A stretch of DNA of 64,000 nucleotides, taken from the NCBI GenBank assembly GCA_023014365.1, contig JAEBUN010000002.1:3162001-3226000 (forward strand), written 5' to 3'. The stretch is from Lepiota brunneoincarnata (taxonomy: Eukaryota > Basidiomycota > Agaricomycetes > Agaricales > Agaricaceae). The notes under the pieces are model-generated. The model was given only the letters and a program-made list of their open reading frames with translations. It was not told where the DNA came from and ran no database searches. The position numbers and the translations under genes are program-made. Of the stretch, positions 1-64,000 are shown piece by piece. Numbering within the stretch: the first letter of the stretch is position 1; every line of letters begins with the position of its first letter.

Positions 1-1451
1 ACCCTAGCGATATCTGTTGTTGGCATTCCTTTGTTGCTGATTCGTTGACCAACCGGAGCGTCCGGAGAATAAATTGAAGGAGTCAGACTGCAAAAATGCA
101 ATGGATCAATTCAGCCACTAGTACAGCTGGTAGCCCATGTCCTGACTTACACAGGATTATCCGAATTCGAATTATTACCCACGGGATCTCGAACAGAGTT
201 TATACCAGAAAACCCAGTCTGCGCCCCGTTAACGATCACAACCTTTCCGTTGGGCATCAAGATCATCTCAACCAATGTCCTCTGTTCTAACATCCTCTCC
301 ACCTCCCAGCCCCTCTTGATGCCCTCTGGAGACAGGGTCATACGGGAGCATTGATCCGAGGCAGGGCATTTGTGAAGAAAGCTCGGATGGAGGTGTTTGA
401 TCATTGGCAGTGGTTCCGCCACAGACTAAGACTTCTGGAGTGAAGTGTGGTGGATGGAGAGGTAGAAGGGTAGCAGTCCCATCGAGCGGGTTTGATATGT
501 GTACGCCATTGGGAATATCCGGAAGAATAGTTTCTTCGTTCCGTTCAACATCATAAATGGCTGTTTGGTTGCCGGCTATCATAAGTACATTGCCATTCGG
601 AAGGGCGAATGCACTAGGCCCGATATCAGAAGGATTTTCAATCAATACTTGTTTTTACCTACCGAGGGAACATATTGGCAGGAAGACTGCGTTCGAGGAA
701 CTTGAGTGGTCGCGGAACGCCACCGTCTTTCTTTGGGAAGAATTCAACGTTGTTAACGGGGTCTGTATTGTAGAATGGTACGACGACATGTGATCCCCCG
801 ACAACCATCTATTTAGGAGAATTTAAGCAAAGAAATCGTGACATTAACAGGGCAAAGATGTACCAAAGATCCATCAAAGAGTCTGAGGCTCGAAGGATAA
901 TACCTAGATTCGGCCATTTGCAGTGTATCCGGATGTTCGACGAACTTGCAGCTTGCACCGCTAGGGTCAATGCAGGGTTCGAAAATCCTCAAGCCCTTAA
1001 GCCCATCTGCGATACCTGGAATAGCATTATATCCTCCAACGCTGACCTTAGTCATTTATCAGCAAGCAGACCTTCAGGGAGAGTCGCATTCTCATGGAAC
1101 TGGAATTTAAGCACCCACCATCGTACCATTACTCAAAAACCCCCCGGAACCACAGATTGCGTGCGAGGGAACATCGACTGACGAAACTGTATTTGTTTCC
1201 ATATTCCAAAAAGCCGCCGTTGCAGTGCGATTCCCGATCTGCAAGGGGTTATTCGTCAACCGATCGATAAAGAGGGTGAGCGTATCCGAGATGACGATCG
1301 ATTCTATGGCTGCAATTCCTGAGGTGCCGTTTTGGACAAAGTGCCATCCGGATGCGGCTTGCCTCTGCTCTTTCTGAATGGAAAGCGAGGCGACACGAGA
1401 GGTCCCACTGAGAACAATTGTCACGAAATATACTAGTAGAAGGGGTGCCAT
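1..1451 (-). pseudogene. Glyoxal oxidase-like gene GLOX1, frameshifted, 3' end outside window
   Basis: Copper-radical oxidase of the glyoxal oxidase family; such secreted enzymes oxidise small aldehydes and supply H2O2 to peroxidases (family knowledge). By alignment to GLOX2 the exons are 1119-1451, 864-1046, 663-808, 151-613 and 87 down to the window start. The protein starts with a hydrophobic signal peptide (MAPLLLVYFVTIVLSG), then the [11 protein letters not shown] copper-cysteine region and the RYYPSSLRLFDGS tyrosine region. Exon 4 is 463 nt instead of 462: one extra base near 363-368 shifts the frame after SSELSSQ (minus strand). The C-terminal Tyr-His and distal His exons lie outside the window or at its edge. 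It is a pseudogene unless the extra base is a sequence error. Start chosen at 1451 because it gives a 333-nt exon 1, identical in length to GLOX2. Confidence 0.85.
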
Positions 1452-1453
1452 TG

Positions 1454-2943
1454 TCGACGAGCTTCAAGTGACCTTGCCGTCTTGGATAGGGCGATATGTA
1501 GGTTCTTATAACTGGTGGCTTGGTTGGATACCACACCATTTGCTGCTAGAGAGATGAGAATATAAGCTTCTATGACCCCAAAATAACAGAGAGCGGGCTC
1601 CACTGAATGCATGATTGTGGCAGAATAGAAGTCAATCATGTGGAAAGTTGTTCGAAGCAGGAGCCTTAACTCCATTGTTGGGCCCTGAAAAGATAATTAG
1701 ACACCTCTTAAAAAGACGTTCGATTCTGGGAGAACGCAGGAACGTGTGAAGATGGGTTCAACCATCACGCTGTGCATCCAATAGTCTAGACGTTCAAAAG
1801 GCAATAGAGGAACGACCTCGGCATAATACGCGCGAAGATGAGAAATTTCGGCCAGATGATAGGGTGAGAAGCGAGCGTGGCAGACAGGGCTTGTGCGGCC
1901 TCCTGAGTTCGGAGTGATCACTGTCTATGGAGAGCATTGAATAGAGGCCATTAAGTCGTAAGGGGTGCCACACCAGTTTGAAGGTACCGAGGGTAGAGGA
2001 TGATGGGTGGACGCTTCTTGGATGCACAGATCGGGAACTCGACCTCCCCGCAATTATCGTTACTTGCACGAACTTCACGCGTGTGATTATAGTATGCATC
2101 AGGCAGGATTGAATTTCGCAAGCGGAAGGACCCCTGCTGATGTGTACCGACTATTTGAACCCACCTGTGTGGAAGCAGAAACCAGTGTCCCGACGAAAAG
2201 AGGAGACAGAAGCCCTCATAATGTGTACGAGCAACTCGGGTACAATAATCCAAGCGACCCATAGACTACTGTGCTTGCGCATGACATGATTTCATGGTAT
2301 CAGAGATCGAAGAAAGTATTCTGTTGGACTTGTTAGATGATGACTCTGTGGCTTGTTAACACTTATTTGGCCAGAACGATGGGCTCCCACCGAAGGATCT
2401 CCTATCCAGTACGACTCTGAACAAATCCTTATTTACAATGTTAACTCTTATTGGAAACAGACTGTTGGCTGCCTGTTGCTGATGAGGTTGTTCAACGAGC
2501 CCGACAGGATCATTCGAATGTATTTAAATCGGTCAAAACGGCTGCCTGACCGGCGGGCACTGGGGTAGGTTATCACACCAGATCCCATATCTCAAACACG
2601 ACACGGATCTTGGATTACCATACATACTGCCATCATATTTACTTGCCTAAGAGACCGTGGCCAATGGGAACTGAAATCTGATTATGCCAAAATGATTATC
2701 TGTGCCAAGCTCAGCACAAGAAAATGTCCTGCTTATCGTCTTCGATTTTACCGGGCGAGCAAGAGAGACTAAACGTTCGGAGGGTGGATAGGAATCCGGG
2801 AAATAATGGTTAAGGAATGAATCAGCGGGATCGGTATCCGCGCCAGACAAATCCCTCTAATCACCAGCCAACCGCTCATGTAATTCCATAAACTCAAACT
2901 TTTAACATTCAACGCGTTCAATTCTGTGCATGAGACACAGGAT
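1454..2943. repeat. Duplicated flank between GLOX1 and GLOX2 (copy at about 13795-15221)
   Basis: No convincing gene. The block is repeated at about 13795-15221. The central part (about 1950-2685 against 14282-15017) differs at only a few positions. The sides (1454-1950 and 2685-2930) differ much more and carry indels. Overlapping open frames of 85-103 aa on both strands (1951-2264) are preserved in both copies but have no recognisable domain, so I do not call them genes. Confidence 0.7.
1505..1510 (-). promoter_or_regulatory. TATA-like box of GLOX1
   Basis: TATAAG on the minus strand about 55 bp upstream of the ATG. The same motif sits about 61 bp upstream of GLOX2 and GLOX3, so it is conserved among copies. 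Confidence 0.45.
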
Positions 2944-5095
2944 CTACAAGGGGACTCCCTGATCTCTGACTGGAGGTGTTGATCCGTTACCCATCATGAC
3001 TCGAACCCCGGTGCTGGTAACATCGTCGACTGTCAAAAAGATATACGCTGCGGGATCTGAGTCTATTGTGTAGTCATAATCGTACAGGAGTAATATCTCA
3101 CCTGGCCCAGGCGGATACACACGATTGTTGGGGGGACTGGTAATTGTCAGTTTTCTCATATTCCCTGCTTTGGTCTCTGGCCCAAGATCTCCGTTCATGA
3201 ATACAAGACGGGAACTCGAGTGGAATGCATGTGTAGAAAATCCGAGGTCCATCAGAGCGACTATCCTTGGCATTAGAACTGTTACTACAGCAGTGCAAAG
3301 GCGTAGCACCCACCCTGTACTGAGGAAGCTCTGAGGCCACGAGGGAGAGACACGTCCACCGTGAATTTGTGGCTGAAAGGAATTTGCCTGGGGACGTTCA
3401 ATAACCGGGGACGTTGGGCAGTCATATAAGGTGGGTTGAGATATTCCACGCGGAATTCACTAGGTAGGTTCAGAGTCAACGATTAATCAGGTTACCCAAT
3501 GTCGTTAATTGCGCTTACGTCGGGTATCGCGTATCGTTAACCACACTCAATTGGGGGTCAGACCCGGCGATTAACACATTTCTGTTACCTCGTTATTCAA
3601 GGATACGAGTCGAAATAATATGTCTAGTAGTACGCACCCCATTGGTGTCAAGGTCGTGCTAGAATGATACATTCGAGCGATATCTGTCGTTGGCATTCCC
3701 TTGTTGCTGATACGCCTACCAACCGGAGCGTCCGGAGAATAAATCGAAGGAGTTAGACTGCGGAAAGGCATGAGTTCGTCTATCTGGCGAAGCAATACCT
3801 CTCAACTTACGCAGGGTGATCGGAATTCGAACTGTTGTCTATAGGATCTCGAACAGAGCCAACGCCAGGGAACCCTGTATGCGCCCCGTTAACGATCAAG
3901 ACCTTTCCATTAGGCATCAAGATCATCTCGTGCAACGTCCTCGTTTCTAACATACTCTCCACCTCCCAGCCCCTCCTGATGCCCTCTGGAGTCAGAGTCA
4001 TGCGGGAACACTGGTCCGAGGCAGGCCTCTGTGAAGAAAGCTCGGTTGGAGGAATTTGGTCGCTGGCGGTGGCTCCTCCACAGACTAAGATTTCTGGGGT
4101 GTAATGTGGTGGACGAAGCGGGAGAAGAGTGGCAGTGCCATCAAACGGGTTTGTTACGCGCACGCCGTTGGGAATATCCGGAAGAATAGTTTCTTCGTCC
4201 CGTTCAACGTCATAAATGATTGTTTGGTTGTTGGCAACCATAAGGACTTTGCCATCTGGAAGAGCAAATACACTAGGTGCGGCGTCAGTGGGACGTTGAA
4301 TCGGGGCTTGCGTTTACCTACCGAGGGAATAAATTTGCGGGAACACTGCGTTCGAGGAACTTGAGTGGTCGCGGAACGCCACCGTCTTTCTTTGGGAAGA
4401 ATTCGACATTGTTAACGGGGTCTGTATTGTAGAACGGCACAACGACATGTGATCCCCCGACAATCATCTATTTAGGGGAATTTAAGCGAAGAAATCGCGA
4501 CATTAGCAGGACAAAGGCGTACCAAAGATCCATCAAAGAGTCTCAGGGTCGAGGGATAATACCTAGATTCGGCCAGTTGGAGTGTATCCGGGTGTTCGAC
4601 GAGCTTGCAGCTTGCACCGCTAGGGTCAGTGCAGGGTTCGAAAATCCTTAAGCCCTTAAGCCCATCTTCGATATCTGGGACGGCATTATATCCTCCAGCG
4701 CTGACCTTAGTCATTTGTCAGCCAGCTGGCTCTTGGGGAGAGTGCAGTTGCATGGAACTCACCATCGTTCCATTACTCAAAAATCCTCCAGAACCACAGA
4801 ATGCGTGGGAGGTGACGTTGATTGGCGAAGCTGTGTTGGTTTCCATATTCCAAAGAGCCCCCGACGCTGAGTGATTTCCGATCTGTAATGGGCTGTTTGT
4901 TGCCTTATCAAGGAGGAGGGCGAGTGTATCGGAGACGATGACCGATTCTATTGCCGCAACCCCAGAAGTGCCGTTTTGGACGAAGTGCCATTGGGGTCCA
5001 GCCTGCCTTCTGCCTTGCGGAGTGGACAGCGAGGCGGCATGACGGATCCCGCAGGTAAGAATTGTCACGAAATATGTTAGTAGAAGGAGTGCCAT
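2944..5095 (-). CDS. Glyoxal oxidase-like copper-radical oxidase GLOX2, intact, nine exons
   Basis: Predicted secreted H2O2-producing aldehyde oxidase. Exons (all GT-AG introns of 49-59 bp): 4763-5095, 4523-4705, 4322-4467, 3811-4272, 3638-3757, 3519-3581, 3314-3459, 3102-3260, 2944-3047. They sum to 1716 nt (571 aa plus stop), close to the ~559 aa of the white-rot enzyme. Visible landmarks in order: signal peptide [27 protein letters not shown] (copper-linked Cys); [13 protein letters not shown] (Tyr); [42 protein letters not shown] followed by RMYHSSTTL (Tyr-His ligand pair); [17 protein letters not shown] (DUF1929 domain, distal His); end at [17 protein letters not shown]. The ATG at 5095 is preferred over an upstream in-frame Met at 5179 because it begins the signal peptide. 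No frameshift or stop was found. This is the only copy here that looks functional. Confidence 0.93.
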
Positions 5096-5155
5096 GATCG
5101 ACGAGGAATGCCTAGGCAGCCGTCCTGAATGAAAATATTTAGCGTTGAGCCAGTT

Positions 5156-5161
5156 CTTATA
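5156..5161 (-). promoter_or_regulatory. TATA-like box of GLOX2
   Basis: TATAAG on the minus strand, about 61 bp before the ATG at 5095; conserved at the same spacing upstream of GLOX3 (52979-52984). Confidence 0.45.
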
Positions 5162-7740
5162 CTGGTCGCCAAATTCCATCCCTTGTTAATAACCGGCGTT
5201 CACTCCCAGCAGGATGAGTAATCTGAACTTCCAAGAACCCTAGAATAAAAATGGACGGCTCCGTTCGATGCATGGAGTAGAAGCAAATTCGGTGGAAATA
5301 TGTTCAGGGTCGGAGCTTGATCCCTGATATCGGGGCCATTTTGAACGCTTAAAGATATGTTCAGTTCTGAGAGAATGAAGGGACGTGTGAAGGTGGTGTG
5401 ACCATTATGCTGCGCATTCATCATCTAAAGGGGAAAACAGGGGTGGCTTGGGTATAATAACAGCAATGATGAGAAATTCCGTCTGTATGGGGGCGGGAAG
5501 CATCTTACTCACCGTAAGTCACAATTATGTAGCCACAGTGCGAATCAGAACGGTCAAGCTGAAAGACAATCCCGTGGTCGGAGGAAGCTCTATGCCAGAA
5601 GAGGGAAATGAGTAATAGGTTCTAATCTCATGAATAGGAAGCATCGTCCACGAAACTCTGTGGAAGCTACAAGCGGCGTCTCAACCAGAGGGGAGGCATC
5701 ACCAGACTCACCGGCGGTGGAAAAACGATGGTGCTCGGAGGTGACCTGACATTAAGTACTTACTGCAGACAGGCTGCCAATACCAATGGAGACATTTATC
5801 AGGAGCGATGTGGTACAGGTGGGCGGAACGGTGATAATGCGCATCGTAATTGGCGGGGTAGACTAAGTTCAGATTCAGAGGTTGGAATTCACGAGGTAGC
5901 CTGAGCTACAGTTCTGTATTTTGAATAAGATCAGGTGGGTATGAGGGAGTACGTCTGGAGAGAGCAAAGGGTCACCAGAAGATGGTGGTGAGAATAGAGA
6001 AATCTGCAGATGATGGGAAGCGATGACGAGGCGAGAGCGCGACAGGAGTACTCGTGTGAGAACATGAGTTCCAGTATTCCTGAAAAGAGCGGTGACCACT
6101 CGGTGATTTCGAGAAGACAGGGTGTAAAGCCTACGCAGCACTCAAGCAATAATTAACGGGTGCACAGGGTAGTCTGCCCCGAGCACACCAAGGCTCTCCA
6201 GTTCGCGATGGTAGGTGATGTGAACGCTTCGACACAAACTTGTCCAAGTCGGCAGTTGTCAAAGGTCCAACAAATCATCCTCCCTTATGATTCCTCCCAC
6301 CGTGGTTAGGCTGGGCAATGGTCGGTACTGAGAACCCGCTTGCCCCGCGCCTTCTTTTCTATGCTCAAGGATCGGCCTGATGTTGGCACGTGTCAGATTG
6401 AATTCTTTGTCGTCTACCTTACGTAGCGCACAATGAGTCCCCCCAGACACATCCACTGATCTTCTTGCTTCCAGGGTTTCGCTTCTCAAAATTTTGTGTA
6501 CTCGGGTTGATCTCCAGTTGATGTCCGGAGAAGGCGCAAAACATCGAAGTGGCATAGGCACATACCCAACGTTGACTGTCGGTCATGTCTCGTCGCGCTG
6601 ACATCAGACTGCTTGGTCAACACCAACGATGGACCACCATGTCCTTCTGGATGAACGGCAAAAATGCGCACGGCATTCCCTACCTCCTCGAGCTTCACTC
6701 TCGAAATATCGGAGATCTTTCATTGAACCTCTGCCTCACGATCGCATCAACGATTCCTACGAGTATTCTTCTATCAACCAGGGCCTTGGTGTTTGATGCT
6801 TGGTATTCTAGGAAGATCCAAGCCCTCCACCTGACAAATGTGCCGGTGGACTGGTTGTTCCCCGTCTCAACTGACCTTCTCGGCTTAATTTCCTTTTGAT
6901 CGATTCAAATTCTAGCCATAGTGACTACATACCACTGAAAGGATGATTACTGGGGTGTTGGGGGGTTTGGTCACATTCCCATCCCAGTATGTACTAATAT
7001 GTTGCTAATCATAACTGGTACTGCAGAACGCGTCCAACTATGTTATAGAGTTTAATATAATCAGCTGGCACAACAGTTGACAGCATGATCAGGAGTTGGA
7101 GAGACGGTTGTTGACAGTGCATTCCACTTGCCAGGCACGCAGTAATTCCAGGTGGTCCACGCAATTTGCCTGTCCTCCTGTCATCTCCGCTGTCGGCGGA
7201 GAAATAAGTGGCGTGGTTCATGAAAGATTTCTCAAACAGGGTACAATTCCTCAACAGAACACTCCTATCAACCTCACAAAAACAGATCAGTTACGCAGCC
7301 AGGACCTTTTTACAGCAGAGTGGACGACCTACTATCCCATGGCGGCAGAAGGAATGGATATAGGGATGTCTGGCCACCGAAAATCAAGGACCTGTGACTA
7401 CCTACGGAACATTCGCGACCTCTTAGCCTCTACTATACCCATTTCCGTGTTATATGCTGGTTTTTCTCTTCGCTATCATCCCAACCGAAACTCAGGGATA
7501 TTAACGAGACATTCCTGCTGACACTGCTTATTACTCTAATGAACTTGATCGTTCCTATGGTGGCAGTGGCGGCCTGTTATTGCTGTCAGGTGCTCCCCAG
7601 GCTTGCCGTTCCACCTATACCAGTAGCTGTGTTATGTTGATTCAAATGAAGACTTACATATTGTCACATTCATCCTTCCTAGAGATTTGTCTGATACTAC
7701 TTTATGAAAGGAATCATCTAACAGAACATCTACCTCTAAG
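5162..7740. repeat. Segmental-duplication block, left copy (pairs with right copy 52985-59010)
   Basis: Host sequence repeated on the far side of the retroelement nest. 5096-5865 pairs with 52919-54143, 5870-6600 pairs with an inverted piece at 55020-55735, and 6600-7740 pairs with about 57870-59004 at a constant offset of 51264 from about 7000 on. The left copy keeps CpG sites that are TpG or CpA in the right copy. No recognisable gene. Confidence 0.7.
6250..6900 (-). other. Possible unidentified minus-strand coding remnant
   Basis: Minus-strand frames here read protein-like for long stretches. One is a 100-aa frame (6259-6561) that stays open in the right copy (55045-55347, inverted) despite CpG decay. 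Another frame has runs such as RILVGIVDAIVRQRF and GNAVRIFAVHPEGHGG (about 6690-6900). I recognise no family and cannot place splice sites. It may be an eroded host or transposon gene, or chance. Confidence 0.2.
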
Positions 7741-7906
7741 TAGAGTATATGTTTGATAAATGCCATGCAACATTTGGGGCTAGTAAGGTTGGAGAAAGTC
7801 ATATGGATGCTCTCACTCGCCTCTCCACTCCCCAGCTCCCCAACCTCTCAATCCCCTTTCTGCGAAGTGAATTCATTCAACGCCTCTTACATTGTCTTAC
7901 ACCACT

Positions 7907-8576
7907 GTGCCTCAATACCAGATCAAAAGCGACAACACGGGATACTACCTTACCACTAACGGAGAGGGTGAAGGCAAGGTCGTCTCAACGGCTAATGGCG
8001 CCAATTCCGTTCCTGACAATGAGGTCCGTGCCACTCTCTAGGAGTATTTCCAGTCTCATACTCATCCTCTTTTTGCTCAGGTTTGAACGTTAATCCTCCT
8101 CTTAATCCTGCAGGAACCCCCACAATTGCCACAATCACTGGACACAAGGGTTTTTATGTCTCGATACCCAAGGTCAACCCACACCGTGAATATTCCATGG
8201 GTGGGTGAATCTTCTCCTACTAAAATTGAACCTATAGAATCCCCCCAGAGGGCATCAAGCTTACTTGGTCCCGCGATGAGTACAAGTGGGTAATTAGCCA
8301 GACTCCGCATGGTGGGCCCTATGAGTAAGCCGCTCTGTGGAATGAATATAGTATACATGCAGTTGACCGCTGCCCCATGCTGTTCCTAGGGTTAGGCCTT
8401 ACACTGGCGAAGATCATTACTGGTTCAACAAGTTTGGGATTGGACCAGTCGTGAGTGGCCTCGTGCATTTCCGAGTTTCCGTCAGACGGTTGAATAACCT
8501 TTGCTATCAGATCCAAGTCGTAGCTGGAGAGGGCATCCGGGTCCCCTAGGCCTACTTTACTTTCAAGCAACCTTGA
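7907..8576 (+). pseudogene. Small five-exon gene, copy 1 (beta-trefoil-like?; premature stop, no clear ATG)
   Basis: Exons 7907-8027, 8081-8200, 8249-8324, 8390-8450 and 8511-8549, with introns of 53, 48, 65 and 60 bp, all GT-AG and phase-consistent. The product is about 130 aa with landmarks YQIKSDNTGYYLTTNGEGE, TITGHKGFYVSIPK, KLTWSRDEYKWVISQ and YWFNKFGIGP. Repeated Y/W-x-I/V strand patterns suggest a small beta-trefoil protein (ricin-B-like or fungal protease inhibitor), but I do not recognise the family. Lesions compared with copy 2: no ATG where copy 2 starts (only GTG at 7907 in frame), and TAG at 8547-8549 where copy 2 has a sense codon; the frame would otherwise end at TGA 8574-8576. 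The splice structure is conserved in all three copies, so the gene model is better supported than its function. Confidence 0.6.
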
Positions 8577-11500
8577 ATATCATCAATACCGCTGTTGGCG
8601 CGTACTTGATGACTGCAACTTCATGTTCACGTGCGATTGATTTGTCGTACCATGAATAAAACAGTGATGACTCTTTGAACTGTGCAAAAGGGTTCGATGG
8701 GGCCATAAAGTGGGTGATTCAAAGCTGACATCTCCAATGGGAAGACTCTTGAAAGCCGTTGTTAGCGTCTTATTTGTTGGAATTCTGGCATCATGCAAGC
8801 CTGCGCGATGCATGTGATTTGAAATTGTTTTATTGTTTACGGACCTTATTGTTGTAGATATTATTTAAGTAGTCTACTCGAGTTGTATGTAGCCATCCGT
8901 TTGCCTCACGAGCTCACCGAGGCCAAACGAACACGCCGCCGTTGCACGCTTTTTTCAACATTATTGCCATCTTCGGAGTTCATTCTGATGACCTTTCGCA
9001 GCTGTATGAATATAAGATTGGCTGGAGAGAGTTACTTGAAAGGGTGACGCGTTGGGTTCAAGCTGCACCTTGTATGGTTTGGGGGTGCAGTAACTCAAAG
9101 CGATGTGTGGTGTTTATGGCTACGGACCAGGTCCCCAATGCTCGGCATGTGATCGAGTATATATCCTTCCGTATTCATGACCTGAAGGCCGCGGTTTGGG
9201 GATGGCGCTTTGGTCATGCTCGGTGTAATGTGATGGTTTCTTGGCTTTAACTGATAGTAGGTTTCATGCACGGGGGAAATAACTATGCATGTATCCTTCT
9301 TGGACTGGTATGGCCACACCTTCACCTTGATTATAGTATGACCAAAAAAGACCTTGTTCTGCAAGCCAAGATCAAAAATAGCATAGCAATCCAAACATGG
9401 CAAAAGTTCTACGGTCCCAGTCCCATGTTTCCCTGAAGAAAACGCCATGGGGAATCCCATGAAAGTCTCCAGGAAATCACCCTAACACGTGGTACGCTCA
9501 TAAAGGAACTGAGGGCTAAGTTGAAAAAGTAGCTGTTCGGCGTTGGATTGGAACCGGAGAACTGTATATATACTGCACTTCCATGATAACGGTTTGGCCA
9601 TTTGTCATTGACAGGTTCCACCCACCGTCCATCCGACGGACTGCCTATCCCCGGTCCAGCGTGTAGCCATTTATCGTCTTTTTGGATTCGTTGTATTCAG
9701 TGCCACAAATCACGTCTCAATATATCATATGAGTATATACCATAAATCAGCTGGCCACAACCGTGCTGACAACTCATGCTCAGGAGTTGGAAGAACCTGC
9801 AGATTTGTCAATCGAGGGATAAGATACACGTATGGTCCGTCGACGATGGTAGTACTCGTGGGGTTACTGACTTTGACTCGACTCGCGTGCATCACAAAGG
9901 AAAAGATCAGATAAAGCTTCGGCACACCCGCCATTTGAGACGTCAGCTCTCATCGCGTGCACCACAAAGGGAGAGGTTAGATAAAGCCTCGGCACACTCT
10001 CCATTTGGGCCGTCGGCTCTCCAGCCTTGCGGAAAAGAAGTCCAAGTCTCCTCACAGGATCGCTCTTGTATGGTAATTGTTGACAGTACATTCGAGTTGT
10101 CAGGCTATGACACCACCACGCAACTGCAGACATTCCATGCATTATGTCCAGTGTTTCTGTCATCTCCGCTGTGAAACTTGCAAGGTGGTTCATAAGATCC
10201 AGAAAGGTTTGTGGAATAGGATTCAATTCCTCATCAGAACACTCGCACCTCGCATCAAGCTGGCAAGCTGGAATGGATTACCCAACCAGAATCTTCTAAT
10301 CTGCAGAGGAGAATCCAGCATCCCATCGGTAAAGGGGACGAATTCGAAATAGGGATGTTTGTCCACTGAAAATAAAATAAAAACACACGACTACTTACAG
10401 AAACAACCTCTTCGCTTTTGACCTATATAATATAATAGCTGTTAGCCCAATCAAGTCTAACAACGTTTGCATAAGAGACCTACGTTTGGCATTAATGACG
10501 AATTCTCACGTTTGTTCCCCAATAGAACTCGCCATCTCCTTAGTGGAGGCCTATTATTGACGTCTACTGATTCTGATGCACACGGCTAACCGTTCATCCT
10601 TTCAATCAAGGAATTACTTCAATTCTCGCTTTCAGCGAGGGTATTCCAGGTTAGCTGTCCACAGCTTCCGCATGGAAGTTCCCAAGTGCATGAGTCGGCT
10701 GGTTGTAGAATTCTTGACTTCTTGTTCATGGAACAGGGTGGCTAGTTATCATGTGATCTTGATATGGGTGAAACCGGGTGAGGACCTCGGAAAGTCACTC
10801 ACTACTGCCATTATATTACATCCTGGTAGTGATAAGCACTGAGAATTACCGCCGTTAATGTTGATCAGCTGCATAACTGATTCTCTGGTAGAGGCGCAAA
10901 GCGGTGGGTTTCGCCGCCCCACTGACAACGCACCCTCGACACTTTGCCGAATATATCGGAATCCACCATGCTGTCAGAATCCTTTCTCATTCCTTGATTA
11001 ATCTGAGCTGGAATACTGGAACACGCTCCACGATCCGTCTCGTAAATCAGTGGAATAATGTACTATGGGTCGGCAAGGCAGGGTCCCCAAATCCAGGAAT
11101 CTGCATCGATGTGCACATGAAAAGCTGGAAGTCTTTCGCCTGCAATTTTTTCAGATTCCTTCGAGCCCGCGCTATCAAAATTTGGTGGACCCTGGAACTT
11201 TCAAGATTTGCCCCAGATTACCCTGTTTGAGGGTCCAGGTATTTGGTGCACCTACAGAATATAATTCCCTCGACATGCGCATATCCTACTGAGAGGTGTT
11301 GCCCAGAATTGGATCGGCAGGTTGGTCTCAACCCAGATCGGGCCCTGGGTCTGATCGGTGACCTTTGAGGGATGTAGTCGGGGTCCTATTTGAACATGTT
11401 TGAACATTGGATGCCAGTACGGAACATGTACTGTACATACCTCTAAATAGGACATGGATTTGACAAGTGCAATGCAAGTTTTTGGGGTTAGTATGGCCGG
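8577..11500. other. Spacer between duplicated segments; no gene recognised
   Basis: Only short frames with no domain. 9720-10360 is a diverged relative of 7020-7480 (the block upstream of the small gene), so the small-gene unit was itself duplicated in tandem and diverged. The rest (8820-9700, 10430-11400) shows nothing I can name. Confidence 0.45.
9884..10023. repeat. Two-copy 70-bp tandem repeat
   Basis: 9884-9953 and 9954-10023 share the start CGCGTGCAyCACAAAGG and a common series of blocks (ATAAAGCyTCGGCACAC, CCATTTG, CGTCrGCTCTC) with scattered substitutions. Confidence 0.75.
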
Positions 11501-11504
11501 AGAA

Positions 11505-11514
11505 AAGGTATATA
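11505..11514 (+). promoter_or_regulatory. TATA box upstream of small gene copy 2
   Basis: GGTATATAAATGCC about 105 bp before the ATG at 11613. The surrounding leader is similar upstream of copies 1 and 3, where the TATA is degenerate (CATATGG). Confidence 0.5.
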
Positions 11515-11612
11515 AATGCCCTCAGTTGTCTTTGTATCTCCAGCTCCCTAGCCTCCCAACCCTCTTTGCGAAGTGAACCTTTTCAACGCCTCTCACATCC
11601 TGCCACATCACC

Positions 11613-12277
11613 ATGACTGTAACATACACTATCATGAACGTCCACACGAAATGGTATCTCACCACTCAGGGAGAAAGCCCCGGCAACGAGATCACGACGG
11701 CCAATGGTGTGGATTCTCTTCCTCCCAATACCGTGCGTGCCATCCGCTAGGAGTAGTTCCAGTATCGCGATTAACCCATTTTTCGCCCAGATTGTAAATC
11801 TTAGTCAGCGCCCCGGGCCTGCCCGCACTGTTGTCACCATTACTGGACCCAGCGGCTGTTTTGTCGCGTTAAAAGTCAGTCCACGGCATTAATATTCCAC
11901 ACCCGGGTGGAACTTCTCTTACTAAAGTTGCACTTAGGATTCTGGCCCGGGCAGTCCGCTTATTTGGTCCGAACAGAGATACCAGTGGGTAGTCAGCCAG
12001 ACTGCTGAAAATACCTACGAGTAAGTTGCTCCGCGGAATGGATATAGTATACACGTGGTTGATCACTGCTTTGTGCTGCTCCTAGAGTTTCGCCTGACGC
12101 CGGCCAAGACCTTTACTGGTACGATAATTTTGGGACTGGACCAATCGTAAGTAACTCGGTGTTTCTCAGAGTTTCCGCCAAATGGTTGAATAACTTTTGC
12201 TTGGGCACTAGTTCATAGTCGAGCCTGGAGAGAACATCCAGCCTCCTCACGGCTACTTTGTTTTTACCTTCATGTGA
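11613..12277 (+). pseudogene. Small five-exon gene, copy 2 (premature stop in exon 2)
   Basis: Paralogue of the gene at 7907. ATG at 11613 (MTVTYTIMNVHTKWYLTTQG). Exons about 11613-11732, 11791-11906, 11955-12020, 12086-12146 and 12212-12277 (TGA 12275-12277), with introns of 58, 48, 65 and 65 bp. Conserved blocks with copy 1 are WSEQRYQWVVSQT against WSRDEYKWVISQT and YWYDNFGTGP against YWFNKFGIGP; exon 4 is 61 nt in both. One TAA at 11890-11892 stands where copy 1 has GAA (Glu), so the protein would stop at about 73 aa. The first splice junction differs slightly in phase from copy 1, so its exact position is uncertain. Function unknown; beta-trefoil fold is a guess. Confidence 0.6.
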
Positions 12278-12739
12278 TTGAGTACTTATCAATGTCGGTT
12301 ATGACGCGAGTTTCGTTGATGACTCCAGCTTCCAAGTTCATGTGTGATTGATTCGTTGTACTATAAAGATAAAGCAGTTCAGAATCCTCGAAAATAAACT
12401 CGATTGTGTTGTACGTTTCAACTGTCTGAATGCTCTTTTCCCCCACCCCGACCACCACCGACTTTATGTCGTTCCGGCACAATCACCGTCTGATATGGAA
12501 GAAACAGGTGACCACCGTTACATCCCCCATTGTAGCTTCATACTTCGTTGAGGACACTCGACCACCTGTCAGTAAGTCACAGGTGTCTGGCCGCATCCAT
12601 GAGCATATGGGGTGTAATGGGCGTCGGGTTGTCACTTTCTCAGTTTCCGCGCTTTTTTCCGTGTCAGAACGAGAGTAATTGGAGGAGCTGACCTTGCCTG
12701 GCAAAGTTTGGGTCGGATCCTGCGAGCAGCACTTTCCTG
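12278..12739. other. Intergenic, nothing recognised
   Basis: Short overlapping frames on both strands without domains or codon-like character. Confidence 0.4.
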
Positions 12740-13083
12740 TCATATTGTCATTTGCAAGTACATAAGTCGAACTAAGTTGTAAAGCATGTACCTCTTTGAG
12801 GTTGATGTCGCAGTAGGACGGTACACCCTGGCAATTTCTGTTGTTGGCATTCCTTTATTGCTGATCCGTTGGCCAACCGGGGCGTCCAGAGAATGAATTA
12901 AAGGAGTCAGACCGCAAAAATGCAATGGGTCAATTCGGCCACTAGCACAGTTAGCAGCACATATCCTGACTTGATAGGATTATCGGAATTTGAATTGTTA
13001 CCCATAGGATTTCAAACAGAGCTTATATCAGAAAACCCAGTCCGCACCCCGTTAACGATCACAACCTTTCCGTTGGGCATTGT
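12740..13083 (-). pseudogene. Glyoxal oxidase relic GLOX4
   Basis: About 340 bp matching GLOX1 positions 1-260: part of exon 5 ([20 protein letters not shown], where the Tyr-His pair of RMYH has become RVYR) and part of exon 4. Similarity stops abruptly at about 13083. Homology to the GLOX1 upstream flank resumes at about 13795, so most of this gene was lost or replaced by unrelated sequence. Confidence 0.8.
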
Positions 13084-13794
13084 CAAGGTGGTTACCCGGC
13101 TGCTTGTGTAGCCGAGCAATCCACCTCTCCATAACGAACTTTGGACGAACCTTAACAAAACACTGGTACGACGAATCCCCCAAAAAGGCAATATTTATGT
13201 TTCGGATCAAAATATTCTGGATCAACAATATCCCCCCTGATTTGACTCTCCTCTCTCAACCCCTCGGAAGTGAAATCGAACACTGCCAACAGAATAGGCT
13301 GGATTATAGGACATTTAAATGAACGGTAGATAGTTTTCTCCGACTTTTGTATGTTTTCTTTCATCCTCACCTTTCTCCCATCTCCTCTTTCTTCCTTAAT
13401 ATTCTCTGTACAATTTCCGGAGCATACACGAGTTCCATTGTCCCTCAAGTATATAACCTGCATGTATTCTGTAGGGACCTCAGTCAATAACAATTTTAAA
13501 TCAGATTTGAAGTCTTTCCTCTCTTCCCCTCTCTCTCTGTTTCGCTTTGCTTCGCCTCGCCTCGACGTCTCAGCTATCGGAAGTCATTCAGTTTACGTTC
13601 CCCCGTTGGCTCACATCGTCTCAAGTCCATGCGTTGAGCGGTATTATTTAAATCGCTTATTTTCTATCTATTGCACTATACTATCTACAGGATCTGGGTA
13701 GAAGTCTCAACAACGGACAGACGCTGTTGTGCTCACATCGCCGAAACCCCTAACACCCCAATTACCATCCTTTCAGGGTACCACTGTAGGCGAG
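13084..13794. other. Unrelated 0.7-kb segment replacing the body of GLOX4
   Basis: Pyrimidine-rich on the plus strand around 13350-13560, with no domain-bearing frame. 13741-13780 resembles the reverse complement of 6932-6972 (AACACCCCA and CATCCTTTCAG blocks), suggesting an insertion end or a small repeat. Confidence 0.4.
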
Positions 13795-15221
13795 CTTGAA
13801 AATGGCCCGGCCGCCTTGGATGGGCGATGTGCAGGTTCTTATAGCTGGTGGATTGGTTGGATACCGTACCATTTACTGCTAGAGAGATGAGTAATCTAAG
13901 CTTCTATGACCCCAAAATAACAGAGAGCGGCTCTACCCAATGCATGATTGCGGCAGAATAGAAGTCAATCCTGTGGAAAGTTGTTCGAAGCAGAAGCCTT
14001 AGCTCCGCTGTTGGGCCCTGAAAAGATAATTAGACATCTCTTAAAAAGATGTTCGATTCCGGGAGAATGCAGGATCGTGTGAAGATGGTTCGATCATCAC
14101 ATTGTGCATCCAATAGTCTAAACATTTGAAAGGCAAGAGAGGAATGGCCTCGGCATAATACGCGCGATGATGAGAAATTTCGGCTAGATGATAGGATGGG
14201 AAGCGAGCGTGTCAGAGAGGGCTGGCGCGGCCTCCTGAGTTCGGAGTGATCACTGTCTATGGAGAGCATTGAATAGAGGCCATTAAGTCATAAGGGGTGC
14301 CACACCAGTTTGAAGGTACCGAGGGTAGAGGATGATGGGTGGACACTTCTTGGATGCACAGATCGGGAACTCGACCTCCCCGCAATTATCGTTACTTACA
14401 CGAACTTCACGCGTGTGATTATAGTATGCATCAGGCCGGATTGAATTTCGCAAGCGGAAGGACCCCTGCTGATGTGTACCGACTATTTGAACCCACCTGT
14501 GTGGAAGCAGAAACCAGTGTCCCGACGAAAAGAGGAGACAGAAGCCCTCATAATGTGTACGAGCAACTCGGGTACAATAATCCAAGCGACCCATAGACTA
14601 CTGTGCTTGCGCATGACATGATTTCATGGTATCAGAGATCGAAGAAAGTATTCTGTTGGACTTGTTAGATGATGACTCTGTGGCTTGTTAACACTTATTT
14701 GGCCAGAACGATGGGCTCCCACCGAAGGATCTCCTATCCAGTACGACTCTGAACAAATCCTTATTTACAATGTTAACTCTTATTGGAAACAGACTGTTGG
14801 CTGCCTGTTGCTGATGAGGTTGTTCAACGAGCCCGACAGGATCATTCGGATGTATTCAAATCGGTCAAAACGGCTGCCTGACCGGCGGGCACTGGGGTAG
14901 GTTATCACACCAGATCCCATATCTCAAACACGACACGGATCTTGGATTACCATACATACTGCCATCATATTTACTTGCCTAAGAGACCGTGGCCAATGGG
15001 AACTGAAATCTGATTATGCCAAAAATGGCCATCTGTCCCAAGCTCAGCACAAGAAAACATCCTGCTTATCATTTTCGATTTTACTGGGTGAGCAAGAGAG
15101 ACAAAGCGCTCAGAGGGTAGATAGGAATCCGGGAAATAATGGCTAAAGAATGAATCATCGGGATCGGTAAATTCAAACTTTAACATTCAACACGTTCAAT
15201 CCTGTGCATGAGGCACAGGAT
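13795..15221. repeat. Duplicated flank, second copy (pairs with 1454-2943)
   Basis: Same block as 1454-2943, with a deletion near 15175 relative to 2850. The central ~0.7 kb is nearly identical between copies while both sides are diverged. Confidence 0.7.
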
Positions 15222-17325
15222 CTACAAGGGGACTCCCTGATCTCTGACTGGAGGTGTTGATCCGTTACCCATCATGACTCGAACCCCGGTGCTGGTAACA
15301 TCGTCGACTGTCAAAAAGATATACGCTGCGGGATCTGAGTCTATTGTGTAGTCATAATTGCACAGGAGTAATATCTCACCTGGCCCAGGCGGATACACAC
15401 GATTGTTGGGGGGACTGGTAATTGTCAGTTTTCTCATATTCCCTGCCTTGTTCTCTGGCCCAAGATCTCCATTCATGAATACAAGACGGGAACTCGAGTA
15501 GAATGCATGTGTAGAAAATCCGAGGTCCATCAGAGCGACTATCCTTGGCATTAGAACTGTTACTACAGCAGTGCGAATGCGTAGCACCCACCCTGTACTG
15601 AGGAAGTTTTGAGGCCACGAGGGAGAGACACGTCCACCGTGAATTTGTGGCTGAAAGGAATTTGCCTGGGGACATTTAATAACCGGGGACGTTGGGCAGT
15701 CATATAAGGTGGGTTGAGATATTCCACGCGGAATTCACTAGGTAGGTTCAGAGTCAACGATTAATCAGGTTACCCAATGTCGTTAATTGCGCTTACGTCG
15801 GGTATCGGGTATCGTTAACCACACTCAAGTGGGGGTCAGACCCGGCGATTAACACATTTCTGTTACCTCGTTATTCAAGGATACGAGTCGAAATAATTTG
15901 TCTAGTAGTACGCACCCCATCGGTGTCAAGGTCGTGCTAGAATGATACATTCGAGCAATATCTGTCGTTGGCATTCCCTTGTTGCTGATACGCCTACCAA
16001 CCGGAGCGTCCGGAGAATAAATCGAAGGAGTTAGACTGCGAAAAAGTATGAGTTCGTCTCTCTGGCGAAGCAATACCTCTCAACTTACGCAGGGTGATCG
16101 GAATTCGAACTGTTGTCTATAGGATCTCGAACAGAGCCAATGCCGGGGAACCCTGTTTGCGCCCCGTTAACGATCAAGACCTTTCCGTTAGGCATCAAGA
16201 TCATCTCGTGCAACGTCCTCGTTTCTAACATACTCTCCACCTCCCAGCCCCTCCTGATGCCCTCTGGAGTCAGAGTCATGCGGGAACACTTGTCCGAGGC
16301 AGGCCTCTGTGAAGAAAGCTCGGTTGGAGGAATTTGGTCGCTGGCGGTGGCTCCTCCACAGACTAAGATTTCTGGGGTGTAATGTGGTGGACGAAGCGGG
16401 AGAAGAGTGGCAGTGCCATCAAACGGGTTTGTTACGCGCACGCCGTTGGGAATATCCGGAAGAATAGTTTCTTCGTCCCGTTCAACGTCATAAATGATTG
16501 TTTGGTTGTTGGCAACCATAAGGACTTTGCCATCTGGAAGAGCAAATACACTAGGTGCGGTGTCAGTGGAACGTTGAATCGGGGCTTGCGTTTACCTACC
16601 GAGGGAATAAATTTGCGGGAACACTGCGTTCGAGGAACTTGAGTGGTCGCGGAACGCCACCGTCTTTCTTTGGGAAGAATTCGACATTGTTAACGGGGTC
16701 TGTATTGTAGAACGGCACAACGACATGTGATCCCCCGACAATCATCTATTTAGGGGAATTTAAGCGAAGAAATCGCGACATTAGCAGGACAAGGGCGTAC
16801 CAAAGATCCATCAAAGAGTCTCAGGGTCGAGGGATAATACCTAGATTCGGCCAGCTGGAGTGTATCCGGGTGTTCGACGAGCTTGCAGCTTGCACCGCTA
16901 GGGTCAGTACAGGGTTCGAAAATCCTCAAGCCCTTAAGCCCATCTTCGATATCTGGGACGGCATTATATCCTCCAGCGCTGACCTTAGTCATTTGTCAGC
17001 CAGCTGGCTCTTGGGGAGAGTGCATTTGCATGGAACTCACCATCGTTCCATTACTCAAAAATCCTCCAGAACCACAGAATGCGTGGGAGGTGACGTTGAT
17101 TGGCGAAGCTGTGTTGGTTTCCATATCCCAAAGAGCCCCCGACGCTGAGTGATTTCCGATCTGTAATGGGCTGTTTGTTGCCTTATCAAGGAGGAGGGCA
17201 AGTGTATCGGAGACGATGACCGATTCTATTGCCGCAACCCCAGAAGTGCCGTTTTGGACGAAATGCCATTGGGGTCCAGCCTGCCTTCTGTCTTGTGGAG
17301 TGGACAGTGAGGCAGCATGACAGAT
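15222..17325 (-). pseudogene. Glyoxal oxidase-like gene GLOX3, exons 2-9 and most of exon 1 (split by retroelement nest)
   Basis: Collinear with GLOX2 at a constant offset of 12278. Exons 17041-17325 (part), 16801-16983, 16600-16745, 16089-16550, 15916-16035, 15797-15859, 15592-15737, 15380-15538, 15222-15325. All frames are open and the catalytic blocks ([26 protein letters not shown]) are retained. Exon 1 is broken at 17325/17326 by copia-A. The missing 48 nt of exon 1, including ATG and signal peptide, lie 35 kb away at 52871-52918; 285 + 48 = 333 nt, exactly the GLOX2 exon 1 length. A downstream in-frame Met created by the LTR would give a protein without signal peptide. Confidence 0.93.
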
Positions 17326-17671
17326 TGATGATAGGGTATTCATGCAGATGTATGACTCGAGACACGATATGTATAAGTTTGGGACCACTGGGACCCAGTA
17401 TAGGAAAACTAGTAAGCACTCGTAAAGATATGTCGAGGGTATGTACGCACCTGGGACCCAGTATAGGAAAGCTGGGGTCCACAGGTGCTCGGACCACTAC
17501 CTAAGTATGATGAGAATGTGTACAATTATTTGCTAAGTAATGTAACTCGATCGTCGTTGCTAGCAGAAACATAAAAAGTCCATAATGAAGTACCTACGGT
17601 GACTAAGGGCAATATGAAATAGCCAAGAAAACAATAAGCGACATCGAGCTGGATGGCTCGGTATTTTGACA
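17326..17671 (-). repeat. Copia-A 3' LTR
   Basis: TGATGATAGGG...ATTTTGACA on the plus strand, preceded on the minus strand by a purine tract (GAGTGGGAG). It retains CpG sites that are mutated in the 5' LTR. Confidence 0.9.
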
Positions 17672-17689
17672 CTCCCACTCAGTGAGATG

Positions 17690-17751
17690 TCAGTTAGGAG
17701 GCAGCACGCCAAGATGAGCACGGAACTTAACAAAGGATTCTCGAGGGAGAG
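17690..17751 (-). pseudogene. Copia-A polyprotein C-terminal tail
   Basis: Joined across the gypsy-A insertion, the frame from 41428 continues as TKALPRESFVKFRAHLGVLP and ends at TGA (17690-17692), the typical end of copia polyproteins. Confidence 0.8.
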
Positions 17752-18457
17752 TGTTATGAATAGTCCGGACCAAGAGGAACAAGAGCAACTATTTGACTTT
17801 ACAAGATGGGTACAGGAGACCACAGAGCAGTTGCGAGCCCAGGAATACGAAGATGAAGAAGGGGAGTATTACAATGCCATGCAGGACTTGGCAAGAGAAG
17901 TGGGAATGGAGATAACTCTGGAGGATATTCTGGAATACCCCAGGGATGAAGAGGACAGCCATGGATCAACCGATCCAACCTCCAATGTAGATGGAAGTAC
18001 TGAGAGAGTGGAGAGCAAGAATGGAAGAGACTCCATGGAGATAGAATCAGGAGAAGGAGATTATGAGTCAGAGGAAAGCGATGGAACATTGCACAGCAGT
18101 AAGAATGGGGACACTGACTCATTGTAATATAAATAACAGTAGGATGCCATCAGCCAGGATGCGCATCATGGTCAAGACTGCAGATGACCAGTAGAACAGC
18201 CCAATTACCTATAACGAGTATATAGTGTCTCATAGGTATATGTATAAGGCCTGTACAAGTAGAGATTAAAGCCTTAAGCTTTAATCTTGTTAACAGCAGT
18301 TGTTAACCCTCTCTGCCTTAACTTGGCATGTTCCCTCATTATCTCATTGAGTGTGATCCACTAAGCTCTGCAAGGCCAACCATCTCAGACACCTTGTAGA
18401 GTGATTGAAGGCCATCTCCAGTTATCCTCAGATACAGAAGGAGCACAGATCATAACA
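17752..18457 (+). repeat. Gypsy-A 5' LTR (706 bp) with LTR-encoded acidic ORF
   Basis: TATA-like TGTATAAGG at 18241-18249. A 123-aa frame (17756-18127) starts 4 nt inside the LTR: MNSPDQEEQEQLFDFTRWVQ, then a strongly acidic tail. A hairpin around 18260-18288 contains the self-primer sequence. Confidence 0.9.
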
Positions 18458-18459
18458 TT

Positions 18460-18471
18460 AGATTAAAGCTT
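18460..18471 (+). promoter_or_regulatory. Gypsy-A primer-binding site, self-primer type
   Basis: AGATTAAAGCTT, 2 nt after the LTR, is the exact reverse complement of 18276-18287 (AAGCTTTAATCT), which lies about 30 bp after the TATA box, where the transcript is expected to begin. That is the layout of Tf1/sushi-type self-priming. Confidence 0.65.
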
Positions 18472-19019
18472 CCTTTGGATAACCTCCATCGTACACCCCA
18501 TGGTATCGGTACACCTTGTCGCTACCCTTCCACACCGGCAGATGATATGCTATATTGCTATCTGAGTGCCAACTGTATCTGACAACATGCCTTGTCGCTG
18601 TTTGGTGATACACCCCCATAGAGCAGGCCACCATACCCTCTACACCCTTGGTCAGATGCACCAAAAGCGTTGATAGGTCATCCACACCTTTAAGTATTGA
18701 TTGGGATAATGCACCCATAAGCGTTGTATATAGGTCATCCGCACCTTCAAGCATTGATTGGGATAACGCACCCACAAGTGTTGCTTATTCACCTTCACCC
18801 CCACCTTCACCTTCGACTTCTTCCCTCTACACCCTGTCTACAAACTGAAATGACCCCCTTGCCACTGACTACGAAGAATCTAACAGTTCTGACTGGTCGA
18901 CAACCAACTCCAAACACAACTTCACACCCCCTCCACCACGGACCATAAAAAGAAAACAAAACCTATACCCCTCACTTGTTCACCCTCTGGTTCCGCACCG
19001 TACCCCACACAACCTACTG

Positions 19020-21218
19020 AGAGAGTTCAACGTCGAACAGAAGACCCAGGATACCCAGCACCCCCAGCATCAGTTCTTCAATCCCTACCTAAACAACCAC
19101 CACCTAAAAGAACTGCCACCTCTACCCGCTCAAAGCTCGGGGAGCTGATTCATAGAACACCTGCCCCATCCTCCAGTCCTCAACCCTCAACAAGTACAAG
19201 ACCTTGCGACAACACTTCGCAACAGGAACCCCCAAGAACATCTTCACCCCTCATATCACCACTTGGATCACTGGTACACTCACTGCCTCGATCCAGTTCC
19301 CCTGTACAATCCGAACCATCCAAAGCTAACTCCACTACTGGGTTTATTCACACTTCCAATGAGGAATCCACAACCTCTGACATTAATGATATGGCCTCCT
19401 CTGCAAAGATCAATACACCCCCAACCTTTAATGGAGAGACTGACTACTACCACCTCTGGAAGGACACCGTACAACTATACATTGATGCAAAGCCTGGTGC
19501 CTTTTCCAATGACAAGACCAAGATACAATTTGCCCTTTCATACATGTCCACCAGCCCCGCTGCAACATGGAGAGGAGCATTCTTGGAATCAAACAAGGAA
19601 CTTGACGGAAGCCAGACCCTTCCAACATGGAAGAAATTCCTGGAAGGACTCGACACATCCTTCACCCCAAACAATGTCCCCACAGACACAATGGACAGAA
19701 TCCACCACCTCAAACAGAATGGATGATATATTGACGATTACATATCCCAGTTCCAGATACTTGCCTATCAGGCCAACCTTGGAGATGGAGTGGCGGCAGT
19801 CAACTATTTCAAGAACAGGCTGGATCGCCCCATCGCAATCAAGACAATTAGCCTCAATCCAGGAAACAAACTCAACAACTGGTTCAAGCAAGCTTGAACA
19901 GCATATCAAATATTACAAACTCAACGCGACTATATGCAAACTTGAGGAGCTCCCTCATTTCCAACAACTTCGCGCCCTTGCTCATTTAAAGGGAAAAGAA
20001 ATGCTTTTACACACCGTGTTCCACTCCCCTATCAAGTGACAGACCCTAATGCAATGGATATTGTGTTATGATCCGTGCTCCTTCTGTATCCGAAGATAAC
20101 TGGAGACGGCCTTCAATCACTCTACAAGGTGTCCGAGACGGTTGGCCTTATAGAGCTTAGTGGATCGCGCTCAATGAGATAACGAGGGAAGACGCCAAGT
20201 TAAGGCAGAGAGGTAAACGACCGCTGTTAACAAGATTAAAGCTTGAGGCTTTAATCTCTACTTGTACAGGCCTTATATACCTATGAGATACTATATACTC
20301 GTTATAGGTTACTTGGCTGTTCTACTGGTCGTGCGCAGTCCTGACCATGATGCACATCCTGGCTGATGGCATCCTAGCGTTATTTATATTACAATGAGTC
20401 AGTACTCTCGCTACTGCTGTGCGATGTTCCATCGCTTTCCTCTGACTCATAATCTCCTTCTCCCGATTGTATCTCCATGGAGTCTTCTCCATTCTCGCTC
20501 TCCATTCTCTCGGTGCTTCCATCCGTATCGGAGGTTGGATCGGTTGATCCATGGTTATCTTCCTCGTCCTCGGGGTATTCCAATATGTCCTCCAAGGTTA
20601 TCTCCATTCCTGCTTCTCTCGCCAGGTCCTGCATGGCGGTGTAGTATTCCCCTTCCTCGTCTTTGTATTCTTGTGCCCGTAGTTGATCTGTAGTCTCCTG
20701 TACCCATCTTGTAAAGTCGAACAGTAATTCTTGTTCCTCCCGGTCTGGACTGTTCATAACATATTGACCAACTTGCTGAAGTGGTCTACAACCTTGACTT
20801 TGAGGAAGAGCCGGATCTACTCACCAAGGAAGCTGATGAAGATGAGGAGACTGAAGAAGACAGACTCCACCAGTTGGTACAGGAGCGCACCCACGAAGCC
20901 CTCAATGCAATCCTCACAGATGCCCAGAGAAGGGATCTCAAGGAAAAGAGATGCTTCAACTGCCACAAGACTGGACACTTTGCCCATGAATGCCCCACCA
21001 AGAAGACCATATATCGCCAATCTGAATTACCCCACAATCTGGATGCCAGAAACCAGTTGAATGTGATATCCAGAAGAAGACAAGCAAGTTATAGGAAGAA
21101 GAACTCCCTATACAACATACTAGAAGATGCAACCGATGAAGAAGTTGAGGACATTTACGAACACTTTGCAAATGAATCCAACTACCCAGATGCCCCTCTG
21201 GTTAAGGATTTTGTCTAA
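19020..21218 (+). pseudogene. Gypsy-A gag (split by a solo LTR)
   Basis: A Ser/Pro/Thr-rich N-terminal part (about 19020-19390) leads into a retrotransposon Gag domain (19391 on: MASSAKINTPPTFNGETDYY, TWKKFLEGLDTSFT). The frame resumes after the solo LTR at 20762 and ends with a CCHC zinc knuckle, CFNCHKTGHFAHECP (about 20958-21000), and TAA at 21216-21218. TGA stops at 19724-19726, 19895-19897 and 19943-19945 interrupt it. The true start is unclear; no good upstream ATG survives. Pol follows in the -1 frame. Confidence 0.85.
20064..20761 (-). mobile_element. Solo gypsy-A LTR inserted in gypsy-A gag, reverse orientation
   Basis: TGTTATG...CATAACA with 5-bp duplication TATTG (20059-20063, 20762-20766). 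It carries the same acidic LTR ORF, open for 122 aa (20389-20757, minus). Confidence 0.92.
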
Positions 21219-21269
21219 GGAGACTAGCCACCACATCTAGCCCTTCACAAAGACCCCCTTCCTTTCACT

Positions 21270-24200
21270 GTCCACATAATGATATTAATGTTGTAAAACT
21301 ACAGGAATCATCAGCACGTGTAATACATCTATCCTGCCAAATCCAAAAACACAAAATCACTAAGGAAGGACCCAAAAGTGTGGAACTACTCGCCCTACTC
21401 GACTCAGGAGCAGCAGGAAACTTCATTGACCCTGGAATGGTCAGACAACACTCATTCAAGACAGTACCCCTTGATCGACCCATCGAAGTACAAAATGCTG
21501 ATGGATCCATTAATGAAAATGGGACAGCCAACCATTATACAATCCTCAACCTAACGGTTAACGGAAAAGATATGGAGATCAAACCAAAAGTAGTCTCCCT
21601 TGGAAGCCCAAGACTCATCCTTGGATTCCCCTGGCTCGCAGAACACAACCCAGACATCGACTGGGACACCAAACAATTACACTGGAGAAACGAACGTTGG
21701 GACAACACTATCTACCGAGAACTCATCCAATCTATGGAACCTGATTGGATCTATAACAACCAACTCAACCACATCTCCACCCTTGAGCCTACCAGCTTCA
21801 AAGAAATCAACTTCAAAGCCTCAGCATCACAATTCCTTGCTGTACAACATGGAGAAAAGAAGAACGATGACCCAAGAAAAGTTGTACCCACAGAATTCCA
21901 CGAATACCTCCCAGTATTCAGCAAGAAACAAGCCAAACAATTCCCCCCACAACAACCATGGGATCACAAGATTGAACTCAAGGAATCATTCAAACCAATT
22001 GCTATGAAATCCTACCAACTCTCCCTTAACGAAGAAAAGGAACTTGACACGTTTCTTGAGGAAAATCTTCAGAAAGGATACATTTGACCATCTGAGTCAC
22101 CAATGGCCTCACCTTTCTTCTTTGTAGGAAAGAAAGATGGAAAACTATGCCCCTGTCAAGATTACAGGTACCTCAATGAACACACTGTCAAGAACGCATA
22201 CAACCTTCCCCTCATCTCACATATTCTCAACAAACTCCGAGGATCAAGATACTTTACCAAACTCGATGTACAAGCAGTGTTACCCGGGTTAGGGGTTCGC
22301 TCTTGAGTAGCATGGAGTTTGACACAGGATGTCTATACAGACTTGGTCCTGTCCTACTAAGCATGACTTGGAGACGATGGAGCACTATAAGTCCAGCTGG
22401 TTATGGCAAAGAGGTATAGGAGGCAAGAACTTTATAACACTAAGATAAGGATACAAAGTATTGTACTGTATCCTTATATACTTCTAAGTGTGGCTGTACT
22501 CCTACTATAAATAGTCCAGACCCAGGTAATTATGAGTCAGAGATAAGAAACATGAGGCATATGGTAATAATAGTCCTTCTGATGTACACTACTGATGGTT
22601 TCATAGTGATATGGAAATGTAGCTAAAAATAACCATCCTTCTGATAAGAGTTCTGATAACAAGCAGGATATAATAACATCCGTATATGCAAAGGAGATGA
22701 ATGGAAAGGAGCATTCAGAACACCCTGAGGACTATTCGAACCTATGGTCATGTTTTTTGGAATGTGCAACTCCCCAGCAACCTTCCAAGCCATGATGGAC
22801 TCGCTATTCCAAAAACTCATTGATAATGGAGGAGTAATTGTTTACATGGATGACATCCTCATCCACGCAAATACAAAACAAGAACTCTGATGTCTTACAA
22901 GAGAGGTACTCAAGGTACTCAAAGACAATGATCTATACCTCAAGACCGAGAAATGTGAATTCGAACACCAACGACTTGAATATCTAGGAGTAATCATCAC
23001 TCTGGACTCAGTCTCAATGGACCCAGCAAAGCTTAAAGGCATTGCTGAATGGCCAACACCAACTACCCCACACGATGTATGCAAATTCATAGGATTTTGC
23101 AACTTCTACCAGAAGTTTATACATCAATACGCCACATGGGCTAAACCCCTCAATGCTCTAATGTTCAAAACCAAGAAATTCAAATGGACAGAAGAATGCC
23201 AAAATACCTTCGACACCCTCAAGAGAAAATTTCAAAGTGAACCAGTACTAATGGTACCAGACTGAGACAAACCTTTCAAAATTGAATGTGATGCATCATT
23301 ATTTGCATCAGGAGCAGTCCTCCTTCAACGCGACAATAATGGAGTTAAACACCCAGTTGCATACTTCTCAAAAGGATTCTCACCAGCCAAATGTAACTAT
23401 CATTGCTCTGAACAAGAACTCTTCACCATAATCCAAGCACTCAAGGAATGGTGCCACCACATAGAAGGATCATCTCACAAGACCATTGTATGGTCAGATC
23501 ACGATAACCTTTGCTGCTGGAGAAAACCTGAGGATCTCAGCAGAAGACAAGCTTGATGGATTGCCTACATGCAATGATTTGACATCGAAATTTGGCACAT
23601 CCCTGGAAAGAAAAATGGACCAGCGGATGCTCTCTCAAGATGACCCGATCATGAACCCAAGACAAAGGACAACAAACAATTGTTGCCCTACCTGATAAAT
23701 TCTTCACCCCAGAACGACCACAGCACATCCGTATTATTGATGAAACTACCAAACAGGAAATAAAAAAGCTGTAGAAGAAGAAGAAACAAACCAACATCGC
23801 CCATAAAGATGACTCAGGACACCCACGTGTTTATGGAAAGCTATTTATACCCCAAGATCTACATCTCAGACGCCACCTACTGCAAAGAGTACATGACTCA
23901 CCAACCGCAGGACACCCTGGAATCACAGAAACCACTAGAAAACTCCAGGAGTATGCCTATTGGCCTGGGATGCAATCATTTGTCAAGAACTACATGCGAG
24001 GATGTGGTGCTTGCCAACAATACAAGATCAATCACCACCCCCTGAAGCCACTGCTTCAACCTATCCCTGGACCCCGTTCTACCCATCCATTCTTGAATAT
24101 TTTGATGGATCTTATCACAGACCTACCCCCGGACGGACCCCATGATTCTATACTGGTTGTGGTCAACCAGCTTACAAAGGGGATAATTCTAGAACCTACT

Positions 24201-25262
24201 ATGAAAACTGCCAATGCGGACAAGATTGCCAAAATTCTTACCAAACAGCTATTCTCTAGATTTGGCCTCCCTGAGAAGATTCTCAGCGATCGCAACCCCA
24301 GATTCACTGCCAAATCCATGAAAGAATTCTACAAACAACTTGGAATCAAACAAGCACTCTCTACTGCCTACCACCTGCAGACAGACGGACAAACAGAGCA
24401 ATTCAATCAAGAAATAGAACTATACCTTGGCATCTATTGCTCATCAAACCCAAACAAATGGGTAAAGGCACTTCCACTCCTAGAATATGTTCACAACTTG
24501 AAGACACATGCCAAATGCCAACATACCCCATTTGAACTCCTCTATGGATCAACCCCCAAAGGATTTCTGACCTCCGAGGAGCCAATGAACATTCCAGCAA
24601 TAGGAGAAAAGTTTAAATACCTCACCAAGATATGCCAAGAAGCTCAAGCTGCACATGAACAAGCCAGACTAAAAATGGCTGCAAGATATAACTGGCCAGA
24701 TATCAATCTAAAAATTGGACAAAAGGTTTGGCTAGACAACCGCAACCTCCCAATTCAGTACGCCTCAAAGAAACTGGCCCAACGCTAAGAAGGTCCCTTC
24801 ACCATAACAAGAAAACTTGGACCTGTTACCTATGAGCTAAAATTACCCATCAAATGGAAGATCCACAACAAGTTTCATGCAAGCCTCCTAATGCCTGCAG
24901 AAGAGAATGACACACATGGGGAATACAACACAGCCCTGCCTCCTGACCTTGTCAATGGAGAAGAAGAATACAAGGTCAAGTCAATACTGTGCCACAGAAG
25001 ATTCCGGAACAAGTATCAATTCCTAGTCAGATGGAAAGGATACCTTCCCACCAAGGACTCCTGGGGGCCAGAAGCAAACCTGGAGAATGCCAAGGAAATC
25101 ATTGAAGAATATAAAAGGGCCCACAAACTAGACAGCCCCACCAATGACCCAACCACCCAATACTTGAGCAACCACTCCAGACCTCCCAGAGCCAGACAAC
25201 GATGGATGCCTTCTCATCTGGGAAAGAATCATATCCCTGGCGAACTGCATCAGAGGAAATAG
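21270..25262 (+). pseudogene. Gypsy-A pol: protease, RT, RNase H, integrase, chromodomain
   Basis: Protease active site LLALLDSGAAGNFID (about 21383). RT fragments: [13 protein letters not shown] (22109), then after the solo LTR VIVYMDDILIHA with the YMDD box (about 22837). RNase H: IECDASLFASGAVL (23285). Integrase: CGACQQYK zinc part and DRNPRFTAKSMKEFYKQLG (about 24289), core through 24788. Chromodomain at about 24955-25125: YKVKSILCHRRFRNKYQFLV then RWKGYLPTKDSWGPE. Stops: TGA at 22085, 22888, 23263, 23554, 23575 and 23641, plus TAA at 24786. Several of the TGAs fall where related proteins have Arg (for example GYI-stop-PSESP), consistent with CGA to TGA decay. Confidence 0.9.
22278..22661. 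mobile_element. Solo LTR (family D, 384 bp) in gypsy-A RT
   Basis: TGTTACCCGG...TCTGATAACA flanked by AGCAG (22273-22277 and 22662-22666). It splits RT after YFTKLDVQ. No internal part of this family is seen elsewhere in the window. Confidence 0.85.
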
Positions 25263-26246
25263 CCAACCTGGCCCTGCCGCCAATACCATTAACAACCAAC
25301 CAGACAGGACCAACAGTCCTTATATCATCTGGCATACCTTCCTTCCCTCCAATCAACCCGAAATATGATCCATCCTTCTACATGAAGTTCCCTTTCATAT
25401 TACCGGAACCTGTCTTAAATGCAGTCCAGCAATGGTACCCCTGGTCGACACCTGCTAGAAGACATTTACTGCTCTTCTGTATCACAAGCACCTTGTCTAT
25501 GACCAAACAACAGAATTCCAAGAACTATGTGCCACTATTCTTTCTAGCACAACAGAGGAACAGGACCACACTACCATTTCTGCCATGTTATCAACCACTC
25601 TCACCAAATTCCCATTTGAGAGTACGATCCCAAGCATGAGCAATGGAAGTGGAAGTCAGGACTGCCCTGTCCTACCTATCGGGACTGCCACCCAACCTCC
25701 CAACCCTCCCATGGTGGATACGAATAACCAACCACCAAGTGCTATACAAGTTATATCTGCTTCTAATGACACCCCCACTGGGACTACCACCAACCACCTA
25801 CCCAACACCAGAACTTGCTGCAATTGCTGCTGTCAATACGGCCATATCAAGGCAGGATGCCCACACTACCAATGTTGATATTGTCGAAAGATTGCCCCTG
25901 GCCATTACAAGAAGCACTGCAAAAGAAACCCTTACCAACATCAACCCGCAAGTATGGTACCTGGCCTGTATCACCCCCCATGAGGAATACCAAGCAGAGC
26001 TCAATCCCTCACATGCGAAACCACAAACAACAATATTCAACATGTTATTGCAAACACCGAACAGCACCCCACCTCAGCCAGACCCCTCCATACCCAAATT
26101 CACAGTGCCCCCATCATCATTCCAGCCACCAGCACCACCACCACACCTACTGGTAGAAGCCACCAACTTTCTGAATTGGTCCTTTAACACACCCATCACC
26201 ACTCACTCCAGAGAACCCCTCATCATCGACCTCACCCAAGACCCGC
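25263..26246 (+). pseudogene. Gypsy-A ORF3, first part: tandem zinc knuckles and Pro-rich linker
   Basis: Open frames after the pol stop. The frame at 25585-25950 encodes two adjacent knuckle-like motifs, CCCQYGHIKAGCPHYQC then YCRKIAPGHYKKHC (one TGA between them, about 25876-25878). The neighbouring frame 25643-26246 continues as a Pro/Thr-rich region ending LIIDLTQDP. If the gypsy-B insertion is discounted, that frame continues at 40215 and stays open into the 3' LTR. A frameshift separates knuckle and linker frames. The role is unknown: a nucleic-acid-binding accessory protein is likely, with an envelope or second Gag less so. Confidence 0.5.
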
Positions 26247-27547
26247 TGATACGCTGATTTCACACCTATACATGAATTCCGTACTCCGGAACGATTCTCT
26301 ACATAGAATCATTGGCTATATCATTAAAGAACTCTATAGAGGATTGGTACTATATCCCGTAGTAGCCAGTTCGACCGAACTGAGGATATTCGAGCCTCGG
26401 AAGTGTTCAAACCAGCTCATTATCACTAAGCTTAGTGAACCAAGCTATCAGAACGCTCTCCGGAGGGATTCAGGACTCTACATAGCCTATCGAGTATACC
26501 CCGGTCGCATCCAGGGACCTTACGAGCAGTTTTCTGATGAACCCGAATGCGTTTGAACATAAAAGAATGTACCTAGCGGCTGTCGCAGGCGTATTACGTC
26601 TATAGCGAGTTCAATAATGATGACCGGACCATGGAACGGAACGTCCAACGTTCGGGAGGCAATACCCGATGCCCAAAACCCTAGAAACATCAAAGACTCC
26701 TAATTAACGAGTGCTTTGTGGGTCCCGGCACTTTGGCATTCTGCTTAACTGAGATTAATTACAACGGATCAAGGGATTGTCCATCCACTATACATTCCGA
26801 TCATAATTGATCCGGAAACTTAACGCGCTCGCGTGGACGCAGAATAATGCAGCCGAGCACGGAGCACGTCTGGCTGGATTGCCATTCGTTAATCAGAGAA
26901 AAACCCATAACCCAGGGTGAGGTAGAAATGCTGCCGAACCTTCCAAAATGTTCTACAGTGCCTGTAACAATTAAGCTTATTGTTTTCTATTTCATATTTA
27001 CTATCTCTCGTATGTATCTAAACAATATAAATACAGTCGCACTTGTTCGTGGAGAAGAAAGAGGTCTCACCCCCGCTTCCACACGCAAGTCTGCGAGCCG
27101 TGATCAAGAACGGTTTCAGAGGGCTATTTAGTGTGCGTCGTTAAGTGTGATTTCTTCGGTCGTCGACCAACCCAGGGACAGAGACAGAGACCAGAGTTCA
27201 GAGTTTAGAGTTCCAGAGTGCTAGAGACAGAGACAGAGACAGAGACCAGAGTTCAGAGACCAGAGACCAGAGACCAGAGACCCAGCGCTTTGAATTGACA
27301 GGGATTGTCCTTTCATTGTTGCACCGTACGGCTAAGATAACTTCAACGGCTGTTCGTTAACCTCTAAAAACACTACTCTCTTGAATTTCGCTGTCAGAAC
27401 GCACCCCCAGAACACCCTAAAAGACGAAACTGTTCATTATCTATCTCATTCCACTTGTATTAGCTTAAGCTTATTGAATAGCGGCTAAGCTTAGTGAAAA
27501 CGAGCCCCCTATCTATATTAAGACCTACGAAAGTTTCTACCTTTTCA
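26247..27547 (+). repeat. Gypsy-B 5' LTR
   Basis: Contains a 94-aa frame (26272-26556, MNSVLRNDSLHRIIGYIIKE) that stays open in all four LTR copies in the window, a GAGACA/CCAGAGA tandem tract (27178-27290), and four TAAGCTTA palindromes (26427, 26972, 27466, 27486). Confidence 0.93.
27178..27290 (+). repeat. GAGACA/CCAGAGA tandem tract in gypsy-B LTR
   Basis: Short purine-rich tandem units (GAGACA, ACCAGAG, GTTCAGAG), repeated at the same place in the other LTR copies (about 39841-39951, 56360-56475 inverted, 63107-63212). Confidence 0.85.
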
Positions 27548-27549
27548 TC

Positions 27550-27567
27550 TGGAGCCCACCGCGAGGG
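27550..27567 (+). promoter_or_regulatory. Gypsy-B primer-binding site
   Basis: TGGAGCCCACCGCGAGGG, 2 nt after the LTR. The same 18 nt follow the gypsy-C 5' LTR (44329-44346), so both elements use the same tRNA primer, which I cannot name. Confidence 0.75.
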
Positions 27568-28095
27568 GGGTTTTCAGTTGAATTTCACGAGCCAAACACC
27601 AAAAAGACTTGGACACTGGCCCGCCTTTCACCTGCGAAGCAGAAAAAGGTTCAAGCAAAGACCGTAAAGTCACCCAAAACGTCCTTCGAGAACAGTCTCA
27701 GGAAGGTCGACCCCCCAAAACAGAGAACTACTCAGAATTCCAATCGTCCAGAAGGTTCTGAAGGCCTCATCGCCGCTAGTACCTCTCGAAAGCGAAAAGA
27801 TCCTGTTAACTCTCTAGCTGCGAACACAGCGAGTGGTTCAGCAGTTGCAGTATCGAGAGAAGTCGCACTGCCGACCTCTACTGCTCCCAGAATTACACTA
27901 AGGCTTCCAGCCTCAGCTCGCAACATAGCGCATATTCTGCGCACCGAAAGCCAGGACGGCCAGACCATTCCTACGCTAAGCTTAGCGGTTACAAACCAAA
28001 ACTCGTTTCATACGAACCCTCCTGGTGCCTCTACGGTACCACAGATATCACAGTCAACTCCGACTGTACAGACAAACCAAACTACGCCGTCTACG

Positions 28096-29595
28096 ATGAC
28101 TACAGCTAGAAAAATGGGACACGAGCGTATGCCAATTCCCTTTAGCAATAATGCTCCCAGATGGGATGCATCAAAACCACAGACATTGAGAAATTATCTC
28201 TGGACGCTTGAACGGCTCTTCACGATAACGAAGACGACGGACGATGCAGAAAGGATAAATTGGCCAGTGTCATATGTGGACCAGGATATCCGTGAAGAGT
28301 GGATGAGTTTTACAGAGTTCCCAGCAGGAAGCTGGACAGGCTTCGTAGAGAGATTGAAGAAAGAGTATCCCGAGACTGTGGCAGCCGAGCAGGGCTCAGT
28401 GCGACGATTGAGGGAACTCTGCACAGAGAGTAGAGGCATTGCAATGAATGAGGAGCATAGAGTCTTAGACTTCAAAAGGCGATTCATCCTAGAAGCAGAG
28501 AAGTGCCTGAAGTCGCCGGCGGTAGTCTCGAACCGAGAGCTAGTCGAGTTATTTACGAGCGCACTGGACTCCGTGTTCCAGGACGTACTCAATGCGAGAT
28601 TAGCGATCACTGGGGCGCATAGAACCGCGAGCGATGGGTCGGCACTAACTGCGAAGGATTTACGCGAAGAGGACCCCTATGATTGGAGGATCATCGTGGA
28701 TAAAGCCGTCGAAATTTCGATTGGCAAAACACTTATGCGATCCCTTCATCAGGATTCAAGGCCGGTGAACTCGGCATCAATGAGCCATCCACCTGCGACG
28801 TCCGGAACAGGGACTTATGACCCTGTAGTAAAGCGAGAGCTGCAAAGCTTAAAACAGAAGTTTCAGGATGAAGTCTCGCAGATGGCAGGCGGTCTCGCTG
28901 AGCTTAAGGACCTCATGAATATCCAGGGGCATACCTTAAAATCATACTTAGAGAGTTTGGCGAAAGAAGGACATAATCATGCCGGTTATAATCACGCTCA
29001 GAGGAATACCGGAAGTGGGTCGGCAGGATCGCTTTCCGATCGCAAGTGTTTCTACTGCTGGTTATTAGGGCATAGTTGGTTATTCTGCCCAGACATGGAG
29101 GCGGATAAGCAAGCTGGCCGAATTAGAGTTGAAGGGAACAAAATATATATGGGAGATGGCTCGAGTATCCCTCGAGGAGAAGGGCCTATTAAAGAGAAAG
29201 TGGCAAAGTACTATGCGACAAAGGGACAACTCTTTGTTCAGATACCAGAACTGCCGGAGGTTGAGCCTGAGTTACCGCAAGTGCCAACGTCAGCGGTGTT
29301 TGCACAGAGAGCGTTCCCGAGGTCAGAAAACCAAAGGTCACCAGCAGAAGAAGAAGTCCGCCGTCTGAAGCAGCGCATGGAAATGTTAGAGACAGTTGCC
29401 TTCCACGCTGGGAGTGCCCCAAAGGTTAAGCTTATGACCAGAAAGGATGATAATGTCGAGATACAGTCTTTGGCCAAGCAATTGGCCCAGATACAGGCTA
29501 AGCTTAGTGGTTTGACGGATGGTACGCCCTCGGCAAGCCAGTATTTGGACACCAGGAGTGGCGCGAAGACTTGGAACTCGGAGTCGGGTTTCTAA
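28096..29595 (+). CDS. gag: Gypsy-B Gag (499 aa)
   Basis: Structural capsid/nucleocapsid protein. The N-terminal half resembles retrotransposon Gag (APRWDASKPQTLRNYLWTLE; FKRRFILEAEKCLKS). A zinc knuckle with C-x2-C-x4-H-x4-C spacing, CFYCWLLGHSWLFCP, lies at about residues 316-330. A heptad-like Gln/Leu-rich stretch follows near the C-terminus. The next frame overlaps the last 25 nt in the -1 frame. The reading frame is open upstream of ATG 28096, but that ATG is the first in frame. An inverted partial copy is at 63479-64000. Confidence 0.9.
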   Translation: MTTARKMGHERMPIPFSNNAPRWDASKPQTLRNYLWTLERLFTITKTTDDAERINWPVSYVDQDIREEWMSFTEFPAGSWTGFVERLKKEYPETVAAEQGSVRRLRELCTESRGIAMNEEHRVLDFKRRFILEAEKCLKSPAVVSNRELVELFTSALDSVFQDVLNARLAITGAHRTASDGSALTAKDLREEDPYDWRIIVDKAVEISIGKTLMRSLHQDSRPVNSASMSHPPATSGTGTYDPVVKRELQSLKQKFQDEVSQMAGGLAELKDLMNIQGHTLKSYLESLAKEGHNHAGYNHAQRNTGSGSAGSLSDRKCFYCWLLGHSWLFCPDMEADKQAGRIRVEGNKIYMGDGSSIPRGEGPIKEKVAKYYATKGQLFVQIPELPEVEPELPQVPTSAVFAQRAFPRSENQRSPAEEEVRRLKQRMEMLETVAFHAGSAPKVKLMTRKDDNVEIQSLAKQLAQIQAKLSGLTDGTPSASQYLDTRSGAKTWNSESGF

Positions 29596-30704
29596 AGGGT
29601 TCGAGGAAGGAGCCGGCTCTGAAGAAGAAGGTCGCCTTCGCCAGAGGACAGACTCCTGAGGACGTGTCGGATTCTGAGCGATCAGAAGAATCAGAAAATG
29701 AGGAAATAGGGCAGACAACGGAGAAACCAATGCATGCCGCAGCAGGAGAATTACCATATAGAAATGTGAAACCACTGCGCCCGGTCGTTGAGGTACCACC
29801 ACTACCTGTCAGAAGGATGGAACCATCCAAGAAGGAGCCTGCGTATAAGCACCAGGCCCCTATAGAGAGGAATGTCGATGTTGAGGAAGTACTCAGCAGG
29901 GTATTGAAGCGAGAAGCCTCAGTATCGCATGGAGAACTCTTGGCATTGTCACCGATATACAGGAATGCTTATAGAGAGCGCATTATGAGAAAACGGGTAC
30001 CCACGAGTCAAAGCTTAATAGCAGGAGTAGGGCCCGGGGACGATAATACAGAAGATATAGAGATTAATAGTGGGCCAGTACAAGTCATGATAACGGAGTT
30101 GGCAGATGGCTCTCGGAAGTATGATACGGTGCTCCGAGAAGGCTCGGCAACCCAAGCCTGGGTAGCTCAGGATCCAATCATGCAGTACTTGGAGTCACTG
30201 CCCCAAAGAGACAGGGGACGGCAAGTGTTTATTGCGAAAGAATGCGAGTCGTTGAGAGTAGTGCCAACTCTGATAAATGGGATTCGGCAGGAAGAGGCCT
30301 TGCTAGATAGCGGGTCACAGATCGTCTCCATGAGTCAGGAAGCGGCAATTGCATGTCAAGTTTCTTGGGACCCAGATACTACGATAAATTTGCAGAGTGC
30401 GAATGGGCAGGTTGAAAAGACTTGTGGATTGGCAAAGAACGTAGGCTTTACCTGCGGGGGAGTCACAATCTATTTGCAAGTTCACATCGTTCGTAGCCCC
30501 ACGTATCGAGTACTCCTGGGACGACCCTTTGATGTAATGACGGCTAGCAAAGTCAGGAATAGCGCCAGTGGCGAGCAAACCTTGGTTATTACGGACCCAA
30601 ATACCAGAGAAAGGGCTGTGTTACCAACTTATGCTCGAGGAGAGTGTAATCCTCCTAAGCTTAGGGAAAACAGTCAAAATTTTCAAGAAACCTCGATGAG
30701 TTGA
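29571..30704 (+). CDS. Gypsy-B protease-containing frame (377 codons)
   Basis: Aspartic protease domain around codons 235-330: [19 protein letters not shown] (active-site DSG) and the flap/C-terminal [12 protein letters not shown]. The frame has no ATG at its start (TTG 29571) and overlaps the gag end in the -1 phase, so expression by -1 frameshift from gag is the simplest reading. It ends at TGA 30702-30704, where pol takes over in a further -1 frame. Confidence 0.85.
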
Positions 30705-33700
30705 CTGAGGGACAAGGAGAGGTGGCTTGTATAATAGACTATGATGATGAGAAGGGCCCTGTCGTCGCACAAACACTAAGCTTAGCAAAAGGAAGCTTCT
30801 CAGAGGCCGAGCTACAGCTAATGTTCATTGACCGAGTCATACGCGATGAGGACTGCCCACAGGAAGATAAAGCAACGGCGTTATTGTGCCTAGGACGCAT
30901 AGCCAACACGCAGGGCACAGAGGACCAGGGAATAACTGTCTTCGAAACAGAAGAAGATGACAAAGATATGGTACAATGCCTGGCTGGGAAGAAATATAAA
31001 CCAGTAGCCTTAAAAGTGAGGCCAGTGTTGGGTGATCTACCGGAGAGATTCAGGATAAAACGAGAAATAAAAGGGGACCCACTGGCAGAAATGCCTGAGC
31101 TTAGCGTGCATCCTCCAGAGTTTGTCCCGACAGGCAGATATATGGAGGAGCGTAAGCTTAAGCTGGACGAAGCCCATGCAGGGGATTTCTTGTGGCCAGA
31201 GGAAAGAAAGCTGATGCACCACATCATGATGCTTCAAGAAAAGGCATTCGCCTGGACAGATGAGGAAAAGGGATGTTTTAGGGAAGATTTCTTCCCGCCG
31301 ATCGAGATACCGATGGTAGAACATACTCCATGGGTTGAGAAACCCATTCTGATTCCACCAGCGATCTATGATGAAGTTTGTGCCATTATAAAGAGAAAGA
31401 TTAGTGCTGGTGTATATGAGCCGTCAAACTCATCCTATAGATCCAGATGGTTCTGTGTGGTGAAGAAAGATGGGAAAAGTTTGAGACTGGTACACAGCTT
31501 GGAACCGCTGAACAAAGTGACGATAGCGCATTCAGGACTGCTGCCAGCAACGGAAGATTTGGCAATGCACTTCGCAGGCAGAGCTTGCGGAGGCATTCTG
31601 GATCTATATGTTGGCTATGACGAACAACTGTTAGCTGAGTCGTCTCGGGACTTAACAACGTTCCAGACACCTTTTGGAGCGCTACGCTTAGTGACGTTAC
31701 CCATGGGATGGACCAATTCAGTGCCTATATTTCATGAGGATGTAACAGCGATCCTAACCAGTGAGATACCAGAATACACGATGCCGTACATAGATGATGT
31801 ACCTATCAGAGGACCCAAAACTAGATATGAGTTGCCAGATGGCACGGAAGAGACGCTGAAAGGAAACCCAGGGATCCGACGATTTGTATGGGAACACATG
31901 CAGACGGTCAATAGGATTCTACAGAGGATGAAATACGTAGGAGGAACCTTCTCTGGGCCCAAGACGACTATCTGCGCTGATGAAATCACTGTAGTGGGTT
32001 TTGAATGCTCTTATAAAGGACGGTTGCCTGCCACAGACACCATTGGGAAGATATTAAGATGGGGGGATTGCGAGAATGTCTCCGAGCTAAGGGGTTTTCT
32101 AGGAACAGCTACGCGCTGCAGGAATCATATCCCAAAGTTCATAGCCATTGCTGCACCTCTATATGAAAAGCTTAAGAAAGGGCAAGAGTTTGAATGGGGA
32201 GAAAATGAACGGAAAGCACAGCAGGAGCTGAAAGATGCAATTCAACGCTGTTTCCCGACCAGGAACCCCGAATTCCCGGGTAAACAACCCATAGTAGTAG
32301 CCGTGGATACCTCATGGAGGGCGGTGGGATACTACATATATCAGCGAGATGGAGAAGATGCTAAGCTTATACATTATGCGAAGTTTGGGTCAATATTGTT
32401 GGACGAGAGACAGCAGAGGTATTCTCAGCCCAAGCGAGAGCTATGCAGCTTAAGAATGGTGCTGGAACAGGAGAAATATTTGTTGTGGGGATCGAGAAAT
32501 CTAGTAGTGGAAACAGACGCGAAGTTTCTCTTTGGGATGTTAAACAACCCAGGAAAACTCCCGAATGCTACTGTAAACTGTTGGGTGGACTTCATTAGAT
32601 CGTTCCACTTCACACTAGTACACAAAGAAGGAAAGACATTTGGGCCGGATGGACTGTCCAGACAATGTTACTATCCCGGTGATGAGAGAGCCCGTCATTT
32701 CGACGACGGATCCGAGGACGAGGGAGAGGAGTTCGAGTTGATCAAAGGAGATCTGGGGGCTGCAGATCCGTTACCCTTGGAAGCCTTCTGTGATGAGATC
32801 GACAGTCGCTCTGGCTTCTACCAGGGTCTGGCGCGTGATGTGTATGATTTTGAGTATGAGCTGGATCAAGCTCGGGAAGAGTACTTGGATGAACAACAGG
32901 CTAAGCTTAGGGTTATAGAAGACCCAGCGTGCCCAGAAAACCACCGACAAGTACTAAGCTTAATGACGGATGTCAGGCTAGTGCCAGATTTCGAAGAGGA
33001 AAAGTTGACCGAGATAGAGGAAGCGTATGATGAATCGCATAGGACAGATACAGCGCGAATACAAGACGGAAGAATACCCAAAGTCAGGGAATACCTGAAA
33101 ACAGGGGGCAGTAGCGCAGCTGAAGGCTTGGATGAGCCGGATCTGCGTAAGCTTAAGCATATGGTGGAGCATTTCTTCTTGGACAAAGAGGGGAGACTGT
33201 ATAGGATGAGCCCTAGCGGTCAGCATCAGCTAGTAGTGGATAAGGAGCAACGTATGTATATGTTGCGAGCCAGCCACGACTTCCTAGGACACAGGGGAAT
33301 ATACGCAACCACTAAGCTTATAACGCAGAGGTTCTGGTGGCCGGAAGTTGAAGGAGACGTAACTTGGTATGTGCAATCATGCCATCTATGCCAGCAACGA
33401 CAAAAGGCAATCATCGAGACGCCGCCAATAGTAACGCCCATGCCGTCGATATTCCAAGTGCTACATGTGGACACACTACATATGACGCCAAGTTCTAATG
33501 GGTGTAGTTATATTGTGCATGGAAGGTGTGGACTGTTGTCCTGGATGGAGGCAAAAGCTTTGAGAAAAGAGAATGCTAGTTCGATTGCGCAGTGGTTATT
33601 TGAAGATATCATTTGCCGATGGGGCTGTATAGTGAAGATTGTCACGGACAACGGTTCTCCATTTAAGAAAGCTGTTCGATGGCTGGAAGAAAAATATGGG

Positions 33701-34450
33701 ATAAAAGGAGTAACGATATCTCCTTACAATTCCAAAGCGAACAGGATTATTGAAAGAGCCCACTGGGATGTGCGGCAAATGTTGTACAAAGCTACAGATG
33801 GAGATGTCAAAAAGTGGTATTGGCACCTACCGCACGTTATGTGGGCAGATCGGATAACCATTAGAAAAGGAATGGGGTGTTCCCCGTACTTTCTGGTAAC
33901 CGGAGTGCACCCGACGCTACCTCTGGATGTCAAAGAGGCCACTTGGCTAGTACAACTACCAAATAAGTACTTAACCACGGCCGAGTTAATAGGATACCGA
34001 GCTCAGGCTTTGGCAAAACATGTTCGGCATGTTGAGGAGGTGCGTCAGCGTGTTTCAGACACTAAGCTTAGCAAGGCTTGGGAGATGGAACGACAAGCAG
34101 CGCATAAGATAAAAGATTATCGCTTCGGCCTGGGAGATTTAGTATTAGTGAGAAACACAGCTATAGAGAGCTCAGCAGACAGGAAGATGAAACCCAGGTA
34201 TCTAGGACCCATGGTGGTCATATCTAGATCGAAGGGAGGATCATATATCCTGGCAGAGTTGGATGGCTCTGTATGGCAGAATAAAGTGGCGGCGTTCAGA
34301 GTAATTCCCTACTTAGCCAGAAAACATATGCCGTTGCCGCTGGAGTTACAAGAGTTGTTAGATCTGTCACCAGAGGGACTGAAGACCCTGGAGGAGACTA
34401 CTGAGGATGAGCCTAGTGACAGATGGGAGCCAGAAGAGTTGGAGGGATAG
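30701..34450 (+). CDS. pol: Gypsy-B Pol: RT, RNase H, integrase (about 1249 codons)
   Basis: [42 protein letters not shown], and the YIDD box in [12 protein letters not shown]. RNase [46 protein letters not shown]. Integrase: HDFLGHRG with CHLCQQR (HHCC zinc), [38 protein letters not shown] (DDE); C-terminal [11 protein letters not shown] and [20 protein letters not shown]. No chromodomain is visible. The frame is uninterrupted and starts at TTG 30701 directly at the end of the protease frame (-1 overlap), so it is probably made as a fusion. Close in layout to gypsy-C Pol. Confidence 0.93.
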
Positions 34451-34499
34451 AAAAAACCTGATATTGTGGACAGAACTATCTACTTATCGAAGGAAAACT

Positions 34500-35872
34500 A
34501 TCCTGGGGACTGTAAAAGCATTAAGCTTAAGCGGGGGAGGACTTGTCCAAGTCGGAAAGGTTGCGCAAAAGGCTTTTGAGACGGATGCGCTCTTGAATGA
34601 GGAATTGGAACCTTTTAAGTTGGCTTCGAGCGAGGGAATAGCATCGATGAAGTCCCGGCTGAGCGAATTGAGGTCGCATTTGACTGACCGAGCGTCGTCA
34701 CCGCGAGATTCGGATTCGTACTTGTCGCGAGAGTGAGACAGGAGGTTTTGGAGTTCCTGGAGCAAACGAGCTGCCCGGGAGAAGTGTCAGTACCGTTAAG
34801 CTTAGCGAAGAGAAGTGAGAAATTGCCCACCAGATAAGCCCGCAAAGGTGCGCTCATCGGAAGCAGACTTGGTACAGGCGCACTTGGCAGTATTGGCGCT
34901 GGCTTTGGCTAGAACCTGTTCAGCCCGGACATAACAGCAGTGTTTAGTGTTCATATTGGGAACTTGACAATAGGAAAGAAGACGGACGGTGCCTTTAGAC
35001 GATGAGGACTTTTTGACGGTCTCCTAAAGAGGGAGGAAGTCAGAATCAGTGGTTGGGGGGAGTGGAGCTGGCGCACCACATCGGAGGTAGACAAACGACG
35101 CTTGCGATAAGGCGAGACTACACGAACCTCTTCGACGATAGCTTGAGAGACCTCCTCATCGACCATCATGTCCTGGAGGCGAGCGATTATCTCAGCCAAT
35201 GTAATAGGTTGAGAAGCAGCTATATTACCGTGTCAGCACCAGTTGCTCGGGAGTTGGAAGCACTGGGCATACTCTCAGCAAGCTTGGTATCGGTGTCTAC
35301 CACAACAGCAGCAGAGACAGGGGCCTTGCGACCTTTGCGAGGCTAAGCTTATACATGAGGAGACGATTGGAGCCAAAAGAACGCTAAGCTTATGCGTTTG
35401 GGGACAGCAGAGCCTTCGGCAATGTTGGAGGAAGTAGAGCCAGTCGTGGACGATGGGTTCTGAGCCTCTTCGGTCCTGGATTTGTGGGATTCTTCGGAAC
35501 AAACGCGATTAATGCGGCTACAGCATTCAGAGAGCGCCTTATAGATCGCGGGCATCTCATAAGACGAATGGTAGTTGTTTTGGTAAATTTCATAGAGCTT
35601 GCAGATACGGAAGATGTAGTCCTGGTTGACATGAAGCTTGATAGCCTCATTATCCTCCGATAACGCTTCAATATAAGCAGACTAGAAATGATTTGGAAAC
35701 GGCGAGAGAAGCATGGAAAGAGTAGACATACCCCAGGGGCGTTGAACGCAAGGAGAGCCTTCTCGACGAGGGGACGAGCGACTTGGCTGTTTTGCAGGCG
35801 CTGAAGATGACCTTTGGCGTTGCTGATGAGATCGTCGAGCTCAACCTGGAGATGGGGGATAGAAGAAGCCAT
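34500..35872 (-). CDS. Antisense multi-exon gene in gypsy-B (unknown function)
   Basis: Minus-strand gene between pol and 3' LTR. Exon 1 runs 35872-35732 (MASSIPHLQVELDDLISNAK), then a 50-bp GT-AG intron (35682-35731). Exon 2 runs from 35681 (SAYIEALSEDNEAIKLHVNQ), with stop TAA at 35349. Further protein-like blocks continue downstream: LAEIIARLQDMMVDEEVSQA (about 35160), a Cys-rich block YCQVPNMNTKHCCYVRAEQV (about 34920), and RLLQELQNLLSHSRDKYESE (about 34760). They suggest more exons, but one junction near 35220 needs a 1-nt shift. Helix-rich, with no family recognised. The first two exons are well supported; the extent beyond them is uncertain. Confidence 0.5.
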
Positions 35873-36557
35873 TTTCTTGCGAAGGGTGTCTGCTAGAATG
35901 AGACGTCGCTCCCTCGCTTTTATAAGAAAAGGCCGTAGGCAGTGATGACGAATCATAACAAGTGGATGAAGAGCACCCTCCACCCTAAGCTTATGACCTG
36001 AGGGGCCTAGGAAACCTGTAATCTTGAGTAGCCAGCCTTCGACAGACTTGCTGAACCACAGTTGCCTTATTAGGTAACATGTCGCCAGGGTCTCGCGGTT
36101 ATCAGTGTGCACAGGGATTCTGATGGAATGGTGAGGGCACCAATTGCAATTTGGCTAGGGGGAGATGGGTCCCAAGGGGTGCTTCAGTTTGACAGTTTGA
36201 TGTGAGCTTTTTCGCGAAGAGCTTCTTCAAACATTGTGGACAGGCTGGTTCGGGCTTGTAAGTAAACTGGAGTGGATGAGCTGGGTCACTACGCGTTGCG
36301 GGTCACGGCGCGCTGAGATGTCAATAAACATCACTGATAGATCAGAGAGGCATATAATGGGTATATAAGTGACTGGCAACCTAAACTAGCTTAGGAGTCT
36401 CCCAGGAGGTCTTTAGCTTAGCTTTAGGAGATGACAAGAAAGTCAAAAACAGTTTAGCTTAACTCAGTAGGAGACAAGGAACAACAAGATGACTATTGGG
36501 ATGTATATACATGACAAGATTATATACTACATCCAAGAAGTAAACTAGGCGCAGAGA
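35873..36557. other. Non-coding stretch between the two antisense genes of gypsy-B
   Basis: No domain-bearing frame. It contains TTTAGCTTAGCTTTAGG-type AT-rich repeats (36410-36460) and one TAAGCTTA (35986-35993). It could hold the promoter of the 34500-35872 gene. Confidence 0.4.
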
Positions 36558-38588
36558 TCACTCAAGGTCTTCTAGAACAGACTCCAGATCCTGAGTCATC
36601 GGGAAAGCGAGGAAGAGAAGCGATTTGAGCTCCTCGAATTCCTCGTATGTCAGGACCCCCAGAAAGTTGTTGGCAAACTCAAAGAACGCCCGAACGTCTT
36701 CAAGGGAGTCAGCCATACCCATCTCTACAAAAGCCACGTCATTACCATCCAAGGCAGTCCTGGTAGCTTGCATCTCCTGGACGAATTGATAAACTACACG
36801 GCGGTGGTGAAACGCCGAAGCCTCGTAAGCGACGCGGTTCGCCTCCAGGCTGACCAAGCTAGAGGACACAACACGCGCGAACATGGCCAGATCTAGAAAA
36901 ATAAAGAGAATAAGAAAAGGGAAAAATAGTGAACAGAGAAACTTACGGTATTCACTGGTCAGTGAGGATGTGACCAGGGCGTTCGCAATGCCGGCCGAAA
37001 CCCAGGGATGGTCCACGAAGGTACAAGGGTAGTTGTACAAGTCGCAGCTGCGACACTTCTTACCCTTGCCCAGAGGCTCGCACTCCAACTTATGAGCAGC
37101 GCAAGAAGGACACCGAGACCGAGGTGGCACGTACTGGAGCAGATGTCAAAGCCATCAGTAAGGAACCACGAGAAAACTTGGAGAACGTACCGAAAGCTGG
37201 CTAGCTGCCAGCAGCCTAGGAAAGTCCTTACAAAAGAGCGGGACTGGGTGCCGGTATCCATGGTCCCGAATAATTTCGGCCTCAGAGCGCCGAACGCGAG
37301 CCCGGGGAATGTATTTCTTCGTCCGCGTGTTGGAACTCTTCTTGGACGAAAGGACGTGTTGTTGACGCGACGGGCCAGCATGAGGGGACTCTTGAGGGAT
37401 CTCCGGAACCACCGGGCTAGGCAAACGAGAAAGGACGGGGGTCGGAGAAGCTAAGAACGCGTCTTGAAAAACAAAAGTCAGTTCTTGAGGGGCAGGCGAA
37501 GGCTCCAGAAGGAGCTCCAAATCTGGAGAAGGAGAAATCTCCACGGCGCTTGCGGGAGACGCGACTGGAGCGCCAGCTAAGTGAGGTGGTGATGGTGTTG
37601 GGCACCTAGGCGAAGCCAGCACCTGTTGCCCATCCAGAGAAGAGGACCAGCTAAAGATTTTGAAGAGGTCGGCTTGAGAGATCTCAGGGACTGGAGAACG
37701 CGATGACGAGTTAGAACCCGCCAGGAATAAGGGGAGAGGGGGCGGCGTCGATGATTTCGCCCTCTGTTTGCCTTTAAGGGCAGCTGGTATACGCGCTAAA
37801 GCAGAAGTCAGCGGAAAGAACAAATATATCGTGAAAAACGACTAAGCTTACGCGTTGAAGTAGCAGAAGAGAGTACGGGGGAAGAAGGCCGGTTTGTTGA
37901 AGGGCCCGGCACCTCCGAACCTGATGCAATACCCAAGGGAGGGAGCACCAGCGAGTCTTCCTCGTCCAGGGTGCGCAGAGAGATGGCGAGAGGGGGCAGC
38001 GACATTGAACTGGACGAAGCCTCTGTGGATAATCCACCAGAGGGCCCGCCAACGGGGATACCTGACGAGGGTTCTGCGGAAAATCCGGCAGAGTGCTCGT
38101 CGGTTGGATTGCACAACGACGCGATGGAAATCATGCGTCTTGGCACTGGAGCGTACAAAGGAGAGGCCGGCGGAGGAGTTGGTTCGCGGGGCGGAGAGTA
38201 TGGTGGAGGAGGGGTCCTTGCCACACCCACCTGACGATTTCCGCGAGCCCCTCAAGCTCCTCGCCCTCCTCTAGCCCTCCTAGTACGCAGTGCTGGTGGT
38301 TCCCATTGAGGTAGGAGGTTGCGACGTGCTGGGAGGCAAATAGTGAGACCTAAAAGTAGAGAAAACATAAGTAAAGACAACGAGAACAGGGGAAAACGCG
38401 ACTTACGTTGCGCGATCGATGATGAAGGCGCACCTTGGGAAGCCGTTGAGGCGTTGCTCGGCCCAGGGTAGCCTGAAAACAGTGTTAAGAAAACAGAGAA
38501 AACTGTAACTCGAACTCTACTTACTGGAAGAAGAGTCCGAGTCCTCCTCGTAGCGAGCACATTTGCTGCTGCGCGTGTTTCTGTCCAT
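36558..38588 (-). CDS. Antisense spliced gene in gypsy-B encoding a Zn(II)2Cys6-like protein
   Basis: Several GT-AG introns can be read on the minus strand: 38473-38524, 38350-38406, about 38155-38230, 37797-37851, 37134-37190 and 36893-36946. Product in order: short N-terminus (MDRNTRSSKCARYEEDSDSS), a block SLFASQHVATSYLNGNHQHC leading into GGLEEGEELEGLAEIVR, a long Ser/Pro-rich middle, then six cysteines spaced C-x2-C-x6-C-x8-C-x2-C-x6-C (CPSCAAHKLEC ... CRSCDLYNYPC, about 37020-37115), then a helical C-terminus ending EDLE at 36558. The Cys spacing fits the fungal binuclear zinc cluster, usually a DNA-binding domain. The joint of the first two exons does not keep phase, so the start may be wrong or a frameshift is present. 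The last three exons are phase-perfect. Confidence 0.6.
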
Positions 38589-38915
38589 TGTTGATAGAAG
38601 TGAGCATTGAAAAGTGAATATGCGAGCACAATAGACGAGTAAGAAGTGAGAGGGAGAACAAAGGAGATGAAACGAGACCTTGGGACATTTAAAAGACCCA
38701 ATAAAGAGATAAAAATTTAAGCTATAGCAACAAGAAGTTGATCTATACATTTAAACTCAGTGACATGACATCATTCTGAAATAAGCTTAGCGAAAGTGCA
38801 CTACCCTCGAAGCTGGTGAACGTTCTAGACCATAGAGCGCGTCAGAGAGACTCAGATACTGCGAATTTGAAGGAGATAATGACTGAGGACAGTCAGCAAT
38901 TTGGTTAGGGGGAGA

Positions 38916-40214
38916 TGATACGCCAATTTCACGCCTATACATGAATTCCGTACTCCGGAACGATTCTCTACATAGAATCATTGGCTATATCATTAAAGAA
39001 CTCTATAGAGGATTGGTACTATATCCCGTAGTAGCCAGTTCGACCGAACTGAGGATATTCGAGCCTCGGAAGTGTTCAAACCAGCTCATTATCACTAAGC
39101 TTAGTGAACCAAGCTATCAGAACGCTCTCCAGAGGGATTCAGGACTCTACATAGCCTATCGAGTATACCCCGGTCGCATCCAGGGACCTTACGAGCAGTT
39201 TTCTGATGAACCCGAATGCGTTTGAACATAAAAGAATGTACCTAGCGGCTGTCGCAGGCGTATTACGTCTATAGCGAGTTCAATAATGATGACCGGACCA
39301 CGGAACGGAACGTCCAACATTCGGGAGGCAATACCCGATGCCCAAAACCCTAGAAACATCAAAGACTCCTAATTAACGAGTGCTTTGTGGGTCCCAGCAC
39401 TTCGGCATTCTGCTTAACTGAGATTAATTACAACAGATCAAGGGATTGTCCATCCGCTATACATTCCAATCATAATTGATCCGGAAACTTAATGCGCTCG
39501 CGTGGACGCAGAATAATGCAGCCAAGCACAGCACGTCTGGCTGGATTGCCATTCGTTAATCAGAGAAAAACCCATAACCCAGGGTGAGGTAGAAATGCTG
39601 CCAAACCTTCCAAAATGTTCTACAGTGCCTGTAACAATTAAGCTTATTGTTTTCTATTTCATATTTACTATCTCTCGTATGTATCTAAACAATATAAATA
39701 TGGTCGCACTTGTTCGTGGAGAAGAAAGAGGTCTCACCCCCGCTTCCACACGCAAGTCTGCAAGCCATGATCAAGAACGGTTTCAGAGGGCTATTTAGTG
39801 TGCGTCGTTAAGTGTGATTTCTTCGGTCGTCGACCAACCCAGGGACAGAGACAGAGACCAGAGTTCAGAGTTTAGAGTTCCAGAGTGCTAGAGACAGAGA
39901 CAGAGACAGAGACCAGAGTTCAGAGACCAGAGACCAGAGACCAGAGACCCAGCGCTTTGAATTGACAGGGATTGTCCTTTCATTGTTGCACCGTACGGCT
40001 AAGATAACTTCAACGGCTGTTCGTTAACCTCTAAAAACACTACTCTCTTGAATTTCGCTGTCAGAACGCACCCCCAGAACACCCTAAAAGACGAAACTGT
40101 TCATTATCTATCTCATTCCACTTGTATTAGCTTAAGCTTATTGAATAGCGGCTAAGCTTAGTGAAAACGAGCCCCTTATCTATATTAAAACCTATGAAAG
40201 TTTCTACCTTTTCA
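38916..40214 (+). repeat. Gypsy-B 3' LTR
   Basis: 1299 bp, nearly identical to the 5' LTR. It retains the 94-aa frame (38941-39225), the purine tandem tract and four TAAGCTTA sites (39096, 39639, 40133, 40153). Confidence 0.93.
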
Positions 40215-40372
40215 CCGCCATCCCCAGACCACCAAGCTATCAAAGCGACTCTCCAGAACCCGACCCCTACTATGACTGGGACCCCATCGCCAAATCAAAC
40301 ATCACAGGAGAGCCTGTCAGATTATACTGAGGATATGTCTGATGAGGACATCAGACCTTACAAAGGGGATAA
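40215..40372 (+). pseudogene. Gypsy-A ORF3, second part, running into the 3' LTR
   Basis: Continues the frame from 26246 (PSPDHQAIKATLQNP; SLSDYTEDMSDEDIRPYKGD) with no stop up to the LTR start at 40373, and then on into the LTR frame MNSLDQEEQEQLFDF. A purine tract (AAAGGGGAT) sits inside this coding stretch just before the LTR. Confidence 0.5.
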
Positions 40373-41422
40373 TGTTATGAATAGTCTGGACCAAGAGGAA
40401 CAAGAGCAACTATTTGACTTTACAAGATGGGTACAGGAGACCACAGAGCAGTTGCAAGCCCAGGAATATGAAGATGAAGAAGGGGAGTATTACAATGCCA
40501 TGCAGGACTTGGTGTAGGAATTTTACAAGCCAGTGGACAGTCAACACAATGTCAGCTGGACTCTCTCATCAGTCTCTATTTGGACATGGACCCTACTTGT
40601 GCAAATCGTGATCTCGCAGTTTATTTACTATTTTATTTCTATTCCCATTCAGTAAAAACTTCGGTTACCTGGCATACAGACATGTAGCTAGGCTTTCCTC
40701 AGTACTTGTGCGTATAACAAGTGACTGAGGTGAGCATCCACATTTACATCCACTATACTTATGTTAAGCTTATGTTTGTAGTCTTATATTCTTACAGGTT
40801 AGCTAATATACAGTACTTGTGCATATAACGAGTGACTGAGTCTTATATTCTTACACTTGGCAAGAGAAGCAGGAATGGAGATAACTCTGGAGGATATTCT
40901 GGAATACCCCAAGGACAAAGAGGACAGCCATGGATCAACTGATCCAACCTCCGATGTAGATGAAAGTACTGAGAGAGTGGAGAGTGAGAATGGAGGAGAC
41001 TCCATGGAGATAGAATTGGGAGAAGGAGATTATGAGTCAGAGGAAAGCGATGGAACATCACACAGCAGTAAGAACGAGGACACTGACTCATTGTAATATA
41101 AATAACAGTAGGATGCCATCAGCCAGGATGTGCATCATGGTCAAGACTGCGGATGACCAGTAGAACAGCCCAATTACCTATAACAAGTATATAGTGTCTC
41201 ATCAGTATATAAGGCCTGTACAAGTAGAGATTAAAGCCTTAAACTTTAATCTTGTTAACAGCAGTTGTTAACCCTCTCTGCCTTAACTTGGTGTGTTCCC
41301 TTGTTATCTCATTGAGCGTGATCCACTAAGCTCTGCAAGGCCAACCATCTCGGACACCTTGTAGAGTGATTGAAGGCCATCTCCAGTTATCCTTGGATAC
41401 AGAAGGAGCATGGATCATAACA
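40373..41422 (+). repeat. Gypsy-A 3' LTR, split by a solo copia-B LTR
   Basis: Matches 17752-18457. The acidic LTR frame is interrupted at 40513-40855 by the inserted LTR and resumes at 40856. More CpG decay than in the 5' LTR (for example TTGCAAGCC against TTGCGAGCC). Confidence 0.92.
40513..40855 (+). mobile_element. Solo copia-B LTR (343 bp)
   Basis: TGTAGGAATTTTAC...ATTCTTACA with 5-bp duplication CTTGG (40508-40512 and 40856-40860). Same family as the LTR at 59905-60246. Contains one TAAGCTTA (40765-40772). Confidence 0.92.
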
Positions 41423-41427
41423 GAGAG

Positions 41428-43782
41428 CCTTGGTGAAAATATCTGTGAGCATATTTGTCATAGGCACATAGCACTACTCGATCTCCTTGGTCTCCACGTG
41501 TTCACGGATAAAATGGTGACATATGTCAATATGCTTGGCACAAGAATGGGCAACTGGATTGGTGGAAAGCGTGATACACCCCTGGTTGTCTGTGTGGATG
41601 ATGGTAGCAATTGTTTGTGGGAAATCCAGCTCCTTGAGTAACGTGCGAAGCCAGATCGCCTCCTTGGTAGCATTGGCAGCCACAACATACTCGGCCTCAA
41701 TGGATGAGGTGGCAACTGTGGGTTGTTTCTTTGAAGACCATGAAATAGAGCTACCAGCAACTTCAAAAACAAAACCTCTGACGGACCTTCGGTCATCGGA
41801 ATCCTGAGCCCAATCGGAATCCATCCAACCAACCAAGTTGAAAGTATCCTGCCCATGTCTTCCCAAGATCAGACTATAATTGGCTGTACCCTTGAGGTAA
41901 CGGAGAAAGTGCTTTGCAGCCTCCAAATGAGCAATGCCTGGGTTACCACCAAATTGGGCAACAAGGCTGACAGCAAACTGGATGTCAGGTTGCATCTGTG
42001 TGGCAAAGAGGAGCAAGCTGACGAGGGACAGGTAATGGATATCACCCACATGTTCAACATAGGCACGTTTTTCATCGGTGGTGCCAGGGGAATGAGACCA
42101 GGTGAGGTTATGTTTAACAGGAAGGGGGGTGGAAACTGGGTTTGCATCCTGCATGCTGAACCAGACAAGCATTTGGCAGATGTAGGCTGTTTGGTTGAGA
42201 TATATGAGGCGATTTGTGTGATCTCATACAATAGCAATCCCAAGCATGTACTTGAGCTCCCTGAGATCAGTAATGTCGAACTCTCCACCTAGAGCTGACT
42301 TGAAGGACATGATCTTGCATCCTCCAGGACCTGCGATAGCCATATCGTCAACATAAATGAGGACAATGAGTATAATCTTGCCATCCTCCTTGCTGAAATA
42401 CAAACAATCATCAGCAAAGGCATGTGTGAAGCCAAGTCCGGTAAGGACTTCATGTAGCTTCTTCTTCCATTGTCTTCCAGACTGACATAGGCCATATATT
42501 GGTTTCCTCAACATCCAATAGTGAGCGCCTGACCCATACTTCTCTACACCCTCCGGAACTTCCATATAAATTTCTTCATCTAATTCCCCTTGAAGATAGG
42601 CTCCCACAATGTCCACCTGATGAATATCGAAATTGAGGTGGGTGGCATAAGCAAGGAAAACACAGAGAGTGGTGAATTTAGCGATGGAGGAGAACATTTT
42701 GGTGAAGTCTTCACCAGGGACCTGTGAGAAGCCCTTCACAATGATCCGGGACTTGTATTTTACCAGATTCCCATGCTCATCAGTTTTACAAAAAACAATC
42801 TGACTCCCAACAGCTTTCTTCCCCTCTGGTAATATATCCACCTCCTCAAACACACCTCGTGCCTTGAGCTGGTCAAACTCAGACTTGATTGAACTTCCCA
42901 CTGCTTCACAGCAGGGGACTGTTGGACTTCACAGTATGTGCAAGGCTCATTGCATATAGCCACAAATGCAAAATTAATGCCATTATCCAGAGACACTGCA
43001 CCATCAATGGCAAGGTTCCCAAACCACTCCAGGACTCGACATTCATGCCCAGAGGGTTCATGCTGGGGAAGGGAGGCCCACTTGGAAGACTTCCGAGGGG
43101 TGGGAGGCAGCTCAATGCTCCCACTGGGGATAGGAGGAGGGGGTGTAGATGGGTGTCCTGGCTCAGCAGGAGATGAGGGAGACTGAACGGTAGGAACAAC
43201 ATCCAACTTGGCAGTAGTGGGACTGAGCTCAACTGAAGCGCTAGGCCCAGGAACGATGCCAACAGCATTATCCACCAACATATTAACTTCTTCAGCAGAA
43301 GGTGCAGGATCACTAACTTCCATGATTGCTAACTTGCTGGGGGAGCTATCCTCATAGAAACGAACGTCCCTGGATGCAATTAACTTGCCATTCTCAAGAT
43401 CTTCAAGGCAGTATCCCTTTGTCTTGTCAGTCCACCACCCTAGCATGCGGACCTTAACAGCCCTTGACTCCAGCTTCCCTTTGCATACCTGCTTGGGGAT
43501 GTGGGCCCACCCAAGAGACCCAAAAATGCGGAGGTGCGAAACACTGGGCTTATGCCCAGTCCAAGCCTCATAGGGAACAATGCCTTTCAACCCAGAGGTG
43601 AGAGTGAGACTCCTGATGTATACAGCATACATAAAAGCTTCCCCCCAGTAGTGCAGGTTGACTCCTGCAGTATATACCATGCAGTGGACCATTTTGAAGA
43701 AGACAGCAATTGCACATTCTGCAATACCATTTTGCTCAGGGAGGTAGGGGTTGGACATCTCATGAATGATACCATTGCGGTG
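41428..43782 (-). pseudogene. Copia-A integrase C-part, RT and RNase H
   Basis: From 43782 downward: NGIIHEMSNPYLPEQNGIAE (integrase), GYDxx-type region replaced by LGWWTDKTKGYCLEDLENGK, then RT at 42901-42224 (KSRIIVKGFSQVPGEDF, FADDCLYFSKEDG, LIYVDDMAIAG with YVDD) and RNase H at 42172-41474 (MDSDWAQDSDDRRSVRGF; SSIEAEYVVAANATKEAIWL). An in-frame TAG at about 41474 and shifts between frames show decay. The 5' part of integrase lies across gypsy-C at 50671 on; the join reads EFC-H-RNGIIHE in frame. Confidence 0.9.
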
Positions 43783-44325
43783 TGTGGGAGTAGTCTCCTG
43801 GCTATGCGTGGAAACGATACGGAAGAGGACGAGCGTCGGACTCAGATGACGAACGACGGAACGGAGCAACGACCCTGGGCCACGCGTACCCTCGGTCTTC
43901 AGATAAGTCCCCTCCCGTTGAAACATATGTAAATTTTTCTTCATTCCTTAAGTTTTTCTACACCTTTAGTACAGCCGTTCCCTCTCCTTCCTTCTAGCTA
44001 CCTTTTCCTTCCTAGCGTACTTGTAAGTTTTTCTCCAGGTTCCTGTTTCACGAAAATTTGTCTTCGCTACATTTTGTTTCACTTACACAGCCTCTCGTAG
44101 TTATACAATTTCGCTCCTTTTCGTGTACGTTCGCTGTCTTCTCTGATAACCGACGAATAACGTAGTATTTATTTCTTTACCGTATTTAATGTAGAAGAGG
44201 GAGGATTCGTCCTCCAGTGAAAAATATATACCCTCTATCTCGAAAGTTCTGTCGCGATCTCTCCCTCTCCTTGACTCAGCTCAACGACACTTGCCTCCCC
44301 TCTCGAACTCGCAAACCTTCATACA
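43783..44325 (+). repeat. Gypsy-C 5' LTR
   Basis: 543 bp, same length and nearly the same sequence as 50124-50666. Confidence 0.95.
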
Positions 44326-44328
44326 AAG

Positions 44329-44346
44329 TGGAGCCCACCGCGAGGG
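44329..44346 (+). promoter_or_regulatory. Gypsy-C primer-binding site
   Basis: TGGAGCCCACCGCGAGGG, identical to the gypsy-B site, 3 nt after the LTR. Confidence 0.75.
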
Positions 44347-44604
44347 TAGGTGTTAGCTGTCCTTGACACCTAAACCCTTGCCCCTATTCCCTTATCCAAC
44401 ATCACGGCAAACGAGCTCACAACCCGAGCACGTACCTATCAAAGAAGCCTCTCACAGCCATCAAAGATCCCAAGGCCAGCAAAAGAAAGAAAGACTAAGG
44501 AAAGCATAACCACGGAGATCGAAGAAACGTTACGAGGGAATTCGCGAAGGACATTGCTCAGTCAATACAGCCCACCAGTCATATCAAGATCACTTACAAG
44601 CACA

Positions 44605-46386
44605 ATGGCAACCAACACTACAACCAAGGGGATCGCAGGGATGCCAGCACCTGGCAGCTCTCGTGCTCCTGACTTTGATCCGAAATACCCAGAGGAGTTG
44701 AAGGATTTCCTGGAGGAGTTTGAGGAACATGCGATAGCATGTGGGTTGGATGTGCGGGAGAAGGCGAAAGTGGTGGTGAGGTATACAGATGCGAAGACGA
44801 AACGATTCTGGAAGAGCTTAGAGGGGTATGAGAATGACTTTGACAAGCTGAAGAACAAGATACTCGACTCGTACTCCAAGTCCCAACTCGGCGAAAAGTT
44901 TACGGTCAATCAGCTTGTCAAAATAATCACCAGGGCAGCCGATGGAGATGTTGACGATGAAGATGATCTCAATACTTATTATCGGGAGTTTTGGCCAGTT
45001 GCTTCATACCTGGTGGACAACAAGAAAATCAACAAAGATGATCGAGACCGTTATTTTTGGAAAGGGCTACCTACAAAGGCTCGCAAAGCTATCCGAAATC
45101 GCCTGGAAACAAAAGACCATGCATTTGACCGATCTCAGGTCCCGACTATTGAAAAGACAATGGAGGCCGGACGTTTTGTGTTTTCGAGGGAGGCTGTGGA
45201 TGATGAGGATGATGATCCTATTTTGGAAAAATTAGCAAGGCAGAGGAGGAGAGGGAGGAAGGGTCGAGGAAGGAAAGACTCAAGTGATGAGGAGTCAGGC
45301 GAGTCAAGTGATGAGGAAGATGGGCGGAAGAAGAAAGGCAGATTGGGAAAAAGGGAGGTAAAGACGAGGAAAGTACGGTTTGAGGAGAGAAAGGATGAGA
45401 GAAGTGAGGTGGAAGAATTGACGAAGAAACTCCATGGCTTAGATATGGCAGACGTAGACTATGCGTCAACATATGCGCGACTAGTCTTGGCAGCTCCAGC
45501 ATTAGCTGAGAGGATCCCACCGCCAACACGATGGACCACACCCATCACCCGAGTGCCAGCAATAGGTGGCCCAACACAGCCCATTATGACATCCCATCAT
45601 GCCTATGCATCCAACCCTCCAACAGACAATCGATGTCGTTTCTGTATGAAGCCTGACTGCCGCATCAGAACATGCCCCATAGCAGCAGAATACGTGTGCA
45701 TGAGACGGGTTATCACACTCACAAATGGCTTCTACGCTCACGCAGATGGAACCCAGATAGACCGACGTCACCCAGGAGGCCTCAAGGGGGCAATTGACGT
45801 GAAGCTTGGCTTGCGCGATGTGCCACCCCATATTCCACCTGCACCAGTACCTGTTCAGATGGCTCCGGCCCCAGCTGCCCTCAGTTCATTTGTGGCTACT
45901 ACGGAAGTCGAAGGTTTCGTATGGGGAGCTGTAGCAGAGTTAGAGGGGTTAGGAGGAAGAGGAGAGGCCGATGGGTTTGCAACCACACGAGCTCAGGAGA
46001 AGAAGGGGTCGAGTGGGGGATCAACGGAGAAAGGGGAGGAGCAGGCTATGGGGAGCAAGAGAGTTAGCGAGGGAAAGGGAGGGAGTTCAACAGTGGTTCA
46101 CCAACCAGCATATCGATTCGAGTCAAAGCTTGCCAATTCTCAAGCTGCGCAGCAGGTTTTTGACCGAATTCTGGAAACCAAGGTCCCAGAAGTTACGATT
46201 CGGGACTTATTGTCACTCAGTGGAGATCTTCGAAAAGTCATGGTGGAAAACACACATACCCAGAAGGCAGCCGTCGGAGCCACAATAACCACAATACCAG
46301 GTATTCCACTCGAGTTTGCGACACCAGCTTCGAGAAGTGGATGTAGTTGTAATGGGGAAGGTGCAGGAGGTGGGGCTTTTGGATGA
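44605..46386 (+). CDS. gag: Gypsy-C Gag
   Basis: Starts MATNTTTKGIAGMPAPGSSR (ATG 44605; the frame is open from 44554). Capsid-like part FDPKYPEELKDFLEEFEEHA and FWKGLPTKARKAIRNRLE; a Lys/Arg/Asp/Glu-rich segment (about residues 210-275); then a knuckle-like CRFCMKPDCRIRTCP in which the usual His is Cys. About 593 aa. It overlaps the start of pol by 71 nt in the +1 frame. Confidence 0.92.
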   Translation: MATNTTTKGIAGMPAPGSSRAPDFDPKYPEELKDFLEEFEEHAIACGLDVREKAKVVVRYTDAKTKRFWKSLEGYENDFDKLKNKILDSYSKSQLGEKFTVNQLVKIITRAADGDVDDEDDLNTYYREFWPVASYLVDNKKINKDDRDRYFWKGLPTKARKAIRNRLETKDHAFDRSQVPTIEKTMEAGRFVFSREAVDDEDDDPILEKLARQRRRGRKGRGRKDSSDEESGESSDEEDGRKKKGRLGKREVKTRKVRFEERKDERSEVEELTKKLHGLDMADVDYASTYARLVLAAPALAERIPPPTRWTTPITRVPAIGGPTQPIMTSHHAYASNPPTDNRCRFCMKPDCRIRTCPIAAEYVCMRRVITLTNGFYAHADGTQIDRRHPGGLKGAIDVKLGLRDVPPHIPPAPVPVQMAPAPAALSSFVATTEVEGFVWGAVAELEGLGGRGEADGFATTRAQEKKGSSGGSTEKGEEQAMGSKRVSEGKGGSSTVVHQPAYRFESKLANSQAAQQVFDRILETKVPEVTIRDLLSLSGDLRKVMVENTHTQKAAVGATITTIPGIPLEFATPASRSGCSCNGEGAGGGAFG

Positions 46387-49300
46387 GGGGTCTGAAATTG
46401 TGGTGGTGCGAAGGGATTTATGGGAAGAATTAGGAGTTGGAGTCAATCCTGGACGACGAATGACGATGCAGGTAGCAAGTGGGGCAAAGGAGGACCTGGG
46501 AGGATGTGCTGAGTGGTTGGAAATTGAAGTGGGGGGAATCCAGACTTATGCGCATGCATTTGTTGCACCCCAAACGGCACCGTATCGACTGTTGTTAGGG
46601 AGGCCTTGGCAAAAGAGCGTGAAGTTAGGAAAAGTGGAACGAGAGGATGGAGGGGTGGATGTGGTGATCACAGATCCAGTGGGAGGAGAAAGGAAGGTGG
46701 TAGTGCCAACGAGAGAACGAGTTGGGGGGAGGATGAAACAAGGCCTGATGGTACTAGGAAGTGAGGTGGTGAATTACGGAGTGGAAGTCAAGGCGGGTAT
46801 GGATTCTCTTACGGAGGTAATCCTGGGGTCATCCTTTTCCTACAATATGGAGTCAAGGTGTCTGGCCTACAAGAAGGTAGCTGACAAGGTGCGACCAGTC
46901 CCTGGAACAATGCCAAGTGACATCAGAATTCTGCGCCATTTCCCAGAAGATCCTTTGAGGTCCCTACCTGGTTTATCCCCCTTCCCTCCATCATTTTTGC
47001 CAGGTGTACGGTTGACTCAGGAACGTATGGATGCACTTGGACTATTTTCGAATGCATTCTTGTGGCCAGAGGAGCAGAAGCTGGTTGCGGAGGTACTAGT
47101 GAAGAACGAGATGGGGTTAGCATGGGATGAATCAGAGAAGGGACGTTTTCGGGATGATTACTTCTCACCGGTCAAAATTCCAGTTATCGAACATGTACCA
47201 TGGACCCAAAGGACTCTGCCAATCCCCCCTGGCATTCGCGAGAAGGTCGTCAACCTCATCAAACAGAAGGTCGGATCAGGGGTATATGAACCGTCTTACA
47301 GCTCCTATCGACATCAGTGGTTTACGGTCGCCAAGAAAGATGGGAATATACGTATCGTTCACAATCTTACTCCCCTCAATGCAGTCACGATTCGCGATTC
47401 ACAAGAACCCCCCCTCGTCTATCTGTATGCAGAACAATGCTCAGCGCGTGCAATATACTCAGGATTGGACCTTTTCGTTGGCTATGATCACCGTACCTTG
47501 GCAGAGGGGTCTCGCGATTACACAACATTTGATACACCACTCGGCACGATGCGTCTCACAGTACTTCCTCAGGGCTGGACAGGCTCAGTAGGAATCTTCC
47601 ATAACGATGTGGCCTTTATCCTGCAAAACGAAACTGATTGTGCACCAAACTTCCTAGATGATGTCACATTGTTAGGGCCCAAATCACGGTATGAGAAGCA
47701 CGATGGTACTTACGAGACCATTCTGGACAACCCAGGCATTCGGCGTTTTATCTGGGAACATGCCAATGACCTGAATCGGGTCCTTCATCGGCTCAAACAT
47801 GCAGGCGCGACCGTATCAGCCAAGAAACTTCAATTATGTCAGCCAGATATCATTGTGGTGGGACGGCGATGCACGTACGAGGGTCAGGAACCAGATGGGA
47901 CGACAGTGGACAAGATTTTGAAGTGGCCGGAATGTCGGAACGTGTCAGAAGTCCGAGGATTTTTGGGGATGGCGGGTACAGTGAGGAACTGGATCAAGGG
48001 TTTTGCGGAGGTGTGCAACCCGTTAACGAAGCTAACGAGAGTGACGAAGGAGGCCTTTCGATGGGAAGATGAACAGAAGGTAGCGATGGAGGAGGTAAAG
48101 AAACGTGTTACGACATGCAAGGCAATTCGGCCAATCGATCACACACTCCCCTTTCCTATTATTCTATCAGTGGATACCTCAGTGATTGCAGTCGGGTTCG
48201 TTTTAGCGCAGCTGGATGAGGAGGAACGACGACGGCCAGCACGTTTTGGATCGATTGCGTGGAGCGAACGGATTTCGCGATATTCACAGGCCAAGCTCGA
48301 GTTATATGGCCTCTTTCGAGCACTCAATGCGACGAAACTCTGGATAATTGGGGCAAAAAAATTAGTGGTTGAGGTTGATGCACAGTACATCAAGGGAATG
48401 GTGAACAAACCTGACATTCACCCGAACGCAGCCATGAATCGTTGGATTTCGGCCATCTTGATGTTTGATTTTGACTTGGTACATGTTCCGGGGGCGAAAC
48501 ACAAGGGTCCAGATGGGTTATCAAGACGCCGGGCAGCGGAGGAGGATGGCGAAGAGGCAGGGGAAGGTGTGGATGAAGCAGAGGACTGGGTTGACGAGGT
48601 GATTGGATGTGGGGTTTGGGTGGCAGGATCAACTGGGGATGTTGGTTCGGCTCGGGCGATGACAGTGGGTCAGGGGAATGACAGGGACGTCATATCAGAA
48701 AGGAAGGGGGAGGGCAGACTAGAAATCGGTGACGATGCAGCAAATTTTCGAGCAGAAGAGACAGACAAGAAACTAGGAGCAGTCAGAAAATTTCTGGAGA
48801 CAATGAAAATGCCACAAGGACTCACCGATAAGGCCAAAGTAACATTTCTCCGTCACGCTGGCAGGTTTTTTGTTAGAGGGGACAAGTTGTGGAGGAAGGA
48901 ACACGGAGGGCGGCATCAACAGGTGGTGATGGGAACGGATGCAAGGGTGGGTTTGTTGAAAGCGGCACATGATCAGTTAGGTCACAAGGGATTTTTTGCG
49001 ACACGACGTACCTTATCGGATCGTTTCTGGTGGCCTACTCTCGATCAAGACCTACGCTGGTACCTCAAGACATGTCACCAATGCCAGATTCGCTCTACTC
49101 AACATGTTGTAATCCCCCCCATAATCCAGCACCCAGCAACGCTTTTTCGGAAGGCATACGTTGATACCATGCATATGCCGCCCTCCCACGGCTTCAAGTA
49201 TATTGTACAAGCCCGTTGTAGCCTCACAGGTTGGCCAGAATGGCGAGCTCTCAAGAAGGAAAATGGTCGAACGCTCGGGGCCTTCATATTTGAAGAGATC

Positions 49301-50092
49301 TTGTGTCGATGGGGAGGTTTAGACGAGATCGTTACAGATAACGGGACAGCATTTGTAGCTGCGCTGGACTGGTTAGCTGATAAGTATCATATCCACCACA
49401 TTCGTATTTCAGCTTACAATTCCCAATCCAACGGAGTGGTAGAAACGACGCACAGGACTATTCGAGATGCTCTCATCAAGGCTTGCAACGGCGATGCGCG
49501 CAAATGGTACGAACACGCTGCATACATTTTTTGGGCCGACCGAGTTACTACAAGAAAGGCTACTGGCATGACACCCTACTACGCCGTCCATGGAATCGAG
49601 CCGTTGCTCCCATTCGACATCGCCGAGGCGACCTTCTTGTTCCCTCACATCGCTAACCGACTCTCCGACTCCGAGCTGCTGGCTGTCCGTGCCCGAGCCC
49701 TCGAGAAACGTGATGACGACCTCAAGACCATGGAAGACAAGGTCCTGGCTGCGCGTTATAGGTCTACGGGAGATTTCGCTAAGCGAAACCAAGGCCGAAT
49801 TCGCGACCATAAGTTCGGACCGGGTGCGCTCGTGCTGGTCTTAAACAAACGCATCGAACCGGAACTCGGCCGCAAGTGCAAACCTCGTTATTTCGGTCCT
49901 ATGGTGGTAGTCAAGCAGTTGCGCAGCGGAGCCTATATACTTGCCGAGGTTAACGGCGCAGTATCTCGCCTCAAATTTGCCGCCTTCCGTCTCATCCCTT
50001 ACCACCCTCGGTCTCGCGCTCGTTTGGAAGTTACGGAATTTGTGGATTCGGAAGATTTGGCGGCTGTGGAAGATGATGGTGAGGGCAACTGA
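46316..50092 (+). CDS. pol: Gypsy-C Pol: protease, RT, RNase H, integrase (1258 codons)
   Basis: Protease GLLDEGSEIVVVRRDLW (DEG instead of the usual DSG/DTG) and YRLLLGRPWQ. RT: VYEPSYSSYRHQWFTVAKKD, LDLFVGYDHRTLAEGSRDYT, NFLDDVTLLG (LDD box). RNase H: LSVDTSVIAVGFVLAQ, YSQAKLELYGL, EVDAQYIKGM, GPDGLSRR. Integrase: HDQLGHKGFFATRRTL with CHQCQIRS, YVDTMHMPP, VTDNGTAFVAALDWLADKYH, SNGVVETTHRTI; C-terminal KPRYFGPMVVVKQLRSGAYI. No stop or frameshift. It probably needs a frameshift from gag (overlap 46316-46386). No chromodomain seen. Confidence 0.95.
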   Translation: MRHQLREVDVVVMGKVQEVGLLDEGSEIVVVRRDLWEELGVGVNPGRRMTMQVASGAKEDLGGCAEWLEIEVGGIQTYAHAFVAPQTAPYRLLLGRPWQKSVKLGKVEREDGGVDVVITDPVGGERKVVVPTRERVGGRMKQGLMVLGSEVVNYGVEVKAGMDSLTEVILGSSFSYNMESRCLAYKKVADKVRPVPGTMPSDIRILRHFPEDPLRSLPGLSPFPPSFLPGVRLTQERMDALGLFSNAFLWPEEQKLVAEVLVKNEMGLAWDESEKGRFRDDYFSPVKIPVIEHVPWTQRTLPIPPGIREKVVNLIKQKVGSGVYEPSYSSYRHQWFTVAKKDGNIRIVHNLTPLNAVTIRDSQEPPLVYLYAEQCSARAIYSGLDLFVGYDHRTLAEGSRDYTTFDTPLGTMRLTVLPQGWTGSVGIFHNDVAFILQNETDCAPNFLDDVTLLGPKSRYEKHDGTYETILDNPGIRRFIWEHANDLNRVLHRLKHAGATVSAKKLQLCQPDIIVVGRRCTYEGQEPDGTTVDKILKWPECRNVSEVRGFLGMAGTVRNWIKGFAEVCNPLTKLTRVTKEAFRWEDEQKVAMEEVKKRVTTCKAIRPIDHTLPFPIILSVDTSVIAVGFVLAQLDEEERRRPARFGSIAWSERISRYSQAKLELYGLFRALNATKLWIIGAKKLVVEVDAQYIKGMVNKPDIHPNAAMNRWISAILMFDFDLVHVPGAKHKGPDGLSRRRAAEEDGEEAGEGVDEAEDWVDEVIGCGVWVAGSTGDVGSARAMTVGQGNDRDVISERKGEGRLEIGDDAANFRAEETDKKLGAVRKFLETMKMPQGLTDKAKVTFLRHAGRFFVRGDKLWRKEHGGRHQQVVMGTDARVGLLKAAHDQLGHKGFFATRRTLSDRFWWPTLDQDLRWYLKTCHQCQIRSTQHVVIPPIIQHPATLFRKAYVDTMHMPPSHGFKYIVQARCSLTGWPEWRALKKENGRTLGAFIFEEILCRWGGLDEIVTDNGTAFVAALDWLADKYHIHHIRISAYNSQSNGVVETTHRTIRDALIKACNGDARKWYEHAAYIFWADRVTTRKATGMTPYYAVHGIEPLLPFDIAEATFLFPHIANRLSDSELLAVRARALEKRDDDLKTMEDKVLAARYRSTGDFAKRNQGRIRDHKFGPGALVLVLNKRIEPELGRKCKPRYFGPMVVVKQLRSGAYILAEVNGAVSRLKFAAFRLIPYHPRSRARLEVTEFVDSEDLAAVEDDGEGN

Positions 50093-50123
50093 GGACAGTT
50101 GCGATCCGAAAGAAAGGGGGAGA

Positions 50124-50666
50124 TGTGGGAGTAGTCTCCTGGCTACGCGTGGAAACGATACGGAAGAGGACGAGCGTCGGACTCAGATGACGAACGACGG
50201 AACGGAGCGACGACCCTGGGCCACGCGTACCCTCGGTCTTCAGATAAGTCCCCTCCCGTTGAAACATATGTAAATTTTTCTTCATTCCTTAAGTTTTTCT
50301 ACACCTTTAGTACAGCCGTTCCCTCTCCTTCCTTCTAGCTACCTTTTCCTTCCTAGCGTACTTGTAAGTTTTTCTCCAGGTTCCTGTTTCACGAAAATTT
50401 GTCTTCGCTACATTTTGTTTCACTTACACGGCCTCTCGTAGTTATACAATTTCGCTCCTTTTCGTGTACGTTCGCTGTCTTCTCTGATAACCGACGAATA
50501 ACGTAGTATTTATTTCTTTACCGTATTTAATGTAGAAGAGGGAGGATTCGTCCTCCAGTGAAAAATATATACCCTCTATCTCGAAAGTTCTGTCGCGATC
50601 TCTCCCTCTCCTTGACTCAGCTCAACGACGCTTGCCTCCCCTCTCGAACTCGCAAACCTTCATACA
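50124..50666 (+). repeat. Gypsy-C 3' LTR
   Basis: See 5' LTR; differences include GGCTACG against GGCTATG and CGCTTGCC against CACTTGCC. Confidence 0.95.
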
Positions 50667-50670
50667 GGTG

Positions 50671-52554
50671 GCAGAACTCATCCATGACAGAATTAATGAA
50701 CTTGGTGCCATTGTCACTCCAGAAACGATGTGTCTTGAGACCTGATTGGCGTTCCAACATTGCAACCACATCCCATACAGCCACTCCAGTCTCCTCTTTG
50801 TCCTTTAGCAACCTCCCGACTGGGTAACAACAGCTGACTTCGACAATGACAAGGGCATACAGGCAGCCATCCCAAGTGGGGATGGATATAGGGCCGGTGA
50901 GATCCATGACAACTAGCTCCATTTTGGCATACTGACTTGAGCTTGCAGCGGGCAAAGGTAGACAGTGAGACTTTCTGTTTGCACAACCGCTGCAAAGATG
51001 ATCAAAATCATGAGGGGCTCAAATATCAAGACCCTTAACAGCATGTTGGCAAGACATAGCATCAATGGTAGAGGGGCTCAAGTGCCCCATACATCAATGC
51101 CAAAGATGCATGGAGGGGCCACCTGCGAGGTAAGCAACCTCACCCCTATTCTCTGCACAGTGAATATGGTATAGAGTACCAGCTGATCCAGTAAGAATGG
51201 CACAGAACAAATCCTTGCCACTTGCCAAAATCACCAACCCATCTTCACTACTCTGCACAGAGGCACCTTCACGCTGCAGGACACCAAGACTGACTAGATT
51301 TGCACCCAGCTGCGGAACATGGAGAACATCGTGTAGGGTCACATTGAGGTATCCACCAGTCAATACAGCCCTGAACCTTACTGATCCACGATCCTTCATG
51401 GCAACTTTGTTATGCCCACCCACAGTAACATACTCGTTGGACACCTCTTGGTAGGAAGTGAAACGCTCTTGGTCCATGAACATGTGAGTGGTCACACCAT
51501 AATCAAGGATGATTCCAATAGTGGTGGTAGAGTTTGAAGAGGCCATCAGCATCTTTCCAACCTCATGTTCCCCCAGGGATTTCAGATTGTCAACAGCCAA
51601 GTTGGCAGATCCACCAGACTTGGTAGGCGTATCCTTGCCCTTCCATCTTGGCTCGGGGCAGTCAGGACTCCAATGTCCTTTTTTGTGGCAATTGTGACAT
51701 TCATTGGTGGGTTTAACCTTCTTCATCCACCTAGCTTTCCTTGTATCCTTATTACCTGAGTTTCCAGAACCAGTCGGCCATGACTTGGCAACCAAGGCCA
51801 GCTGATCAGACTTGGCCTTCAAGGTATCGCCATTGGCATGCTTGTGTTCGATTCAATGGTGTGTCATAATCAGCTCAGCCTTCACCTTGTCAAGGGTAAG
51901 GCTCTTTCCTTGGCTGAGGGATTGTTTGACAACATCCCAGACACCGGAAGAGGGAAGGGAAAGGAGTATGTTGTGGATGAGAACGGTGTCTTCAAGCCTC
52001 TCACCTGCTTCGACAATGCGACAGCGACAGCTCAAGAAGGCACCAATATGTTTGGTCATGGAGGTATGTTCATCCCACCTTGTAGTAAAGAGTTCTTGGT
52101 AGGAATAATGAATGCTGACATCACGGCATTGGTCCACATAGAATGTACAAAGTTTGTCCCACATCTCCTTGGACAACAGGACTTCACCAATGTGTTCTTG
52201 CTTGCTGAACTTGATAGCGCCTCTTATCAACCCCATCGCAGAAGCATCAAGCTTCTTCCAGGTAAGGTAATCCTTCTTCACCTGCAACCATTCCTTGTAG
52301 ATGGGTGAGTATGTCATTAATGGCTTCGATTCATCACCAGTAGGAGGATCAGCAGATGGCTTTGGGGGACATTCCTCCAGTCCCTCAACATGGAACCAGA
52401 GTTGGTGTGCTTGGAGTGCAGCTTTCATATTGTCCGACCATGCATAGTAGTTTTTGCTGTCCAACTTGGCAAAGTGGACAGATGTCTTGGAAATGGAATT
52501 GCTAGCAGGGCCAATAACCTGATGATAGGGTATTTGCACAGATGTATGACTCAA
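50671..52554 (-). pseudogene. Copia-A Gag, zinc knuckle, protease and integrase N-part
   Basis: Gag frame 52554-51853 (VHFAKLDSKNYYAWSDNMKA, UBN2-type) is open through the LTR end, so its first ATG lies in the LTR. TGA at 51853-51855 interrupts it. The next frame (51822-51094) has CHNCHKKGHWSPDCP, protease IGIILDYGVTTHMFMD (DYG, usually DSG), and the GAG-pre-integrase block ending LWH-stop-CMGHLS. There TGA TGT stands for the expected Arg-Arg, i.e. CGA CGT decayed twice. Another TGA is at 51019-51021. Integrase: CSGCANRK, MELVVMDLTGPI, FWSDNGTKFINSVMDEFC, cut at 50671 by gypsy-C. Confidence 0.9.
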
Positions 52555-52865
52555 GACATGATATGTATAAGTTTGGGACCACTGGGACCCAGTATAGGAA
52601 AACTAGTAAGCACTCATAAAGATATATCGAGGGTATGTACACACCTGGGACCCAGTATAGGAAAACTGGGGTCCACAGGTGCTCGGACCACTACCTAAGT
52701 ACGATGAGAATGTGTACAATTATTTGCTAAGTAATGTAACTTGATTGTCATTGCTAGCAGAAACATAAAAAGTCCATAATGAAGTACCTATGGTGACTAA
52801 GGGCAATATGAAATAGCCAAGAAAACAATAAATGACATTGAGCTGGATGGCTCAGTATTTTGACA
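52520..52865 (-). repeat. Copia-A 5' LTR
   Basis: 346 bp, same length as the 3' LTR at 17326. At most differing sites it has TG or CA where the other has CG. Confidence 0.92.
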
Positions 52866-52870
52866 CAGAT

Positions 52871-52918
52871 CCCACAGGTAAGAATTGTCACAAAATATGT
52901 TAGTAGAAGGAGTGCCAT
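52871..52918 (-). pseudogene. GLOX3 start codon and signal peptide exon piece
   Basis: [16 protein letters not shown] with ATG at 52918, separated from the rest of exon 1 (17325) by the nest. A TATA-like TATAAG at 52979-52984 (minus) is kept. Confidence 0.9.
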
Positions 52919-54143
52919 AATTGATGAGGAATGCCTAGGCAGCTGTCCTGAATGAAAATTTTTAGCATTGAGCCAGTTCTTATACTGGTCGCCAAATTCC
53001 ATCCCTTGTTAATAACTGGCATTCACTCCCAACAGGATGAGTAATCTGAACTTCCAAGAACCCTAGAATAAAAATGGACAGCTCCGTTCAATGCATGGAG
53101 TAGAAGCAAATTCAGTGGAAATATGTGCAGGGTCAGAGCTTGATCCCTGATATTGGGGCCATTTTGAATGCTTAAAGATATGTTCAGTTCTGAGAGAATG
53201 AAGGGACGTGTGAAGGTGGTGTGACCATTATGCTGCACATTCATCATCTAAAGGGGAAAACAGGGGTGGCTTCGGTATAATAACAGCAATGATGAGAAAT
53301 TCCATCTATATGGGGGCAGGAAGCATCTTACTCACTGTGAGTCACAATTATGTAGCCACAGGGCACCTGGCAAGGCATTGGGCCAAGTGCTGATTCTTGC
53401 ATGAGGGCAGACATGTGACACAGTCACAACTACAGGGGCACTCCCCCCCTTCACTCCTACTCCCACCTCGCTACCCGTTTTCAATTTCACACATACACCA
53501 CACACTAGCCAGCACCCTTTTCAAAACCCACCCACCCTACCCTCTTGTTCACTCTACCCCACCGGGCTCGGTACAGGTGTAACCAGGTGGCAGCATGGCT
53601 CCAGGGTGACCTGACTATGCTCCCTCCTCGGCCTCACCACCTGGGGTCTCCTCAGCTTTCCTCAAGCCATGTCCCCCTTTATCCCAACCTTGCTCAGTAC
53701 CAAGCCCCAACAAGTATCTTCGTATGCCTTCTTTATGAACAAATAATTTGTTACCCTACCTAATCTAAGAATGTCTATCTTATATGTTATCTGGATCCCT
53801 CACAGTGCAAGAACAGTGCAAATCAGAATGGTCAAGCTGAAAGACAATCCTGGGGTCAGAGGAAGCTCTATGCCAGAAGAGGGAAATGAGTAATAGGTTC
53901 TAATCTCATGAATAGGAAGCATCGTCCACAAAACTCTGTGGAAGCTACAAGTGGTGTCTCAACCAGAGGGGAGGCATCACCAGACTCACCAGTGGTGGAA
54001 AAACAATGGTGCTTGGAGGTGACCTGACATTAAGTACTTACTGCAGACAGGCTGCCAATACCAATGGAGACATCTATCAGGAGCGATGTGGTACAGGTGG
54101 GTGGAATAGTGATAATGCGCATCATGGTTGGCAGGGTAGACTA
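52919..54143. repeat. Segmental-duplication block, right copy, first part
   Basis: Pairs with 5096-5865; CpG-depleted relative to it. Contains an insertion of about 450 bp (53362-53812) absent from the left copy; that insertion has no recognised gene and unclear ends. Confidence 0.75.
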
Positions 54144-54594
54144 TGTAGTCGTACCAGAGTTGTCGGTTGTATTCTGAAATTGAAAGGATATGGTGGTCCA
54201 TTGTTGGTGTTGACCAAGCAGTCTGATGTCTTGGTTTGATTCCAAGACCTCGCACTTTTGCAGCTTGCTGCTCTATCTTCGGAGATGGCTGGCCTGATGC
54301 TTAAGTAAGGATCTGGCTAAGGAATTACGCACAGACAGACAGACAAAAAAGCTGTAGTGTAAAAGACTACACAGTGGGCTGGCCTCTCATTAGGTAACCA
54401 TGCCGTGAGGGGTCCTGAGTGTGAGGGATGCCCCAGGCCCAGCCCCCCCTTCCTACCTACCTGTACGGGGTCCTGGAGGCACCCTGGCATACTAGCCGGT
54501 CTGGCAGATCAATTAATATATTGACTCATACTCCCCCACAGCCATCCTAAGTTAGGTAGTCTAATTCTGTCACTACATGAGCCAAGGCAGGTTA

Positions 54595-54936
54595 TGTTAG
54601 GGGAGGATATGGCACCAGAACCAAGTTGATATTCAGATGGCGATTTACAATCGCCACCCACACTATATATGTACATAGTAGTCTGCGCACAGACTGGGTA
54701 ACCGAACACTACAATAGCTACCAGTAATAATGCATGCAAACAATAAACAAACAACTAATAGTAAGAAGTTGCTTGCGGATTGGGCTTGGGGATGGGGGTG
54801 GCTGAAGGCTGAGACTGGGCTTGGGCATCGGGCATCAGCTAGGAAGGCTGAGCCTGGACATCCAACCACAGATCCCTAGGCATACCTTGCATAAGGGGGG
54901 GTGCAATGCAGAGTGTACAATGCCCATCCCCTTACA
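54595..54936. mobile_element. Solo LTR (342 bp) in the left arm of the inverted repeat
   Basis: TGTTAGGGGA...CCCCTTACA with 5-bp duplication GGTTA (54590-54594 and 54937-54941). The opposite arm lacks it, so it inserted after the inverted repeat formed. Confidence 0.85.
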
Positions 54937-56096
54937 GGTTAGGGCAGCGGTTAAGCCCTCTGATGAGCCCCTTTGCAAGGGCAAAACCTGCATAAGTCCC
55001 CCCATCAGTGTGACAAGACATGACTGACAGTCAATGTTGGGTATGTGCCTATGCCACTTCGATGTTTTGCACCTTCTCCAGACATCAACTGGAGATCAAC
55101 CCGAGTACACAAAATTTTGAGAAGCAAAACCCTGGAAGCAAGAAGATTAGTGGATGTGTCTGGGGGGACTCATTGTGCGCTACATAAGGTAGACAACAAA
55201 GAATTCAATCTGACATGTGCCAACATCAGGCCGATCCTTGAGCATAGAAAAGAAGGTGTGGGGCAAGCAGGTTCTCAGTACCGACCATTGCCCAGCCTAA
55301 CCACAGTGGGAGGAATCATAAGGGAGAATGATTTGTTGGACCTTTGACAACTGCCGACTTGGACAAGTTTGTGTCAAAGCGTTCACATCACCTACTATTG
55401 CAAACTGGAGAGCCTTGGTGTGCTTGGGGCAGACTACCCTGTGCACCCACTAATTATTGCTTGAGTGCTGCATAGGCTTTACACCCTGTCTTCTCGAAAT
55501 CACCAAGTGGTCACTGCTCTTTTCAGGAATACTGGAACTCATGTTCTCACACAAGTACTCCTGTTGTGCTCTTGCCTCATCATCGCTTCCCATCATCTGC
55601 AGATTTCTCTATTCCCACCACCATCTTCTGGTGACCCTTTGCTCTCTCCAGATGTACTCCCTCATACCCACCTGATCTTATTCAAAATACAAGACTGTAG
55701 CTCAGGCTACCTTGTGAATTCCAACCTCTGAATCTGAACTTATGTAGCACACAATGAGTCCCCCCAGACACATCCACTGAACTTCTTGCTTCCAGGGTTT
55801 CGCTTCTCAAAATTTTGTGTACTCAGGTTGATCTCCAGTTGATGTCTGGAGAAGGCACAAAACATCGAAGTGGCATAGGCACATACCCAACGTTGACTGT
55901 CAGTCATGTCTTGTCACGCTGATGGGGGGACTTATGCAGGTTTTGCCCTTGCAAAGGGGCTCATCAGAGGGTTTAACCACTGCCCTAACCTGCCTTGGCT
56001 CATGTAGCAACAGAATTAGACTACCTAACTTAGGATGGCTGTGGGGGAGTATGAATCAATATATTCATTGATCTGCTGGACTGGCTAGCATGCCAG

Positions 56097-57606
56097 TGAA
56101 AAGGTGGAAACATTTGTGGGTTTTAATATAGATAAATAGCTTGTTCTCACTAAGCTTAGTCAAAATTTGATAAGCTTAAGTTAATACAAGTAGTATGAGA
56201 TAGATAATGAACAGTTTCATCTTTTAGGGTGTTCTGGGGGTGCATTCTGACAGCAAAATTCAAGAGAATAGTGTTTTTAGAGGTTAACAAACAGCCGTTG
56301 AAGTTATCTTAGCCATATGGTACAACAGTGAAAGGACAATCCCTGTCAATTCAAAGCGCAGGGTCTCTAGTCTCTGGTCTCTGGTCTCTGAACTCTGTTC
56401 TCTGTCTCTGTCTCTGTCTCTAGCACTCTGGAACTCTAAACTCTGTTCTCTGTTCTCTGTCTCTGTCTCTGGGTTGGTCAATGACCGAAGAAATCACACT
56501 TAACAACGCACACTAAATAGTCCTCTGAAACTGTTCTTGATCACGGCTCACAGACTTGTGTGTGGAAGCGGGGGTGAGACCTCCTTTTTTCTCCACAAAC
56601 AAGCATGACCGTATTTATATTGTTTAGATACATGCAAGAGATAGTAAATATGAAATAGAAAACAATAAGCTTAATTGTTACAGGTACTGCAGAATATTTT
56701 GGAAGGTTTGGCAGCATTTCTACCTTGCCCTGGGTTATGGGTTTTTCTCTGATTAACGAATGGCAATCCAGCCAGACATGTTCCATGCTTGTCTGCATTA
56801 TTCTGCATCCACATGAGCACGTTAAGCCTCCAGATCAATTATGATTGGAATGTATGGCATATGTACAATCCCTTGATCCATTGTAATTAATCTCAGTCAG
56901 GCAGTATGCCAAGGTGCCAGGACCCACAAAGCATGTTGAAACAAGCTCAAGAGGGTGGATAAACGGCAACGTATATTGGCAAGAGCGAAACAACAGCGGG
57001 GTGGGGAGTAAACAGACAAGGGTATCTACTCATAGACTCGGTGCATATATTCTAGCTACAACGTGGCATCCATGAGGCAGTCATGTGATCTCGGAAGTCG
57101 GCATTCCATCAGTTTGCCAAAATCACCAATTCCTACAAAGCACTCATTAATTATGAGTCTTTGATATGTCTAGGGTTTTGGGCATTGGGTGTTGCCTCCC
57201 AAATGTTGGACGTTCCGTTCCGTGGTTTGGTCATCATTATTGGGCTCACTATGGGTGTAATACCCCTGCGACAGCCGCTATGTACATTCTTTAGGTTCCA
57301 ACAAATCCGAGTTCATCAGAAAACTGCTCATAAGGTCCCTTGATGTGACCAGAGTATACTTGATAGGCTATGTAAAGTCCGGAATCCCTCTGGAGAGCGT
57401 TCTGATAGCTTGATTCACTAAGCTTAGTGATAATGAGCTGGTTTGAACACTTCCGAGGCTTGAATATCCTCAGTTTGGTCGAACTGGCTACTACAGGACA
57501 TAGTACCAATCCTCTATAGGGTTCTTTAATGATATAGCCAATGATTCTATGTAGAGAATCGTTCTGGAGTACGGAATTCATGTATAGGCATGAAATTGGC
57601 ATATCA
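56097..57606 (-). mobile_element. Solo gypsy-B LTR in the right arm, itself interrupted
   Basis: Reverse-orientation LTR of 1301 bp plus a 204-bp insertion; 4-bp duplication CCAG (56093-56096 and 57607-57610). Four TAAGCTTA sites kept. The 94-aa LTR frame is still open (within 57291-57725). Confidence 0.92.
56934..57137. mobile_element. 204-bp LTR-like insertion in the solo gypsy-B LTR
   Basis: TGTTGAAACAAG...AATTCCTACA flanked by AAGCA (56929-56933 and 57138-57142). Its TG...CA ends and 5-bp duplication indicate a very short solo LTR of an unseen family. Confidence 0.7.
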
Positions 57607-57869
57607 CCAGGGTGCCTCCGGGACCCCGTACAGGTAGGTAGGAAGGGGGGGCTGGGCCTGGGGCATCCCTCCCACTCAGGACCCCTCACGGCATGGTTAC
57701 CTAATGAGAGGCCGGCCCACTGCATAGTCTTTTACACTACAGCTTTTTTGTCTGTCTGTCTGTGCGTAATTCCTTAGCCAGATCCTTACTTAAGCATCAG
57801 GCCAGCCATCTCCGAAGATAGGGCAGCAAGCTGCAAAAGTACGAGGTCTTGGAATTGAACCAAGACATC

Positions 57870-59170
57870 AGACTGCTTGGTCAACACCAACAATGGACCA
57901 CCATGTCCTTCTGGATGAACAGCAAAAATGCACACAGCATTCCCTACCTCCTTGAGCTTCACTCTTGAAATATCAGAGATCTTTCATTGAACCTCTGCCT
58001 CATGATTGCATCAATGATTCCTACAAGTATTCTTCTATCAACCAGGGCCTTGGTGTTTGATGCTTGGTATTCTAGGAAGATCCAAGCCCTCCACCTGACA
58101 AATGTGCCGGTGGACTGGTTGTTCCCTGTCTCAACTGACCTTCCTGGCTTAATATCCTTTTGATCAATTCAAATTCTAGCCATAGTGACTACATACCACT
58201 GAAAGGATGATTACTGGGGTGTTGGGGGGTTTGGTCACATTCCCATCCCAGTATGTACTAATATGTTGCTAATCATAACTGGTACTGCAAAACACATCCA
58301 ACTATGTTATAGAGTTTAATATAATCAGCTGGCACAACAGTTGACAGCATGATCAGGAGTTGGAGAGACAGTTGTTGACAGTGCATTCCACTTGCCAGGC
58401 ATGCAGTAATTCCAGGTGGTCCACGCAATTTGCCTGTCCTCCTGTCATCTCCGCTGTCAGCGGAGAAATAAGTGGCGTGGTTCATGAAAGATTTCTCAAA
58501 CAGGGTACAATTCCTCAACAGAACACTCCTATCAACCTCACAAAAACAGATCAGTTACGCAGCAAGGACCTTTTTACAGCAGAGTGGATGACCTACTATC
58601 CCATGGTGGCAGAAGGAATGGATATAGGGATGTCTGGCCACTGAAAATCAAGGACCTGTGACTACCTACGGAACATTCGCAACCTCTTAGCCTCTACTAT
58701 ACCCATTTCTGTGTTATATGCTGGTTTTTCTCTTCACTATCATCCCAACCAAAACTCAGGGATATTAATGAGACATTCCTGCTGACACTGCTTATTACTC
58801 TAATGAACTTGATTGTTCCTATGGTGGCAGTGGTGGCCTGTTATTGCTGTCAGGTGCTCCCCAGGCTTGCCGTTCCACCTATACCAGTAGCTGTGTTATG
58901 TTGATTCAAATGAAGACTTACATATTGTCACATTCATCCTTCCTAGATATTTGTCTGATACTACTTTATGAAAGGAATCATCTAACAGAACATCTACCTC
59001 TAAGTAGAGTATATGTTTGATAAATGCCATGCAACATTTGGGGCTAGTAAGGTTGGAGAAAGTCATATGGATGCTCTCACTTGCCTCTCCACTCCCCAGC
59101 TCCCCAACCTCTCAATCCCCTTTCTGCGAAGTGAATTCATTCAATGCCTCTTACATTGTCTTACACCACT
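57870..59170. repeat. Segmental-duplication block, right copy, second part
   Basis: Pairs with 6606-7906 (offset 51264 from about 7000 on, no indels), with CpG to TpG/CpA differences dominating. Confidence 0.8.
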
Positions 59171-59813
59171 GTGCCTCAATACCAGATCAAAAGTGACAAC
59201 ATGGGATACTACCTTACCACTAACGGAGAGGGTGAAGGCAAGGTCATCTCAATGGCTAATGGCACCAATTCTGTTCCTGACAATGAGGTCTGTGCCACTC
59301 TCTAGGAGTAATTCCAGTCTCATACTCATCCTCTTTTTGCTCAGGTTTGAACGTTAATCCTCCTCTTAATCCTGCAGGAACCCCCACAATTGCCACAATC
59401 ACTGGACACAAGGGTTTTTATGTCTCGATACCCAAGGTCAACCCACACCATGAATATTCCATGGGTGGGTGAATCTTCTCCTACTAAAATTGAACCTATA
59501 GAACCCCCCCAGAGGGCATCAAGCTTACTTGGTCCCGCGATGAGTACAAGTGGGTAATTAGCCAGACTCCACATGGTGGGCCCTATGAGTAAGCCACTCT
59601 GTGGAATGAATATAGTATACATGCAATTGACCGCTGCCCCATGATGTTCCTAGGGTTAGGCCTTACACTGGCGAAGATCGTTACTGGTTCAACAAGTTTG
59701 GGATTGGACCAGTTGTGAGTGGCCTTGTGCATTTCCAAGTTTCTGTCAGACAGTTGAATAACCTTTGCTATCAGATCCAAGTTGTAGCTGGAGAGGGCAT
59801 CCGGGTCCCCTAG
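59171..59813 (+). pseudogene. Small five-exon gene, copy 3 (CpG-decayed)
   Basis: Exact collinear copy of 7907-8549: exons 59171-59291, 59345-59464, 59513-59588, 59654-59714, 59775-59813. Splice sites are kept; it shares the missing ATG and the TAG end of copy 1, so those lesions predate the segmental duplication. Amino-acid changes are mostly from CpG decay (for example ACG to ATG, Thr to Met; CGT to TGT at the first donor). Confidence 0.6.
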
Positions 59814-59904
59814 GCCTACTTTACTTTCAAGCAGCCTTGAATATCATCAATACCACTGTTGGTGCATACTTGATGACTGCAACTTCATGTTCATGTGCAA
59901 TTGA

Positions 59905-60246
59905 TGTAAGAATATAAGACTCAGTCACTTGTTATATGCACGAGTACTATATATTAGCTAACCTGTAAGAATATAAGACTACGAACATAAGCTTAACATA
60001 AGTATAGTGGATGTAAACGTGGATGCTCACCTCAGTCACTCGTTATACGCACGAGTACTGAGGAAAGCCTAGCTATGTGTCCGTATGCCAGGTAACCAAA
60101 GTTTTACTGAATGGGAATAGAAATAAAATAGTAAATAAATCGCGAGATCGCAATTTGCACAAGTAGGGTCCATGTCCAAATAGAGACTAATGAGAGAGTC
60201 CAGCTGACGTTGCATCAACTGTCCACTGGCTTGTAAAATTCCTACA
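59905..60246 (-). repeat. Copia-B 3' LTR
   Basis: Same family as the solo LTR at 40513-40855, inverted; one TAAGCTTA at 59988-59995. Confidence 0.9.
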
Positions 60247-60264
60247 CTCCCCCTCAAGCCAAGG

Positions 60265-62177
60265 ACAGACTGAGTTCTTGAGCAAAATGCTTGACCTTTG
60301 GCGACGCAAGAGCTTTCGTAAAAACGTCGGCAACCATTTCTTCGGTAGGGCAATAGATTAGCCTTAATTTTCCTTCCTCGATGATCCATCAAATAAAATG
60401 ATACCGAATATCAATGTGTTTTGTTCTCACATGATATTGATGGTCCTTTGCAAGCGTGATTGCAGACTGGTTGTCCAAGAAGAGAGTGGTGGTGGGAAGG
60501 GGGGTGCCGAAAACCTGCGAAATAAGGGAGCACAGCCAAAGAATCTCTTTGGCTGCATGGATTGCTGCTACGTACTCAGATTCTGTTGTTGATAGAGTGA
60601 CTATCTCCTGCCATTTTGCACTCCAGGAAACAGCCCCTCCATTGATAATAAGTGCATAACCAGATGTAGCACGACGGTCCTCAGCCATGTTGCCGTCTGC
60701 ATTGCTGTACCCTGTAAGATCTTGGCCATGGCCTCCATAAGTGAGCCAAAGTTCTCGAGTGCCTTTGAGGTAACAAAAAACGCGTTTGACAGCATCCCAG
60801 TGAGCCTCACCTGGGTTTTTCAGATAGTGGGAGAGGTGTTGAATGGCATATGCAATATCGGGACAAGTGCCTAGGGCAGCATACATGAGGGTGCCCACAG
60901 CTTCCTGATAAGGAACTTGGGCCATCCGAGCAATTTCGGCTGTCGATTTCGGTGCTGTGTCAACTGTAGTGTGGGTGGATGGGTCCATAGGCACACTGAG
61001 TGGTTTGGCATCTTCCAAACCGAAGCGACAAAGCAAGGTGTCGATGTAGGATTGCTGGGACATGAAAATTTTTTGGTTTGTGCGGTCTCGTTTGATCTCA
61101 ATGCCTAAGAGCCAGTGCAGCTCTCCTAAGTCCGAAATTTCAACAAAGCCAGATATTCCAGACTTTGTCCAGGCAACTAGAGCGATTTTAGTGGCTGCCA
61201 GTGTACAGTCATCGACATGGACTAGAATGATGGTGAGATCAGGAGGTGTATCTTTAAAAAACACACTCTAATCGACTTCACATCTTGTGAAGCCAAGATT
61301 GTCCACCAGGATCTTGCATAATTTTTGATACCATCATCAGCCAGACTGTTTGAGCCTGTAGAGAGTTTTTTGGAGGTGGCAGAGCTTGTGAGGATGTAGG
61401 GGATCGCAGTAACCAGGAGGCTGTGACATGTAGACAACTTTGTTGTTGTTCAGCTGACCGTTTAGGTAAGCACCCTTTATGTCTATCTGGTGCAACTCCA
61501 TGTCCCTTGCTGCTGCGATGGCCAGCACTGCCCGAATCGATGCCAGATGTGCTACTGGAGCAAATGTGTTGAAGTAATCTACTCCAGGCACCTGTGAAAA
61601 TCCTTGCACGACAAGCCTGGCCTTGTACTTGACAACATTGCCAGCTGGATCCTTCTTGGCTCGAAAAACCCACTTCGAGCCCACTCAATTTACGCCAGGT
61701 GGTGTGTCCACTAGTTCCCATGTCCCTGCAGCTTTGAGGGTAGCTAACTCCTCCTTTATTGCGCTCTCCCATAGTGGCCAGTCCACTCGTTCTCTAGCCT
61801 CTTTGAGGCTTCCTGGTTCCAATGCCTCAACAGACTCCATTTCGGCTGCTAGGGCATGCACGTCCTCCCAATCTAGCTCCTCAGCCATCATTACGGCTGT
61901 TCCCTCAAGGATTTCACAAGCTTTTGGGCTTGGCATGTGGATACGTTGTGGACGGTCACTCTGGGGCAGGTCCTGGTTGTCTGTCTTTGTTGGCAGTTGT
62001 ACCACTGACTCTGGGGGGTTCGTTGGGACCTCTAGTGGCTTGCTAAGGGTTTTGGCACTTGTTTGTGGCTGGCTTGGGGGTTGTATGGTGGTCTGGTGCA
62101 TGGTGAGTGGTTGCTCACTGCGAATCTCACTGATTGGCACATTCTCCCCCTCGAGATTTGCCTCCTTTCTGAAACGG
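60265..62177 (-). pseudogene. Copia-B RT and RNase H region
   Basis: Upstream linker (62194-61685) and RT start VDWPLWESAIKEELATLKAA; RT motifs GSKWVFRAKKDPAGNVVKYK, RLVVQGFSQVPGVDYFNTFA, ELHQIDIKGAYLNGQL, then IILVHVDDCTLAA (HVDD box). RNase H YSNADGNMAEDRRATSGYAL and TTESEYVAAIHAAKEILWL; C-terminal CPTEEMVADVFTKALASPKV, end about 60265. Stops and shifts at about 61685, 61337 and 61268 break the frame. Less CpG-decayed than copia-A. Confidence 0.88.
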
Positions 62178-63478
62178 TGATATGCCAATTTCACGCCTAT
62201 ACATGAATTCCGTACTCCGGAACGATTCTCTACATAGAATCATTGGCTATATCATTAAAGAACTCTATAGAGGATTGGTACTATATCCCGTAGTAGCCAG
62301 TTCAACCGAACTAAGGATATTCGAGCCTCGGAAGTGTTCAAACCAGCTCATTATCACTAAGCTTAGTGAACCAAGCTATCAGAATGCTCTCCAGAGGGAT
62401 TCAGGGCTCTACATAGCCTATCGAGTATACCCTGGTCGCATCAAGGGACCTTATGAGCAGTTTTCTGATGAACCCGAATGTGTTTAAACATAAAAGAATG
62501 TACCTAGCGGCTGTCGCAGGCATATTACGTCTATAGCGAGTTCAATAATGATGACCGGACCACGGAACGGAATGTCCAACGTTCGGGAGGCAATACCCGA
62601 TGCCCAAAAACCTAGAAATATCAAAGACTCCTAATTAACGAGTGCTTTGGGGGTCCCGGCACTTCGGCATACTGCTTAACTGAGATTAATTACAACGGAT
62701 CAAGGAATTGTCCATCCGCTATACATTCCGATCATAATTGATCTGGAAATGTAACGCGCTCGCGTGAACGCAGAATAATGCAGATGAGCACGGAACACGT
62801 CTGGCTGGATTGCCATTCGTTAATCAGAGAAAAACCCATAACCCAGGGTGAGGTAGAAATGCTGCCGAACCTTCCAAAATGTTCTACAGTGCCTGTAACA
62901 ATTAAGCTTATTGTTTTCTATTTCATATTTACTATCTCCCGTATGTATCTAAACAATATAAATACGGTCGCACTTGTTCGTGAAGAAGCAAGAGGTCTCA
63001 CCCCCGCTTCCACACGCAAGTCTGCGAGCCATGATCAAGAACAGTTTCAGAGGGCTATTTAGTGTGCGTCGTTAAGTGTGATTTCTTCGGTCGTCGACCA
63101 ACCCAGAGACAGAGACAGAGACCAGAGTTCAGAGTTTAGAGTTCCAGAGTGTTAGAGACAGAGACAGAGACAGAGACCAGAGTTCAGAGACCAGAGACCA
63201 GAGACCAGAGACCCAGCGCTTTGAATTGACAGGGATTGTCCTTTCATTGTTGCACCATACGGCTAAGATAACTTCAATGGCTGTTCGTTAACCTCTAAAA
63301 ACACTACTCTCTTGAATTTCGCTGTCAGAACGCACCCCCAGAACACCCTAAAAGACGAAACTGTTCATTATCTATATCATTCCACTTGTATTAGCTTAAG
63401 CTTATCGAATTGCGGCTAAGCTTAGTGAAAACAAGCCCACTATCTATATTAAAATCTACGAAAGTTTCTTCCTTTTCA
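62178..63478 (+). mobile_element. Gypsy-B LTR at a composite junction
   Basis: Full 1301-bp LTR (TGATATGCC...CCTTTTCA) with four TAAGCTTA sites and the 94-aa frame open. Left neighbour is copia-B, right neighbour is an inverted gypsy-B gag. The flanking 4-mers ACGG (62174-62177) and CCGT (63479-63482) are not a direct duplication but each other's reverse complement. Confidence 0.9.
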
Positions 63479-64000
63479 CCGTCGCTCACGGTTCTACGCG
63501 CCCCGGTGATCGCTAATCTCACATTGAGTACATCCTGGAACACCGAGTCCAGTGCGCTTGTAAATAACTTGACTAGTTCTCGGTTCGAGACTACCGCCGG
63601 CGACTTCAGACACTTCTCTGCTTCGAGAATGAATCGCCTTTTAAAGTCCAAGACTTTATGCTCCTCATTCATCGCAATGCCTCTACTCTCTGCGCAGAGT
63701 TCCCTCAATCGTCGCACTGAGCCCTGCTCGGCTGCCACAGTCTCAGGATACTCTTTCTTCAATCTCTCCACGAAGCCTGTCCAGCTTCCTGCTGGGAACT
63801 CCGCAAAACTCATCCACTCTTCATGGATATCCTGGTCCACATATGACACTGGCCAATTTATCCTTTCTGCATCGTCCGTCGTCTTCGTTATCGTGAAGAG
63901 CCATTCAAGCGTCCAGAGATAATTTCTCAATGTCTGTGGTTTTGATGCATCCCATCTGGGAGCATTATTGCTAAAGGGAATTGGCATACGCTCATGTCCC
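63479..64000 (-). pseudogene. Gypsy-B gag fragment, inverted, running off the window
   Basis: Minus-strand copy of gypsy-B gag from about codon 3 (MPIPFSNNAPRWDASKPQTL at 63987) to codon about 180 (AITGARRTVSDG), where it meets the LTR. Few substitutions compared with 28110-28635 (for example Glu to Lys, Arg to His), no stop. The rest of its element is beyond 64000. Confidence 0.9.

Follow-up and report, generated by a model that had tools for sequence, protein, structure and literature searches.

The Ty3/Gypsy element gypsy-B carries the perfect 8-bp palindrome TAAGCTTA along its whole length, and selection on this word as a candidate double-stranded DNA site of a symmetric protein is well supported by the comparisons below. 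Exactly 27 copies were found in 26247-40214 (23 once the 3' LTR is left out), or roughly one per 560 bp of LTR, gag, pol and accessory-gene sequence, and all 27 coordinates of the original prediction were correct with no extra exact copy in this interval. In the 64-kb window, which is the whole stretch of DNA analysed, TAAGCTTA is the most frequent 8-mer with 37 sites, comprising these 27, eight that belong to two additional LTR copies of gypsy-B (56151, 56171, 56666, 57419; 62358, 62903, 63397, 63417) and two at 40765 and 59988, one per inverted copy of the copia-B LTR repeat. An exact search of the window bore out the earlier statements that the word is absent from 1-26246 and from gypsy-C and that, outside gypsy-B and its LTR copies, it occurs only in the copia-B LTRs. 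The gypsy-B features in the window are as follows.

26247..27547, plus strand: 5' LTR (TG...CA), 98.2% identical to 38916-40214, four sites
27478..29592, plus strand: gag open frame running from stop to stop and starting within the LTR, with a CCHC knuckle recognised by eye
29508..30701, plus strand: aspartic protease open frame (PF13975, 6.4e-8)
30665..34447, plus strand: pol open frame, RT-RNase H-integrase (PF17919, PF17917, PF17921)
34522..35872, minus strand: antisense gene Y, the model covering only the first exon (35872-35732) and the second (from 35681)
36558..38134, minus strand: antisense gene X, four exons (38134-37852, 37795-37191, 37133-36947, 36892-36558) modelled from splice sites and frame, 5' end uncertain
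38916..40214, plus strand: 3' LTR, from LTR-LTR alignment, with a CCGC 4-bp flanking duplication read by eye
56090..57613, minus strand: diverged LTR copy (about 90%) retaining each of the four LTR sites
62175..63481, plus strand: LTR copy (96%), likewise retaining each of the four LTR sites

The TG/CA LTR ends, the CCGC duplication and the domain order identify gypsy-B as a Ty3/Gypsy LTR retrotransposon. Pfam matches run in the order protease, RNase H and integrase H2C2, placing the integrase last, and the RT was located by alignment to gypsy-C, which itself matches PF00078. No Pfam family matched the gag frame, which was assigned from its position and knuckle, and no Pfam chromodomain match was obtained in the pol frame. 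Among Agaricomycete Ty3/Gypsy elements, the closest Pol with a named organism is Agaricus bisporus protein Agabi119p4_2520 (65% identity). Within the gypsy-B LTR the palindrome lies at positions 181, 726, 1220 and 1240, and its placement across the element, given below, is indifferent to strand and to coding status.

26427..26434: 5' LTR
26972..26979: 5' LTR
27466..27473: 5' LTR
27486..27493: 5' LTR, also inside the open gag frame
27977..27984: gag, as LSL
29427..29434: gag, as KL
29499..29506: gag, as KL
30656..30663: protease frame, as KL
30777..30784: pol, as LSL
31096..31103: one-base-off place (TGAGCTTA), an exact site in three diverged gypsy-B copies
31153..31160: pol, as KL; missing in the copy at C1:456-466k, which has TAAGCTTA 57 bp upstream
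32362..32369: pol, as KL
32902..32909: pol, as KL
32955..32962: pol, as LSL
33148..33155: pol, as KL
33313..33320: pol, as KL
34063..34070: pol, as KL
34522..34529: may contain the minus-strand TAA stop of gene Y (tentative, by eye)
34797..34804: gene Y region
35344..35351: gene Y region
35385..35392: gene Y region
35986..35993: spacer between antisense genes X and Y
37843..37850: modelled intron of gene X, at its 5' end (C/GTAAGCTTAG)
38782..38789: spacer between gene X and 3' LTR
39096..39103: 3' LTR
39639..39646: 3' LTR
40133..40140: 3' LTR
40153..40160: 3' LTR

None of composition, codon use, protein constraint and flank duplication accounts for this abundance. In the internal region (27548-38915) 19 copies were observed against 0.16 expected under a dinucleotide model, the runner-up palindromic 8-mer there having three copies, and each of the 24 single-mismatch words occurs at most three times, indicating a sharply defined word. 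The near-matches AAAGCTTA and TAAGCTTT together number three in the internal region against 0.44 expected, with the AAAGCTTA type located at 28844, 30010 and 32167 as first reported. The flanks of the sites are unrelated to one another, which speaks against duplication of a repeat unit. A C immediately precedes 15 of the 23 distinct sites and a G follows ten, a symmetry in line with that of the palindrome; the extended form CTAAGCTTAG, of which TAAGCTTA is the core and which had been claimed for many sites, is present at eight of the 23 and not at the others. Both codon checks proposed with the original prediction pointed to the DNA word. The open coding frames contain 13 sites, whereas 5000 codon shuffles gave a mean of 0.12 and never more than three, and of the 15 places where gag, protease or pol encodes K-L, 11 are spelled AAG-CTT against 0.85 predicted from single-codon use. 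That the palindrome is a by-product of composition, codon use or mutation, or has spread as a tiny repeat free of selection, is very improbable; as the source of the site count it is largely refuted by the dinucleotide, codon-shuffle and flank evidence. Six other stretches of the window and the related family L065 contain no palindrome of comparable abundance, and genome-wide TAAGCTTA occurs 5370 times against 419 for TTAGCTAA, a palindrome with identical dinucleotides that shows no enrichment.

The same non-selective account might draw on the fact that CpG-free words outlast CpG decay better than average and could mimic conservation. Other gypsy-B copies, in the sample aligned, keep the palindrome at homologous places, with three changes in motif bases against 18.7 expected from trinucleotide context (Poisson P 9.5e-6), and CpG-free control words likewise leave a deficit of changes at the sites. 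The aligned copies thus show TAAGCTTA to be conserved in gypsy-B beyond its sequence context. This case depends on the pooled copies and three diverged copies, none of the 29 close pol copies, taken singly, differing significantly from control words (P between 0.16 and 0.88). Private changes at the sites are also few (1 against 5.2 expected), which is a further point for a non-selective origin; since private, post-insertion changes should be neutral, part of the deficit may arise because the word itself, or DNA bound by protein, mutates little, and not from selection.

Four gypsy families were compared, namely gypsy-B, its sister D (L062, L066), L065 and gypsy-C. Family D has one TAAGCTTA per copy and the last two have none, so that the density is confined to gypsy-B among these families. 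At all eight pol site places family D differs from the palindrome at 4-6 of 8 bases, and the pol sites were therefore evidently gained separately in gypsy-B. In comparisons with nine other relatives, the K-L or S-L pair was shared in 4 of 70 cases at these pol sites and in 24 of 70 elsewhere. The first 100 genome places (contig C1 up to 876 kb) mostly form clusters spaced, by eye, like gypsy-B copies or LTRs; of these, an internal copy, a pol copy and four LTRs were checked by alignment, and three loci with isolated sites gave no LTR match. Copies, codon shuffles, K-L spelling and the lack of such density in related families all back the earlier proposal of selection on a DNA word as a candidate protein site.

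A candidate for the binder is encoded by the element itself. Zn2Cys6 proteins have the pattern C-x2-C-x6-C-x5-12-C-x2-C-x6-8-C, and gene X exon 37133-36947 encodes cysteines spaced C-x2-C-x6-C-x8-C-x2-C-x6-C, an arrangement found once in gypsy-B. These six cysteines are intact in 11 of 12 copies, the remaining copy having Tyr for Cys, and pN/pS in the last two exons is 0.15-0.47 in 12 copies, indicating purifying selection. Protein X scored 13.6 bits against the Pfam Zn-cluster PF00172, under the 21-bit cut-off, and neither X nor the modelled part of Y reached the cut-off of any Pfam family; protein searches found no relative of X, and an AlphaFold2 model of X exon 3 from eight sequences was poor (mean pLDDT 56.8). 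CGG half-sites, the usual targets of characterised Zn2Cys6 proteins, are missing from TAAGCTTA. No match to X or Y was found in families D, L065 or gypsy-C, so that gene X and the dense motif occur together in one family and neither occurs in three. What makes protein X a candidate binder is that gypsy-B, alone of the four families compared, has a Zn2Cys6-like gene in antisense orientation and under purifying selection.

The best explanation of these data is that TAAGCTTA, as core of CTAAGCTTAG, would be the recognition site of a dimeric DNA-binding protein and that selection has furnished gypsy-B with about 23 such sites, probably acquired singly through point changes. The binder would be protein X, possibly with Y, coating integrated copies (or cDNA) of its own family and keeping them out of, or releasing them from, CpG-methylated silent chromatin, with a benefit limited to gypsy-B. 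We consider this reading, with X as binder and self-coating as an anti-silencing device, about evenly poised. Somewhat more tentative is the view of the palindrome as a self-recognition code, in which the opposite-strand accessory protein would mark a copy as self and shield it from, or free it of, silencing, the encoded proteins having been altered where needed to fit the palindrome. The Zn-cluster protein and the anti-silencing role put forward originally are consistent with purifying selection on X and its presence only in the motif-bearing family of the four, and both remain predictions from sequence.

Rather unlikely, by comparison, is that a host transcription, architectural, replication or nuclear-tethering factor binds the sites and is exploited by gypsy-B. 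The count, codon-shuffle and conservation evidence applies equally to such a factor, the palindrome would be a generic dimer site, and X is a predicted DNA binder with a sub-threshold Pfam score and a poor structural model; however, families D, gypsy-C and L065 of the same genome do not use TAAGCTTA, and the 100 genome places mostly cluster in the manner of gypsy-B.

The five listed gypsy-B copies show CpG decay of 23-83%, where other C/G positions show 1-5%, and this suggests host silencing through CpG methylation. Decay is lower near the palindrome (uncorrected P between 0.006 and 0.03 for distances of 20-50 bp, with no such effect from 75 bp on), and transitions at other C/G positions are slightly lower too within 25 bp of sites (0.011 against 0.012-0.019); the dip within 50 bp is only suggestive of protection. 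Any protection would be incomplete, since older gypsy-B copies show heavy CpG decay.

Packaging or integration, also raised in the original prediction, is less well supported. The sites fall in the presumed genomic RNA, and an 8-nt palindrome is able to pair with itself between two RNAs, so that self-complementary UAAGCUUA could help to dimerise the genomic RNA, to package it through Gag or to assemble particles. We regard this as improbable, as the sites are predicted to be no more accessible in RNA than composition-matched words (local unpaired probability 0.30 compared with 0.37, a difference short of significance at 0.11 of resamples), and flank symmetry with indifference to strand and gene borders suits DNA better. 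Still less probable is a role in integration or self-targeting, for instance as a mark by which integrase or an accessory protein would select or shun gypsy-B DNA as a target, in nesting or transposition immunity: a self-avoidance mark would need sites throughout the element and rearranged or nested elements are present in the window, but CCGC, the single target duplication examined, does not contain the motif.

Transposons carrying many copies of a short site for a DNA-binding protein include En/Spm (CACTA), in which subterminal motif arrays are bound by element-encoded TnpA, and Drosophila gypsy, whose insulator has many sites for the host protein Su(Hw); in both, unlike gypsy-B, the sites cluster at ends or in the 5' UTR and not over coding sequence. 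The proposed mode of action would resemble VANC anti-silencing of VANDALs, transferred to an LTR retrotransposon in which single, isolated sites stand within the protein genes. As described for VANDALs (PMC5735166, PMC10398659), these Mutator-like DNA transposons of Arabidopsis likewise show a short motif enriched in one family and not in relatives, one or more element-encoded accessory proteins and host CpG methylation (in gypsy-B inferred from CpG decay), and motif binding and demethylation by VANC have been demonstrated. The VANDAL motifs (YAGTATTAY; AGTTGTCC/AC) are non-palindromic, belong to tandem repeats in noncoding DNA and propagate through repeat formation (PMC5735166, PMC10398659), whereas that of gypsy-B, a fungal Gypsy retrotransposon and not Mutator-like, is palindromic and isolated in coding and noncoding DNA, with 13 sites in open frames. 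With X and the modelled Y below every Pfam cut-off, no VANC homologue was identified. Plant Retand Gypsy elements share a long region from pol to the 3' LTR and antisense genes for predicted DNA-binding proteins of unclear role; their proteins have TRP28 (PF04195), absent from the Pfam results for X and modelled Y, and that region contains tandem repeats, a dispersed motif through gag and pol not being reported in the available part of the account (PMC11963269).

VANC is one well-studied answer to the open question of how a transposon distinguishes its own chromatin from the host's and evades silencing without also releasing its rivals; the dense, family-specific palindrome in gypsy-B coding sequence offers a second, independent case. 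We know of no earlier self-recognition system of this kind in a retroelement or in fungi, and if the proposal is true gypsy-B would be the first in both. It would also mean that a chromatin code can be accommodated by rewriting coding sequence, a warning that protein evolution in transposons may be shaped by codes at the level of DNA.

The 8-bp palindrome TAAGCTTA is dispersed over gypsy-B, an LTR retrotransposon that carries two additional genes in antisense orientation.

26247-40214: gypsy-B, a Ty3/Gypsy retrotransposon (LTRs of 1.3 kb; gag, protease and pol)
34522-35872, minus strand: antisense gene Y, between gypsy-B pol and the 3' LTR
36558-38134, minus strand: antisense gene X, between gypsy-B pol and the 3' LTR

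The closest Pol protein from a named organism was that of Agaricus bisporus (65% identity), suggesting an agaricomycete host. A search with six peptide patterns for the DNA of close Pol relatives in viral contigs gave no match. The genome contains many gypsy-B copies, and those scored were 94–99% identical over a 1.5-kb pol piece, the window's own copy being excluded (40 of 194 candidates scored); further candidate sets were also scored in part (37 of 2364, 150 of 225, 150 of 1043 and 150 of 173). Locus L031, being the window itself, was left out of the copy counts, and loci L002, L012 and L013 contain no LTR. The gag, protease and pol frames overlap at 29508-29592 and 30665-30704, with TAAGCTTA sites at 29499 and 30656 just ahead of these overlaps, the latter reading AAG CTT AGG. 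A further gypsy-B LTR copy in 62175-64000 runs straight into gypsy-B gag in reverse orientation (95% identity between 63479-64000 and the reverse complement of 28116-28637), and this segment is a rearranged or nested gypsy-B copy.

A recount recovered all 27 of the originally predicted TAAGCTTA positions as exact matches, with no additional site in gypsy-B. Within the internal region of gypsy-B 19 sites were observed against 0.16 expected, and neither any other palindromic 8-mer nor any of the 24 single-mismatch words of TAAGCTTA (strands pooled) exceeded three copies there. Among seven window stretches surveyed, only gypsy-B possessed a comparable palindrome, the remaining six containing one TAAGCTTA in total. 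Genome-wide (55.6 Mb, 95 contigs), TAAGCTTA occurred 5370 times compared with 419 for TTAGCTAA, which has identical dinucleotides, and CTAAGCTTAG occurred 2011 times compared with 39 for its reversed control. By eye, most of 100 TAAGCTTA places listed from contig C1 up to 876 kb were clustered with the spacing of a gypsy-B copy or LTR, and alignment confirmed six of them (four LTRs, one copy of the internal region and one of pol); three loci with isolated sites were not LTRs. Single sites at 40765 and 59988 lie in two inverted copies of another repeat, originally described as a copia-B LTR; these are probably due to chance, but could represent a borrowed site.

The abundance of TAAGCTTA in coding sequence was not reproduced by 5000 synonymous codon shuffles of the gag, protease and pol frames, which gave a mean of 0.12 and a maximum of 3 sites compared with 13 observed, including that at 27486, where the gag frame runs within the LTR. 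The suspected bias at K-L codons was also present, with AAG-CTT used at 11 of 15 K-L pairs (0.85 expected), and S-L pairs were written AGC-TTA in 6 of 16 cases (0.51 expected). The K-L or S-L pair at eight pol sites was common to nine relatives in only 4 of 70 comparisons, compared with 24 of 70 for other such pairs of Pol, and tetrapeptides at the pol sites were weakly conserved (mean identity 0.29 versus 0.57 for all windows; resampling P 0.002). Sequences flanking the sites were no more alike than those at random places (mean 0.31 versus 0.29). Codon use, protein constraint and duplication were therefore rejected as sources of the sites on the basis of the shuffles, K-L/S-L sharing and unrelated flanks. 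In family D, a sister gypsy family whose Pol shares 63% amino-acid and 61% base identity with that of gypsy-B, the bases homologous to the eight pol sites differ at 4–6 of 8 positions in every case. Taken with the weak protein conservation and unrelated flanks, we infer that the sites were gained singly, via point changes, where the protein could bend.

Retention of the motif at homologous places, as implied by the original prediction, was seen in 29 other pol copies, all of which keep every site within aligned sequence, although taken singly none departs from control words (P 0.16–0.88). Three more diverged copies were also compared: L061 (7.4% divergence) and L064 (8.8%) each keep 16 of 16 sites and the C1:456-466k copy (5.5%) keeps 16 of 17, whilst CpG-free control words were kept at 66–74% (P 0.002–0.018 each). 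Over these 32 copies one motif-base change was seen against 42.2 expected from trinucleotide-context rates in the same copies. When each variant was counted once, so that the copies were far less dependent on one another, and seven LTR copies were added, three events were seen against 18.7 expected (Poisson P 9.5e-6); the site set for this test includes 31096, lost from the window copy, and omits L006, a duplicate of the L004 LTR. In the LTR comparison, where L006 was counted, 29 of 30 sites were kept, with one change compared with 8.4 expected. In the pol region alone there was one private change (5.2 expected) and no shared change (3.9 expected). Low mutability of the TAAGCTTA word may contribute in part to this deficit, because private changes are also few while mutations arising after insertion should be neutral. 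The one internal site of the window set lost elsewhere is 31153, in the C1:456-466k copy; 57 bp away, at 31096, the three diverged copies have a site from which the window copy is one base off. This is turnover of nearby sites, the pattern predicted where density counts more than exact place. These comparisons cover one genome and a sample of gypsy-B copies.

Other gypsy families were also compared, including the following family D element.

C1:684600-694550, reverse strand: L062, family D gypsy element

Family D copies L062, L063 (98% identical to L062) and L066 (96%, over part) each contain a single TAAGCTTA, the gypsy element L065 contains none, and the count bore out the predicted absence from gypsy-C. 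L062 contains 11 copies of TAG[GT]TAAC in 9.9 kb (approximately 0.8 expected), nine in one orientation, and L063 contains nine. This may be a dispersed word of family D itself; no such claim is made, because of the 6 TAGNTAAC places covered by L066 only 4 are kept.

The intron-exon structure of X is clear, and the last two exons of this gene gave pN/pS of 0.15–0.47 in 12 fetched copies, three of which have one stop codon. A script search identified C-x2-C-x6-C-x8-C-x2-C-x6-C in the encoded protein, a spacing typical of fungal Zn2Cys6 clusters, with a basic stretch ahead of it by eye; all six cysteines are kept in 11 of 12 copies. Y is a second multi-exon gene found alongside X in gypsy-B copies (149 of 199 candidates scored). 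Neither gene matched L062, L066, L065 or gypsy-C (L063 being left out of this comparison). For a link between X and the motif, one family has both and three have neither. A point against X as binder is the preference of known Zn2Cys6 proteins for CGG half-sites. The Pfam Zn-cluster model matched X weakly, below cut-off, and an AlphaFold model of the Zn-cluster exon was of low confidence. No protein-database relative was found for the ORF of this exon at E 0.001 (331 candidates) or for residues 256-469 of the spliced model at E 1 (979 candidates), and a solved-structure search gave no meaningful match. Given the weak Pfam match, low-confidence model and lack of database relatives, X is a plausible but unproven candidate binder of TAAGCTTA. 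Plant Retand elements are described as having antisense genes for predicted DNA-binding proteins (PMC11963269); those of gypsy-B occupy the same place, although the domain differs.

TAAGCTTA is a perfect 8-bp palindrome with symmetric flank preference, irrespective of strand, frame and gene border. These features are what a homodimeric DNA-binding protein would require. The sites span 12.7 kb with random-like spacing, regular spacing being rejected (CV 0.86 versus 0.94 random), and their spread is more like a coating or marking of the entire copy than a promoter element. RNA kissing loops were not supported. A general frameshift or splice role was rejected: two sites (29499 and 30656) lie near frame ends and one (37843) at a splice site, with no such signal seen at the others in an unsystematic look.

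The host seems to methylate gypsy-B elements, since CpG decay (23–83% in the five copies listed) exceeds decay at other C/G (1–5%). Across gypsy-B copies (29900-34600) together with L061 and L064, CpG decay at up to 50 bp from TAAGCTTA was approximately 5 points below that elsewhere, with circular-shift P values, uncorrected for the six radii tried, of 0.006 at 50 bp and 0.03 at 20 and 30 bp, and no dip from 75 bp. This is compatible with local protection by a bound protein but is no proof of it, because other C/G transitions were also slightly lower within 25 bp of sites.

Among the literature matches listed, no title on TAAGCTTA concerned transposons, and among those on motifs (dispersed or palindromic), antisense genes or Zn proteins of LTR and fungal elements none described such a motif. 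No account of a comparable dispersed motif in LTR retrotransposons was seen in these listings. VANC proteins of VANDAL transposons are described as binding short family-specific motifs, leading to methylation loss across the whole element, with motifs located in noncoding tandem repeats and multiplied via repeat formation (PMC5735166, PMC10398659). Unlike those accounts of VANDAL motifs, gypsy-B sites are isolated, palindromic and within genes. The best reading of these sequence data, with binding of the sites by a host factor as its main rival, is an element-encoded factor that would recognise its own copies via TAAGCTTA and would counter silencing of gypsy-B.
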